From assembly GCA_947561395.2 (NCBI GenBank), contig OX387195.1, positions 3,361,828-3,425,827 on the forward strand: DNA of 64,000 nucleotides, given 5' to 3'. The DNA is from Buxus sempervirens. Lineage: Eukaryota > Streptophyta > Magnoliopsida > Buxales > Buxaceae. Shown piece by piece: positions 1-64,000 of the stretch. The position numbers were made by a program, and so were the translations under genes. The notes beneath the pieces are model-generated. The model had not been told where the DNA came from. It did no database searches and saw only the letters and a program-made list of their open reading frames with translations. Within the stretch, counting starts at the first letter, position 1, and each line of letters opens with the position of its first letter.

Positions 1-505
1 AAAAGTAAGTTTCTCGATTGAAGAAGGGTGGCTGCTACAGAGATCTAGGTTTTAGTTAAGAAGAGCATTCTCAAAGTGTAGACATTCAGTTCGGATCATC
101 CATGCAAACTCCCTCGGGCATGTCACCCCACGCAGTTAAAAGATTCATCCACGGTGTAGTGAGGTGCTTCTATGTGCAGTGGGGTCAAGTGCTGTGTCTG
201 TTCGGGTGATTCTCGGATAATGGGCTAATTAAAGGTTCCTTAATGTCACTTTTATAGTGAGAATACAGAACAGTATGCAATACAATGTTTGGGTGGATCC
301 CCAGGTAAGTGGAGGGTCACAGGGAACCGCTTAAATTCCACTTTCCTTAGGCAATTATCTCGTCCTTATGACAGGATCCCCCAATACCATGTAATTGCAT
401 AAATTCCGCAAACTACTAAATTTGGACAAGAAGTATTTCCTAAATTTGCTTATATCCACCTAGATTGACTCATTTGATAACCAGGGTCCGACTGGGTTGA
501 GGGGC
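1..505 (-). mobile_element. Untranslated leader of a Tat/Ogre-like Ty3-gypsy element, cut by window edge
   Basis: On the minus strand this stretch lies directly downstream of an LTR end and a primer binding site, which is where the 5' untranslated leader of a Ty3-gypsy element sits. No convincing coding frame is visible in it. The element's gag and pol would lie to the left of the window. The assignment rests on position relative to the LTR at 529-2871, not on recognised protein sequence. Confidence 0.6.
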
Positions 506-523
506 TCCCCAGTGGAGTCGCCA
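506..523 (-). other. Retrotransposon primer binding site, tRNA-Arg type
   Basis: Read on the minus strand the site is TGGCGACTCCACTGGGGA, beginning with TGG (pairing with the tRNA CCA end) five bases after the LTR's terminal CA. This sequence is characteristic of the Tat/Ogre branch of plant Ty3-gypsy elements, which prime with tRNA-Arg. It fixes both the LTR boundary and the minus-strand orientation. Confidence 0.8.
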
Positions 524-528
524 AGCTA

Positions 529-2871
529 TGCGCACCTAAAATCTAGATCGCACACGAGGCGCACGTTGGTTCGTACGTGCCTCGGGACATTCGGAGTCGC
601 CATTGCCTGAGAGGTGCAGGCAGACACGGTGTTTGCCCTATCCGGATCTAAGTCTGGTCTGCGGCTTTTCAGAGTTCTAGCTAAGTCCTCGGTTACGTCC
701 GGGGAAGCCCTAAGACACCCCGGCCCGCCCCATCGGTTCGACGAGTCCCTCGGGTCTCCCTGGTTTTTGAGTCAGTTTCACCCTTCCTAGGCAAACATGC
801 CACCTTGTTTGGTCTGGCGGGACCCTCTGATGGTTTGGGCCCCTTTTTATTTTGATTTTATCTTTTTTATTTATCTAAGTGAAATGGGTCGGACCCGGGT
901 CCCGTTGGAAGACCTGTGGGTTGCCATGATTGGGCCTGGGGCCCAGTTGGGTTATTGGGTAACCCATTTGGTTATTTTATTTATTTACAACTTATTTGGG
1001 CTTAATGGGCTTGGAATGGGCCCATGAGCCAAAGATCAAGTGGCCTGGAGCCCGTTTGTTGAAAACGGGCCCAGTATGGGCCGGTCAAAGGTGGGCCCCT
1101 TAAGTGGGCCCAAGGTGATCTTGGTGGGCCCTTCTAGGCCCACAGTCCACAAATGGGCTAAAGATAGCCCAAACAACATATGAGATCGGGTCAAGTTGGT
1201 TTGGGTCGGAACAGATCCAACCGGCCGGAAAATTATGTTTTTTACATTATTTTTAAGCTTGCCTGTGTTTGCTATACGGTTCGGGCTCACCCGTGAAGCA
1301 AATACGGGCATGCCCGAACCGCTCTGAGTTTACGGGCACATCCAGTTTTGCATTTTTGGTGCCGATTCAGTTTGGGATCAGTTCAGTGTTCTCTTTGGAT
1401 GCTCTGGCGACCTCTGTTGGGCTCCTGAGTTCCTTCAAGATGCTGCATTGGCTTCATTAGTCTCAAAAAGCCACTTTTCTTCTCTTTTCAGGTTCTTTGG
1501 GTCATGGGCTTCTTTCCTCTTTTATTTGTTCAACCAACCACAACCCTCATTCATGAAATAGAAAGGGAGATTACAAAAATTCATGTATCTTCAAAGGATT
1601 CATGCTAAAGAACAAAATGGATCATTGAATTAGCTGATTAAAGTGTCATTTAGACACTTTCTTTCCCCCTTTTTTTATGATGATCATCTCCCTGAAATTA
1701 GCCTCTCATGACTTTCAAAAACAGCAATTGGATTAGTGGTAACAATAACAAAATATAGAAAAGAAACCGGAAGAGATATTGAAATTGATAATGTTATATT
1801 GTAAAGCTTAACATACTTACAATAGGATTATTTGCTGGTTATGGTTCCTCTGAGTAAATTGGGCAGTGCTTCCGCGTCCTCCGGGATTTCTTAGAATGGT
1901 TTTGGCAGAGGTTTGGTAGGTTCTTGATGTTCAAAGGATGAAAAAGAAGAGTTTAGACATGGTTTTGGTGAGACATGGGTATTTTGGGAACAAAAAAGGC
2001 TTGGGTTTAGGGGGTGGCGGCAATTGGGCAGAGCTTGGACGTGGCTAGCAGGAGAGGGAGAGGGAGGAGGCCTTAAGTCATGGCTTGTTGAAATGAAGGG
2101 GGTGGCCTCTCTATTTATAGGCAAAAAGGGTCGTGCCCGTATTTGAAATACGGGCATGCCTTGCCCGTACTTCAAATACGGGCGTGCCTTGCCCGTACTT
2201 CAAATACGGGCGAAAAATGCACATTTTCAAATCTCGCAGAATCATCCGTACGGGACGCGTGTCCCGCCGTACAGTGACGCACGTCCTCTTCTAGAAGCTT
2301 GCCCGTATTTCAAATACGGGCCAGCACGTTTTTAAAATGTTTGGATTTCAAACCTTTATTCAATTCGATTTTTTTGCAAGATTTTGTTTGATTTTTTCGA
2401 TTATTTTATTATAAAGCGAGATTCCCTTTATTAAAATATTAATAAATACATTTATATTATTTATTTTATTGGTTTATTTCATTTTTTGCTGCCTTTTTGC
2501 CACATGGGCAGTTTTTCTGAAACTTCAACTGCCCATAACTTCTTCGTCCGGTGTCCGATTTCAGCAAACTTAGTGTCGTTGGAACTGGCTCGGAACCATC
2601 TATCCACTGGGGTCAAGTTTGGCAGCTAAATTGGGGTCGAGCAAAAAGTCAACTTTTTGCTCCCCAAAAGTTTGACCAGCTCATATCTTTCTCATCCGGA
2701 CTCCGATTCTAGCAAACTCAATTGCGTTAGAACCGTGTCGAAATGCTTTTTTCAATGAGATGAAGTTTGATGGTCAAATTCACTTGAATCAAAAGGTCAA
2801 TTTTTTTACCCCCTCAGGGTTTGACTTTTCATTTTTCTTCATTTTAGGGGTGCAAAAATCAGGTGTCTACA
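529..2871 (-). mobile_element. 5' LTR of Tat/Ogre-like retrotransposon
   Basis: On the minus strand the LTR starts TGTAGACACCTGATTTTTGC at 2871 and ends with TGCGCA at 529, giving 2343 bp in the TG...CA form. The primer site follows the CA end, so this is a 5' LTR and not a solo LTR. Near its start are two copies of a block of about 140 bp built around 'ccgattctagcaaactcaattgcg'-like sequence; the related LTR at 6615-10079 has five. The block at 600-780 (gaggtgcaggcagacac and following) is shared with 6690-6850 and, inverted and more diverged, with 6230-6350. A minus-strand TATA box lies at 2111-2120. Bases 2872-2876 (agcat) would be one target duplication copy; the other is outside the window. 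Confidence 0.8.
2111..2120 (-). promoter_or_regulatory. LTR promoter TATA box
   Basis: CTATAAATAG on the minus strand lies about 760 bp inside the LTR from its start. It is followed by a pyrimidine-rich stretch, as in the related plus-strand LTR at 4588. This is the likely Pol II core promoter of the retrotransposon. Confidence 0.55.
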
Positions 2872-2876
2872 AGCAT

Positions 2877-3760
2877 TCTTGGAATAAATCGGGTTGCAAC
2901 AGTGGAATGCCACTAAATGTTAATTACTTTGATAAAGGTGTGCTGAAACACACTAATCAAAACTTAGTTGATTGAATTTTAAATATTTTCATAAAGTATC
3001 AATAAAAATTAATTTTCCCTTTAAACAGTTACAAATAAAATGAAACAGGTGTTAATATAGGAAAAAGAAAAAATATGTAAAACAAGATATTTGTCATCAA
3101 TATCATCATTGATAAGGCTACCTTGATCAGAAATTGTCTGAACCTTGATCTCAGATAAAAGCAAATCCGTCAGTTATCATGGTAACCATTTTTCCTTACC
3201 CACTTTCCAGGCCATCCTAGGCAGGCATGTTGATAAATCAAATAACTAAACAAAGTTAATTTAAAGAGACCACTTCACAAGCCCAAAAAAAAAAACCAAA
3301 AAGAAAAAAAAACGATGACTGGGGCATTAAACACTTTCTTGTCTTGATACATTTCAAGCTCAGTCGGATTAAAACACAGACAGTAAAGCCCCCTAAAAAA
3401 AAGGGTCCAAAAAGAATACAATAAATAGAAGTTGTAGTGGCTGTCACGTCAACATGATGGTTAGACCTAGACCACAAAATAAACCAAAGAGAATTGAGGG
3501 AATGAATTGAGCACATTTTCCCGGCTGGTGAGCAAGAATCCCAACCATATCTTCAAAACTTGTAAAGATGAAGCTGGCGTTCAGAAAAAAGTGCACAATT
3601 CTTGCAAACATAAAGAGTTAATGGTGAACGGTTGTTAGAAGTGGCTTGTACCTCAAGTATCAAGACAAGATAACAAGTCCAAGGTACATGGCTCCACAAA
3701 GAAACAAGAATGATATTAACCTCTGCAAGTGAAGCCTCTTACACTTAGGACATGAAGCAG
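2877..3760. other. Non-repeat spacer with possible 3' fragment of a gene (3660-3757, minus)
   Basis: This 0.9-kb stretch lies between two LTRs and shows no full gene. On the minus strand 3757-3660 reads a short open segment starting ASCPKCKRLHLQ, then one hydrophobic membrane-like span, then TGA. It looks like the C-terminus of a Cys-containing single-span protein cut off by the LTR inserted at 3761. I do not recognise the family and it may be chance. The rest is AT-rich with homopolymer runs. Confidence 0.25.
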
Positions 3761-4064
3761 TGTAAGCACCTCATTTTTGTAGCCCTTTGAAATCCAGAAA
3801 TGAAAACCCTAAGAGACAAGTCAAACCCTAGGGAGCAGAAATTGACTTTCTGATCATGCTTGAATTGGCTGCCATACCCTATCCTAATGGATAAGAAATC
3901 CCGACAAGGTTCCAATGCAATTGAGTTTGTGTAAATCAGAGTCTGGATAAAAAAAGTTATGGTCAAAACACTCTTAAGAGCAAAACTATAATTAAATGTA
4001 GAAAACTTGCCGCGTGGCAAATGTGAAAACCACATTTGTCAAGTGGCAAATTAAAGGACAAAAT

Positions 4065-4560
4065 GCAATAAGAAATCATGGATAAGATTTCTCTCATTAA
4101 TGAGAGATCATGAATGGGATTTCTCTCATTAATGAGAGATCATAAATGGGATTTCTCTCAATAATGAGAGATCATGAATGAGATTTCTCCCATTAATGAG
4201 AGATCATGAGAGAAAACTGGCCACATGGCAAATGTGCAAACCACGTGCCAAGTTGCAAATTAAAGGACAAAACACAAATACCAATGGGAGATCTCTCAAT
4301 AATGAGAGATCATGAATGGGATTTCTCTCATTAATGGGAGATCATGAATCGGATCTCTCATTAACAAGAGATCATGAGAGAAAATTGGCCACGTAGCAAA
4401 TGTGCAAACCACTTTTGCCAAGTGGCAAATTAAAGGATAAAACACAAATTCCAATGGGATATCTCTCATTAATGAGAGATCATGAATGGGATTTCTCTCA
4501 TTAATGAGAGATCATGAGAGATCTCTCATTAATGAGGGATCATTAATGGAGATGTCTCTC
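4065..4560. repeat. Tandem array of ~30-bp 'gagatcatgaatgggatttctctcattaat' type units inside LTR
   Basis: About 500 bp is built from units containing ctctcattaatgagag, itself a near-palindrome, joined by gatcatgaatggg. A longer period is visible: blocks beginning with a 'ggccacatggcaaatgtgcaaacc' segment recur at about 4217 and 4386, with a related segment at about 4008. The array lies directly upstream of the TATA box at 4588, the position of a U3 enhancer. Confidence 0.75.
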
Positions 4561-4587
4561 ATGATATCCCCTTCCCCTAACCTTACT

Positions 4588-4596
4588 TATAAATAG
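4588..4596 (+). promoter_or_regulatory. LTR promoter TATA box
   Basis: TATAAATAG on the plus strand, just downstream of the 30-bp repeat array and followed by a C/T-rich leader. This is the likely core promoter of the plus-strand LTR, matching the element at 2111-2120 in its relative. Confidence 0.6.
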
Positions 4597-5947
4597 GCCT
4601 CCCTCTCTACTTCACAATAGATTTTTTTTGGCCTCCCTCTCCATCTCCCAACACACACACACATAGGTCCCCCTCTCCTAACCCCTCATCAATTCCAAAC
4701 TTCCCCCAATCACCATTAAAACCTCTTGAATCCATTGAAGAATTATTTTGAAGTTGAATAAGGGTGCTCAAAGTGTTGTCCATATCACAAGGAGACTTCA
4801 AGCATCTCAAGGAGGTCTTAACCCCCCAAGATAAGCCTTCTTTACATCTTGTATTTAACATATGTGATTTTCTTGAAATAATAAGCATGCTAGTTATTTT
4901 TATTACTCCCTTTCCTCTCCCTTATTCTCTTTTAAGTTCTATGGTCTCCCTCTCTTCGTAAAGAGGAACTCTCATGGTAAAGAGAGGTATTTTGGTCCAA
5001 AGAAAGGAGGAGGGGTCAAGTAAAGTTCCACATAAAGTCTCATTCTCATGATTCCCCCCATTTTTTATGATTTTTCTTATTTTATGAAAGGAGAGCATGT
5101 TCTCCTCATCTCCATGTCTATTGTACCCCTTAAATCCTGAAATCCCCTTCTTTAATGGTTCCCAAGTTACTTCCAAGCTTGTTTCTTGTTTGTCTTTCAT
5201 CATGAAATATGTTTGCATGAAGTTGTAGGTCCTTATGCACTAAAATAGTATGCTCCACAAATCCCATAGCCATGATCACATGCTCCCTTTATTTTGTTGT
5301 TTTTGTCTCTTTTGTATGCACTTCTCATGTACACAAAGGACCATGAAGATGCATGATACACTTAGAGAGTATGTCAGGTTTCTTCTAATCCCCTTCCCCT
5401 CTTTTATTACTTGTACACATATATCATATATGCACACACTCTCACCCACTTTGATGTATGTTTTTAGAATCTGTTTTCCTCCTTCTATTGCATGTATTGT
5501 GTTGATTTCAGCATGCTCCATGGTGTGGCTGTGACCCTCCAAGAGATGACCTTTCAGGTCTTTACCATAGTCTCTCCTCATAAGAGACTAGAAGGGTAGT
5601 TTGAGACCAAGGTGGGGTACCCCATCCCCACCCAAAGCTTCTTTGAGTTTAAACTCAAAATTGAGAGGGAGAGGCCCTAAGCCTTCTCCCTCCTTCCTTC
5701 TCGGTTCAAACATTTCGAGAAATAGGATTATTTGCTAAAAAATGAATGGGAAAGCCACTGTGGGTCAACATAGTGGGGCCTTCCAATGGGGCCCACACCC
5801 ATCTTGCTTAACATAAGTCCACCCCAATGGTGGATTCCAAGCCACTTGGATATTCCATGGCCCCCTCCAAGCCCAATGGATCCCATTTAAAAACCTAAAC
5901 CAATTAAACTCATTTTTGCATCCTCAAATAATATCCAAACCAAATCC

Positions 5948-5953
<6 letters not shown>

Positions 5954-5985
<32 letters not shown>
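5954..5985 (+). repeat. Poly-G run of 32 bases
   Basis: An uninterrupted run of 32 G within the LTR at 3761-6474. Such a run could form G-quadruplexes, but its exact length is also prone to sequencing and assembly error. Confidence 0.8.
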
Positions 5986-5989
<4 letters not shown>

Positions 5990-8870
5990 CCAACGTAATC
6001 CCCAAACGGGACATAGGCTTACTTTAAGCCTAGATTAGCATGCCCATGAGCCTTCCAATGGGGCCTATACACTAGACCCACATCATCTCTAATAATAAGA
6101 TAAAAATCAAATAAAAACGGGACCTATACCACTTCAGTGATCCTCACATAGACTTGAAATTACAAGATGCATATCGGATTAGGAAATGGTGAAACACACA
6201 AATTGACTCTGCCAAATTTAACCAGGATGACCTATGGGACCCGTCACCCGACAGGGCGGACTAGGGTAACTATGGACTTCCCCGGACCGTAACCAAGAAC
6301 TTAACTAGAATTTCAAGCTGCAGATCATCTAATAGACAAACATTAGGCACCCAGGTGCCTGCTTCACCCCATCAGGTAGTGGCTACTTCCATTCCCCAAA
6401 TTTCCCAAAGGAGAGGTATGCACCCACGTATGCCTCCACGTCAATAGTGCGACCCGCAAATCAACATGCACACAAGCAACAAAATATATATAAAGAACTT
6501 GAAGTATCAACACGTGGATGCAATTAGCAGGGAGCCCTTCTACTAGTCAATTAGTCCACAAGCTTACCAAACAACACAACCACCACTAAACCCTACTACC
6601 ACCATCACAACAACTGTGCGTGGTGAAATCGCATGGTAGGGCGCACAGGTCGGGTGCATGCCTCCTAAAAAACTGAATTCCAGAATCACCACTGCCTGAG
6701 AGGTGCAGGCAGACACAGGGTAACCTAACCGGGTCTATTTTGGTCTACGGCTTGAGATTCTGACTAAGTGCTCGGTTACGATTCGGGGAAGTCCGAAGAC
6801 ACCCCAGTCCACCCCGTCGGTTGACAGGTCCCTCAGGTCTTCCTAGTTTAAGTCTACTATACTCACCCTTATCCTATTCCAGCATGTATCCAATTAAGTC
6901 TGGTGGGACTTTCTGCAGGTTTAAGTCCCTTTTATTTATTTTTATCTTTTAGTTACTTAAGTGAAGTGGGTCTGGTATGGGTCCCTTTGGAAGACCCATA
7001 GGTTGCCGGGTTGGGTTTTAGCCCATGGCCCATTAGGGTTATTGGGTAACCCTTTTAGAAATTTGGTTATTTTGTTTTTAAATAATTTAGACATGCATTT
7101 AATTAAATTTGTTAAGATTTTTAAAATAGGCTAATGGGCTTGATGGGCCCATGGGCCATTAATCAATGGCCTTGACCCATTTATTGGGAAACGGGCCTTA
7201 GTGGGCCGGATCGGGTGTGGGCCCCATTGGAAGGCCCACAAACATTATTTAGGTCAAATGTGGACTTGGGTTCACAAAGTGGGTCTGGGCTGACCCACGG
7301 GTCCACCTGGGTTCGGGTCATATCAACTTGCGTCGGATTGGGTCCAATCGGGTCTTAAAAATTGGTTTTAAATATTTTAATAAAGATGACCGCACTTAAT
7401 CTATGTTTGCAGTTCGACCAAAAACTGATTATCGCCGGAACTTTGGCCGGAAACTGCTTGCCGATCTTTTCTCGACATCCTCCGACTTCTGTAGGCTCCA
7501 GAACAGCTTCATAGAGATTCAAACCTTTGACCAGAAATGGACTCTTTCGTGAGGTCTTTTAAAACAGTTGGTCTTCCCAATTTCCACACAATCTCAAGAA
7601 CTTTGAACAGGGATAACAGATGTCCAAGTTTGGTAGCAAAGGAGATTCCTCCTTTTCTCTTGGAGGCATAAGTGAAAAGCCTAAAAGACTTGATTTTCAT
7701 GATCCTTAAACAGCCTATACATGTGTACTTATTTGATCTTTACAAAATAATATGTAAGCCAAGTAAAAAACAAAGAATAGTATGCATGGAAATGACTAGA
7801 TTGTTTACATGATCGCATGCCTATGAATGATAAAATATGGACTTGTGAGATGCACTTAGAAATACATATACACTAGTGTACAAAAAGCTACGTGGATGAA
7901 CCTTCAATTAACCAAAATATATCATGAGTATTTTTTCTTTTTAAAATACTAAAACAACAGATGAGCTACGATGTACATATAAGAAGATCATTCTTCTAAA
8001 TAAGAAGCGAAAATATGCTTTGCCATTACATGAGATCGAATAGATTAGATAAAGACATATTAATATCAGAGATGCCATTTATATGCACATGTAGAACTTA
8101 TTTCCTACTCCTTCAAGGGAATAACATATATTAGATGATGCATGGTGATGAAAAATTAAACAAAATATTATACGATCTTAGGCTTGACCGTTGACATAAG
8201 AAAAACTATTATATGCATGCAAACACATAGAAATAGAAAATGACATATTTTTACTTGAAAGGGAAGAGGGAGAGATCGTTAAGGGGTACAACAGTCACAC
8301 ACAAAGAGGACAAAAAAACCCCTTATAGGTGAATCAATCATGCAAGATCAAAAGAGAAGTTAGTTGATAATATCACAAGTCCCTTTTTATTTAGTATTGA
8401 ACTCTCTTCCCCTCTTACTTCTTTCATATGAGAGATCTCCTTCTCACTAATGTAATCTCACTTGCTTATAAGAGAAATAAAATGGTAAGAAATAGATGTA
8501 AAGGGATACATCTTAACACAAGTTAAGGAAAATCCCTTATATTAACTTGATATCAATATATATGTCAAATGAAAGATCAATAGGAATCTCACCTAGGTAT
8601 TACTTCTTGTTTTGATGAGGTGTGTGATCCCCTTTGTGACGTTTGACAGCAACTCCAAGAGCTCTTTGTGGGCTATTTCTTGTCTTGAAAAGGTTAGCAG
8701 TGGAAGCACGAAAGAAAAGGGAAATCAAGATAGCAATATAGGAACTTTTAGGACTTTAAGTGGGTGAAGATGACTTCAAAGAGTTACTGGTTATGAAAGG
8801 GACGAGTGCGGATGAATTGAAGGGAGGAGAGACTTTTGAGAAAGGTATCCAGATGGCTAAGGGCCGAACT

Positions 8871-8880
8871 CTTTTATAGT
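8871..8880 (-). promoter_or_regulatory. LTR promoter TATA box
   Basis: ACTATAAAAG on the minus strand, about 1.2 kb inside the LTR at 6615-10079. Allowing for the three extra ~140-bp repeats, this is the position equivalent to the TATA box of the relative at 2111. Confidence 0.5.
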
Positions 8881-9279
8881 GAATAATGAAATATGACAAA
8901 AAGGTAAATATTTGTTATATCGTAATTAAAACCCAACATTTTATGGTTTTATGTTTTTTTTAAATAAGGTAATGATGGCCCTTATTCTCATCCACAGGGA
9001 ATATACAGCTCATGGGGACACATCATCCCCATGTGCAAAATTAATTTTTGATTTTAATTTTAATTTTAATTTATTTAATTTGCTTGATATTTATGTGTTT
9101 ATTATTATTTTAATTGGATTTTTTTTTTATTTTGAGCACATGCGTGCTTTGATTTTTTTATTTTCTTTTTCCTTTATTTTAAACCTCTTAATTAGGTGTT
9201 GTATGAAAATATTATTATTTTAATTGAAGATTCTTTTCTTTTTACTGTTTTTGCCACATGTGCAGATTTTCTGAAACTT

Positions 9280-9990
9280 TGACTGCTCATATCCCTTTCA
9301 TCTGATATCCGATTCCAGCAAACTTAATGGCGTTGGAATCAGTATGAGATGCTCTACCCACTGAGCCAGAGTTAGCAGAAAATTCAGATTTTTAGCAGAA
9401 ATGCGAAACCGCTCCTTCGGAGGCAATTTTGCTCATATCTCCTTATCCGGGACTCCGATTCTGGCAAACTCAGTTGCGTCGAGATCGTGTCGAGATGCTC
9501 TTTCTACTGGTATGAAATCGAGCAGCTAATTCGGAGTTTTACAGAAAGCCGATTTCTGCTATTTCCAGGTTTGACCGGCCCATAACTTCCTTATCCAGAC
9601 TCCGATTCTAGCAAATTTAGTTGCGTTAGGATCGTGTCAGAAGTCTCTATCCGCCGGTATAAAATTGAACTGTTGATTCAAATTTGAGCAAAAAGTCAAA
9701 ACTGCCCTCCGGGAACTGATTTTGCTCATAATTTCTTATCCGAGACCCCGATTCCAGCAAACTTGGTTGCATTGGAATCGTGTCGAAGTGCTCTCTTTCT
9801 CTATTGGGGCCAGATCAGACAACTGATCTAGGTTTTAGCAGAAAGTTGATTTCTGCTATTCCCAGTTTTGACCAGCTCATAACTTCTTCATCTGGACTCC
9901 GATTTGGACAGTCTTGGTGCCGTTGGAACCGTATCGGAATCCTCTATCCAATGGTATGAAGTTTGGTGGTCAATTGATGCCAAATCAAAA
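9280..9990. repeat. Five tandem ~140-bp units near LTR start
   Basis: Each unit contains 'gctcatatctcc', 'ccgattctagcaaa', 'gttgcgttggaatcgtgtcg' and 'ctctatcc' motifs in the same order, beginning near 9285, 9428, 9578, 9725 and 9865. The LTR at 529-2871 has only two such units (2530-2790). The copy number therefore varies between members of one LTR family. Confidence 0.75.
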
Positions 9991-10174
9991 AGTCAACTTT
10001 TTGACCCTTCTGGGTTTGACTTTTTCAATTAGGGTTCTCATTTTCGGCATTTTCAGTGCGCAAAAATGAGGTGCTGACAACAACCAAATAATCATAGAGT
10101 AAATACATCAAGTTAAGTAGGAGTACATTGAACATATGACTCATACCTCAATGATATAGTGTAGTGAGTTGCTC

Positions 10175-10385
10175 TCACTTTGCATTTGATGGATTGAAAT
10201 AGGGAAGAAGAAATGGCTGCCAAATGCACATATATATTAAGTGTAATGAAACTATTATTTATGAATCAGCTAATTTTTATTTTTACCTATAACATTTGAG
10301 TGAAGCCATAATTGCCTTGAAGATCTTGGCTCAAAATCCCATGATCAACATTAGCATGTGACACTTGGCTGGAGCCAGTAAATAC
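10175..10385 (-). pseudogene. Gene 3'-end fragment, copy 1 (two exons)
   Basis: On the minus strand, 10385-10287 (33 codons) and 10216-10175 (14 codons with TGA) correspond exactly in length and frame to the exons of copy 2 at 17251-17587. The last exon encodes PFLLPYFNPSNAK and stops. Exon 10287-10385 ends TAG where copy 2 has CAG before the intron donor, so a glutamine codon became a stop. The acceptor also reads GCAAG instead of GCAG. The upstream exon seen in copy 2 is missing. The family is not recognised. Frame conservation in two copies argues for a once-real gene or transposon gene. Confidence 0.5.
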
Positions 10386-10478
10386 TTGCATATTTTCCAA
10401 GCGAACTCATAGTAAGGAAAAATACTATCAATATTTGGAAAAACAAAAACAATATTTGAGAATATTGTGCTTTGTTGT

Positions 10479-13400
10479 TGTAATACCCCAAAAATTTCAA
10501 GAAATTTTAATTAAATAATAATTAGTATTTTATTATGGATTTTATTGATGGATTGTAATTAAATATATAGGTGATCACATTGATGAAAGAGATCAGGAGT
10601 TTGATGCAAATCCAACCATTGGATCATGAGATAATGAGGTAAGTATTAATTTAAGACTATCTTTTAATTTGATTGGTTAGAAGTATAGAAATTGATGGAG
10701 GGGAGATACGTGGGATCATGAGATTAAAAATAAGGTTTTATTAAGTGAGTATACAACTAATCAATCGTATACCTACTCTTTTTATTCTCTTGCAGCTGAA
10801 AGTAGAAGAAGAGAAGAACCGAGAGGAGAAGGAAGACAACGTGAAGCTTTGCTGTTTTTGAAGTGTTCTGCATCCCAGGAAGAGTCTTATGTTGCTGTAT
10901 AGGGAGAGATCAGAACCTACACTAAGAGGAAAGAGGAAGGAGGAGTTCTTGAATGAACAGAGGTAGGTAGCACACCCGTTTAGTCGTATTGCGTTTTATT
11001 GTGATTTAATTGTTTTGTATGTTCCAGATATATTGAATATATGTTTGTGTAGATATTAGAGATGATCTTGATGTATAGAATACAGTGTATTGCATAAAAA
11101 CTTGTTTTCGGAGGTTGATTTAGTTGTTGTTTGTCGAGTGCTTGGCATGGTCGCCTGAGTGACGTAGCTGAGCAACTCGCCTGTGTTTTATTAGAAGTTA
11201 ATCGCCCAACCAGATCTCCTGAGCGACAGTAGAAAATATTGATTTTTAGTTTAGGTCACCTAGCAGATCACCTGAGCGCCTATGCTGAGTGCCCATTTGA
11301 TTTTCAAGTTTTTTTTAAAATACACAACTGCCCAACCAGGTCTCCTAAGCAACAGGGTTGAAAGACCAACACAGATTTTTCTCAAATTGAAGAATGATTC
11401 CAATACAAAATGATTTTAAATGAATTTAAATATCTGAACCAACAGATATTAAGTGTCTACAAATGTTTTCAATGATCTTTTGTATTTAAAAACAAAATTG
11501 ATAAGGGATTTAGGTTTGTTTGCAAAAAGGATGTCTTACTTTGAAAATAAAAGGATTTTTGGACTATTTCACAATCTGATTTGATTTAATTGAAAATTCT
11601 TACTCAGAAAATATCTTTTAAAGTACCTTGATTTCTGAACTTTAAGAGATCTTCTGTAAAATCCTAAATTTTTGAATATAATAATAATATAATAAAATAA
11701 ACCTAAATAATAGAAAATAAATTAAATAAGCCTAAACATATTGATAAGTAAAGAATTGATTAATAGGTAGAATAAATTAAATATGGATGTTTGGGGAAGA
11801 TAGGTACTAATCCAAGTGCATTTTATTATCAAGAATGATATGAGGAATAAAGATGGGAATTTTGGAAAAAATCCAAAGGTTAGATATGGAATTATAAAGA
11901 AAAGGGTATTTTAGACTTTTCCTAATAGGCTAATTAACTAATTAATAAATTAAATAATTTAGATCTAAAAAAACTAAGTTAGATCTAAGTTTGGTTGAAT
12001 TTGATTTTAAATATCATGATTTATGGCTTAAAATAAGGAAAAAAGACTAATTGGTAATTATGATTTATTAGGTGCCTTAAATTTGAGGATAAGAGGAGCT
12101 TTGGGGTTTTAGGTAATATTTAAAAATAAGGAATTAAATTAGCACGAAAATAGATTAAATTAAGTCTTTCTTTTGTATGGGATTCTTAAAAGTGGAATTA
12201 GAAGGAGGGGTAAGATAGGAAGGTTTCAAATTAGAATTGGGAGTCCTGGTTAGAAGGTCTCCTAAACCTGTTAGGACTTCTAATTAAGTGAGCCTATAAA
12301 AGGAAGGTATTAGGGAAGTTTTAGGGTTTCCATTAAGTCAATCATAAGGAGAAAAGAAAAAGGAAAATTCGTGCATAAAGCTGGAGAAAAATAGAAAGAG
12401 AGATAGAGAGAAGAAAAAGATGTTTTATGAAGAAAAGAGGAGTTGCAGAGAAGTCCGACCAGCAACCTTCGAACGATGATCTAGAGAGATCTAGCCGTTG
12501 GATTAACCTCAAATTTGGAGGTTATGTTCTTGACTCGTAGAAATTCAATCTGAATGGTGACGATTCAATTTGGTGAAGTCTAGAGTGGTGCGAATAATCT
12601 CAGAAATTCGGTGGACATTCGGGTTTCTTGGAAGAATGATTTCACATGTTGAGGCAAGTAGCAACCACTTTGAAAACTGGAGGAATTGCATGATTTCTGT
12701 ATGATTTAGATGTTTTATCTTAGTTTGTTTTGATTCAGATTTTGGTTTGAAGAGCTGAGAATTTTCTAAGATGGTTTTGTTTTCATATACTATTAAAGAG
12801 ATCCAAAAAAGTGTTGACCATAAGGGATTTAATTTAAGTAAGAAACTCTATATTAAAATATGATTGATGGGAATAGATTAGGATTGTTTTAGGAGTGATT
12901 TAGAATGGAATTAAGATGATTAGAAACAATTAAAATTATACAAAGTATTTAACAATTCGGAAAATCAGAAAAACCTAGAAAATACACTAAAATTGGCCGA
13001 GCGCTCGTCAGCGCTTGAACGCCATTGCAGGCGCCTCGCCTGTGTAATTTTATAACAGAACCTTGAACTCAATGCCCGGGAGGACGCTCAAGCGCAATCC
13101 CGAGCAGCTAAGCAAAGTTTCACCTAGTAATGGTCGCCCAACAGGTCGCTCGAGTGCGATGTCGAGCGACCACTGTCAGAATTTTCCAAATTTTGTAATT
13201 CAAGCCCAGATCAAATTTTTAATGATTTTTATTGTAATTTTAAAGTTGTAACACCTGTAATTAGGATAATTTGAGATGTAGGAAGTGACGGAATGAAATT
13301 TGGATTAAAAAATAGTAATTTGGATTGATGAATGTAAAGTTTGATTTTATAGAGGTATTTTGAGGAACATGTGGACTTAACCTATTTAGATCTGATTTTT

Positions 13401-15922
13401 GGTGACATTACCTATTCCTTAACTTCACTACAGACCTAAGTTACCCTCTAGAATGATCAAATATCAATATTAATAAGTTTTGACACCTTAGGTTCTTAAA
13501 AGAAGAAATTTAGGCATTATTGAGTAAAATATTAAGAATATCAACCAACTAGGTGATGCATTTTAGTAAAACCTAATATAATGATTTGGTAAGCTATCTA
13601 ACACTTAAATGTAAGTAATTTAAGAGTGTTCACATTAATAGACTACTGTTTATGTATTTAATCAAGAGTTTAGGCATGTTTTACTATAAATGTTGTGTTT
13701 TCTATTTACTTCCAGATTTGAGCGATTTCTTACATTCAGTATTATATTTCTAGATATTTGTACATGGTTTCATTGATAAATTGGCAAAATCGTGGTTTTA
13801 CCTCTGTGTACTCAGGGATGCCCCATGTACTTGGGATGTTGATACCTCTGTGTACTCAGGGATGCCCCGTGAACTCGAGACGAGATATTTGAGATTGAGA
13901 TGAGTTGTTTATTGAAGATTTATAGTATTAATTGATGCATTATTAAGTTATTAAAGGTTTTTTTATTGTGAAGTTGTGTCTAGCAGGCTTAGCTCTTATA
14001 TGGATCCATAGAGTAGATAGTAAATTAAATTTTTTTTTGGAGTTCTTATTCTGTGTCATAGGCATTCCATCATCTCAAGGATGGTACCACTCCTGTATTG
14101 ATCGGTTGCTACGTTACCCACTCCTAGATTTGTTGGGCCGTACATGCTAACTCACTCCGGTATCGATTGAGTTCTTCCATTGGGTGTTGAATACTGACCG
14201 ATAGCGGCTGGCCCACCTGTAAATTGGTTAGGTAGTGTATTGGAATATGTTTTTAGTACTCTGTTTATGATTCTATTAGTCCTGTGATATCACCAGTGTG
14301 GTTTGCTGATTGTTATGATTTATGTATTATTATTATTATTATTATCATTGATCAGATTTAATCGCATACCTCATTACTCGTTTTATAAAATTATGGACTG
14401 TTTTATAGCATGCATATTGCTACTTGTTGAGATTTATATCTCACTCCAATTTTCCTCATTTTTCATGTATTCTTGGAGAGGTCGACAACCTTGGGGTAAT
14501 TGTGAAAGGGGTATATTTAGTTGAAACCCAAATATGAGTTGATATTGTAAATTGGTTCTTAGTTTATGTTTCCAATTATAACTCTAGTAAGTTTGTTAAT
14601 GAATTAAAAAGTTCCTTAGCATACTTTGATTTATCTTCAACCTTTTTATGCCATGTACTTCATTGTCTTGTTATCGTTCAAGTAATGCTCTGATCCGTTT
14701 AAAAAAAAAACAGCACTTGGATCTAGGGTGTTACATCTACACATCTGAAACTATTTTGTAAAGTTATCTTGGGAAAGAGTTTAAACTTCGGAATACCCTA
14801 TATACTACTAAGCACTATTACTAACTATATTATTTTGAGTTAGTTGTTAATGTTGGTGTCTAGTGGGCATAGCTGCATATAGATCCATAGGATTAAGCTA
14901 AAGAGTGAAGAGGTTTTTCTTTGGTTGAATACTCCTAGTTTGCACTTGCACGTCCTTTGCAAGTTAGTTTGCATTGGGGGGGGTCTTCATGTCTGTAGGT
15001 TATCATTTCATGTTTATGTTGTTAGTGAGTACCCTGTATGTGTGGACTAGCGGCCATCTCTATGTATTGATTCAGGTGCTACATGCTGGTGGTATGTGTC
15101 GAACTTTGTAAGTTTCATGCGCAATAAGTCAATGTTTAGGCCTCTTACTGTTAGACTAAGATTCGGGTTTGAGGATATTTACTAACTTTGCTTATAAGTC
15201 GCATCGTGGCATAGTGAATGGAGAGTTTCTTGTTAAAGGTCTTCTTGTCTTCATAAGTCCTACAAAGACATATGATAGATTGGTTTTGGTTTTGCTTATT
15301 ACACTTTTGTGTTGAAAATCATGTTGAGAGGAAAGATTATATCTGTTGAATTGTCTTTATTGGGTTACTGTTTTATTTATTGAGATTGTATCCTGTTTAT
15401 TCGTTTACTTTATCAAGCATGAAAGAATGACTATTTTTAAGTATAACTGTTTATTCATGTATGTTGTTACCTACTGGGATATTCGTATCTCATTCGTGTT
15501 TTGATTTGTTTTGTTTTGTTTTCAACTGATACGCGAGAGAGGGAATTGGGGTTTGATACTCAAGGCGAGATTGCAGATTTTCTCCCAGAGGATTATTATT
15601 ATCCTGAGTAGATATAGTTTTAAGGTTGATACAAATGTTAGATGCAGTAGATTTATTATTTGTTTATTTTATGGATTTGATGATTAGGAGAGTGTGAGTA
15701 ATAGAACCTATTTACCAGATTTGATTTATTTTTGATGAGATGGTTTGGATGACATTTTATCCACGCTTATTGAGTTTTTATAGATTATAAACTTCCACAC
15801 TTTGATATTAATTGTTGAATGAATGATATTATTGATCTGGTAATTTGATGTTTTGGACCCAGTAGCACTTTGGATTCGGGTTGGGTGCTTGTTTTGAATT
15901 GACCCGGGTTCAGGGCGTTACA
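10479..15922 (+). mobile_element. Solo LTR, Tekay/Del-like chromovirus, plus strand (host of a nested LTR)
   Basis: It starts TGTAATACCCC at 10479 and ends GGCGTTACA at 15922, the typical ends of long Tekay-type LTRs. Flanks gttgt (10474-10478) and attgt (15923-15927) form a 5-bp target duplication with one mismatch. It was inserted into a related LTR, whose uninterrupted form is seen at 18410-18450 (tttgagaatattgtg continuing to ggattgattaaacatgc). A second solo LTR (11655-14735) is nested inside. Without that insert it is about 2358 bp. No coding region. Confidence 0.7.
11655..14735 (+). mobile_element. Solo LTR nested in the LTR at 10479-15922
   Basis: It starts TGTAAAATCCTAAA at 11655 and ends GGGTGTTACA at 14735 (3081 bp). 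Flanks tcttc (11650-11654) and tctac (14736-14740) form a duplication with one mismatch. It is the same family as the minus-strand LTR at 21290-24622, which starts TGTAAAACCCT and shares the following AT-rich block. It contains the recurring Tekay LTR modules: GC-rich cgctcgag-type sequence (13000-13170) and the 'ggtaccactcctgtattgatcgg' block (14080-14250). Confidence 0.7.
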
Positions 15923-17092
15923 ATTGTTTGGATGATTCAGGATTGATTAAATATGCTTACGAGATGCTATTGTATGTGTTAGAATTCATTCAAAGTGATA
16001 AAAGCATGATTTGTAGATTTTATTGTGAAATTCAAAAAATCTGGAAATCTGTGAAAATTTACAAATTTCAAGTAACACCCAACGCGAAACTCAAACATTG
16101 TGTCGAGTGCCCTATTTTCAGTGTATTTGGCCTAGGACGAACGCTCTAGGAAGCGCCCTACCTAAGTTTTTTTTTTAATTTTTTATTTTTTTTAGACGAG
16201 AGTTGAAATTTTTGTATTAAAAGAGCGCCCAATTCGTCGTCCGAACGCCCTAGCGAGTGTTCAAGTTGAAACCCAGAATTAACGACGCCCGATAGTACGC
16301 CCGAACCTTGTTTTAAGCAATTAGAGAGAAGCTGTAGCTTAACTGAGCACCCGAGACTGCTCGAGTGTTGTAGGAAGCGTCCAAGTCAAAATTTTGTATT
16401 TTGAGGTTTTGACCTAGTTTTTCATCCTAAACTTGTTTTTGAGTGATTCCAACTCACGTATCAATTAGTTTAGGGTGTTTTGAAAGTGTCTACGATAGCC
16501 AAAAATTTAATTGGATTTTTATGGTGATTTTTGGGTACGTTTTACTAAATGACTCTTATTTGGGGTTTATCGTTCCAAACTCTTTTCTTTTTTATGAAAC
16601 TTGATTTTGAAGGTTCCTAAACTTGTATTTAGACTATTTAAACATGTTTTGAGCATCAAATGATTTAACTTACACTTGGATCATATTTGACTATTGAGAC
16701 CATGATTTTGACATGTATATGTATCCTCGTATGGGAGTTTTGATTGACAAGTATTTGTTTCCACCCATGTGGGTTTGTTATCATGTATGTGATTTGGCGT
16801 ATGCTTGGATTATTGGTTTCACATATGCTGATTGTTGTGACGTATGTCTCCTACCTAATTTTGCTTTACAACCGTCAAGTGGGCTTAGCTCTTGAATGGA
16901 TCCATAGAGTAGCTTATAAGTGAAATGGTTTTTAGAGCTCGAATTTTATATCATAGGCACTCCGTCATGTTTACGATGGTACCACTCTTGAATTGGTCGA
17001 TTGCTACGTTATCCACTCCGGTATTGGTTAGACCGTACGTGCTAACTCACTTGGGTATCGGTTGAGTACTTCCGTTGGATGTCTAATAGTCA
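15923..17092 (+). mobile_element. LTR fragment (unit 1 copy of the 17587-20239 LTR)
   Basis: This follows the LTR at 10479-15922 and closely matches 18425-19566 over its whole length, including aggattgattaaa, the GC-rich CpG block (16080-16390) and the ggtaccactcttgaattggtcg block (16960-17090). It lacks both LTR ends: the left part was lost and the right end is the tandem-duplication joint at 17092. Confidence 0.7.
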
Positions 17093-17250
17093 ATTAGTCT
17101 ACAAGCTTACCAAACAACACAACCACCACTCAACCCTACTACCACCACCACCACCACAACCAAATAACCATAGAGTAAATACATCAAGTTAAGTAGGAGT
17201 ACATTGAACATAATACTCGTACCTCAATGATATAGTGCAGTGAGTTTCTC

Positions 17251-17587
17251 TCACTTTGCATTTGGTGGATTGACATAGGGAAGGAGAAAAGGCTGCCAAA
17301 TAAACAGATATATTAATGAGACTATTATTTATGAATCAGCTAATTTTTATTTTTACCTGCAACATTTGAGTGAAGCCATAATTGCCTTGAAGACTTTGGC
17401 TCAAAATCCCATGATCAACATTAGCTTGTGACACCTGGCTAGAGCCAATAAATGCCTGCATATTTTCCAAGCAAACTTATAATAAGGAATAGTACTATCA
17501 ATATTTGAAAAAACAAAAGCAATACAATTAGTATACCTGAAATGTTGGAGTCAACGGGCTAACAAGCATCATTAATATATCACTCAT
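17251..17587 (-). pseudogene. Gene 3'-end fragment, copy 2 (three exons)
   Basis: On the minus strand there are three in-phase exons with good GT/AG borders: 17587-17537 (17 codons, MSDILMMLVSPLTPTFQ), 17455-17357 (33 codons, beginning AFIGSSQVSQAN and ending YGFTQMLQ), and 17292-17251 (PFLLPYVNPPNAK, then TGA). The copy at 10175-10385 keeps the same exon lengths, phases and stop. The gene is cut at its 5' side because the LTR starting at 17587 has inserted in exon 1; the ATG there is internal or fortuitous. The product is unrecognised; a transposon accessory protein or host gene 3' end are both possible. Confidence 0.5.
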
Positions 17588-17726
17588 GTAAAATCCTAGA
17601 TTTTATTAATTAAATAAATTCGATAAAATAAATATATTAATAATCCAGGGAATGAGGAATTGGTTCAACTCGGAGAACTTCGAAAATTAAGTCTGAGGTG
17701 AGTTTATAATTTAGTAGTTGTTTAGA

Positions 17727-17775
<49 letters not shown>

Positions 17776-20239
17776 GTATTATTGTTTATTAAATAATTAA
17801 TTATTAGTTTAAAAAATGTTGGAGTTGGCCGAAATTCCATAAGGAGATGGACATCTAATTAAATTGGAATCCTAATCTTGATAGGTTGAAGAGAAAATAT
17901 AGGAGGAAGAACTGTTAGGGTTAGAATTGTATTTGATGAAAATATAAAAAGGAAGAAAAATAATAATAATAAGAAGTTGTTATCCACGTTAGAAGAAGAA
18001 AAGGAAAGAGAGAGAGAAGCTACCGAAATCCTCCTCTTCCATACATGTTCTTCACTAGCATTGATTCCCATTGTTGCTTTGGTTAATCAGATTCAGGAGA
18101 ACAAAGAGGAGATTTTTGTGTGATCTAAGGTAAGAAAACCAGATCAAACCCATATCCTATAATCTCATACGTACAGTTCTGGGTTTGATAAAAAAAAAGT
18201 TTCTGAAAACATATTCATATTTTAATCTAAGAGGAGAAGGAAAACTATGCTGTGTTCATGGAGTTTTAGAAAGGGTGATTTTTGGATTCTTTGGAGGGGA
18301 TTTGATCCAAGGAGCAAGGTAAGTAGCCCTTTACAACTTGCATAAAAATATAATTTTGATTTTGTCAAAGAACATGCTTATAAGTGGGATTTTATTTGAT
18401 TTTGATTTTGATTTGAGAATATTGTGATTTGTTTGGACAATTTAGGATTGATTAAACATGCTTACGAGATGCTATTGTATGTGTTAGAATTCATTCAAAG
18501 TGATAAAAGCATGATCTGTAGATTTTATTGTGAAATTCAGAAAATCTGTGAAAATTTACGAATTTTAACTAATGCCCAACGCAACACTCAAACGTTGTGT
18601 TGAGCGCCCTATTTTTAGTGTACTTGGCTTAGGATGCCTAAAGCGTCATTCGAGCACTCAAGCGAGCTCCCCGCCTGAGTTTTTTATTTTTATTTTACAG
18701 AACTTGAGAGTTGAAATTTTTGTCTTAAACGAGCACCCAAACGCCCTAGCAAGTGTTCAAGTTGAAACCCAGAATTAACGACACCCAATAGGACGCTCGA
18801 ACATTGTTTTAAGCAATTAGAGAGAAACTGTAGCTTCACCAAGTGCTCGAGACAACACTTGAGCGCTGTAGCAAGCATCCATGTCAGATTTTTGTTTTTT
18901 GAGGTTTTGACCTAGTTTTTTATCCTAAACCTATTTTTTAGTGATTCCAACTCACGTATCAATTAGTTTAGAGTATTTTTAGAGTGTCTACAATAGCCAA
19001 AATTTTAATTGGATTTTTATGGTGATTTTGGGTACGTTTTACTAGACTCGTATTTAAGGTTTATCGTTCCAAACTCTTTTCTTTTTTATGAAACTTGATT
19101 TTAAAGGTTCCTACACTTGTATTTTGGACTATTTGAACAAGTATTGAGTGTCGAATGATTTAATTTACACTTGAATCATATTTGACTATTGAGACGATGA
19201 TTTTGACATGTATATGTCTCCTCGTATAGGGGTTTTGATTGACAAGTATTTGTCTCCACGTATATGGGTTTGTTATTATGTATGTGATTTGGCATTTTCT
19301 TGGATTATTGGTTTTACATATGCGGATTGTTATGACATATATCTCCTACCTAATTTTGGTTTATCACTGTCAAGTGGGCTTAGCTTTTGAATGGATCTAT
19401 AGAGTAGCTAGTAAGTGAAATGGTTTTTAGAGCTCGAATTCTATGTCATAGGCACTCCGTCATGTTAACGATGGTACCACTCTTGGCTTGGTTGGTTGCT
19501 CCGTTTTCCAATCCGGTATCGGTTGGACTGTACATGCTAACTCACTCCGGTATCGGTTGAATACTTTTGTTGGGTGTTGAATAGCCTGACCGGTATCAGC
19601 TGGGTCACTTGTAATTCGGTTAAGTAGTATATTGGCATCATTTGTCAATTTCCTCTATTCTCTACTCATGAGTCCTACGAGATTTATCGTGAATGATTAT
19701 TTTCTGGTTTAATTGCTTGATTAATCTAATTATTCATTTGCATATTTAGAACTATATAAACTCTTCTTTTCTGCATGGTTGCTTGCTGAGATTTCATTAT
19801 CTCATAGTGTTTTATCGGATTTGTTTTCAGATCATCTTGGAGAGGATGTTGCGGGATTCGACTCGCAAGAGGATTATTCTAACTACAGAGAGGAGGATTA
19901 TTTTATTGTGTGGGATTAGGAGTAATATTTTATTTGCTAATTTTTTTTGAGTAGAGATTTATAGCTTTATGGGTTGTTAGGTTCGTATAGTTGAACCCAT
20001 ACCAAACATTGTTAATTGAAGGTTTGTGATTGAACAAGTAGATGTGAATGGATATTTTGATTAGTTTAATCCACGCTTTTTGTTAAGAATTTATGTTCCT
20101 TATTCTGCACTCTGATTATGAATGAAATGGAAATTTCAATTATTGTCTGGTTTAGTTTTTTTTTTTTTTTGGGCCACAAATGTACATTCAGGGTTTTGGT
20201 TTATGAGAAGTTAAATAAACTTGGATCTGGGGCATCATA
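17587..20239 (+). mobile_element. 5' LTR of Tekay/Del-like element
   Basis: It starts TGTAAAATCCTAG at 17587 and ends near 20239 at a decayed CATCATA (expected CGTTACA). A tRNA-Met-type primer site follows at 20244 and a gag remnant after that, so it is a 5' LTR. It contains an (ATT)n microsatellite, GA-rich leader-like sequence at about 17990-18020, a CpG-rich block at 18580-18860 and the ggtaccactcttggcttggttgg block at 19470-19640. The remainder of the element after gag is missing. Confidence 0.75.
17729..17775 (+). repeat. (ATT)n microsatellite
   Basis: About 15 perfect ATT units within the LTR, absent from the other LTR copies in this window. Confidence 0.9.
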
Positions 20240-20243
20240 GAGG

Positions 20244-20259
20244 TGGTATCGAAGCATAT
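20244..20259 (+). other. Retrotransposon primer binding site, tRNA-iMet type
   Basis: TGGTATCGAAGCATAT, one to two changes from the canonical TGGTATCAGAGC primer site used by chromoviruses. It lies four bases after the inferred LTR end and defines the start of the internal region. Confidence 0.75.
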
Positions 20260-20374
20260 AGGATCCCGACCTTAGGTTGATATGGGAATTTGTGATGCAG
20301 TGGATAGTATCATTAAATGATTTTCTAGGATGAGAGATCCTTGTTTTGATTATGCTTCGTTTTCTTTGAGGTGA

Positions 20375-21124
20375 TTGATCATCATGAATACTAGAGCGAG
20401 AGCTAGAGGCAAACCTTCACGTGCTCCTAGAGAGGTGCCCATTATTGAGCCTGAGTCGGTGATTGCACCACAAACTGAGTCGCAGGACCATCCTACTAGG
20501 GATCATGTTGAGCAGCCTATTCCACCACCTCAACTTGTTGTTGCTCCTGCTCCTGCTCCACAGGACGATGTCTAGAGGGCTATTTGAGCCATCACTGTAT
20601 TGACAGAATTGATAGGAACAGGGGAGAGGATAGAGCCCCGAGGAGAGATGAGGAGGACTCTATTGCTAAGGAGTTGGAGAGATTCTGTAAAATGGGACCT
20701 CCATCTTTTAGGGGATAGGTGAATCCCATGGAGGTTAAATAGTGGATGCTTAAGATCGAGTGGATCTTTGAGGGCATGGATTGCCCATTGGATAGGTGAG
20801 TTAGATTGGCCACATTTATGTTCGAGGGGAAGGTTGTTCACTGGTGGTGATCTGTGAGAAGGAGGACCGACCCAGGATTGTTGATCACCTGGGAGAGATT
20901 TAGAGCCTTTTCTATGAGCGGTATTTCACTGCATACTCTTGTCGACAAAAGGCGAGAAAGTTTATGAACATCGCTTAGCGAGGTCAGACTGTATTGTAAT
21001 ATGAGGCCCGATTCAATGAGTTATCCCAATTTGTGCCTCACATGGTGGTTGATGAGGAATGGAGGATTCAACACTTTGAGCAAGGATTGAGAGATGAGAT
21101 TAAGGATAGGGTGTCGGTTGTGGA
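20375..21124 (+). pseudogene. Ty3-gypsy gag remnant (retrotransposon Gag domain)
   Basis: An intact start (20375, with MNTRARARGKPSRAP a few codons in) opens a proline-rich N-terminus that ends in TAG at 20573-20575. Beyond it, alternating frames and stops still show Gag landmarks: MGPPSFRG, WRRTDPG-like, TWERFRA, RYFTAYSCRQKAR, QTVLQYEARFNELSQFVP and EEWRIQHFEQGLRDEIKDRVSVVE. Several stops are TAG or TGA where CAG, CGA or TGG would be expected. The capsid sequence ends abruptly at about 21124 and joins hAT coding sequence. Gag would package the RNA of the Tekay element; this copy is dead. Confidence 0.8.
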
Positions 21125-24100
21125 GTGAACCTGAGTGCTAATAATGTTGCAATAGACATACTAAAACATCACTTAAACTTAAATGTAAATGGATGTTTAT
21201 TTCATGTTGGATGTGCTTGTCACATCCTAAATTTAGTTGTGGGGTTAAAAATTGTGCAATATCATTTAACGAATATTAGAGACGCAGTATGTAACGCCCC
21301 GGTTCCGAGTCCAATTCCCAAAACCCGAGGTGTTATGGTAAGTAACAAAAGCAACTAAAATATGGAATAATTTAAAACTTTTTCTAATTTTATAATTAAA
21401 GTAAATGCAGAAACTTGAATTCAAATTCTCTTTATTAATCAATAATTATGATATACAAGGATTTCAATTTACATGAGCAATCCTACATCTATATAGACTA
21501 CCTAGCTACAACTAGCCCACAACTTGACGTCCTCACCAAGAGTACCTGAAAAATGGGAGAAACCGGAGTGAGAATAAATCTCAACAAGTAGCAGGGTGCA
21601 TGCATGAAATCAGTCCATGTTTATATAAAATAAGTCATGAGGTATACGATTAAACAAACAACAACATCAACAAGAAAAATGATAATATAGAGAAATCATG
21701 GCACACAGCATACCACGTCTGTGACATCACAGGACTAATGGAATCGTAAACAGAGTCCTACAGACATGTGCCAATATGCTACCTTCCGAATTACAAATGG
21801 ACCAACCGCCCTGCAGTCTGACTATTTAACACCGACGGAAGAACCCACCAACAACCAAAAATCCAACCAAATGGGTTAGCATGTATGGCCCAACCAATCC
21901 AGGAGTGGGTAATGTAGCGACTGACCAATCCAGGAGCGGTACCATTCTCAAGATGATGGAATGCCTATAACAGAATAAGAAACTCCAAAAAACAATTTCA
22001 TTTACTAGCTACTCTAATGGATCCATGTAAGAGCTAAGCTTGCTAGACACAACTCACAATCAAAAACTCTAAATAACTTAATAACATATCAATTAATAAT
22101 GTAATTGCAAAACCCACACGATTGTGGAAAACCAAACCAGGGAATGGACATACTTCTCAATAACACCCACCAATACACTGTATAACAATAACCAAATCCG
22201 CCATGTGGAACCAATAAACCAGGCACCTAGCTTGTCACAACTGTGATCCAAAAACCAATACAAGGTGTACCATGTCATATGTCCAAACTCCAAGTTTGAA
22301 CGGCAAAATAATCCAAGTATATTCATAAATCATTCGGAGCTCAAAGCATGCTCAGATAGTTCAAATACAAGTACAAGAACTCCCAAAAATCAAGTTTGTT
22401 TAAAAGGAAATAAATCAAGACATTAACAATGTTCCTAACTCTTGATTAAAACTTCTCTATTTCTATTATCTATAAACATCCAACTTTCCCTCATTTAGAA
22501 CCCAAGGTGTCAAAAGTATTAACTCTGTTATTTAGTACTTTCAAAAGGTAGCTTAGGTCTATATTAAAGTTTAAGAATAGGTTAGGTTACCCAAAATCAA
22601 ATCTAAATAGGTTGTGACCTCTTTTTACTTAAAATATCTCCAAAAGTTTCATATTAACAATCATCGTCCAAAATTACTATTCTTTAATTCAAATTTAATT
22701 CCACCACTTCCTATATCTCAAATTAACCTAGTTATAGGTGTTACAACTTTAGAATTTTTAGAAAAATCATTAAAAATTAAATCTGGGCACGAATCCCAAA
22801 ATCTGGAATTTCTGACATGGGTTGCTCGAAGAGGCGCTCGAGCGACCGTTCTAGCGGCTATAATTTTAGGTTCTGTTTTAGATATACAGGCAGGTCACCC
22901 GTGGTTGTGCTCAAACGGTGTATCAAGCGACTTGTTTTCATGTTCTGGTTTAAGGTTTACAGATAGGGCGCTCGAGCGACTGTTCTAGCACTCTGCCCAA
23001 AACTCAGTTTTTCTGGGTTTTTTTTTCATAATTTCCGAAACTTCTCAAATTCCTATGGTTTTAAATTGTTTCTAAACATCTAAATTTCATTCCAAATTAC
23101 TTCTAAGACAATCGTAATCAAATCTTGGTGATTAAAATTTATCTAAGATTTCTTTCTAAATTAAACCACCCATGAGCAACACTTTTCTTGATTCTTAAAG
23201 AGAGATTTAAATCAACAAATCAAAAATTTATAATCATCCGAATTTTCCATTGAAATCCAACTTAAAACCAATACGATCAAACATCAAAATCACAAGAAAA
23301 TATGCAGTTCCTCCAGTTTCAAGTGTTTACTACTTGCCTTTTTGTTGAACCCAGATTTTTCAGAACTTCTTCTATGCCCGCTTTTGGAGCTCGACTGCAC
23401 CCCTCTAAACTTCTCTAATTTAGATCTACACCATTCCGTTTGAAGTCCTCCATGAGTAGAACAAAACCCTACAATTTCCGCCCATTTCAACGGTTGGATC
23501 TTCCTATCTCTTCATCCGAAGTTGGCTAGTCGGCCATCTCTGCAACTCCTTTTTCTTTCAAAATCTGATTTTCCACCAACTTCTCGGTTAATTCGCACCA
23601 CCTTAGACTCCTCCAAATCCAATCTCCACCGTTCAGATTAAATTATCTCATGTATAGATCATAATCTCTAAATTTCATGACGATCCAACAACTGGATCTT
23701 CGGGGATCTTTGTTCAAAGTCTACTGGTCGGACCTCTGTAGCACCTCCCTTTTCTTCCCTCTCTTTTCTCTTATTCTCTTCTTTCCCTTATTTTTCTCCA
23801 AGCCCTAGCACGAATTCCCCTCTCTTTCCTCCTTATTTTTGACTTGCTAAAAACCCTAAACCTTTCCTAGACCTCCCCTTTTATAAGCTCTCTTAATTAG
23901 AAGTCCCACTAGGTTTAGGAGACCTTCTAAATAGAATTCCCACTCTTAATTGGAAACCTCCCTATCTTAACCCTCCTTCTAATTCCTCTTTTAAGTATCT
24001 CATATAAAAGAAGGATTTATTTTAATTTATTTTCGTGCTAATTTAATTTCTTATTTTAAAATATTACTAAAACACCCCAAAGCTCCTCTTATCCTCAAAC

Positions 24101-25669
24101 TTAAGGTTCCTTATCAACCATAATCACCAATATACCATTTTTCCTACTTTTAAGCCATAATTTGTTATTTAAATTCAAACCTAACCCAAATTAAGTCTAA
24201 TTAAATATTTCAAGTCTAATAATTATTTAATTACTTAATATATTAATTTGGCTAATTGGGAAATGACTAAAATACCCTTTCCTTGTAATACCATACTTAC
24301 CCTTTGAATCTTTTTCCAAAAATTCTCCTCTTTATTCCTCACATCAATCTTAACCATATAATGCACTTGGATTAATACCTATTTTCTCCAACATTGATAT
24401 TTAAGTCACTTTCCCAATTTATCTAAATTAACCTTGCACTTTCCTATTTAAATGAAGCCACTATTTAAATTCCTAATTACTCAAAATTATTGTTTATTTA
24501 TTTAGTTACTAATATCTCTTTAGATCATAATATTATTCCTCCAATACCTAAATTAAATCTTAACTTCTCAATATTTAGGCTTATTTAATTTACTTTATTT
24601 TAGGAAAATACAGGGTTTTACACTGTAAGATTTTTAAAACAATCTATCACAACTGCTAGAGAATTTAAAAATTATTGTGCAAGTTTGGGAAAACAACCTA
24701 AGAAAATTACCCTAGATGTTGACCATAGGTGGAATTCAACATACTTAATGCTAGATGCTGTACTAGAATTGAAACAAGAACTTACACTATTTTATAAAAC
24801 AAAAGTGCCAGCAAGTGAACTAGAAGAACTTGATTGGCAAATAGCAGAAATTTTAAGAGATTTTTTAAAAGTATTTTTTGATGCAACAAGATTCTTATCA
24901 GGGGTTTATTACCCAACATCCCTAAATATTTTAAATATACTATATCAAATAAGTATTTGCTTTAAACAATATAGAGACATGCCTGTTGCTAAGGATATTT
25001 GCCTTGCAATGAAATCTAAAATTTTAAAATATTGGCATAAAATGCCACATTTATATTGTTTGGCCAGTACAATAGACCCTAGGATTAAATTACGAGTTGA
25101 AGATTTAATAGGAGGAATAAATGAAAATATGAGATCTTCTTTTCAAATAGATATACATCAAATAAGAAACCTATTAGAAAGACTTTATCCTGAATATGAT
25201 ACTAACAGTAGCAGAAATGGTCAAACTCAGACCCAAGAAACACTACTAGATAATTCCCCCTAAAATTTTTTAAGTGGTAGAAGAAGGGGAAAACAACTAG
25301 CATCTGGTAGTGGGGGATCATCTGAGTTAAGGATTTATTTAGAAAGGCCCCCACTACTTTTACATACTATGGGTGAGCATAGTTCTTTTAATATTTTGGC
25401 ATGGTGGAAGCAAAATCAGGTTAGTTATCTTGTGCTTCCCGCCATGGTACGTGATTTACTAACGGATCCGGTGTCCATAGTTGCATTGGAATCAGCTTTT
25501 AGTGCAGGTGGACGACTATAGGAGTAGATTAACGCCAAAGATGGTTCAAGTATGTGTCTATTTGACAGATTGGCTAAGGGCGGAACTGAGATATCAAGAA
25601 TATGCAGATGATCAACTTGCTGGAGATTTCGATGATTTGAATCTTGATGAATTTAGTCTTCCAGATTAG
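21125..25669 (+). pseudogene. hAT (Ac-type) transposase, split by a solo LTR
   Basis: Coding segments are 21131-21289, 24628-25480 and 25482-25669. The first gives SANNVAIDILKHH and CACHILNLVV (hAT core). The second starts RFLKQS, contains DVDHRWNSTYLMLDAV (conserved hAT RWNSTY motif) and continues through FFDATRFLSGVYYPTS. Removing the LTR at 21290-24622 and one 5-bp duplicate restores one frame (IRDAV then RFLKQS). The C-terminus has the dimerisation signature FNILAWWKQNQ ... VSIVALESAFSAGGR, then a frameshift into SRLTPKMVQV and TDWLRAELRY. Lesions are a TAA at 25261-25263, a frameshift near 25492-25495, and no BED finger or 5' end because the sequence abuts the gag remnant. Confidence 0.85.
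21290..24622 (-). mobile_element. Solo LTR inserted in the hAT transposase
   Basis: On the minus strand it starts TGTAAAACCCTG at 24622 and ends GGGGCGTTACA at 21290 (3333 bp). Target duplication is cagta (21285-21289) and ctgta (24623-24627), one mismatch. The hAT frame continues across the site when the insert and one duplicate are removed, which confirms the boundaries independently. It is the same family as the plus-strand LTR at 11655-14735. Confidence 0.85.
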
Positions 25670-26225
25670 TCTAAGTTTTATTATATTTTTTGTAATCAAA
25701 GTTTAGAAACTTTACTTTCTCTTTCTTTTCTTTTTTTTTTTGAAACTGTAAATGAAAAATAGATGAGTGGGTGCCAACCTAGTTGGGACGTGCTCATACT
25801 ATAGTGATGCAGTAATATTTGTGCAAATGTATTATATATTGTTGTATTTGCTAAGTTGAACTTGTACTTGTAATAATTAATTTATTTAAATTTTTTTGAA
25901 CAAATTCTATCCTAGTCTGTGTAAGACAATTTTGTGAATAATAAACATATTTTTCAGAATTTTTATGGTTTTTTTACTAATTTTCCCATTTTCTCCATTT
26001 TTTTGCAAAAAATTACCCAAGTCCGCGGGTGGCCCGTAGGGCTTGGCACGGCACGACCCAGCCCTAGTCGTGCCATGGGTTGGGTCATGCCTAGATTTTC
26101 AGTTGACGGGCCAGGCACAATATAGCCTGTTTGCCAAGCGGGCTATGCCGTGCCTGGCTTGCAACCCGCCATGCACGGGCTAAACATGCCCGTGCCGTGT
26201 GGGGCCAGCCCGTTTACCAACCCTA
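25670..26225 (+). mobile_element. hAT 3' non-coding end with terminal inverted repeat
   Basis: Downstream of the hAT stop is an AT-rich tail, then a GC-rich stretch (26020-26220) dense in gcccgtgccg/ggcacggc-type inverted motifs. It ends ...CCCGTTTACCAACCCTA, whose complement TAGGGTTGGTAAACGGG is a typical plant Ac-like hAT terminal repeat. The 5' terminal repeat is missing, so the element is truncated. Confidence 0.65.
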
Positions 26226-27091
26226 ATACCAGGCATAGCCTGTGCAATTCCTTGCACAGGACATGCAAAAAAACCTTGAATGCGTATAGTATCAAGCTCA
26301 ACCACTCCAACGCATACAAAACAGTTTATGATCCAAGCAAACATACTTCCTTTGATCTAGATTTTTTCTAGCTATGGACGAAATATATATATATTTTTTT
26401 TTTTGTTGCATTCAAGCGAACAATATTTGTTCCAAAAACATATGCTATCTCCTAATGCTTGCATAAATCACATATGGAGACAAGTAGTTGGAAAAACTTG
26501 AGATCTTGGAAGAAACAAAGAATACCTAAGAAGATTAAGGTATTTTCAGAAGGTTTCTTGATGGAAGTTTGGGTTCCTTCTTTGCAACCTCTTGCACGAA
26601 CTAGATTACAAGATAGGAAATGAAGACACCAGAAGGTTGCTTGCCGAAAGGATATTTCTAGCCGGAAGGATGCTCGCCAGAAAAATGATTGATGTTATCA
26701 CATGCAATAGATTAATTACAAGCTACCCGGAAGGATACTCGACGAAAGATTACAACCTAACGATTGATGTTATCGTTGGAAGGATGCTCTTCGGAAGGAT
26801 GTGGGTTTCTTTCCTCACAAGCTATCACATGCAGCAGATTACACAAGGGAAGGTAGGAAATGAAAATCTTCAACCTCGGCAAACGCGTGATTGTATTTGA
26901 AAAGGGTTCAAAAAAAAGTAATAATTTATTCATTTTCAAAAGGCAGATAACGTCATCATTCTCTAACGTTGTTTAGCTTTGATCAATAGCTCAACACTTG
27001 GGTCACGTGGCTTTTGTTAAGCGTGTGGCAAATAGATCGCAACTTACATGAGTCAGAGAAGAATTCAACTCATGGTTCACATGATCAGTAA
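26226..27091. other. Spacer between hAT end and Mutator element; degenerate repeats only
   Basis: No gene recognised. A degenerate internal duplication is visible: 'gattacaagataggaaatgaaga' near 26607 and 'gattacacaagggaaggtaggaaatgaaa' near 26838, plus 'atcacatgca..agatta' near 26697 and 26823, and several ggaaggat(g/a)ctcg motifs. Short open frames in it have no family signature. Confidence 0.5.
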
Positions 27092-27100
27092 GAAATCTTC
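27092..27100. repeat. Left 9-bp target site duplication of the Mutator-like element
   Basis: gaaatcttc, identical and in the same orientation to 42423-42431. Nine bases is the Mutator superfamily length. Confidence 0.9.
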
Positions 27101-27325
27101 GCGCTCGAATCCTCTATGAAGCGCATACTCTGTGAAGCAACGCATCGTCTGTGAAGCGCAATCCAACGGACCAAAATAAGCGAAGGGTAGTAGCGTAATT
27201 TTGAACGAAACGCTTAAAAAACTATTAAAATTCTCCTCGGCTTTGTCCTCGGAAATCTCCTCGTCTCAATGAAAACGTGCGAAACATATTATTTAATTTA
27301 GGATCCTCTCCATGTCCGCACCTTA
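27101..27325 (+). repeat. Left terminal inverted repeat of the MULE
   Basis: It matches the reverse complement of 42196-42422. Shared landmarks in order: cctct.tgaagcgcat, ctctgtgaagca, catcgtctgtgaagcg, caatccaacggacca, aataagcgaagg, attaaaattct.ctcgg, gcgaaaca and tccacgtccg-like sequence. The short motif 'tctgtgaagc' recurs three times near the tip on both sides, possible transposase binding sites. Confidence 0.88.
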
Positions 27326-27544
27326 CCCGACATTTCTGGACCTTCTTCGTCTTCGTCATCCTCATCACATACGAAAAGGACAGGATCATACTCCATTTGC
27401 TTCACAGAGACAAACACGCGCGCCCACTTGACGAAAGAAAGGGACCACCACTATCACAAGAACTTCGTAAGCGAGGGACCACCACGACAGCCACCAGCCT
27501 CATTGAAAGACGACTGTAAGCCCTTATTTAATTTTATAATATAA

Positions 27545-28350
27545 TGACCAAATGTATACATAAGGAGCCATGGGTACCAGGCGAAATAAGCCAAAGGTAC
27601 TGCTCCAAATAACGATGGGTACCTGCCGAGTTAAGCTTTAGGTACGCCCGAAGAGCTCCCCAAAAAACATTTTCGTAGTCAACAAATAAACCTATGGTAC
27701 CCTCCAAATAAGCATTAGCTACATCCCCATTTAATTCACAGGCACCCCCAAATAAAGCGTAGGTACCCCCAGTCAAATAACCCATACGTACGCCCCACAA
27801 ATCAGATTAAGGTACCCCACTCTAAGCCCAAGGTACCGCATAAAAGCCTAAGGTACCTCCCATATAAACCTAAGGTACCCCATGGTAAGCCAAACCCACT
27901 CACCAAAATTAACCCAAGGTACCCCCTAAACTTACGGTACCCACAATATAAGCCCAAGGTATCCCCAATATAAGGCTAGGGTACTTCCTGAAATCGTGAT
28001 TCGGCGATTTGTCCTGAGACCTAATCGCTACGAAACAGAGACAATGTTTCACAGCTTACAGTTAATCGCAAATCCGCGATTAGTCGTCTGATTAATTGCG
28101 GCATTTTTGGGGTGTACCTAGAACATTTTTGGGGGGGGGGGGGGGGGGGGATATTTGGGGATACCCAAGGCTTATTTGTGGGGTACGAAAGCCTTATTTT
28201 TTTGGGGGTACCTAAGGCTTAATTGGGTTTTGGTAAGCCAATTTGTAGGTGTAGGTAAACCAATTTAGGGGGCCTATTTGTGGGTACCCAATTCTTATTT
28301 TTGGGGTACAAAATGCATATTTGTGGGGTACGTAAGGCGTATTTCAATTT
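27545..28350. repeat. GGTACC repeat cluster 1 with AATCG-rich core
   Basis: From 27580 to 27990 about twenty units of the form aag(c)ccaaggtacccc occur every 20-35 bp. From 28100 to 28345 the same unit runs in reverse (ggggtacctaaggcttatttg). The two halves face each other across a core (27990-28105) containing attcggcgattt, acctaatcgctacgaaac, gttaatcgcaaatccgcgattag and gattaattgcgg. A 20-base G run lies at 28131-28150. The core matches, inverted, the core of cluster 5. No coding sequence is credible here. Confidence 0.8.
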
Positions 28351-28434
28351 ACATTTTGATTTTATAGATGGCACATGTAAATAATCACATTGGAAAGTTT
28401 TTTTTTATCAATTTGTGTATTTATTTGTAGATAA

Positions 28435-31400
28435 ATGGCACCAAGCGGGGAAGGAGTTCGCAATAGATGTACTCCTCAACGACTGCTAAAAATTATCGAA
28501 AGGTTGAACGAGTCCCAGAGGCTAGCTGTTAGAGAAATTGGGCTGGGAAGCCTTCTTGGTATGACGATTAAACACTGTTATAAGGGCAACATTGTGTCCT
28601 TATTGGCTTCATTTGATCCCGATAAATGTTGCCTTAAAGTAAGTGGAAGGACGTTTGATATATCACCCCTGATGTTGAGCGGATATTGGGGGTGACCTCT
28701 ACCGGGGAGACTATAGAAATCGATGAGGTGGAAAACGACCTCACAGAATTAAAGAAAATGTATTGTGATGATAAGGGTAAGATACCTTTAGGAGAGCTAG
28801 AGAGAAGACTGCAAGAGAAGGAGACGGCGGATGAAGATTTTTTTAGGCTTTTTGTATTGCTTGCATTGGGCTCATTTTTATGCCCTCAAGCTAAGCCGGA
28901 GGCCAACACAAAGTTCTTAAATCTCGTAATAGATATGGAGGGACTCCGTACCCTCAACTGGTCAAAGTTAGTTCTTGATTGGCTCATTGCCGCAATCGGC
29001 CGATACAAGGAGAAGCGCCAAATATATGTCGGTGGTTGTTTGGTTTTTCTAAAGATAAATTATTGTTATACACACATTTCATATATTTGGTATGCTTAAA
29101 TTGTAATGGAGGAAATGTTTACTCAATCGCAGATGTTCTATTATGAATGTTTACGCATGGATGGGACTGCGATAGACTTGGATGCAACAGCTCCTCTCAT
29201 CACTGTGTGGAATGATGAGGATGTGTTGGAGAGGGAGAAAGAAGGAAAGGAAAAGGACATGAAAACTCCGGAACATATTGAATATGAAAATGTTCCGGAG
29301 TCCGATAAATCAAAGGGGAGGAAGAAGGTATATTATATTATATTGTATTTAAATTTTCGAATAGGGGGTACTCAATATCAATATTCATTATACGTACATG
29401 GACATAAATTTTACTTTATTGTGTGTTTTAGCAGGATAAATTGAGGGCAGCGATAAAGAAGCTAACGAAGGTAGTTGCTGCTCTTCAGCGTGAGGTAGCC
29501 GAATCCTCGAGATTGAAGGCTTTGGAGAAGGAGGTAATGGAATTCGGTTTTTGTCATTATTCATTATAAGTTCCAGATCTTATAGAAATGCAAATGTTTG
29601 TGGCTTGATTTGTTTAGGTGGAGAAATTGAAGTTGATGATAAGCAATCTTGAAGTAGGGCAAGCTGAATTAAGAGAGATGGTTCTTGAGCTTGTTGGATA
29701 TGCTCATGACTACCGAAGCTACTCTGCCCCTGAATGTCCACAGGAACCATTTGAGGTTCCAGTGAACGTTGCTTCTACAGCGAAGGGCCCTTTCCCAGTG
29801 TTGCCGATGGAAGATATTGAACTTAGGGCGGAATGTATCCCGGATCCAACAGCGGGAGAATATGAAGGGTCAATCGTTCCATTTCAACCCGTTGAAGCTC
29901 CGAGATTGAAACGAATGAAGGTGCCCGGCAAGGCAAAAAGGAGTCCTTTTACAACCATCACCGAGGAGAAAAAGAAGAGGGCCAGAAAGAGTAAGCAATC
30001 GCTCAATGCTGAGAGGCCAACGCAAACGGTAAGTAGTATATAATTGGATGTCTAATTGCATGTCAACCATTCATGTAAAACTTTACTATAGTAGATTGAA
30101 GAGCAAAATTGTCAATGTAATGATCGTGTGACCTACATGAAATATATTTCAGGTGCCATCTGGCGATGATCAATGTGCGGAGGCTATGTTGTTGCTGGAT
30201 CTGAACATTGCAGATCCGGCCATACAGCCATTGGTATGTTTGTTCTCAGTTTTTCTAAAGGAATTGTTTTATGTTTTTCGGTTAGAATTAGATTGACAGA
30301 CATATATTCATTTTTTGGAATTTTTAATAAACTTGTAGGGAAGCGAACCAGTGGAGGCATCTTCTAGTAGGACTCCGGTGGATGTTGGATGCGCTATCTG
30401 CAACTATGCATTCCGTGAGGACCTCAATCCAGAGTACGTACTTTCGCATATTTATGTTTTATGCGTTATTTCTTTGTAAATTGTTGCGTATGGTTTGACT
30501 GTTTCTTTTGTGGGATATATATGTAGCGAGGTTTTGGTGAGATTCTTCGATATCTTCATTGCCCGTAGTGAGTTTGAGTGTTTGAAGCCTGAGAAATTGG
30601 TTACCAACTAGGTAGCAGTCTAACAACCTAAGTATCTTGTCAGATCGCATAAATATTTGGATTCTTGGATTTTATTTTTTTCTATGTAGATCTTGGATTG
30701 CTACATGCAGATGCTGAATTTCCAGGAACGGCAGGTTGGAGGGCCATGCTACTTCTTCATGTCAGATATTGGGGTAATTACTACGACATTCTTCAAAATC
30801 ATTTGACAATGTCTGTAATACTCCTGTTGAACTTATATTATAACTTTTCAGACTTTTTGCAAGGCAGAAGAAAACCGAAACCTTACCAGACTTAATGATC
30901 AATTTGATCCATCGTACCTACTGAATGTGGTGAACTACAAAATGGTAAGCTTAACTCACCATTGTTGCTGGGATCTTTTAATAGGGTAGGGCTAATAAAT
31001 ATGTTTGTATGCAGTTGTTTTTCCCCATATTGGAGCAAGAACATTGGTACATGTGTGTTGTTGACATGAATAAGAAGAAAGTATTTTTTTTGAACTCGAT
31101 GAAGGTGTGGAGAACCCGCGAAGTTCTCACTGGAGTGGTGAGTGATCAGCGTAATAATTTCTTGTGTCATTAACGTTGTTATTAAGTATCAATTTTTATA
31201 TTTTAGCTAAAAGCAGTAGATATTATATGCACCTGGCAATGGGAAAAGGAAGTTTTAGTAAGCGAATTTCCAAGGACGAAAGCAGAGACTCTTAAGCTTC
31301 CTCGGCAAGACAACCCGTATGTTTTCCACCTATACTTTCTTTTCTATCCTTACTACGATATGATATTAATAGCATCAACTTGTAATCACATCTTTTGTAG

Positions 31401-31660
31401 CCATGACTGTGGAATCTTCGTCATGAAGTTCGCCGCTTACTGGAGAGGAGAACTTTCTCCTCGATTCACGCAGGTACGCTACAACTCCTAACCTATCCAG
31501 TTGTGTTTTCAAAAGCTCCAAATGATCACATTATTAATATAGTTTTGTTATTTTTGAATAGAATGATATTCCGGGCTTCAGAAGAAGCATTGTGAGTGAG
31601 ATGATCCTCCACGAAGAAAACACGGTGAAGGATGATATTGTGAAGAAGAGTTCTACCTAG
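28435..31660 (+). pseudogene. ULP1/SENP-type (C48) SUMO protease-like gene of the MULE, 13 exons, decayed
   Basis: Exons by GT/AG borders and phase: 28435-29054, 29133-29327, 29435-29533, 29618-30028, 30153-30233, 30339-30433, 30527-30611, 30690-30773, 30852-30944, 31015-31137, 31207-31316, 31401-31473, 31562-31660; about 720 residues. The N-terminal part (CTPQRLLKIIERLN, GRTFDIS, DVERILGV) is of the type seen in MULE-borne ULP proteins. A charged coiled-coil-like middle follows. The C-terminal protease has His (HWYMCVVD, 31042), Gln (PRQDN, 31306) and Cys (HDCGIF, 31408), but the expected Asp is Asn (FFLNS, 31093). Lesions: frameshift in the C run at 28666-28669, donor AAG/ATAAAT at 29055 where GTAAAT is expected, and TAG at 30609-30611. 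Exon 3 has a NAGNAG acceptor. ULP1 enzymes cleave SUMO from proteins; this copy is probably inactive. Confidence 0.88.
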
Positions 31661-31994
31661 GGGGAGAGTTCGATGTATTAACATTTTTATATTATACATG
31701 CATCAAACTAAAATTTTAATTTTTGGGGAATCTGTATGTATTTATTTGAGAACAAGGATGTTCCTGTAATGAATGCTGTAGCTGAATCAAGCATTCACTT
31801 GGATTTTACTTTTATGGCATGTTTAGTTTTTTATGATGTTTCACGATCAAATTTTTGTAAAGCATTGTGTACATAGGACATTGTATCCATTGAATAAAAG
31901 CTTGGTTATTTTTATTGCTTAAGTTCTGCCACAGATTCGTCAAACTCATTGTTTGTAAATTACGCCAAATTTTAAAACAAGTTACTATACATTA
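31661..31994. other. 3' flank of the ULP1-like gene
   Basis: AT-rich, no coding frame. AATAAA at 31893-31898 (ttgaataaaagc) is a plausible polyadenylation signal about 230 bp after the stop codon. Confidence 0.5.
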
Positions 31995-32640
31995 GGTACT
32001 CCCCCCAAAACAAAATGAAGGTACGGTTTGTGTGAAGGGTAAGCTAACCAGCACAATGTACCACCCCCACCCCATATAAGCTTAGGTGTCACCTAGTAAA
32101 AGTTTAGTACACACCGAAATAAGGCCAAGGCCCCCACGAAATAATCCTAATTTACATCAGCAAATAAGCCAAAGTACCCCCCCCCAATAAAAACATTGAT
32201 GTGCCGAAAAGTATGATGCGAAATAATGGAAGCGTACCCCTAAGTAATACCCAGGTACCCCCAAAATTAATATTAAGGTAACCCATAAGTAAGCCGGAGG
32301 TACCCCCAAGTAGGAATTGATAATGAACGAAACGCGCGGACGTTAATCATTAACGCCCGCACGTTGCAGCTTTAAAGTGCACAGTACGCGCGAACGTTAC
32401 CAGGAAACATTCGCGCGTTGAATGTGCTCCCACTATTTTGTACATGTGGGTACCTTCGGGTTTCTTGTGGGGTACCTTAAATTTACCTTTGGGGTACCTA
32501 GGTGTTACTTGGAGGTACTCTCCCCTTAATTTGGAGAATTTTTTATGGATAAATTAAGGCTCGTGTGGGGGGTACCCTGGGCTGATTTGGGGGATACGTA
32601 GGCACGTTTGGAAGGGTATCTCAAGATTAATACGTAATAT
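31995..32640. repeat. GGTACC repeat cluster 2 with CGCGCG/ACGTT core
   Basis: Units of type (c)ccaa.taagcc.aggtacccc run from 32000 to 32310. After a core they reverse to ggggtaccttaa..tt (32445-32620). The core (32320-32430) contains acgcgcggacgttaatcattaacgcccgcacgttg, gtacgcgcgaacgtt and cattcgcgcgttgaa, overlapping inverted copies of CGCG(C/A)NACGTT. The same core type recurs in cluster 4. Confidence 0.75.
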
Positions 32641-33157
32641 AAGCTGACTTTTTTTGCATTCCCCCTCTTCCCACAACCTTCGTTGCAGATTTTAATCATT
32701 TCGTATAATACCTTAGTCTTATAGGTGGAAGTTCATTACCATAGGCTAATATAACCAGCACCTTGGACTGGTTGTTTTGCATGTACACGCATTACGACGT
32801 GCTAGACCCAATGTGTGTGTATTGGGGAGATAGAGGAATATGACAAATGAAAGCTAAGACCAAACAATATTTGCTTTGCATGCACTTATCGCATCGTTTT
32901 ACAGGCACATAAGTAAAAAAGATGGTCAAATTAGATGCATTCCATGCTCAAATGACATGAAAAGAGGTTCAAGGCTATGAGGCAGGCCCTGCTGGATCAG
33001 GAACTTTGTGTGCAGGCTCAAGGGATTCAAGCAACAAATGTTCATCTCGAATGTACTCCGCATCACTTGGAGGAATATGCTCTCCAACAACACCTTGAGA
33101 AGCTGCATCGACAACTGTCCTCTGTTCTCCCCTGTCCCTATTCAGCCTGTGAAGCTC
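32641..33157. other. Spacer between repeat cluster 2 and the minus-strand gene
   Basis: No gene seen. It would hold the 3' untranslated region of the minus-strand gene ending at 33158. The overlapping plus-strand open frames at 32977-33259 are low-quality antisense frames. Confidence 0.4.
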
Positions 33158-34695
33158 CTAATTTTCCAATTCAAAGTGCTTCATGGCCCGGCTGTAGTCT
33201 TGTTGCATCTCCCAATATATCTCGTTCAGCCTGATCTGCTTCTCATGCACTGCTTTTAGTGTGTCATCAGCATTCCATACTATTGTCCTCACCCAATTCA
33301 ACTTGGTGTCAATTTGTGCAAACTTCGGCTGAATCAGTTCTCGTACGTCCTCTTTCGTAGAGTAGGTGTCACCTTCTATGTTCTGAAGAAGATGTTCCAT
33401 CTTAGCAACGTGGCGATCAGTTTCATGCTTGTATGCAAGCTGACCATCATACAATTGTTTTATCTGCTGCTTCATCGTCTTCTGGTTCTCAAGAAGTAGT
33501 TTGGTTTGATTCATCAACTCACATTGCATGCCCATAACCTGTGAAAGGATTGATGCGAGTCCACGAGGAAATTGGGAAGAAGTTGTTTGGTCTATAGGAG
33601 CAGCAGCAGGAGCAGGCGCCGATGAGGATGGAATATCGGTTCCACAGGTTGATCATGTGTATCAAGGAGAGGAAGATCATGCTCATGTCCTATAGAAACA
33701 TTGGGGGGAGGAGATGGAGGAGCAAGAGCATCTTCACCAACAGGGGGAGGAGATGGAGGAGCAGGAGCATCTTCACCAGCAGGGGGAGGAGATGGAGAAA
33801 CATGAGCATGGACCCCTGGAACAGGGGGATGGGGTGGAGGAGGAGGATGAGACTTGTTGTATTGCCCCTTGGACTTATTATATGTTGCAGTACTGATAAG
33901 AGAAAGGGGAGCAAGTAACTCATACTCGGGGAAGTCAATTTGATGCATCTTGACTATCTTTGCAATGGCACACCGGAGAGGAAGTCCACACCTATGTTTG
34001 GTATCGAGAAAAGAGTCAAGAATATACGAAATCATGATGCTGGCAACATCAATTGAATGCCTCTTGACCAATGCATAAAGCAAGAGTGCTATCATAGGAG
34101 GCACAGTTGATCTGTGACTCACCGGCGCAAGGTTAAAGCATTGGATTTTGTATATGAATGAGGTGTCAAATGTAAAATGGGAGGACTCCAAAGCTTTGCC
34201 CTCATAGTCACCCTCCCTCTCAGTGGTCAGTAAGCAAGCAACCACTTCATTGAGCAAATGTGGCAAGGAAGCATCAACATACGGGAATTCAGGATTTTCG
34301 ACTCTCGGAATACCTAGGGCCCCAGCGATGGTATCAGAATCTACATGGATGGGCTGCATTCTGAGAGAGGTATTGAAAGATGCGGGACCGTCTGCGATGT
34401 TGTGGATGTTTGAATAGAATTCATATACTAGGTGTTGGGATGGGAGCAGGAAGTTGGTGAAGAGGTTATCCCATCCTCTCCCTGTAAATGCTGCACGAAT
34501 AGACTCGAGGAAGTCTTCTAGAATAACCCCTCTTTCAAGCAAGATTTGTCTGTGGCTGATATTATTCTCATACATCTTCTTGGCCTTCCGATTGATGAAG
34601 ATTGAATTATCAAATGAATCAGTCCTGGGTTTCTTATTGGCTTTCCTGGAGGATGTCTTAGATATAGAAGATGAGGCTCTGGTCTTAGAGGCCAT
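33158..34695 (-). pseudogene. Putative plant transposon protein (PF20167-like) with Pro-rich linker and coiled coil; one frameshift
   Basis: Start ATG at 34695 (MASKTRASSSISKTSS, Ser/Lys-rich). Residues about 45-250 match the plant transposon protein type: GRGWDNLF, LVYEFYSNI, hydrophobic strand, ALGIPRVE, then a helical block with LLLYALVKRHSID. A Pro-rich linker (about 278-345) has tandem PPSPPP.GEDA repeats. Near 33625-33645 a one-base frameshift ends the first frame at 33592. The other frame continues with SSSAPAPAAAPID and a strongly helical, coiled-coil-like tail (MNQTKLLLENQKTMKQQI, to 33158). Full length would be about 510 residues. It is a distant paralogue of the gene at 36094-37275 and transcribed away from it. 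Function unknown. Confidence 0.75.
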
Positions 34696-34850
34696 CTAAG
34701 AGTTCAGAAGAAGAGAGGAAGAAAAATAAATATGCACAAAAAAACACAGAGCAAACGATAATGTTAGACACAGAAAAGATGAGTGCTACCGAATGCAAAT
34801 AATATAAAATGTGAATAATATGAATAATTCTGTGGGAAAAAACCCACTCC

Positions 34851-34857
34851 CTATATA
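34851..34857 (-). promoter_or_regulatory. Possible TATA box of the minus-strand transposon-protein gene
   Basis: TATATAG on the minus strand about 155 bp upstream of the ATG at 34695, followed by an AT/T-rich leader. Position is plausible; no other support. Confidence 0.35.
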
Positions 34858-34879
34858 CATAAAAAAAACCCCAACACTT

Positions 34880-35575
34880 GAGAAAAAAGTGGAGGCGTTA
34901 TTCACGCGTTAGGGAGATAACAATAGGGATGTGTACTTGTCAAAGGCTTATAGGAAAAATGAATAGTAACTTGATTGCAACCGATAATATAAACCATTCC
35001 GACTAAGATAAAGCAAAATGTACCTCTTCAAGACATTAGAATAAACACATAGATCGGAAGCCCTAAATGAACAAATTAATACCCTAATCGTAACATATAA
35101 AATCAAAGCAATAAAGTTCGTAAAGCATCAGTCACACCTTCGAACCAGAAATATAAGCTTTGGAACTCTTCAAGAAGAGAATGAAGTGGTACCCACCCTG
35201 AGAAGACTTTATCGAAATGAAGATGAAGCGCTTCGGATGGCTTTAATTCGCATGGACGAAATAACGCGCCAAACCTGTTTCTTTGTAAATATAGGCAAAC
35301 GCCCGGACGCACGCACCCATAACGTGCACGCATTGATATTAAATATGTGTACAACATAGGGAAGTTTTTAAAGGGTACCTTCGGTTTATGTTTGGGGTAC
35401 CATGGGCAAAAAGTGGGGATACCTCATGCAAAAAAAAGGGGGTACCCAAGCCCAAAGCGAACGTTTGAGCGTTCACGAGAACGTGCACGCATTGATATTA
35501 AATATGTGCAGTACCTAGGGCCTCTTAACTTTTTTAAAGGGTCCCAATGGGTTTTTAAAGGGTCCCTTCGGTTTA
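34880..35575. repeat. GGTACC repeat cluster 3 and direct duplication in the divergent intergenic region
   Basis: This lies between the two divergent genes. Two direct copies of a block beginning aacgtgcacgcattgatatt start near 35324 and 35482, each followed by a 'tttttaaagggt' and 'ccttcggtttatgtt' segment. Between them sit ggggtaccatgggc, ggggatacctcatgc and gggggtacccaagcc units, then gaacgtttgagcgttcacgag, a relative of the CGCGCG/ACGTT core. No credible coding sequence; 34880-35270 is plain AT-rich spacer. Confidence 0.6.
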
Positions 35576-36090
35576 TGTTGTGCACACATGTATGTATATT
35601 TGTATATGTGTGTACACATGATTGTACACATGTGTGTACATGTGTACACATGTACATGTATATATGTGTACATGTGTACACATGTACATGTATATATGTG
35701 TACACATGTACACATGTGGATATGTGCACACATGTGCACATGTGTGTGCACATGATTGAACCCATGTGTGTACATGTGTACACATGTACATATGTGTACA
35801 CATGTGTGTATGTACACATGTGTACATATGTACATGTATATATGTGTACAATAGTACCCATGTGTGTACATGTGTGTACACAAGTACACATGTCGATATG
35901 TGCACACATGTGCACATGTGTGTACATTCGTACACACACATGTACATGTACATACATGTGAACAGATGTACACATGTGTGTACATGTGTACACATGTATG
36001 TACATGTACACGTACAAGAACATATACTTGTGTACATGTACATATACGTATATATACACACACACAAATATATGTCTATATACACACACA
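35576..36090. repeat. ~510-bp imperfect TGTACACATG-type palindromic microsatellite
   Basis: The array mixes TGTACA, ACATGT, TGTGTACACATG and TATATGTG, all near-palindromic, so both strands read alike. It lacks TAA/TAG/TGA triplets, which leaves long open frames on both strands (for example 35424-36101 minus); they encode only Thr-His-Val/Met-Cys repeats and are not genes. The array lies just upstream of the exon at 36094, probably inside its first intron or promoter. Confidence 0.85.
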
Positions 36091-36093
36091 TAG

Positions 36094-37275
36094 GAACCCA
36101 ATCCCTCTCAGTCTACCATCCACAGGGAGCCTTATTCTCCTGATAATTCATCGTCTGCACCTTCTGAAGCCGAGCAGATTCGACAGCGACCCTTGATTGT
36201 TGAGAAACCAGTTGTTAAATCATGTTTAGCACCATATGGTATTGTACAGATTCTGGAAGCTGTTGGTTGGTCCGGCATTCTAGATTGGGGGGATGCTGCC
36301 AACTCCTCGACTGTTGCTCAACTTTACGCCGGATCCCGTAACTTGTCCACCCCTCATTTTTGTGAGCCTGCATTTGAGATCAAAGTGGCAAACTCTACCT
36401 ATACCGTCACACCTGACTTAATAAGTGATCTAATGGGTATACCTAGATCAGAGGTGCGTTTCCTGAACCCACCAACGCAAGAGGAACTTGCTGAGGCCAC
36501 TCAATGTCTGTGTGGGATTGATGCGCCATGGAAAAAGACTGTGCTTCAAGCTAATCAGCTCTTCCCTAGGTATAGAATACTCCATCTCATCTTCACATTC
36601 AATGTCTATCCTAGGTGCAGTAATAAGTTCGAGTTGACCAAGGCCATGGTCTTCCTTCTCTACCTTCTCATTACTCGGACACGCCTTTGTCTGCCCACAT
36701 TCATTTGCAGACATATATGTCAAGTTGTCCATTCATCTGGTCACAGAGCCCTTCCGTTTGCCTATCTTATGACCAGGATTGGGATGAGGTTTGGTTTACA
36801 TGGACCTCCTGAGTCCATGGTTATTTCAAGACAATTTTCACAGATGAATCTAAATCAAATGCAACTTGCACCTTTGCACCACCACTGTCACGTGGCTCAG
36901 AGATCCGGAGAATCAATGGCGCACCAACAGCAGCCACAACAAAGAGAGGAAGCAGAGCTAGCACAACCTTCATCGTCACATCCTCGTCCAGCCATTTCTC
37001 AACCCAGCTCTTTCAAGACATATTCACGACATGGACTGTTGTCAGAAGCCTTTCGTAGGCTTAGCCAAGACGTTGGAGAGATTCAAGAGGATTTTGGTAG
37101 TCTACGACGTGATTTTGGAATGTTTCAGGAATCTATCACTCATGAAGTTGGTGGACTAAAGAAGCTGGTCAAGAAAGCCATGAAGATAGTGACTCATCTC
37201 TTCACTTGCTCCAGTCAGCAGAATCCATCCCTCCCGCCACTTCCCGGGTCTGATGACGATGACATTGCACCGTAG
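36094..37275 (+). CDS. Putative plant transposon protein (PF20167-like), last or main exon
   Basis: Open from the possible acceptor (ATAG at 36090-36093) to TAG at 37273-37275, 393 residues, with no ATG before residue 114, so an upstream exon must supply the start and was not found. A Ser/Pro-rich N-terminus is followed by the plant transposon protein block: ILEAVGWSGILDWGD, VAQLYAGSRNLS, SDLMGIPRSEV, RYRILHLIFTFNVYPR, then LPFAYLMTRIGMRFGL. Next is a Gln/Ser/Pro-rich linker and a coiled coil (about 305-365, with LSQDVGEIQEDFGSLRRDFG), ending acidic (SDDDDIAP). It is not disrupted. It has the same layout as the minus-strand gene at 33158-34695, so the two are likely ancient duplicates. Role in transposition is unknown. 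Confidence 0.75.
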   Translation, partial: EPNPSQSTIHREPYSPDNSSSAPSEAEQIRQRPLIVEKPVVKSCLAPYGIVQILEAVGWSGILDWGDAANSSTVAQLYAGSRNLSTPHFCEPAFEIKVANSTYTVTPDLISDLMGIPRSEVRFLNPPTQEELAEATQCLCGIDAPWKKTVLQANQLFPRYRILHLIFTFNVYPRCSNKFELTKAMVFLLYLLITRTRLCLPTFICRHICQVVHSSGHRALPFAYLMTRIGMRFGLHGPPESMVISRQFSQMNLNQMQLAPLHHHCHVAQRSGESMAHQQQPQQREEAELAQPSSSHPRPAISQPSSFKTYSRHGLLSEAFRRLSQDVGEIQEDFGSLRRDFGMFQESITHEVGGLKKLVKKAMKIVTHLFTCSSQQNPSLPPLPGSDDDDIAP

Positions 37276-37469
37276 TGTGCTGATTTTAGACGTACTTCTA
37301 TGTTTTGGATATAAATGTATTTATCTCAACGCAACTCAAATGTATAGGATATACTCATTTCACATAGTAAAAGTATTCGTAATTACAGCATCATAATCCT
37401 CTGTTGTTTCCATTTGATATAACTTTGTCCATCAATCTACTCTGAATCAGTTCCTTCTTTGAAAAGATG

Positions 37470-37985
37470 ATTGGCGGTGTACCGTAGGCCTCATTTGGGG
37501 GCTACCTAAGGCATCATTGGGGGGATTGCCTGAGGACAAGGGCATAATTACAAGGAACAAAGTGGTACGTTAGGAAGGAAGAATTTGCTTCTAACGCGCG
37601 GACATTAGGAAGCAATGTTCGCGCGTTGAAATCTCAATCACCAATTCGTACTGAAACGTTCGAGCGTTGATATCCCAGGTACGCGCGTCATGCTATTTGT
37701 GCAGAGGGTACCTTGGACTTATTTGTGGGGTGCCTAAAGCATGATTGTGGGTACCTAACACTTAATTGGGGGTACCTAAGGTCTAGATGGGTGGGTTCTT
37801 ATTGTTGTTTGAGGGGATACCTTAACTCTTCAGTTGGGGTATACAAAATATATATATTGGGGGGTTTTGGGAGCCATTATGGGTGGTGCCTAAGGTAGAT
37901 AGGGGGTACCTAAGGGTTGATTTTGGGTGTACTTGTGTTATTAATGGGGGAACCTTATTTTGATTTGGGATGTACTTGCAAGGGA
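37470..37985. repeat. GGTACC repeat cluster 4 with CGCGCG/ACGTT core
   Basis: A few units of type gtaccgtaggcctcatttgg lead to a core (37590-37690) with ctaacgcgcggacatt, caatgttcgcgcgttgaaat, gaaacgttcgagcgttgatat and gtacgcgcgtc. A longer plus-sense run of ggggtacctaagg.tta units follows to 37980. The core mirrors cluster 2 across the centre of the element. Confidence 0.75.
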
Positions 37986-38467
37986 ACAGCAAGAAGCTCT
38001 GAAAATATTAACCAATTAACGGAACTAAATAATTAACGCAAAATTGCGATTCTCATATCACTGGAAGTATACATTTGGTACATACACATCCTTGTACAAT
38101 TAGAAAAAAAAGAACACTTACATTGCACTACAAAAACAATATAATTACAAGACTAACACTGTCATCACATTCAATATACACAATTCACTCCCCTTTTTTT
38201 GTCGTACCAATATACAAAAGAATCACAAATCTCCGGGGAAATGACCTAAATCTCCTTCTTGACGATATAAGCTCCCATCTCCACTATAAACTCCTGGAGA
38301 TCTCCCTACAGTAGAGTTTGAACAGGAGCCAAATTGATTCTGGCCAACAGTATTGCTTAAGTTGGATTCTTGGAATATGTTTGGACTCATTGATTCGTGC
38401 CATTAATGGAATGTCATTGCAAAGCATTGAAATTCTTCACAAAGTATTGAAGAGTATGAGGTAAGTA
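37986..38467. other. 3' flank of the transposase gene
   Basis: AT-rich with no recognisable gene. It contains the likely 3' untranslated region of the minus-strand transposase ending at 38468. Confidence 0.4.
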
Positions 38468-40727
38468 TTATAACATTGCCTCACTCCATCCAGAGCTTTG
38501 ACTTGCATATTGTGTTTGTGGTGGAGTTTGAGTCTCAATTGTATTTGCCGTTTGAGTTGGTATGTCATGGTTCCTCTTCCTCTTTGGAGCCCTTTTTGAA
38601 AAATGTTTTGGTCGATGTCCACTACGACCTCGACCCGGCTTCCTCTTCAGTCCAACAACGGTGATTGGAATATTTTCAGATAAATTCTCTCCTTCATTCC
38701 CATCCACTACGCTCGGAGGCTTGTTCTTCAGCACATTTCCAACTTCGGTCATTAAAATGGCCAGCCCATTCGCAGCACATTCATATGCCTCAAAAGTTTC
38801 GGCAGCAATTGCTGATAATTTAACGGCATTATGGCAAAGTTCTCTGTACCGTTTAACCATGGACAACTTTGCCACTTCCTCATCTGACATACGACTATAA
38901 CTTGGGCTGCAACCCTTTGCATCCTTTGTCCACCGCTTTAATATGTATTGACTTGGGATCTTCTTAATATTTCGTATGTCAAGTATTTTGAGTGCATGGC
39001 TACACAAAATCCCAACAAATTCAAACTTACGGCAACTGCATTTCAACATATCATCCTCAGTGTTAACTGTAACAACATGCCCTTGAGGATTATCAAATAA
39101 GCTAACTTTATAGATTTTTGATGTCTCAGTATGTGAAGTCTCATTAACAACAAGATTCTGAGCTTTTGCATATTCCGATTGAAAAATCTCAAACAGCTTC
39201 GGTGTGTATACCTCCCTTTCATGCTTTAATATGATGATTTCCGCCATCATTCTTGGAATACGCTGGCTCATATTATAATTGTCTTCCTATTCCTTGTAAC
39301 GGATAGCATCCAAAAGCCTTGAAAAATGCTGGAAAAAACACGAGACGTCCATGTTGTACTTCGTGTATTTCTTTAACCGGCTGTTGAAGCTTTCACTCAG
39401 TTGGGTGCTCTTCATGTCAGCACAAAATGTAGTTCTTCCATATACAAGGGCCCATTTCTCCTTTATCTTTAATATACCCTTCAGCCGCTCATTGTCTTGG
39501 AGATCATATTTTTGAATCATTGCATCCCACGCTTCCAAGAACTCAGCCTCTTCCTCGTAATCATATATACACCGATTGAAATCAGATGAAAAGGAGGTTC
39601 TCGTTTGGAATACGTGACCGAGATGCTTCAATGAATTTTGGTGCAAATGCCATACACATAACCGATGATAGGTGTTCGGTAAAACAAAAGCAATTGCAGC
39701 TGACATAGCTGCATCTTGGTCTGTCAAGATGGTAACTAGCTTTTTCCCATTCATTGCCTTTATAAATGTTTCAAACAACCACACAAAGGATGCCTTCGTC
39801 TCATCATAAAGCATTGCGGCTCCGAACACTACCATTCGTTTGTGATGGTTGACTCCAACCAATGGTGCAAATGGCCTTTGAGCTTCGTTTGTCCTATAAG
39901 TTGTATCAAAACAAACGACATCTCCAAAATTATTGTAGTCTTCTTGCATCTTTCGATCAGCCCAGAAAAAGTTTGTTATTTCATTGTTCTCATCAACTTG
40001 TACAACATAAAAGAAAGACGAATCGTCAATCAATTGTCCTTCAAAATAAATTAATAACCGTGATCCGTCTCCTACTTTCATTGCTCTCCGTCTGTCACGC
40101 ATCTGGTTCTTATGTTCAATAGGTAGGAAACCTCTCTCTTCCGCCGGCTTCTCTACCCATGAACTCAAAAGCATGCTTTGGTCGTATGCCACTGCTTTCT
40201 GCTAATACAATTTCTGCTAATTGCGCCTCTGTAACTTTCCTCTGTGAAGGTAGCATGTGGGCCTTACTTGGGGTAACAACCTCATGATTATGCTCCTCCT
40301 CAAAGCTCGAAACAAAATACATGCCATTGTCTTGAGCTTTCACACTCATGTGTGCCAAACAACCCGTACGTGTTTCCTTTCTAGGGTTCTTCACATCTTT
40401 ATCCCGTTTGTCTGTTCCCTTCTTCCCTTTTTTATAGCAACAGAACTTCCTACCCAACTCCTTACCATCTTTCCAACTTTTCCATCTCGTACTCTTTTGA
40501 ATACTGAAGCCCTTCTGTGCTGCATAAGCATTGTAAAATCTATACGCTTCATCGGCAAATGGGAACTCCATTCCCACGGATGGCCTAAAATTTTGAGTAT
40601 GCCCTTCGCCGTCATCGAACCTTAGTGCTCTTACAACTCTAGGCACTGTATTTATATTCGCTATATCATCACTGACCTCATCTCCACTTAATTGCTCACT
40701 TCCACTTGTAGAAATGACTTGCTCCAT
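38468..40727 (-). pseudogene. FAR1-type Mutator transposase, one frameshift and one stop
   Basis: About 753 residues. ATG at 40727 opens an acidic N-terminus, then the FAR1 DNA-binding domain (about 55-150; SVGMEFPFADEAYRFYNAYA, HNHEVVTP). The MULE catalytic domain follows with CFDTTYRTN (Asp near 39907) and TILTDQDAAM (near 39720) and CVWHLHQN. A SWIM zinc finger (CSCRKFEFVGILCSHALK, about 39040) and a basic AT-hook-like tail (KRKPGRGRSGHRP) complete it. A one-base shift occurs in the GA run at 40131-40139 (GGRE then RGFLPIE in another frame). TAG at 39287-39289 follows RYKE and the frame continues EDNYNMSQRIPRM. Such enzymes bind the terminal repeats and cut and rejoin the element. Only two lesions from intact; sequencing error is possible for the frameshift. 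Confidence 0.9.
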
Positions 40728-40789
40728 TTGTCCCTACAACATAAAACAGATATTCCACTTAGAATATCATACTAATAACAATATATAGT

Positions 40790-41885
40790 ACCCATGAACA
40801 TCACAAGGTAACCATTCTCTTCAACCATGTGCCAAGTTGGTGTATTTTGAGGGCTTATTACAAAACTTGATTACGTCGGAATAATTTCTTAGTACCTAGA
40901 CACATGGTACCTACGAATTATTTTTGCGGTACGCCAAGGGTACGAAGGTGGTACATAAGTTTTGAACCTTTTTCATCCCCATAGGTTTGGTTAAAATAAG
41001 ATAGAATATACTGGCAAAAAATAAAGTCAAAAAAAAGACAAAACATGTCAGCGCGATTAGCACAAAGATTAATCGTGAGATCCACGATTAGAATTTTAAG
41101 ACACGGATTTTCCACGATTAGCATCCACGACTAATCGCCTAGTCGAGATTAGGTCTCGCGATTAATCTCAAGATTAATCGCGACCTTCCCGATTAATCTC
41201 AAGATTAATCGTGACCTTCCCGATTAACTTTCCAGAGAACATGAAATCTCCGTTTCATCACGATTAAATCCCAGGATTAATCGGTGCCAGGCGATTTGGG
41301 ATACCTAGGAAAATTTCTTGGGTACCTATGCCTTATTTTGGGGATACCTAACGATTAATTGGGGGTACCTAGGGCATTATTGGCGGTTTTTTGGTGGGTA
41401 CCTACAGGTTCTTATGATGTGTACCTAAGGCTTAATTGTGGTGAACCTCACATTTATTCGGTGGGTACCTAAGGCTTGTTCGGTGGTGGTAATGGCTTAT
41501 TTGACAGCTGTTTATTTCTGGGCGTACCTAAGGTTATTTTGGGGGTGCTTCATTGTTCATTTCGGGGGTACTGAATTCTTATTTGACTAGCCTTTTTGTG
41601 TGGGTAATGAGTGCTAAATGGGGTTACCCAAGGCTTATTTGGGAGGGTTTTTTTTTACAGGTACCTAAGGGTTGTCCTCGGGTGTACCTATGGCTAAATA
41701 TGCGTGTACCTGAAGCTTAACGTGTACCTTAGGCTTAATTGGGGCTACCTACGACTTAAGTACACCCAACCTGTGGCTTACTTCGGTAGGTACCTATTAC
41801 TTAATTGGTTGAATTGTAATTACAAATTTATTATCTCCCTTTACTTCTGAATTTTTTTTAGTACCCCAGGTGTATCATTGAGGAT
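40790..41885. repeat. GGTACC repeat cluster 5 with AATCG-rich core
   Basis: A short left arm (40860-40960) precedes a core (41050-41290) with many GATTAATCGCG / CGATTAG motifs, including two near-identical 'tctcaagattaatcg(c/t)gaccttcccgatta' copies. A long right arm (41300-41880) has about twenty ggggtacctaaggctta units. The reverse complement of 41185-41290 aligns with 27995-28100 (cluster 1 core), including the 'gatgaaacggaga..atgtt' stretch, so inverted similarity extends more than 1 kb inward from the element ends. Confidence 0.8.
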
Positions 41886-42195
41886 ACCACATGGTACCCT
41901 GTCGATGTGTGGCAGCGCGGCGTTGTTCGCCTGACCATCATTTGAATTTATTTAAGGTTCCACCATCTTCGGGGGTTGACATTAATGGAAAAAAGCCAAA
42001 AATCTGTTTATGTACTTAGTTTAGATTGGTTGTTGGAGTCTTAAATAGAAACAAATAATGGTGGAGTGAGTGGTGGTCCCTTCTTCTTTAACACTTGGAA
42101 GTGGAACTGTGGTAGCTGCCTTCCTTTTCTTCGAAGTGAGAGTAAAGACAGCACCTTTCCCGCCAATGTCGGAGTAAACACAGAAATGTCTGAGT
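41886..42195. other. Subterminal spacer of the MULE
   Basis: No gene recognised. It includes a doubled 'tgtc(g/t)gagtaaacacagaa' motif at about 42168-42210, next to the inner edge of the right terminal repeat. Confidence 0.4.
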
Positions 42196-42422
42196 AAACA
42201 CAGAGAAAGTTCGGACGTGGACAAGATTATAAGTTAAATAATATAAATGTTTCGCGCATTTTCGTCTTGCCGAGGAGAGAGCCGAGTAGAATTTTAATAC
42301 TTTTTTAAGTATTGCACTCAAAATTACTATTATAGCCTTCGCTTATTCTGGTCCGTTGGATTGCGCTTCACAGACGATGTTTTTGCTTCACAGAGGATGC
42401 GCTTCACAGAGGATCCGCGAGC
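42196..42422 (-). repeat. Right terminal inverted repeat of the MULE
   Basis: Reverse complement of the left repeat at 27101-27325, with the same ordered motifs and three gcttcacag repeats at the tip. The outermost 14 bases differ from the left tip at several positions; the next 200 align well. Confidence 0.88.
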
Positions 42423-42431
42423 GAAATCTTC
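42423..42431. repeat. Right 9-bp target site duplication of the MULE
   Basis: gaaatcttc, identical to 27092-27100. Confidence 0.9.
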
Positions 42432-42746
42432 ATCTCTATCTGTATATAACTAGTTTCTCATACCAAATGAGAATGCAAATACTGTTAACTCTCCATTTCT
42501 TTTCAATTCAAAAACAAAATCAACATGTATAACACATATGGGAAGTTACATTTTGATGAACAATATGAAGCACACTTGGTGCTTGTTTCCATTAATTAAA
42601 TAACAACGTAAGGGCTTATAATATATTGGGAAAAAAAAGGATGTCGGGAGTTGATGACCTTAAAACTCCTCCTACATCTTATAGACAGTGAAAGGGATGA
42701 CTGAACATGTTACTGTTAATTTTCAGCTGCACCACCAGCAACACTC

Positions 42747-44489
42747 CTATTCATATCCTCCTCCACCAGATTTACTTTCACTTCCACTATCACCACCTTT
42801 GTCACCTTTAGTTTTTACACTAACACCGCTGGTAGTACCACCCGAACTAGATCCAGCAATAGATCCTCCCACACCACCACCACTGGATGCTCCTCCGTTG
42901 AATTTACTATCACTTCCACTGCTACCTGCCTTGTCACCTTTAATTTCTACACGACCTTCAGTACCCGAATTATAGCCAGCAGCAGATCCTCCCACACCAC
43001 CACCACCACTATATCCTCCTCCATTGGATTTACCTTCACTTCTACTACCACCATCTTTGTCACCTTTAGTTTCTACACTAACACCACCACCCGAACTAGA
43101 GCCACCAACAGATCCTCCCAGACCACCACCACTGGATGCTCCTTTGCTTGATTTACTGTCACTTCCACTGCTACCTTCAGTACTCGAACTATAGCCACCA
43201 GCAGATCCTCCCACACCGCCACTACCACCGGATTCTCCTCCGCTGGATTTATCTTCACTTCCACCACTACCTTCCTTGTCACCTTTAATTTCTACACTAC
43301 CTTTAGTAACTGAACTGCCACCAGCAGATCCTCCAACACCGCCACTAACACCGCCGGATCCTCCTCCACTGGATTTTCCTTCACTTCCACTGCCACCGCC
43401 TTTGTCTCCTTTAATATCTACACTACCTTTAACACCACTAGTATCAGTATCTGCACCATAGCCACCACCAATAGATCCTCCTCCTGCAGCACCACCACCA
43501 TTTCCATTTCCTGAAGCGCCACCTTTCAGGCCTACGTCAGCATTACCACTAGCACCACCACCTACATTACCACCACCAAAAATTCCTTTGCCACCACTAA
43601 AGATTCCTTTTCCCCAGACATCCTTGAATCTACCTTCTTTTCCTGCATCAGCACCAGTACTACCTCCACTACCAAATTCTCCCTTAGCACCACCATTAAT
43701 CCCACCAGTACCCCCAAATTCTCCACTACCACTTCCACCATTTCCTCCACCACCTTGAATACTAATGCTTCCACTAATACCTCCACCATGTGGAGTACCA
43801 ACGCCTTTCTCTATTCGGAAACCTTTACTACCTCCTCCACTGGCACTGTCGCTGCCTTTCTCTGTTCCGTAGCCTTTAGAAAAAACACCACTAGCACCTC
43901 CACCACCACTTCTGAGGCCTCCACCACCTAGACCACCACCAGTTCCAAAAACTCCACCATGATGAAAGCCACCCGTGCCCAGGCCTCCGCCACCTACTTT
44001 ACCACCAAACCCAAGGTCACCACCACCGAGGCTTCCAACACCTAGACCACCACTATCACCGAGACCTCCACTCTTATGAAAGACACCAGAACCCAGACCT
44101 CCACCACCTTCTTTACCACCAACACCTAGGCCTCCACCACCTAGAACACCACCAGAACCGAGACCTCCACCATGATGAAAGCCACCAGCACCGAGGCCTC
44201 CACCACCTAGACCACCACCACCAAGACCTCCACCATGATGAAAGCCACCAGCACCGAGGCCTCCACCACCAAAACCTCCACCGAGGCCTCCACCACCTAG
44301 ACCACCACCATGATGAAAGCCATGATGGAGACCACCTAAACCACCTCCAGCAAGACCACCCGCAGCACCCCCATAAATGTCTTTCAGAATTTGAGTCATT
44401 TGACGATGCCCTTCTGCCGTTCCTATCATCACCGTCACCATGATAAATGTTATTCTAAATACTTCTATATTCTTAAACAAATTCCCCAT
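42747..44489 (-). CDS. Secreted glycine-rich (cell-wall-type) protein, 580 residues
   Basis: Uninterrupted frame from ATG 44489 to the stop at 42747. A short N-terminus is followed by a hydrophobic signal-like segment (FRITFIMVTVMIGTAEG, about residues 11-27). Residues about 40-170 are GGGLGGGGLGG.GFHHGGG repeats with paired histidines, and a central Gly/Ser region follows. The C-terminal half has about five repeats of a 40-50-residue unit containing IKGDK.G.SGSE.KS.GG.SGG.GGVGGSAGG. Such proteins are structural cell-wall components in plants. It is the only ordinary-looking host gene here. A TATA box at 44566-44575 suits the start. The MULE's right end lies 325 bp beyond its stop codon, so the insertion may affect its 3' end. 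Antisense open frames here are shadows of the repeats. Confidence 0.8.
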   Translation of the reverse strand: MGNLFKNIEVFRITFIMVTVMIGTAEGHRQMTQILKDIYGGAAGGLAGGGLGGLHHGFHHGGGLGGGGLGGGFGGGGLGAGGFHHGGGLGGGGLGGGGLGAGGFHHGGGLGSGGVLGGGGLGVGGKEGGGGLGSGVFHKSGGLGDSGGLGVGSLGGGDLGFGGKVGGGGLGTGGFHHGGVFGTGGGLGGGGLRSGGGGASGVFSKGYGTEKGSDSASGGGSKGFRIEKGVGTPHGGGISGSISIQGGGGNGGSGSGEFGGTGGINGGAKGEFGSGGSTGADAGKEGRFKDVWGKGIFSGGKGIFGGGNVGGGASGNADVGLKGGASGNGNGGGAAGGGSIGGGYGADTDTSGVKGSVDIKGDKGGGSGSEGKSSGGGSGGVSGGVGGSAGGSSVTKGSVEIKGDKEGSGGSEDKSSGGESGGSGGVGGSAGGYSSSTEGSSGSDSKSSKGASSGGGLGGSVGGSSSGGGVSVETKGDKDGGSRSEGKSNGGGYSGGGGVGGSAAGYNSGTEGRVEIKGDKAGSSGSDSKFNGGASSGGGVGGSIAGSSSGGTTSGVSVKTKGDKGGDSGSESKSGGGGYE

Positions 44490-44565
44490 TTTTCTTTCAA
44501 TAAAAGGACAAACAAAGCGTGGAATATGATTTCGTAAACTTTAATAACAGAGTCAGGTGAAGAAG

Positions 44566-44575
44566 CATATTTATA
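44566..44575 (-). promoter_or_regulatory. TATA box of the glycine-rich protein gene
   Basis: TATAAATATG on the minus strand, about 77 bp upstream of the ATG at 44489. This implies a leader of roughly 45-50 nt. Confidence 0.6.
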
Positions 44576-44989
44576 CCTGATGATAACGAACAGTTTCCAT
44601 GCTCTGTGGTTGAGAGTCTCCTTCTCCCTCTCCGTCCTCAACGCCTTGCGGTGATCAGGAGTCAGAGTCTCTCCACGTTTTTCTCTTCATGATGGTTTAC
44701 GGATATTTGGATGGCTTAACCGCAAAACTCGCACCGAATTCATGGCTTCCTCCACAATTTGCAAAGTGAAATCTTGGGAGCGTCATGAATGTGGGATACC
44801 CATGCAACCTGAACAAAACCTCCTGAATGAATGCATGAGGTTTTTCTTTTTTTTTTCGGAAAGTTAAATTTTAGAAATGAGATATCAAAAGTGCATGCTA
44901 AACTTGTGACTATTCTCAAAGAAAACCCTCTAAATATGTTGTTTATTATCAAAATCGTATCTATATCAAAGCTGTACCTGCAGGCAAAG
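44576..44989. other. Upstream region of the glycine-rich protein gene
   Basis: No gene seen. It likely contains the upstream promoter of the minus-strand glycine-rich gene, up to the presumed LTR start at 44990. Confidence 0.4.
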
Positions 44990-46700
44990 TGTGAGATCCG
45001 GAATTTTTATATATATTATAATTAGTTTGTACAGAAAATTTTGGAGATTAAATATTCAAATCAAAATTTTTGGGAGATCAAAATTTAATCTGAAGTTTGG
45101 GGATGTGTATTTTGACAGGTAACAAATTTTAATTAAGAATTGATGCGGAGATTGAAATTAAATCTGAAAAATTTAAGAATTCGAACGATTGGATGTTGTT
45201 TCGTCAAGGCGAGAAGTATTTAATTGTTTAATTAAATTCTATTGGCTTATATGGAATGTATGGTGGAGGAGTGTAGCATGGAATGATGTTTCTGATTAAA
45301 TAATATAGTTCCTAATTTAATCAGTATTTAATTATACATGGAGAGAGAGACGGAGAATTGGGCATGCATGTCTGGGAGTTACTATTTTCTAGTGTGGCAA
45401 AGCAGGGAATCACTTCTTAATTACAATAAGATCTCTTGGGCGTGAGTTTTAGAAATTGCTTTGGAGTGGATCATCTTATAGATTAGTTTCCTACATTGAG
45501 AGGGATTCTAATTTCTTTTGGGCGTGCATGTGGTATAAGACGGTTAAGTTTTTGGGGTAGTGCTGCTTTCGATTGAAGCAATTGTAAGAGGAGGGTGCTT
45601 GATCAGATTTAATTTTTGGGTTCTTCCTTGGATTTTTTTGTTGCTGATCTCGTTAGTGCTTGCTTGTTGATCGGTTGTGATGTCCAAGTAAGTAGTAACC
45701 CTTAAAACTCAAAGATTTGCATGGTTTCAGTTTAGACGTTTGTTGGAAACAATGGTTCATATTCTGGGTCCAAGGGGGGAGGGACCAAACTCCGGTCCCT
45801 CCCTGTGCTAAGAAACGAATAGGATGTATGGAGAATTTTGGAATTTCAGAAATACTGGATGCACTAAGAAATGAGTTAGATGGGCGACACCCCCCGCAGT
45901 ATGGTAAAGGGTATTTTTGGAATTTCAGAAATACCGGGTTTAGGGTTGGTATATATACATTGATGTAATCCTAATTGACGTTTTTGTTACTGGAAATTCT
46001 TGCCGTACACAGTGGACATAGGCGCATCATCTAACCACTTAAATTTGCATGTTCTTTTTCTTCTTCTCTCTAATTTTTTTCTTTACTATTCAGATTGCAC
46101 GATTCTTAACAACGTTAAAAGCTTGGTATTACGGATTTGGATTGCTGTGGTTTGATGATCTCTAAGTGGTTTGAGTGCTGGAAATTTTATTTGCTGTTTC
46201 CTTTGATCAAAAACTTGCTTTGAAATAGATTGGTATGATAATGCTTTATGTTTCGGATGTTAACACTTGTGATTTGTTTTTCTGGAGATCTTTATTGAGT
46301 TGGAGGATGTATTTAGATTGACAGTGATAATTTGGATGGCTTACTCGATCTGAGAATTGTTTTGAATTCATATTTGCTCAACACACTATGAAAGAAAATT
46401 TTATCTTGTTGATTTCATTCAAAATTTGATGTTTGCAATCTAATTTAATTTTCTGAAAATTCTATATATGTTTGAGTGATTTATTTATTACCAATGGATG
46501 TTTCTGAAGGAGTTTTGAATCATATTTTCCTACAAAACAATCACAATTAGATGTTAGGAAACCAAGCCAGTCAAGACCTAGAAAACTATATTTCTGCACA
46601 TATTTTTCAAGGTAAGGGGGTTAGGTTATAAGTAGAAGAAGGTATTAAGGACCCCAATCATCCACACACAACTGCTTTTGAATTTTTCATAACCTTTGAT
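44990..46700 (+). mobile_element. Probable left part of a plus-strand Tekay-like LTR
   Basis: TGTGAGATCCGGAATTTTTA at 44990 resembles LTR starts of this superfamily. The following AT-rich block, the 'gtccaagtaagtagtaaccc' segment (45683) and general layout match the plus-strand LTRs nearby. A direct repeat 'ttggaatttcagaaatac' occurs at 45840 and 45918. The LTR would continue at 47839-48842 and 58958-60192 after removal of a LINE and nested LTRs. The inference depends on layout; no target duplication can be checked. Confidence 0.4.
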
Positions 46701-46703
46701 TTG

Positions 46704-47838
46704 CTTTTTTTTTTTGGGAAAAACCCACGAAGGCAAAAATAACCTTAGTGGCACTCCATTGGAGGAAGGAGGGTTAAGGCAGACCCTGACTTGTATATTA
46801 ACATCAATAACCAATTACACCAATTAGGGGGGACATCCAACCTTACCCTAACAAAAAGCAAAACATTAGAAAAAACCAGCAAGGGATAGAACCACCAAAC
46901 CCCAACCAAATACAACTTTTCTAGAAAAAATACAAAACAAATAAAAGAAAACCAAAGCTATTTCCTAAATTGATATAATTTGGTTCTGTCATCAAAAAGA
47001 GCCATTTTAACCGCATGAGGAAGACTAGAGACTGAATTAAAAGTGCAGCTCCCATGTCTAGAACAACCTTCATTAGCCAAAGAATCAGCCACAGAATTTG
47101 CTTCTCTGTAAACATGTTTAAAAGTCCTGTTAAACTTGTTTATTCTTGCTGAAATTTCCTCCCAACAGAATTGGTATTGCCATGGGATACCTTTCTTATT
47201 ATTGAAACTGTCCACTAGAATTTTAGAATCACTTTCAATACTTATACCTTGAATTCCCAAGCTGTCCACCAATCTTAACCCATCTCTTAAAGACAAAATT
47301 TCTGCCATGGTGTTTGTAGCATTACCGTAGTATGCTGAATAGCCAACCAAAAAATCTCCATTAGAAAACCTTATAACAGCTCCACCTCCATTGATACCCG
47401 GATTTCCTTTAGATGCTCCATCTGTGTTCAGGACACAAGGATGTTCTCGAAATTTATGCCATCTCACCAGCTTGTGATGTCTTCTCCCAATAGAAGGCAT
47501 GGAAATATTCATGCTTTCCAAACAGATCGCCCTATCAAAGGAGCATGATGCAACTAGTTTGGTGAGCAAAGAAACTTCTTGTAGCCATCTCTTAATGTTA
47601 AGGACAATATTGGTAAGCACCATGGGCAAATTATCATATCTAGATTTGCATCTAGCCTTCCATATTTCCCAGAAAATAAAGTGAGGAACCACTTGAGACA
47701 TAATGCTAAATTGATCATGATGCCTTGAATGGTTAAACCAAAACCCAACACGTGCTTTGGCATTGTGATGGTGTATGATTCTCAATCAGGTTCACCCATG
47801 AATTAAGATGCTTCTCCTTGATATATCATACTAAAAAT
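46704..47838 (-). mobile_element. 5'-truncated L1-type LINE remnant
   Basis: A poly-A tail on the minus strand (T run 46704-46715) is preceded by gtgggtttttccc, common at plant LINE ends, and an RNase H-type coding end lies upstream. A possible decayed target duplication shares cctttgat at 46693-46700 and 47839-47846. The 5' part including reverse transcriptase is absent. Confidence 0.5.
46958..47785 (-). pseudogene. LINE-type RNase H (RVT_3) C-terminal fragment
   Basis: A 275-codon open frame. An N-terminal linker (FIFWEIWKARCKSRYDN) is typical of the stretch after the zf-RVT region in plant LINE ORF2. The RNase H fold follows: LNTDGASKGNPG, GGGAVIR, NTMAEILSLRDGL (catalytic Glu), IESDSKILVDSF (catalytic Asp) and REANSVADSLANEG. 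All expected acidic residues appear present. No reverse transcriptase is encoded upstream, so this is a truncated insertion and not a full element; a domesticated stand-alone RNase H gene is less likely. Confidence 0.8.
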
Positions 47839-48842
47839 CCTTTGATGTAATAATCAATGAAGAAAAATCATAAATAATAGCCCAAAAATCTCAAATCCAA
47901 TCATTAAGGAAATCTGAACTTAAGAACTGTAAATGAGCAGCACAATATAAATCACCATCCAACCTCCAATATATATTCGATTCATTTTGAAGCAAATTCA
48001 TTTAAAAATAGACTCATTAACAAAGACTTAGAAACTGGAAACACTTAAACCAAATTCCAAATGAATTGGCAATGTTTATTCGAAGTGATAGGTCTTGCAA
48101 TTGATATTTTGCAAACCTATCCTTCTTCAATCAAACATAGTAGAGGATTGGCTTAATAAAAAATTATAAAAATTAGCAAGACTGGAGTAAATTAACACAT
48201 ATATCTTTCAATGGAACTAAAATCACTCAAAAATTCATCCTGACAATGAATATATGAGTTCTTAAAATCTGTATACAAGAGTAGTCTAGATTTGAAGAAA
48301 ATTTATAAGAACTAACGCAAAATTGCTAAGACCTGAGCATGGATCCTTATAAATCAAACACAAAACAATCAAAATGAATTTAAAAAACTCAAGAATGTGT
48401 AAGACCATGATTGGCTCAAATTTTCCTAAGAAAAGAAGCCTAAGCTAAATCCGGTCTCAAATCAATATGAATTATTAATCCATGGAGATCAGACCATAAG
48501 ACCTTCCCCATAAGACCAATTCATGCTCAAAATGGTATTAGAGGGCCTAAAACATTAAATTAAGACTTGAATCTCAGATCTATCCATATTGAACATGGTA
48601 AATCTGAGAAAATTCCTAAACATGAAGAAACACATGCAAGTGAGCTTGTGTTCATATATGTACAAGCAAGATGCATGCAAAAATGATATAAAAAAATGAA
48701 TGTGAGGAGGAGTTCAGATCTGATATCATTAGTTGATCTAGACCCTATAGGAACCTCCCAAAAATGAAGAAAAATCAACAAAAACTCTAGTTAAAGAGGG
48801 TGCCTAGCACATCACCTAGGTAATGTGCTAAGCTACCTCACT
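47839..48842. other. Gene-free AT-rich stretch between LINE and nested LTR block
   Basis: No gene. At 48799-48833 'gggtgcctagcacatcacctaggtaatgtgctaagc' has a near copy at 58977-59013. Before the LTR block inserted, the two were about 60 bp apart and probably formed a GC-rich LTR module. Confidence 0.45.
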
Positions 48843-50006
48843 TGTAACACCCCAGATCCAGATTTATTTAAAAACATAAACCCAAACCTAGTACGTTAGG
48901 ATAATGGCCCAAAACAACTAATCCAGACTTTAAACAATTTCAATTAATATAATCAGAGTGCGGAAATAACAAATAAAATTTTTTTCAAGAAACGCGGGAT
49001 ACAAAAATAAAACTTCAAATACCAATTCCTCATAAGTCTGGAAAGGGTTAACTAAAATAAAATGTACTTCACCAATGCCATCTAAATAAAAGTAATCTAA
49101 AACAATTCTTCCAATACCAAGTCAAATTTAATAATATAGATCCCTAAACCTACACAGGAACAAAATAATCTTCTTCCTGGTACTCAGTATAATCCCCAGA
49201 AGTGTCTATCCCCGCAACGTCCTCACCAGAAATATCTGAAAACAAAACCGATAAAACAATAATGTGAGAAACAACATCTCAGTAAGTAATCATGCAAATA
49301 ATTTGTAATAGATTAGAATATAATATATGCAATGTCACGCCCCGGAACCAGGTCTGCCCCTCCAAGGCACAACCTGTCCCAGACCGTGGCAAGTGGGCCA
49401 TTCTACTTGATTAAAATACGAAGGAATTAAAACGTTTTCCTAATAAGTGCCAGTGATAAGACAATTCATTCTGTGCATATCAAAAGTGTGTTCTATATAT
49501 AAAAGAAATATAGTTAAGACACAAGAGTTTGAGTACAAAATGACGGGTGACTATATCACTCCTCCCAAAATACAAGGTGTACAATCCAAAAAGAAACTAT
49601 ACATGTAGGACAGGAATAAAACCTAAGGCCTACAGAATTCCTCTCAATACCCAAAGGCTTTATCTTTGCCTCTATCCCCAGCCTGGTCCTTCGCATCGGA
49701 CGTCGATGGATCTGAAAAATAAGAAGTAAAGCAACTGTGAGATGGATGTCTCAGTAAGCAACACATGCATGCACGAGAAAACACAGTTTAGGCATATATC
49801 AATCGGTTAAATCATGACATACGGTTATTTGAAATCATAAATCAATATCACAGTTTAGTGCCATACAAGTTGGTGCATGCTTGTGCATCAGTGTACAGTT
49901 AATCAATTCAGTACAACCTTTCGTTCAATCTCACCAATTGTTATGTAAAAGGTCTAGTGTCATAACACAAGTCTAGTGACATACCACAAGTCTAGTGTCA
50001 TACCAC

Positions 50007-50365
50007 ACAAATTTCCGTCTATCTTCACCGTCTACACATGGTGGCTAGGCATCAAGAACAACAATAACCACAATTATCCATCTAGCTTCACCATCTACAC
50101 ATGGTGGCTAGGCATCAAGAACAACAATAACCACAATTATCCATCTAGCTTCACCGTCTATACATGGTGGCTAGACATCAAGAACAACAATAACCACAAT
50201 TATTCATCTAGCTTCGGCTAGGCATCCAGCTTTACCATCTACTCATGGCGGCTAGGCATCCAGCTTTCGCTAGGCATCCAGCTTTACCATCTACTCATGG
50301 CGGCTAGGCATCCAGCTTTACCGTCTACTCATGGCGGCTAGGCATCCAGCTTTTGCTAGGCATCA
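50007..50365. repeat. Tandem arrays in LTR (63-bp x3, then ~42-bp x3)
   Basis: Three 63-bp units of type tcaccgtctacacatggtgg..aggcatcaagaacaacaataaccacaattat are followed by units of ccagctttaccatctactcatggcggctaggcat. Because 63 is a multiple of three, the first array stays open in one frame, giving an artefactual peptide. Confidence 0.8.
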
Positions 50366-50861
50366 GCCACCAATTACACATGGTGCCGGGATGATACAAC
50401 CATAGGGAACATAAACAATAACAATACAACATGTACCCTTGCATGGGAAGTGCTTCATATAACCTAGGCCGCTGCCCTCCATATAACTCATATCATTGAT
50501 GAACCAAATATCTCACAGTGTCAAGCTTTTGTGGAGGATGCTAGTTCACTACCCTCAACGGAAGTGAGCCACACACACTACCCACCGATACACTTTTGTG
50601 GAGGATGCTAGATCACTACCCTCAACGGAAGTGAACCGCACACACTACCAGCCAAGACTGACTGCTCAGTTATCCGCATCAATACCACATGCACACTTGC
50701 ATGGGAAATGCTCAAGGGGAAAGGGTTAATCTTGGGCCACACCCTTTCGTTCAATGCCAAAGACCATAGGCCACAACCCTTCCTATATCATGGTACAAGT
50801 CACAGACCAACACCCTTATTGTAACGCCCCGGATCCGTGTTGTTTAATGAAGGTATAACAC

Positions 50862-53572
50862 TGTAACGCCCCGGATCCGAGTCACAAAATAACACCGTAA
50901 CTCATCCCCGGAAGTTAATTTAAAACACAGGATCGCAATATCAGAGTGAAAGAAAACATGAATACAACAATAGCTATATAACAGAGTGCGCTAAAATATT
51001 CCCAAACTAAAATAAAACTCACATGTCCAAGTAACTACCCGCAAGTAACGAGCTCTCCAAGAGTATCTGAAAACAAAAACGAAAGCAACGGGGTGAGATA
51101 CGAATATCCCAGTGAGCAGCACATGCATGCACAAATACATTTTGTTCAGTTCTAAAACATGCCACGATTACAAACCATATACAACGATGATAACACGTAT
51201 AACCCAACAAAACTTCAACGATCCAATTTACATCCGTGAGGAAAACCATCATATAAACCCAGCAGTAAAGACGATATCAATCATGCATATAGCCGTAAAG
51301 TCACGTATAACCAGGTAGCAACATATCGAAGAAAACATAGTTCAACAACTCAGGTTTTTGAAATACTAGAGTGTTTATCATGGGCCACTCCGCACCAATA
51401 GAGTATTTTATCATGGGCTACTCCGCACCAATAGACCAGCGAATAAAACATATCACGTCAAACAAAAACAAATCCCCACAGTGGTCAATGTCATGTAGTT
51501 GCTTGAATTGGTTAATCAACATGCCAGAGCGACATTCACACCTCCATGTACACAGGTCCGGCCTACTCAGGGTATCGGACACTCTGAAATGACGGCCTAC
51601 TCAGGGTATCGTCATCCAATGCCGGCCTACTCCAGGTATCGACATCGACAACCAGGCCTACTCAGGGTTTCTGGCTGCTCTACACTGGTCGTGGCAACAC
51701 TCCATGGCCATGCCATTACACCAATAAAATAAAATACATCACATTACTAAGCTTAGACTCTGGATCCAAGACAAGCTAGACCAAAACCGATAAATAACCA
51801 ATTAAAACTCCGTATTCAGTACACACATCACAAGTTGTTCCAACCAGAACAATAATTCTTCACAAGTGTTCCAACCAGAACATCAACTCACAAGTGTTCC
51901 AACCAGAACATCAACTCACACAAATGTTCCAACCAGAACATCAACTCAGACAAGTGTTCCAACCAGAACAGTAATTCTTCACAAGTGTTCCAACTAGAAC
52001 ATCAGCTCACAAGTGTTCCAACCAGAACAGTAAATAATCTTTGCAACATAATTCAAAACTTGCCATCAAGAAACAGGATTTAATAAATCTCAATCAAGTA
52101 TAGTACAGTGTATAATCCAAAGAACTAAAATAAAGCCACAGTGTTGGGTATCCCGAACATCACCTAAATATTGCCCTATATCTACCTCAAAAGCTCTCAC
52201 AAAATTCAGGATCTATCTTCAATGTTCTCATAAGTAATTTTGTCTCTAATGTTGTAAACAAATACTTTGCTAAGTGATCGAAGACCTTCTAGCATCCAAA
52301 ATCCCGTTTGGTTTACTAAATTATGAGATTCAGCAAGAAAAAGGACTAGGCGCTCACTTCCTGAGGTGGGCGCCAGGTGAGCACCGAGTGAGCGGCACTT
52401 ATATCATTAAAACTAGGTTAGGCGCTCACTCGAGGGTAAGTGGGCGCGAGCTCGGCACAGAGTGGGCGCGAGAAGGGCACGAGAAATCTAAGTGGGCGCG
52501 AGTTAAGCGCCAAGTGGGCGCGAGCTCGGCGCCAGGTCAATTTTCCTATGCGCCTACTTCCCAAAGTGGGCGCCAAGTGAGCGGTTACCCACTGCGTTTT
52601 TAAGTCTCTGTTAATTCCAAAACTCCAACTCTGGCCGAATTTTTCCAATTTGTAACTACTTCTCTAGTCTCCCAATACCCCCAAAACACATTCAAACCTA
52701 TTTTGAATTTAATCTAACATGCTTTTCAATTATCCCCGAATTTGTTGTACAAAAACCCTTCGGACTGTCTTTGCCCAGAAATAGATAATCATTTGTTCAA
52801 TAACCATGCATTCATTGAAACCAAATCTACGAATAAACTAAACCAGGTGTTAAAACAGTGCCACTCACCTTATATGCTTCCAAGTCTCGGCAACAGCAAC
52901 CCCGAAGAGAAAATCCCCAAATCAGCAGTTCGGCCAACTGCTTGCTATGGTCGAACAGAGGTTCCCTGAAGTAAGAAAAACCCTTCCGAACTTCTTGTTA
53001 ACAATTACCTACCGGCAGGAAGTCTTCCCCAGCTCGTCTCTCCCACAGAACTTCCCCAACTCCTTCTCTCGAGGAACCCTAAACAAAAGCCGCAGCCGCA
53101 ACCTTCTACGCGTATTCAGGGCAAAACCCAAAACCTAATTTCTTAACTATTGATACCTTCCGCAAATACGCTTGCTGCTCGACGACCTCTTTTTAACTCT
53201 GATATGGTGTGAGCTCACCCACCAAAACCCCTACATCAGCACCTTCCAATTTATAATAAATTTCAAACACACTATTATCAATTTATTTAAACCAATATTT
53301 GATGCTTGATTAACGTAATTTAAAATCTTCATAATTTAGGCTTGGGCAATTCCGAGATTACCCTCACTTGTTCCAACACCGAACCGCCAAAATCCAAATC
53401 CGTGGAAGTCCAATAACCAAAATTTCCCATTTTCATCATTCATCCTATTTAAAATTTTGAAATTAACTCTAATTAATTTCCTTTTCTCTGTTTCTAAAGT
53501 TCTCCATTAATTAAATAAGTTTTAAAAGCATAAAATCTAAATTTTAATGTTATTAAAATTCGGGATTTTACA
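50862..53572 (-). mobile_element. Solo LTR, innermost level 4 of the nest
   Basis: Minus-strand start TGTAAAATCCCG at 53572 and end CCGGGGCGTTACA at 50862 (2711 bp). Perfect target duplication aacac at 50857-50861 and 53573-53577. It shares end sequences and the ctactcagggtatcg module (51560-51670) with its host LTR, so it is a related family that inserted into its own kind. It also has seven copies of a ~28-bp 'gttccaaccagaacatcaactcacaa' unit at 51836-52040. Confidence 0.88.
51836..52040. repeat. ~28-bp tandem repeat (gttccaaccagaac type), about 7 units
   Basis: Consecutive units of caagtgttccaaccagaacat/gt with tcaactca or aattcttca linkers, within the innermost LTR. Confidence 0.85.
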
Positions 53573-56500
53573 AACACGTCTCACGGAGTGTTAGGTAAGG
53601 ATCTAAAATTGATGTGATCGCTGGAAAATCACCTCATTTATACCATATCAAAGTGCACAATCAAAAATTTACTAAGAAGTCCAAAAATAATCTTTAATTA
53701 AAATCAAACGATTCCACATCAACTACTTTATTACATTTCCCAAAATCAAATGAATCATAGTTCCAATCTAAAATAAACCTACTAGTCTATGGATTGTAGT
53801 AATAGTCTTCCTCCCTATATGTGTCAGTCGGATCTACCCCAGTAGGCGCCTCACCACGAGCATCTGAAAACAAAACAAAAACAAACGGAATGAGATACGA
53901 ATATCTCAGCGAGTAGCATATGCATGCAAAAATAGTTATCCAAAGTTATAAACATGCCTCGATAAATAACCAATACCAATACATCAATAGAGATAATTAC
54001 GAAATTGAAATCCAGAATTCTAATAATAGTTCCCATCAAAGATCAATCATGGTACCGATAAATCAACGACAGGTCAATGTCATGCATATTGCTTCAATTG
54101 GTTAATTCGCATGCCAAGGAGACAATCCACACCTCCATGTACACAGTTCCGACCTACTCAGGGTATCGTCATCCAATGCCGGCCTACTCCAGGTATTGGC
54201 ATTGACAACCAGGCCTACTCAGGGTATCTAGCTGCTCTACACCGGTTGTGGCAATACACAAGGCCATGTAATTACACCAACAAACAATACCATCACATTA
54301 CTAAGCTTAAACATGGATCCAGGACAAGCTAAACCAAAACAGAAAAACCATCACATAAATCTCAACACTGACATCACATTAAACCAAACATTTCCATCAT
54401 CAACTATAATGCCACATAACCTCATCACAGGTCCCTCCAGACCAGAACAAAAACAATGTAAACTCAGTAATTATTCTAATCCCAAAACACAAGTCCACTG
54501 GTAAAATAACTCTTTTTCTACTTGCACAAAGATAATTTGACACATACGGTTCAACACTTGAAATCACGCAAACCCAGATTAAACGAGTTCATAAACTGGA
54601 AACAAATGTAAAACATACTTTAAAACTAAGTCTAACTCATGGCATTTGGAACAGTAAGTTACCCCAACAATTTTCCCAAACTTGCCTTGTAGAACCCCAC
54701 AATTCATGTAACTATACCTACGAAGGTTTTGAGTAACTTAAATTACCTCTAGCATCCTAATTTAGTGTTTGGAAAAGAGATTTAATCCCTAAAGTATAAA
54801 AAATAGACTCAACATGATCAGCCGCAACTCCCTGTAGTATTTTGTGGGTGCGCTGACCTCAGCGCAGTTGGCGCCAGGTCGGCAGATCTAACCAATCGCT
54901 CGCGCCGAGCTACCGCTGAGTGAAAATAGGTTAGCGGATCCAATAGGTCGCTCGCGCTGACTCAAACACTTGGCGCTAGGTTGGCGCCAACTCGGCGAAA
55001 CCAAAACAACTTCTCACGCTGAGCTAGATAGGTCGGCGGCAACTCGGTGGATCCAACCTTCGAAACGCGACTCTCTGTTAACTCTAAAACTCCATGACTG
55101 ACCAAGTTTCAGACTTCTGTAACAATTTTCCTATGCTTTTACCATCCCCAAAACATGTTTAAACATGGTTTGAAATTAATCTAGAATACTTCATATCCTG
55201 ACCCTGAATCTCATTGGATAAATCACGTTCGAAAGCTATGATTTCCAAAACCATGCTTTTCGACTAAACTTAGAGATCAAAACCCAAAATACAGATCAAA
55301 ACAATGCTACTCACCTCTTATACGCTTAACCCCTTGCACTGCAACTCCTACGATAGTAGATCCAACAGTCGATCTCATCTTCACACAATGACGTTCTGAA
55401 CTCTCTGAGCGACTAGGAACCCCACGTCGGTTTCTCTCCAAAACCCTAGAACTCCAGCTGAAAACTCCTTTAACTCAAGGTATGCGAAACCTACGAATCT
55501 AAATACATTAAGTATTTATACTTACCCTATATACTTTGCCGCTCGACAAAATTTAAAACCCATGATTCAGTGCACACTCGCCCACCAAGTTTTCCCTACA
55601 TACACAGCTTATTAATTCTCATAAACAATAATCATGTAGAAAATTGGGGTTTTACACTTATTGTCATGCAACTCATGTCAAATGCGGGGCCGAAGCCCAT
55701 CATATCATATAGGGTACAAATCATGGGATTTAATGGTAAAGGGTTGACTTTCCAGAAATTTCTACATTTCATGACTTTTCCGGGTAGCCTATGCCTTAAT
55801 TCTTTGATACTTGTACAACTGGGTCTTGGTTCTTGATTTCTATCTCTAAAGGTTAATTGGAAGGTGATCTAAGTGGTGGATTCAAGTTATCTACCTCTAT
55901 AGGAATCTAGGACATGAACTCTCTATAAGACCTATTCTAGCCAAACGTACTCAAAATCATCACTATTTGGAATTTGGTGATAACTTCGGTTGGAACACTC
56001 CCTAGGCTCCTAAATCTCACTCATACAAAGGTTGAATTTGAATAAAAACAAAGGGTAGTTCAATCTATGCTAAAACTCAAAAATGGGGAAATCTGGGCTG
56101 GGCGCTCGATGGGTCGCTAGAGCCTGCCTCGAGCAGCCAGAAATTACTCTCGGGTTCTCTTTGTTAAGGCAATCGCTAGAACAGTCGCTCGAGCATCGCT
56201 CGAGCAGCCATGCCTTAAATCACTTCATAACACTACCTATAACTACCGCCCGATGCCGCGCTCAAGCGACTGCTCAGGCGGCCTGGGCATTTGACAGTTT
56301 GCGAAATTCGAACTTTTGGAATTTTGGGTTTTCTCAAATCTCACTCGTTTTGGGTGTTTTTGGGCTCTAAATTGCTCCTAGCATGTGTAGTTAACCCCTA
56401 CTAACAAAACCCCTAAGAAAAATCCTCTCTATTTACACAAATAAGCCTTTCCATACTCAAACCCTAACATTCACATCTCATGCACGAAATGGCCGAAATT

Positions 56501-57189
56501 TGAAATGTGGGAAGGGGTGGTGTTGCTTACCTCCCGCAAACACTTAAGCAAGTCTTCTTGCTTCCAAATCAACCCATGGACAGCGCTCCTCGTGCCTCTT
56601 GGTTGGTTTCACCACAATCTTCAAGCTTCTTCTCCAAACGAAAATGGGTTCTTTTTTTTTGGGTTCTTCAAGTGAACTTTAATGGGAAAGAGAAAGGGAA
56701 TGTGATGGAAATAAAATGAGAAGATGAAGATGAGAGTGGGAAGGGAATGAGGAAGATGAAGAAGAAGAGAGGGAGAAAGAGTCGGGTGTAGGGTTTGGTC
56801 GAATGGGTCTTTCGTTTGGTTTTGGGTTCTTTTACACTTAAATAAAAGTCCTCCCTCAAGACATCAAATATTACCCTTTTGCCACTCCACCTCCTATTCG
56901 CACAATACCAACCACACTTAGCCATTTTTCGCACAACAGAAAACCTTATTTGACCAAATAGAGATTACTCACCTCCATAGGCCACTGTCGAGCCGGGGCT
57001 TAGCCACTTTGACTTGCTCCAGGCTTGGGCTTCTCCAGCTTTACCTACACATCACCCTCACTGGTTAGAGTGTGCTAGGAATTTGGGAACGGGGTTTCAC
57101 ATGCAACGCTTAATCCGACTAATCACGTTAAATTTCAGATACAATGAAATATAATTCCAAACATAGTGGAATAGATATACAAACACAGT

Positions 57190-57450
57190 GAAGTATCCCG
57201 CCGAGTACGCGGACTGAGGATAACAGGCAATAGCCAATAACACAACCAGCTTTCCACTGAGTACACGAATCGAGGAAGCATCCCGCCGAGTACACGGACC
57301 GAGGATATAAACAACAATAGCCAGCTTCCCACCGAGTACACAGATCGAGGAAGTATCCCGTGAAGTACACGAACTGAGGATATAAACAACAATAACCAGC
57401 TTCCCACTGAGTACACAAATCGAGGAAGTATCCCGCCGAATACATGGACC
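57190..57450. repeat. Tandem ccgagtacacggaccgagga repeats
   Basis: Alternating 'atcccgccgagtacacggaccgaggat' and 'cttcccaccgagtacacagatcgaggaag' units with cagcttcc and ataaacaacaata links, about 75 bp per double unit. They lie within the level-1 LTR. Open minus-strand frames through it are products of the repeat. Confidence 0.75.
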
Positions 57451-58957
57451 AAGGATAAAATAAGACAACCGCAATAGCGGAATATAACATGCTAGGCAAT
57501 AGCCTTGTCACAACTGTGACCCAAAATGAAAACAGAATGTATCAAGTCATATGTCCAAACTCCAGGTTTCAACTGGCAAATGTGTCCCGAATATGTATCG
57601 ACTCTATCGATGCACAAAATACATTCATATCACCCAAATACAGGTGTATGAACTCACGAAATCAACTTTGGTTAAAAATAGAATCATTTGAAACAATGGT
57701 ATTAAGTAAAAGTGCCTCTTTGGTAAAATCTATCCAAAATTTTTTTTAAATGAATTTTAAACATCCGCTAATGCAAACTATCTCTAAATACCCTAAACTT
57801 GATAGTACATAGGTTAAAAATGGATAAAAACATTTCCGTAGTGAAAAACTAGGTTGAAAGGCCAAGGGCGCTCAAACGGCCTTATACTTTGGTCGTTTCA
57901 GGGTTGGTTGCTCGATTGGTCGCTCGAGCGACTGTTCGGATGTCAATTCAATCTGGACAAATTGCTCTCGGTTTTTTAAAAATAAAAAAGGGCGCTCGAG
58001 CAACTGCTCGGGTGGCCCGATACAAAGAAAATCCGAAAATTTGCGAAATTCAATAAAAATTCCACAACTAAATATCCAACGCATTAAATCCATTCTAAAT
58101 CATTTCAAAACACTTTATAAACATGTTAGAATAAATCCCAACAAATAAAACACCATGAATCACGCAAACAACTCATCAAACCACTGAATAACCATGAATA
58201 TTGAAAAAACACGAATTTATTTTTGTGCAAGTTTAAAGGGACTACTTTTTTTTGGGACTAAAATCCTTCCTAACAGCAACCCAAGATCACTCCTAAGAAT
58301 GCCAAACGATCATGTCAAGCCTCTATCACTTTTGGAACAAAAATCACCTCTTTAGGAACCCAAACCACATCTAAACCTCCAAAAACAAAACCTTCTTTTA
58401 GTTTGTTCTTACCTGGGTTTTTCTAAATGAAAATCTCCTTGTTTCCTTCTGAAAAATCTACTCTAACAGTTACTGGAGATTAGGGTTTAATCTTGGGGGA
58501 AGTATAGAGAAGAATAGGAGAAGAAAACTGAAGTTGGACGTGTGGCTGTTCAACTTCTCCAAACGTGAACAGATGAATTCTTTTAGGTCATTATATTATT
58601 TCAATTCTTTTACCTATTTACCCTTTAACCCTATTATAAACTCTTATTACTGTTTTATCCTTCCTACTTCTAACCAAAACACAACTTTATAAACCCAATC
58701 GATCCGGGTTAACCCTCACTCTCAGATGGTTCAACCACCTCCCTAGTTATTCTTATATTTTATTAGTTCTACACTTTAACACTCTAAACAATAAAAACTA
58801 TAATTTTCTCCTTAATTTAAATTAAAAAATCTCACCTTAGATTATCTCCCCAAATCCTCCGGGTCACTTTGAACTTCTCCGGGTTGAACCAATGCCTCAA
58901 CCACTGCATATTAATAACTTAATCATTTTATTTATTACTAAAATCTGGGATTTTACA

Positions 58958-60192
58958 TCACTTGAGGAATAATAAAGGGGGCGCCGAGCACATCGCTTAG
59001 GCAATGTGCTGAGCACCCATTGTATAATTAGCATATTAAGGGTATTTTTGATTAAATTGATAGAAATTCAATTGGAAATTGATTCTTAACCAAATTAAAC
59101 TTATGTAAAGATAAAATATAAATGTGCAAAAGGTGTCTACCCTAGGTTTAACTGGAAAAACAAAACAATGAAGAGTTTAGGCTTGTTCTTCGAAAGTAGG
59201 TATTGATATTCGAATTTAGAAAGTTTATAATACATTTTCTAATTTTAATTGAATCTGAGGTTTCATACACTTTTATTAGTTGCTCATAACATGTTTTAAC
59301 TTTTGAAATTGCACAATTACGGTTTTCTATTGCTTTGGGCAGATTTAGCCTAATTTGGAATTTCCGACAAATTTGGATTACTTATTCTATATCATGATTA
59401 AATTGATTTAAATATTATTTCGGTTATGGAAAAGTTGCCTTAGAGGTGTATACTTGTGATCCTCCATGATGGAGTGGATTTGGTCATGATTGACCCATGA
59501 TGAATTTGGTCATGAGTGACCCATGTTTATTTACTTGAGCACTTTGGTTTACGTGTTGGCTTACTTGATGGTTTAATCTTACTTACTTGGTCTAACTTGC
59601 CTTGGATCCATGACTAAGCTTAGTAATGTGATGTGTTGACTTTATTGATGTAATTGCATGGCCATGAGTGTTGCCACGACTGGTGTAGAACAACCTGAAA
59701 ACCCAGAGTAGGCCGGGTTGTCAATGCCAAAACCCGGAGTAGTCCAGCATTGGGTGACGAAATCCTGAGTTGGCCGTCATTTCAAAGTGCCGGGGCTATG
59801 TATTAGACCGGACTGTGTACATTGAGCTGTGGATGTCGCTCTAGCATGCTGAATTACCCAATTAAAGTGAAGTACATGACATTCGCCTCTATGTTTTATT
59901 GGTATTTGTATCTCCACCACCTGTGTAGAGCAGCACCGACACTATGAGTAGTCCGGTGTTGCCAATGCCTAAACCCGAAGTAGACCAGCATTGGATGACG
60001 AAACCTGGAGTAGGCCGTCATTTCAGTATCCGAACCTTGAGTAGGCAGGATATACACATGGAGGCGTGGACTTGATCATGATGTGGCTTTATCGATGTTG
60101 ACACTTGTTTTGATTTGAGTTATATCTATTATGTTGTTTTGTAAAATTGGTTTCATCGACACGTGGTTACATGGTAATATTGGGTTCCATGG
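58958..60192 (+). mobile_element. Probable right part of the plus-strand LTR begun at 44990
   Basis: The region has plus-orientation LTR modules: the GC-rich 'gcgccgagcacatcgcttagg' block (58980), 'ttggatccatgactaagcttagtaatgtgatg' (59602) and aacccagagtaggccgg-type repeats (59700-60050). These are the reverse complement of modules in the minus-strand LTRs at 51560-51760 and 54130-54320. It is cut at 60193 by another LTR. Confidence 0.5.
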
Positions 60193-61366
60193 TGTCACGA
60201 CCCAAAACCAGGTCTGCCTCTCCAAGGCACCACCCGTCCCTGGTCATCACAGGTTGGTCTTTCGACCTAATTGAAATGCGGATAATTTAAAATTTTTCCT
60301 AATACGAGTGAAGTGATATACAGTTGATGCTTGTGCGTAATAAAAGTGTACAAGATATGAAATATCTGTGGTGGACTACAAAATAAATCATATAACTATT
60401 TGGATATTCAAAAATATGGGTATCCAGTCACTCCTCTCAAATAGAAGGGTTACAAGTCCAAAAGTACAACAAAAATAAATTAACATCCTAAGTAAGCCTA
60501 TAAAAGTCTTCCTCTCTATACCCAGGTGCCTTATCCTTTCCTCGGTCCCCGGTCTAGTCCTTCACACCGGACGTTGACGGCTCTGAAAATAAGATGATAA
60601 AACAACTGTGAGACGAATGTCTCAGTAAGCAACACATGCATGCTCGGTGAAAACAAATTTTATGCTAATATCAATCGATGAAACCATGACATGTGATTAG
60701 TTGAAATAGTAGTTATATCATCAACAATACAGTGTCATACGATCAATGCAAATCTGTGCTTAGGTGTACAATATAATCCATTTAATAAACACACATTCAT
60801 GTATTCTTCTCACTTTGTTAGTTAGGTTGTTTAGTATACAATCCACATGACCTCATCTACCTTCACCGATTCCACATGGTGGCTAGGCATCCACGCCGAT
60901 TACCCTTGACGTGGGCATCCATACGCCAATTACCCTTAACGTACAGGCATCCATTGCTGATTCCCTATAACAAATGGGCATCGGCCACCGATGTTGCTAG
61001 TGCCGGGATGATATAAACAATGCAGTAACAATAACAATAACACTTGGTCATGACATTTATATACAAACAATCCTATTTAAGTTTATGGATCCATAGCTTA
61101 AGGGTTCATTATGCGAATATTCATTTCATCAATTCCACATCAAGTGTAATATGCACTCATGCATGAAAAATTCTCAAGGGTAGCCTGTGGCCTTGCCCAA
61201 GTCAATCTTGGGCCAAGCCCTCTTTCATTTCTCATGAAATCTGGGCCACTGCCCTCCATATAAATCATATCAATAACGGGTCACTGCCCTCCATACATAT
61301 GCCAAATACTGGGTGAAAGCCCTTCAAGTCATGTATTGCATGCTTTAGAACAAGTAATAGAAACAA

Positions 61367-61736
61367 GGGTAAATTACACTTACCTCCCTTGAGGTTTCTG
61401 AAATAACACTTTCCCCCCTTGAGATTTGTGTATGGGTCAAAATAACACTCTTTCATTGAAGTTTCCGTCAAAACAATAGTGATAGTTAGTAAAATAATTT
61501 GAACTGGACAAGATTACCCCCATTTAAGTTAAATGATAGTTATGCCTTAGGCCCTTAAAATTTTTGTTCTCATCTTTATGAAGGGGTAATCTTATCCTAT
61601 TCAAATTATTTTACTAACTATCACTACTGTTTTGACGGAAACTTCAATGAAAGAGTGTTATTTTGACCCATACACAAATCTTAAGGCGGGAAAGTATTAT
61701 TTCAGAAACCTCAAGGGAGGTAAGTGTAATTTACCC
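61367..61736. mobile_element. 370-bp Mutator-type MITE with full-length inverted repeat
   Basis: Starts GGGTAAATTACACTTACC and ends with its complement GGTAAGTGTAATTTACCC. The two arms pair over about 160 bases each around a short centre near 61545. Perfect 9-bp target duplication tagaaacaa at 61358-61366 and 61737-61745 marks it as Mutator-type. It has no coding capacity and depends on a transposase elsewhere. Confidence 0.92.
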
Positions 61737-62424
61737 TAGAAACAAGTCATGCTTATTGAAATAAATCATTCATTCATCATGTACTATTTGGGCAACCTAG
61801 GCCCCAAGTTCTTGGAAACAGGTGCAACTTGGTTTTGGTTCTTGTTTTCTACTTCCAAGGGTCATTTGGAAGGTATTATAAGTGGTAGAATCAAATTATC
61901 CTTTTCCTACACAAATCTAGAACACAAACTCTCTAAGAATCCTATTTTAGGAAAACATACCCAAAATCCTTGTTATTTGGAATTTTGAGATAATTCCAGT
62001 TGGTACACTTCCTAGACACCTAAATCCTACTTTTATATTGGTTGGATTCCAATAAAAACAATCCAAAGTTTAATTTGGGCTGAAATCCGAAATGTTATAA
62101 AAACTGTTCAGGTCGCTCGAAGGCGCGCTCGAGCACTGCTTCGAGCGTTCGGCCAAACCAATTTTGACAACTCTCGGGTTCTAAGTTTCTGAAAATCACA
62201 AGCGGGGCACTCGCATTCGCTCTCAAGAGGCCTCGCCTACAATTAAGATCTATATGGGTGCTCGATATCGCGCTCGAGCGATGGTTCAGGCGCCCTGGAA
62301 ATTTCACAGATTCGCGAAAAATCCGATTTTTGCAACTTTCTAAGGTTTTTCAAATCTCACTCTTTTCAATTGTTTTTGGTCTCTAAATTGTCTTTAGCAT
62401 GTGTGGTTACCTATTTCTTACAAA

Positions 62425-62439
62425 ACCCCCCCCCCCCCC
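62425..62439 (+). repeat. Poly-C run of 15 bases
   Basis: Uninterrupted C run in the LTR at 60193-62635; the exact length is uncertain in any assembly. Confidence 0.8.
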
Positions 62440-62635
62440 AACAAATCCCTCTCCTATTTGCATGGAAAATCAAATTTGCACTCAAACCCCAAGATATTCA
62501 TTTTTCATACGAAATTGGGAAGAAAATGAAACATAGGTTAGGGTGGTATTGCTTACCTCTAGTAGTCAACTAAGCAAGCCTTCTTGCTCCTCTTGCAACC
62601 CATGAACAGCACCCTTGCTTCCTTTTGGTTGTTTC

Positions 62636-64000
62636 TATGAAACCCCAGTTCCAATACCCTTAGCACACCCTAAACAATGAGAATGTTGTGTAGGTGAAGC
62701 TGGAAAAGCCTAAGCTTGAAGCTAGCAAAGTGGCTAAGCCGGAGGAAGGGCCGGATCTAGTGCGCAAAATCAGAGAGGGACAGTTGTCAGATCTCGAATT
62801 GCAGAAAACGAGAGAACTGATGAGCAGAGGTTCAGAAAAGGCCAAAGATTTTAGTGTCAAGAATGATATTTTGAGATTCAGAGGCAGAATCTGTGTACCC
62901 AACGATAATGATATTAAGAGGGTAATCCTGGAGGAAGGGCACAGATCACGATATGTAGTACACCCCGGAAGCACCAAGATGTACAGAAATCTTAGAGGGA
63001 TTTATTGGTGGTCTGGAATGAAAAGAGAAATTACTAAATACGTATCGAAGTGCTTGGTGTGTCAGCAATTGAAGGCTGAACACAAGAGGCCACCTGGGCT
63101 ATTACAACTGCTTCCTATTCCTGAATGGAAGTGGGAGCATATAACCATGGATTTTGTCTCAGGTTTGCCTAAAACAGTGAGCCAGCAGGATTCCATTTGG
63201 GTTATTGTGGACAGATTAACTAAGTCTGCACATTTCCTACCTGTTTGGAAGGATCAACCCCTACGATCATTTGCCGAGCTGTACATACGTGAGATCATCC
63301 GGTTGCATGGTATACCCATATCTATTGTATCCAACCGAGATCCACGATTCACTTCCAAGTTTTGGGATAGTTTGCATGAGGCTTTGGAAACCCAGTTGAA
63401 GTTTAATACTAGCTTCCATCCATAGACAGATGGACAATCAGAACATACAATACAAACCTTGGAAGATATGTTGAGGTGCTGTGTATTGTACTTTGGAAGT
63501 CATTGGAGTAAACATTTGGACTTGGTAGAGTTTGCCTACAACAACAATTACCAAGCGAGCATCAAGATGGCTCCATTTGAAGCTTTATATGGGAGTATTT
63601 GTAGATCCCCGTTATGTTGGGAAGAAGTAGGTGAAAGGCAATACTTGGATCCACAAATCATTCAGGATAGTGTGGATAAGGTAAACTTGATCAGAAAGCG
63701 GTTGAAAACAGCCCAAAGTAGACAAAAGAGCTATGCCGATGTAAAAAGGCGAGAATTGAAGTTCGAGGTAGGAGATATGGTGTTTCTGAAGGTATCTCCC
63801 TACCATGGCATATTGAGGTTCAGTAAGCAAGGCAAACTGTCACCCAAATTCATTGGACTGTTCCGTATTAGTGGGACAGTTGGGCCTGTAGCTTATAGAT
63901 TGGAGTTACCACCTCAGCTAGCCCGTGTACACAACGTATTTTACGTATCTATGCTTCGTCATTATGTACCGGATCCTAGCCATGTTATTGATCTTGAGCC
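62636..64000 (+). mobile_element. Rearranged plus-strand Ty3-gypsy element, cut by window edge
   Basis: TATGAAACCCCAGTTCC at 62636 matches the start of the 49333-57101 LTR family (TGTGAAACCCCGTTCC) in plus orientation. About 110 bp later, LTR-type sequence gives way to pol coding sequence near the RNase H/integrase linker. Leader, gag, protease and reverse transcriptase are absent, so the element is internally deleted or a recombination joint. It continues beyond 64000. Confidence 0.55.
62694..64000 (+). pseudogene. Tekay/Del-type Ty3-gypsy integrase, stop at 63423, runs off the edge
   Basis: Order: linker (VRKIREGQLSDLELQKTREL), H2C2 zinc finger (HRSRYVVHPG ... CLVCQQLK), then the integrase core. 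Core residues are Asp in MDFVSGLP (63150), Asn in SNRDPRFTSKFW (63333) where Asp is expected, and Glu in TDGQSE (63441), with the usual 35-residue spacing. TAG at 63423-63425 replaces the Gln of HPQTDGQSE; the frame is otherwise open to the window end. The GPY/F module (VGPVAYRLELP) and SMLRHYVPD..HVIDLEP precede the chromodomain that would lie outside. The enzyme would insert retrotransposon DNA; this copy has lost a catalytic Asp. The first ~15 codons are LTR-derived. Confidence 0.88.

What the first reader, a model, noticed from the sequence alone, without database searches (positions are those of the whole stretch)
27092..42431. A 15.3-kb Mutator element with four genes, defined to the base
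Perfect 9-bp duplications gaaatcttc flank inverted repeats of about 220 bp that enclose ULP1-like, two transposon-protein-like and transposase genes. MULEs with transposase plus ULP (Kaonashi type) are known. One with two additional genes of the 'putative plant transposon protein' class, all inside verified ends, would be a larger and possibly undescribed architecture.
Basis: partly seen in the sequence, partly recalled or inferred. Interest (0 to 1): 0.9.

Follow-up and report, generated by a model that had tools for sequence, protein, structure and literature searches.

The report
Four-gene jumping element with phased arrays
This is a shortened, damaged copy of a large plant jumping element whose transposase and two middle genes recur in the same order at 70 places in the genome, and whose non-gene DNA carries a short motif repeated about every 22 bases that likely helps the element's own proteins escape the plant's silencing.

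Summary
A 15,322-bp TIR Mutator-like element lies at 27101-42422 between perfect 9-bp duplications (GAAATCTTC). It carries a DUF1985/PMD-like Ulp1 gene, two PF20167 genes and a FAR1/MULE/SWIM transposase. The two middle genes are not later insertions: of 118 listed transposase matches of this family in the same genome, 70 have both genes within 30 kb, in the expected order in 70 of 70. The window copy is not the whole element: all four genes are damaged, and 2.7-5.5 kb between the middle genes is missing compared with five other copies. A recent copy is 20,805 bp with its own 9-bp duplication.
A related family (54% identical transposase, one PF20167 gene, Ulp1 remnant, own duplication) lacks this motif and has another 22-bp unit, 33 times. 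Family-specific, phased motif arrays in noncoding DNA beside a DUF1985-like/Ulp1 gene resemble the VANC anti-silencing systems of Arabidopsis VANDAL elements, here in a FAR1/Jittery-class TIR element. Anti-silencing is inferred, not shown. A new variant of a known kind.

The parts
27092..27100 (.). left 9-bp target-site duplication GAAATCTTC
42423..42431 (.). right 9-bp target-site duplication GAAATCTTC
27101..27324 (+). left terminal inverted repeat
   Evidence: 77.6% to the right end over 232 columns; 409 genome candidates, 40 scored, up to 97% besides itself
42206..42422 (-). right terminal inverted repeat
27570..28344 (.). array block A: reverse GGTACC units, centre with CGATTA motifs, forward units
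28435..31660 (+). ULP gene, 13 exons placed by hand: DUF1985/PMD-like N-terminal part (below Pfam cut-off), coiled-coil-like middle (by eye), Ulp1 peptidase C48; frame broken near 28668
32100..32610 (.). array block B: reverse GGTACC units, ACGCGCG-type inverted centre, forward units
32981..34695 (-). PTP1: PF20167 domain, 13-aa Pro-rich repeats, C-terminal part; frame broken near 33643, one stop
35321..36087 (.). remnant of the central array block; TGTACA tract 35587-36041; deletion junction at 36011/36088 relative to other copies
36082..37275 (+). PTP2: PF20167 domain; first 34 codons and upstream DNA absent, a stop at the truncated start, open frame 36094-37275
37480..37970 (.). array block C: ACGCGCG-type centre, mostly forward GGTACC units
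38468..40733 (-). transposase: FAR1 DNA-binding, MULE, SWIM domains; frame broken near 40134-40141
40890..41820 (.). array block D: CGATTAATC-type centre, mostly forward GGTACC units

Best explanation
The window holds an internally deleted copy of a FAR1/Jittery-class, long-TIR Mutator-like element that carries a transposase, a DUF1985/PMD-like Ulp1 gene, two PF20167 genes and motif arrays phased at about 22 bp between its genes, and it likely works as a self-mobilising element that shields its own copies from silencing by letting one of its own proteins bind those arrays. Shown: ends, 9-bp duplications, gene content and order, family copy number, arrays kept out of genes, phasing, and a related family with another motif. 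Inferred: the transposase would bind the TIRs and move the element by cut-and-paste. The DUF1985/PMD-like Ulp1 protein is the leading candidate for array binding, as in KIU-type VANC proteins. The two PF20167 proteins would be partners or rival readers of the array; PTP1 shows the highest amino-acid divergence of the four (dN to i1 0.046-0.066, against ULP 0.044-0.054) and carries tandem peptide repeats, as VANC proteins do. Bound arrays would strip DNA methylation from all copies bearing the motif, in trans as well.
For: Replicated architecture: 70 of 118 listed family transposase matches have PTP2 and PTP1 (70 distinct pairs), order kept in 70 of 70; 58 of the 70 have PTP1 within 15 kb and PTP2 within 5 kb. 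ULP exons in 8 of 8 copies examined. Recent copy i1: 20,805 bp, duplication CTTTCTGTT. Array statistics in i1: GGTACC 83 observed against 4.64 in shuffles (largest 11), 82 outside the four gene spans; TGTACA 86 against 8.93; ACGCGCG type 37 against 0.49. Spacing of GGTAC/GTACC cores: 52 of 64 nearest-neighbour steps of up to 30 bp are 20-23; 0 of 200 jittered controls reach the observed phasing. Related family s1: own duplication CACTAATTG, FAR1/MULE/SWIM transposase and PF20167 protein E 8.3e-24, a weak Ulp1-like match, a different 22-bp unit x33, its motif absent from 12 of 12 family-A stretches, and the only GGTACC of its 24-kb stretch outside the element. VANC parallels: DUF1985 in VANC, motif arrays in noncoding DNA diverging by tandem repeats, tandem peptide motifs (PMC5735166 passages); VANC with Ulp1 (PMC13317346 passages). 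PTP1 dN.
Against: DUF1985 and PMD matches are below Pfam's cut-offs (22.6/35.1 and 24.6/34.9 bits), and in i1's first exon only DUF1985 at E 0.023. The position of the Ulp1 acid residue (placed by eye, recalled) reads Asn in 8 of 8 copies, and the Cys reads Tyr in c8, so protease activity is uncertain. VANC21 motifs are arrayed in one orientation; here units are degenerate and mirrored around hairpin centres. The best-fit period in i1 is 20.2 bp although the commonest step is 22, so 'two helical turns' is approximate. PTP1's raised dN/dS (1.42 on fixed differences) is not significant (against ULP p 0.057, against transposase p 0.20). No binding, methylation or expression data. i1's ULP has a stop codon. 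Only one element of the second family was read in full.
Confidence: 0.45

Rival explanations
1. The arrays are transposase-binding sites: extended subterminal repeats read by the FAR1 domain, needed for synapsis and cutting rather than for anti-silencing.
For: Two of the blocks are subterminal (27570-28344 and 40890-41820); the transposase has a FAR1 DNA-binding domain; subterminal repeat binding is recalled for CACTA and Ac transposases.
Against: The largest block, 57 of 83 GGTACC cores, lies 7.8-14.5 kb from the left end between the two PF20167 genes. The motif differs fully between two families whose transposases are 54% identical.
Confidence: 0.2
2. The arrays are by-products without function: palindrome-prone intergenic DNA that grows by slippage and recombination, or hairpin/terminator-like spacers between convergent genes.
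For: Central block varies from 1.4 to 6.9 kb among six copies (the 6.9 kb of c6 include an insertion of about 1.8 kb); palindromic ACGCGCG centres and inverted modules of 1.4 kb at 94.8%; the TGTACA tract is near-simple sequence.
Against: GGTACC cores are nearly absent from the four gene spans (1 of 83) but present in all five noncoding blocks of i1; phasing holds in degenerate units and again at 22 bp in another family with unrelated sequence.
Confidence: 0.25
3. PTP1 and PTP2 are passengers: captured Athila ORF1-like genes or separate insertions, without a role.
For: PF20167 is also found in an Athila aORF (PMC11728184 passages); 26 of 118 transposase matches show PTP2 without PTP1, 5 PTP1 only and 17 neither, though lists were capped.
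Against: Order and strands kept in 70 of 70; by my count 18 PTP1 matches with an open 614-aa frame and 29 PTP2 matches with an open 508-aa frame; a PF20167 gene also sits in the related family.
Confidence: 0.1

Closest known systems
Jittery-like MULEs of grapevine and melon with ULP (PMC2528002, passages read)
   Same: Jittery-class transposase with a ULP sequence in some families; large multi-copy elements (Jitvine-1 11.9 kb, Jitvine-2 14.4 kb)
   Different: No TIR listed for Jitvine-1 and -2; which of them bears ULP is in a figure I did not see; no PF20167 genes or phased arrays in the passages read
VANDAL21 and relatives with VANC (PMC5735166 passages; PMC10398659 abstract)
   Same: Extra DUF1985-type protein; short motif accumulated as repeats in noncoding DNA; motif differs between families; variable tandem peptide region
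   Different: VANDALs are said to lack TIRs or have short degenerate ones (the survey table gives 46-174 bp for some) and form another transposase group (PMC6446971 passages); here mirrored GGTACC units, PF20167 proteins, FAR1 transposase
KI-MULEs / Kaonashi (KIU), described in PMC13317346 passages
   Same: Ulp1 domain in a MULE; KIU-type VANC reported to drive hypomethylation of motif-bearing relatives
   Different: Non-TIR; Kaonashi is one of three genes there; PF20167 not mentioned in the passages
Jittery group of MULEs in the survey PMC6446971 (table passage)
   Same: FAR1 N-terminal, SWIM or CCHC, TIR 39-292 bp
   Different: Listed there with one ORF; 8-bp or unstated duplication against 9 bp here
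Athila aORF with PF20167 (PMC11728184 passages)
   Same: Same Pfam family of accessory protein, predicted nuclear there
   Different: LTR retrotransposon, not a DNA element

Membership tests
Mutator-like element (MULE) | MULE-type DDE transposase | tested here: met
   PF10551 E 3.4e-27
Mutator-like element (MULE) | about 9-bp target-site duplications | tested here: met
   window, i1, c7 and s1 have one; c3 has none found: 4 of 5 elements with both ends read; s2, whose ends are uncertain, is not counted
FAR1/Jittery group | FAR1 N-terminal domain with SWIM | tested here: met
   PF03101 E 7.8e-26, PF04434 E 7.4e-7; no tree was built
FAR1/Jittery group | single ORF, as listed in the survey | tested here: not met
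   three further genes
KI-MULE / Kaonashi | Ulp1 domain gene | tested here: met
   PF02902 E 7.1e-16, 59.1 bits against cut-off 20.7
KI-MULE / Kaonashi | no long TIR | tested here: not met
   about 220-bp TIRs
VANC-type anti-silencing system | DUF1985 domain protein | tested here: inconclusive
   E 1.2e-4, below cut-off
VANC-type anti-silencing system | dense short motif in noncoding DNA of the family, rare in genes | tested here: met
   82 of 83 GGTACC outside the four gene spans of i1
VANC-type anti-silencing system | motifs arrayed in one orientation | tested here: not met
   mirrored orientation in this family; one orientation, 33 of 33, in s1
VANC-type anti-silencing system | different motif in related families | tested here: met
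   two families compared, one element read of the second
VANC-type anti-silencing system | protein binds motif and removes DNA methylation | not testable with these tools
   no binding or methylation data here
Pack-MULE | host gene fragments without transposase | tested here: not met
   transposase present

The most novel reading that the evidence does not exclude
FAR1/Jittery-class TIR elements evolved their own sequence-specific anti-silencing systems, apart from VANDAL: a DUF1985/PMD-like Ulp1 protein together with one or two PF20167 proteins reads a family-specific motif phased at about 22 bp (roughly two helical turns), so that two such families in one genome each protect only themselves. 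PF20167, a label without a stated function in the papers I saw, would be a DNA-reading, counter-silencing protein family shared by DNA transposons and Athila retrotransposons.
Probability: 0.3. Interest if true: 0.82.

Novelty: new variant of a known kind. Interest (0 to 1): 0.62.

Why it matters
In the search listings I saw, plant transposons that fight silencing in a sequence-specific way are those of the VANDAL group (12 of 563, 15 of 85 and 12 of 338 papers listed). A second class, with long TIRs, different accessory proteins and motif arrays that differ completely between two families of one genome, would show that this strategy arose more widely and would give a function to PF20167. The genome lists 32 open 756-codon transposase frames of this family, so binding and methylation tests are possible at once.

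Tried and rejected
Separate insertions of the middle genes: rejected by 70 of 70 conserved order and by copies colinear through both genes. The 15.3-kb form as ancestral: rejected; the PTP1-PTP2 gap of 1,399 bp is the smallest of 70, and five other copies with both genes have 4.1-6.9 kb of mostly array DNA there. Protein database for PTP1: 7,992 candidates scored, none at E 0.001 or better. AlphaFold2 on the PTP1 domain: mean pLDDT 35.6, discarded, no fold search made. Solved structures: no meaningful match for PTP1, for the ULP N-terminal part or for the two-sequence profile. Positive selection on PTP1: ratio above 1 but not significant; post-insertion decay and tandem repeats blur it. PTP2 fixed differences are too few (13 and 3). 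Element s2 (C22:22237131-22261130): 60% transposase, 148-bp inverted repeats at 99% but no duplication found, GGTACC-type 22-bp array just outside them; left as inconclusive. Not obtained because the search machine did not answer: the genome count of the ULP gene, the right-TIR search, and the s1 transposase search that would show whether s1-type arrays lie in s1-type elements. A genome count of GGTACC arrays was planned but never asked for.

The statement that VANC motif specificity depends on helical periodicity is recalled from the abstract of Sasaki et al. 2022 (EMBO J; title seen only in a reference list; paper not held) and comes from no call. A search for the phrase with VANC terms listed 12 of 338 papers, none of the 12 holding it, and PMC10398659 does not hold it.
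Full report
1. The observation. GAAATCTTC occurs twice in the 64-kb window, both on the plus strand at 27092-27100 and 42423-42431, and abuts the termini GCGCTCGAATCC and GGATCCGCGAGC. The element is 27101-42422, 15,322 bp. The inverted repeats match at 77.6% over 232 columns.

2. Genes in the window. ULP gene on plus, 28435-31660, 13 exons placed by hand from GT-AG sites and found again in other copies. Its C-terminal part matches Peptidase_C48 (Ulp1) at E 7.1e-16, above the cut-off. Its N-terminal part matches PMD (E 1.5e-5) and DUF1985 (E 2.0e-4), both below the cut-offs. Triad positions are placed by eye from recall: the Asp position reads Asn in 8 of 8 copies, His and Gln are kept in 8 of 8, Cys in 7 of 8 (Tyr in c8). 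PTP1 on minus, 34695-32981, PF20167 E 3.7e-17. PTP2 on plus, 36082-37275, PF20167 E 6.9e-13. Transposase on minus, 40733-38468: FAR1 E 7.8e-26, MULE E 3.4e-27, SWIM E 7.4e-7. Compared with a recent copy the window's transposase, PTP1 and ULP are frameshifted and PTP2 lacks its first 34 codons.

3. Other copies. The genome is held (676.5 Mb, 247 contigs). The left TIR has 409 candidates, of which 40 were scored, up to 97% identical besides itself. I fetched 20 kb at 10 of these 40, the ten best after the window itself. Of the 10, four (c3, c6, c8, c9) carry ULP, PTP1, PTP2 and at least part of the transposase colinearly, their main segments 93-98% identical; c7 is internally deleted from 29998 to 36388; the other five are broken or run out of the stretch. 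c3 is complete at 18.6 kb but shows no duplication; c7 has AAAGTAAAG. Dissimilar flanks are reported for one citrus FAR1-MULE copy and another insertion (PMC4334395 passages). A further, recent copy i1 (C10:7559610-7583609) is 20,805 bp with duplication CTTTCTGTT and termini GCGCGCGGATCC/GGATCCGCGCGC. Its transposase (756-codon frame), PTP1 (614 aa) and PTP2 (431 aa from the first ATG of its frame) are open; its ULP has one stop.

4. Family size and linkage. The transposase search listed 131 rows (130 of 1,036 candidates scored); by my count 32 have an uninterrupted 756-codon frame, and 13 share one E-value and score, a sign of recent spread. PTP1: 111 rows used, weaker second pieces of the same genes left out, 18 with a 614-aa frame and no stop by my count (111 of 3,731 candidates scored, listing cut). 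PTP2: 106 rows (105 of 1,386 candidates scored), 29 with a 508-aa frame and no stop by my count. Of 118 transposase rows at 70% identity or more (two of them pieces of one gene), 75 have PTP1 on the expected strand and side within 30 kb; 3 have one on a wrong strand or side. With PTP2 (within 25 kb) added: 70 have both, 26 PTP2 only, 5 PTP1 only, 17 neither; order transposase-PTP2-PTP1 in 70 of 70. The 70 use 70 distinct PTP1 and 70 distinct PTP2 rows on 14 contigs; 58 lie within the tighter limits of 15 and 5 kb. Of 13 transposase rows below 70%, none has a listed PTP1 or PTP2 row nearby; as s1 is one of them and does have a divergent PF20167 gene, the lists miss divergent genes. ULP was not counted genome-wide; its exons were found in 8 of 8 copies examined, c1, c5, c7 and c10 not being included. 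The lists were capped, so absences are weak evidence.

5. The window copy is deleted. The PTP1-PTP2 gap is 1,399 bp in the window, the smallest of 70; 49 of 70 lie between 6.2 and 8.3 kb. In six copies the central block is 1.4 kb (window), 4.1 (c3), 6.9 (c6, including an insertion of about 1.8 kb), 6.4 (c8), 5.6 (c9) and 6.8 kb (i1), with 4, 23, 30, 35, 30 and 57 GGTACC cores. The window junction is at 36011/36088.

6. The arrays. Noncoding blocks A-D and the centre consist of degenerate units around GGTACC (for example TTTGGGGGTACCTAAGGCTTA), largely in reverse orientation on one side and forward on the other of a hairpin-like centre: CGATTAATC motifs in the outer blocks, ACGCGCGGACGTT-type in the inner ones. 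In i1 GGTACC occurs 83 times (4.64 in dinucleotide shuffles), 82 outside the four gene spans; TGTACA 86 (8.93), ACGCGCG type 37 (0.49), GATTAATC 7 (0.46). The 48.7 kb of window outside the element have 6 GGTACC. For GGTAC/GTACC cores in i1, 52 of 64 nearest-neighbour steps of up to 30 bp are 20-23 bp, the commonest 22; the best-fit period over all pairs is 20.2 bp; jittering the cores by up to 11 bp did not reach the observed phasing in any of 200 trials.

7. A related family with another motif. A transposase at 54% identity (C14:21644387) lies in s1, a 12,607-bp element with TIRs and duplication CACTAATTG. It encodes a FAR1/MULE/SWIM transposase on minus and one PF20167 protein on plus (E 8.3e-24), closest to PTP1 (33% over 274 columns, E 6e-41) rather than PTP2 (26% over 208 columns). 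To its left is a short Ulp1-like match, E 0.018. There is one GGTACC in the 24-kb stretch, outside the element, but 33 copies of a 22-bp unit ACAAGTCCAACCTACCCTACTT in one orientation, and 4.4 copies of a 72-bp unit. Of 33 steps of up to 30 bp between its cores 28 are exactly 22 bp. The s1 motif is absent from 12 of 12 stretches of the first family. Genome-wide the 17-mer of this unit occurs 1,237 times, its reversed control 0 times; of the 100 places listed, 99 are on contig C1 and fall in five clusters. Whether those clusters lie in s1-type elements was not tested.

8. Mechanism. In Arabidopsis, VANC proteins with DUF1985 and DUF287 bind a short motif that has accumulated as repeats in the noncoding DNA of their own VANDAL family, and cause loss of methylation there; motifs differ between families, and VANC proteins have variable regions with tandem peptide motifs (PMC5735166, passages read). 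VANCs with Ulp1 (KIU) are reported to do the same (PMC13317346, passages). The present family has most of these features in a different chassis, plus two PF20167 proteins; the mirrored orientation of its units is a difference. The similar period with unrelated sequence in two families suggests a protein array on one face of the helix (inference). On this basis I judge element-encoded anti-silencing the likeliest use of the arrays. PTP1 differs between i1 and the older copies at 49 nonsynonymous and 11 synonymous fixed sites (ratio 1.42), ULP 56 and 28 (0.56), transposase 12 and 6 (0.54, from at most four older copies), PTP2 13 and 3 (1.40); PTP1 against ULP p 0.057, against transposase p 0.20, so this is a hint only.

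9. What is known. ULP in Jittery-like MULEs: grapevine and melon (PMC2528002 passages). The MULE survey lists the plant Jittery group with one ORF (PMC6446971 table passage). PF20167 in print: 6 papers hold one of the three terms searched, one of them for an Athila aORF (search listing; PMC11728184 passages). In the listings of searches (20 of 429; 6 of 6; 12 of 12) of the held open library I saw no paper with PF20167 in a MULE or with motif arrays in FAR1-class MULEs. Most subscription papers are not in that library: Sasaki 2022 is not held, and van Leeuwen 2007 I did not look up.

10. Verdict. The architecture is real, recurrent and larger than the window shows. The four-gene set is a new variant of the ULP-bearing Jittery-class MULEs, and the arrays make a VANC-like anti-silencing role the best, still untested, explanation.

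Noticed in passing
window 24604-25263, 46958-47785, 62694-63425: Open frames with hAT-like RNase-H (E 1.6e-8), RVT_3/RNase H (E 2.5e-22) and Integrase_H2C2 (E 1.4e-16) domains: the surroundings are rich in transposable elements.
   Followed up: partly
window 42747-44540, minus: A 597-aa glycine-rich open frame without any Pfam match (E 0.01 or better) begins about 320 bp from the right duplication; possibly a host gene next to the insertion.
   Followed up: no
window 61366-61737: A 372-bp stretch that is its own inverted repeat at 87%.
   Followed up: no
window 15924-17089 and 18429-19584: Direct repeat of about 1.2 kb at 84.6% with further related pieces nearby.
   Followed up: no
C14:40612207-40632206 (L013, L014): Copy c3 has both ends and all four genes but no 9-bp duplication, as if its ends were inserted at different targets or exchanged between copies.
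   Followed up: partly
C22:22237131-22261130 (L035-L037), 16650-16908 of the joined stretch: A GGTACC-type 22-bp array next to a 60% identical, 832-aa FAR1 transposase flanked by 148-bp inverted repeats without a duplication: either a third family or an insertion beside an older array.
   Followed up: partly
s1, 13203-13519 of joined L032-L034: A 72-bp unit in 4.4 copies beside the 22-bp array, of unknown meaning.
   Followed up: no
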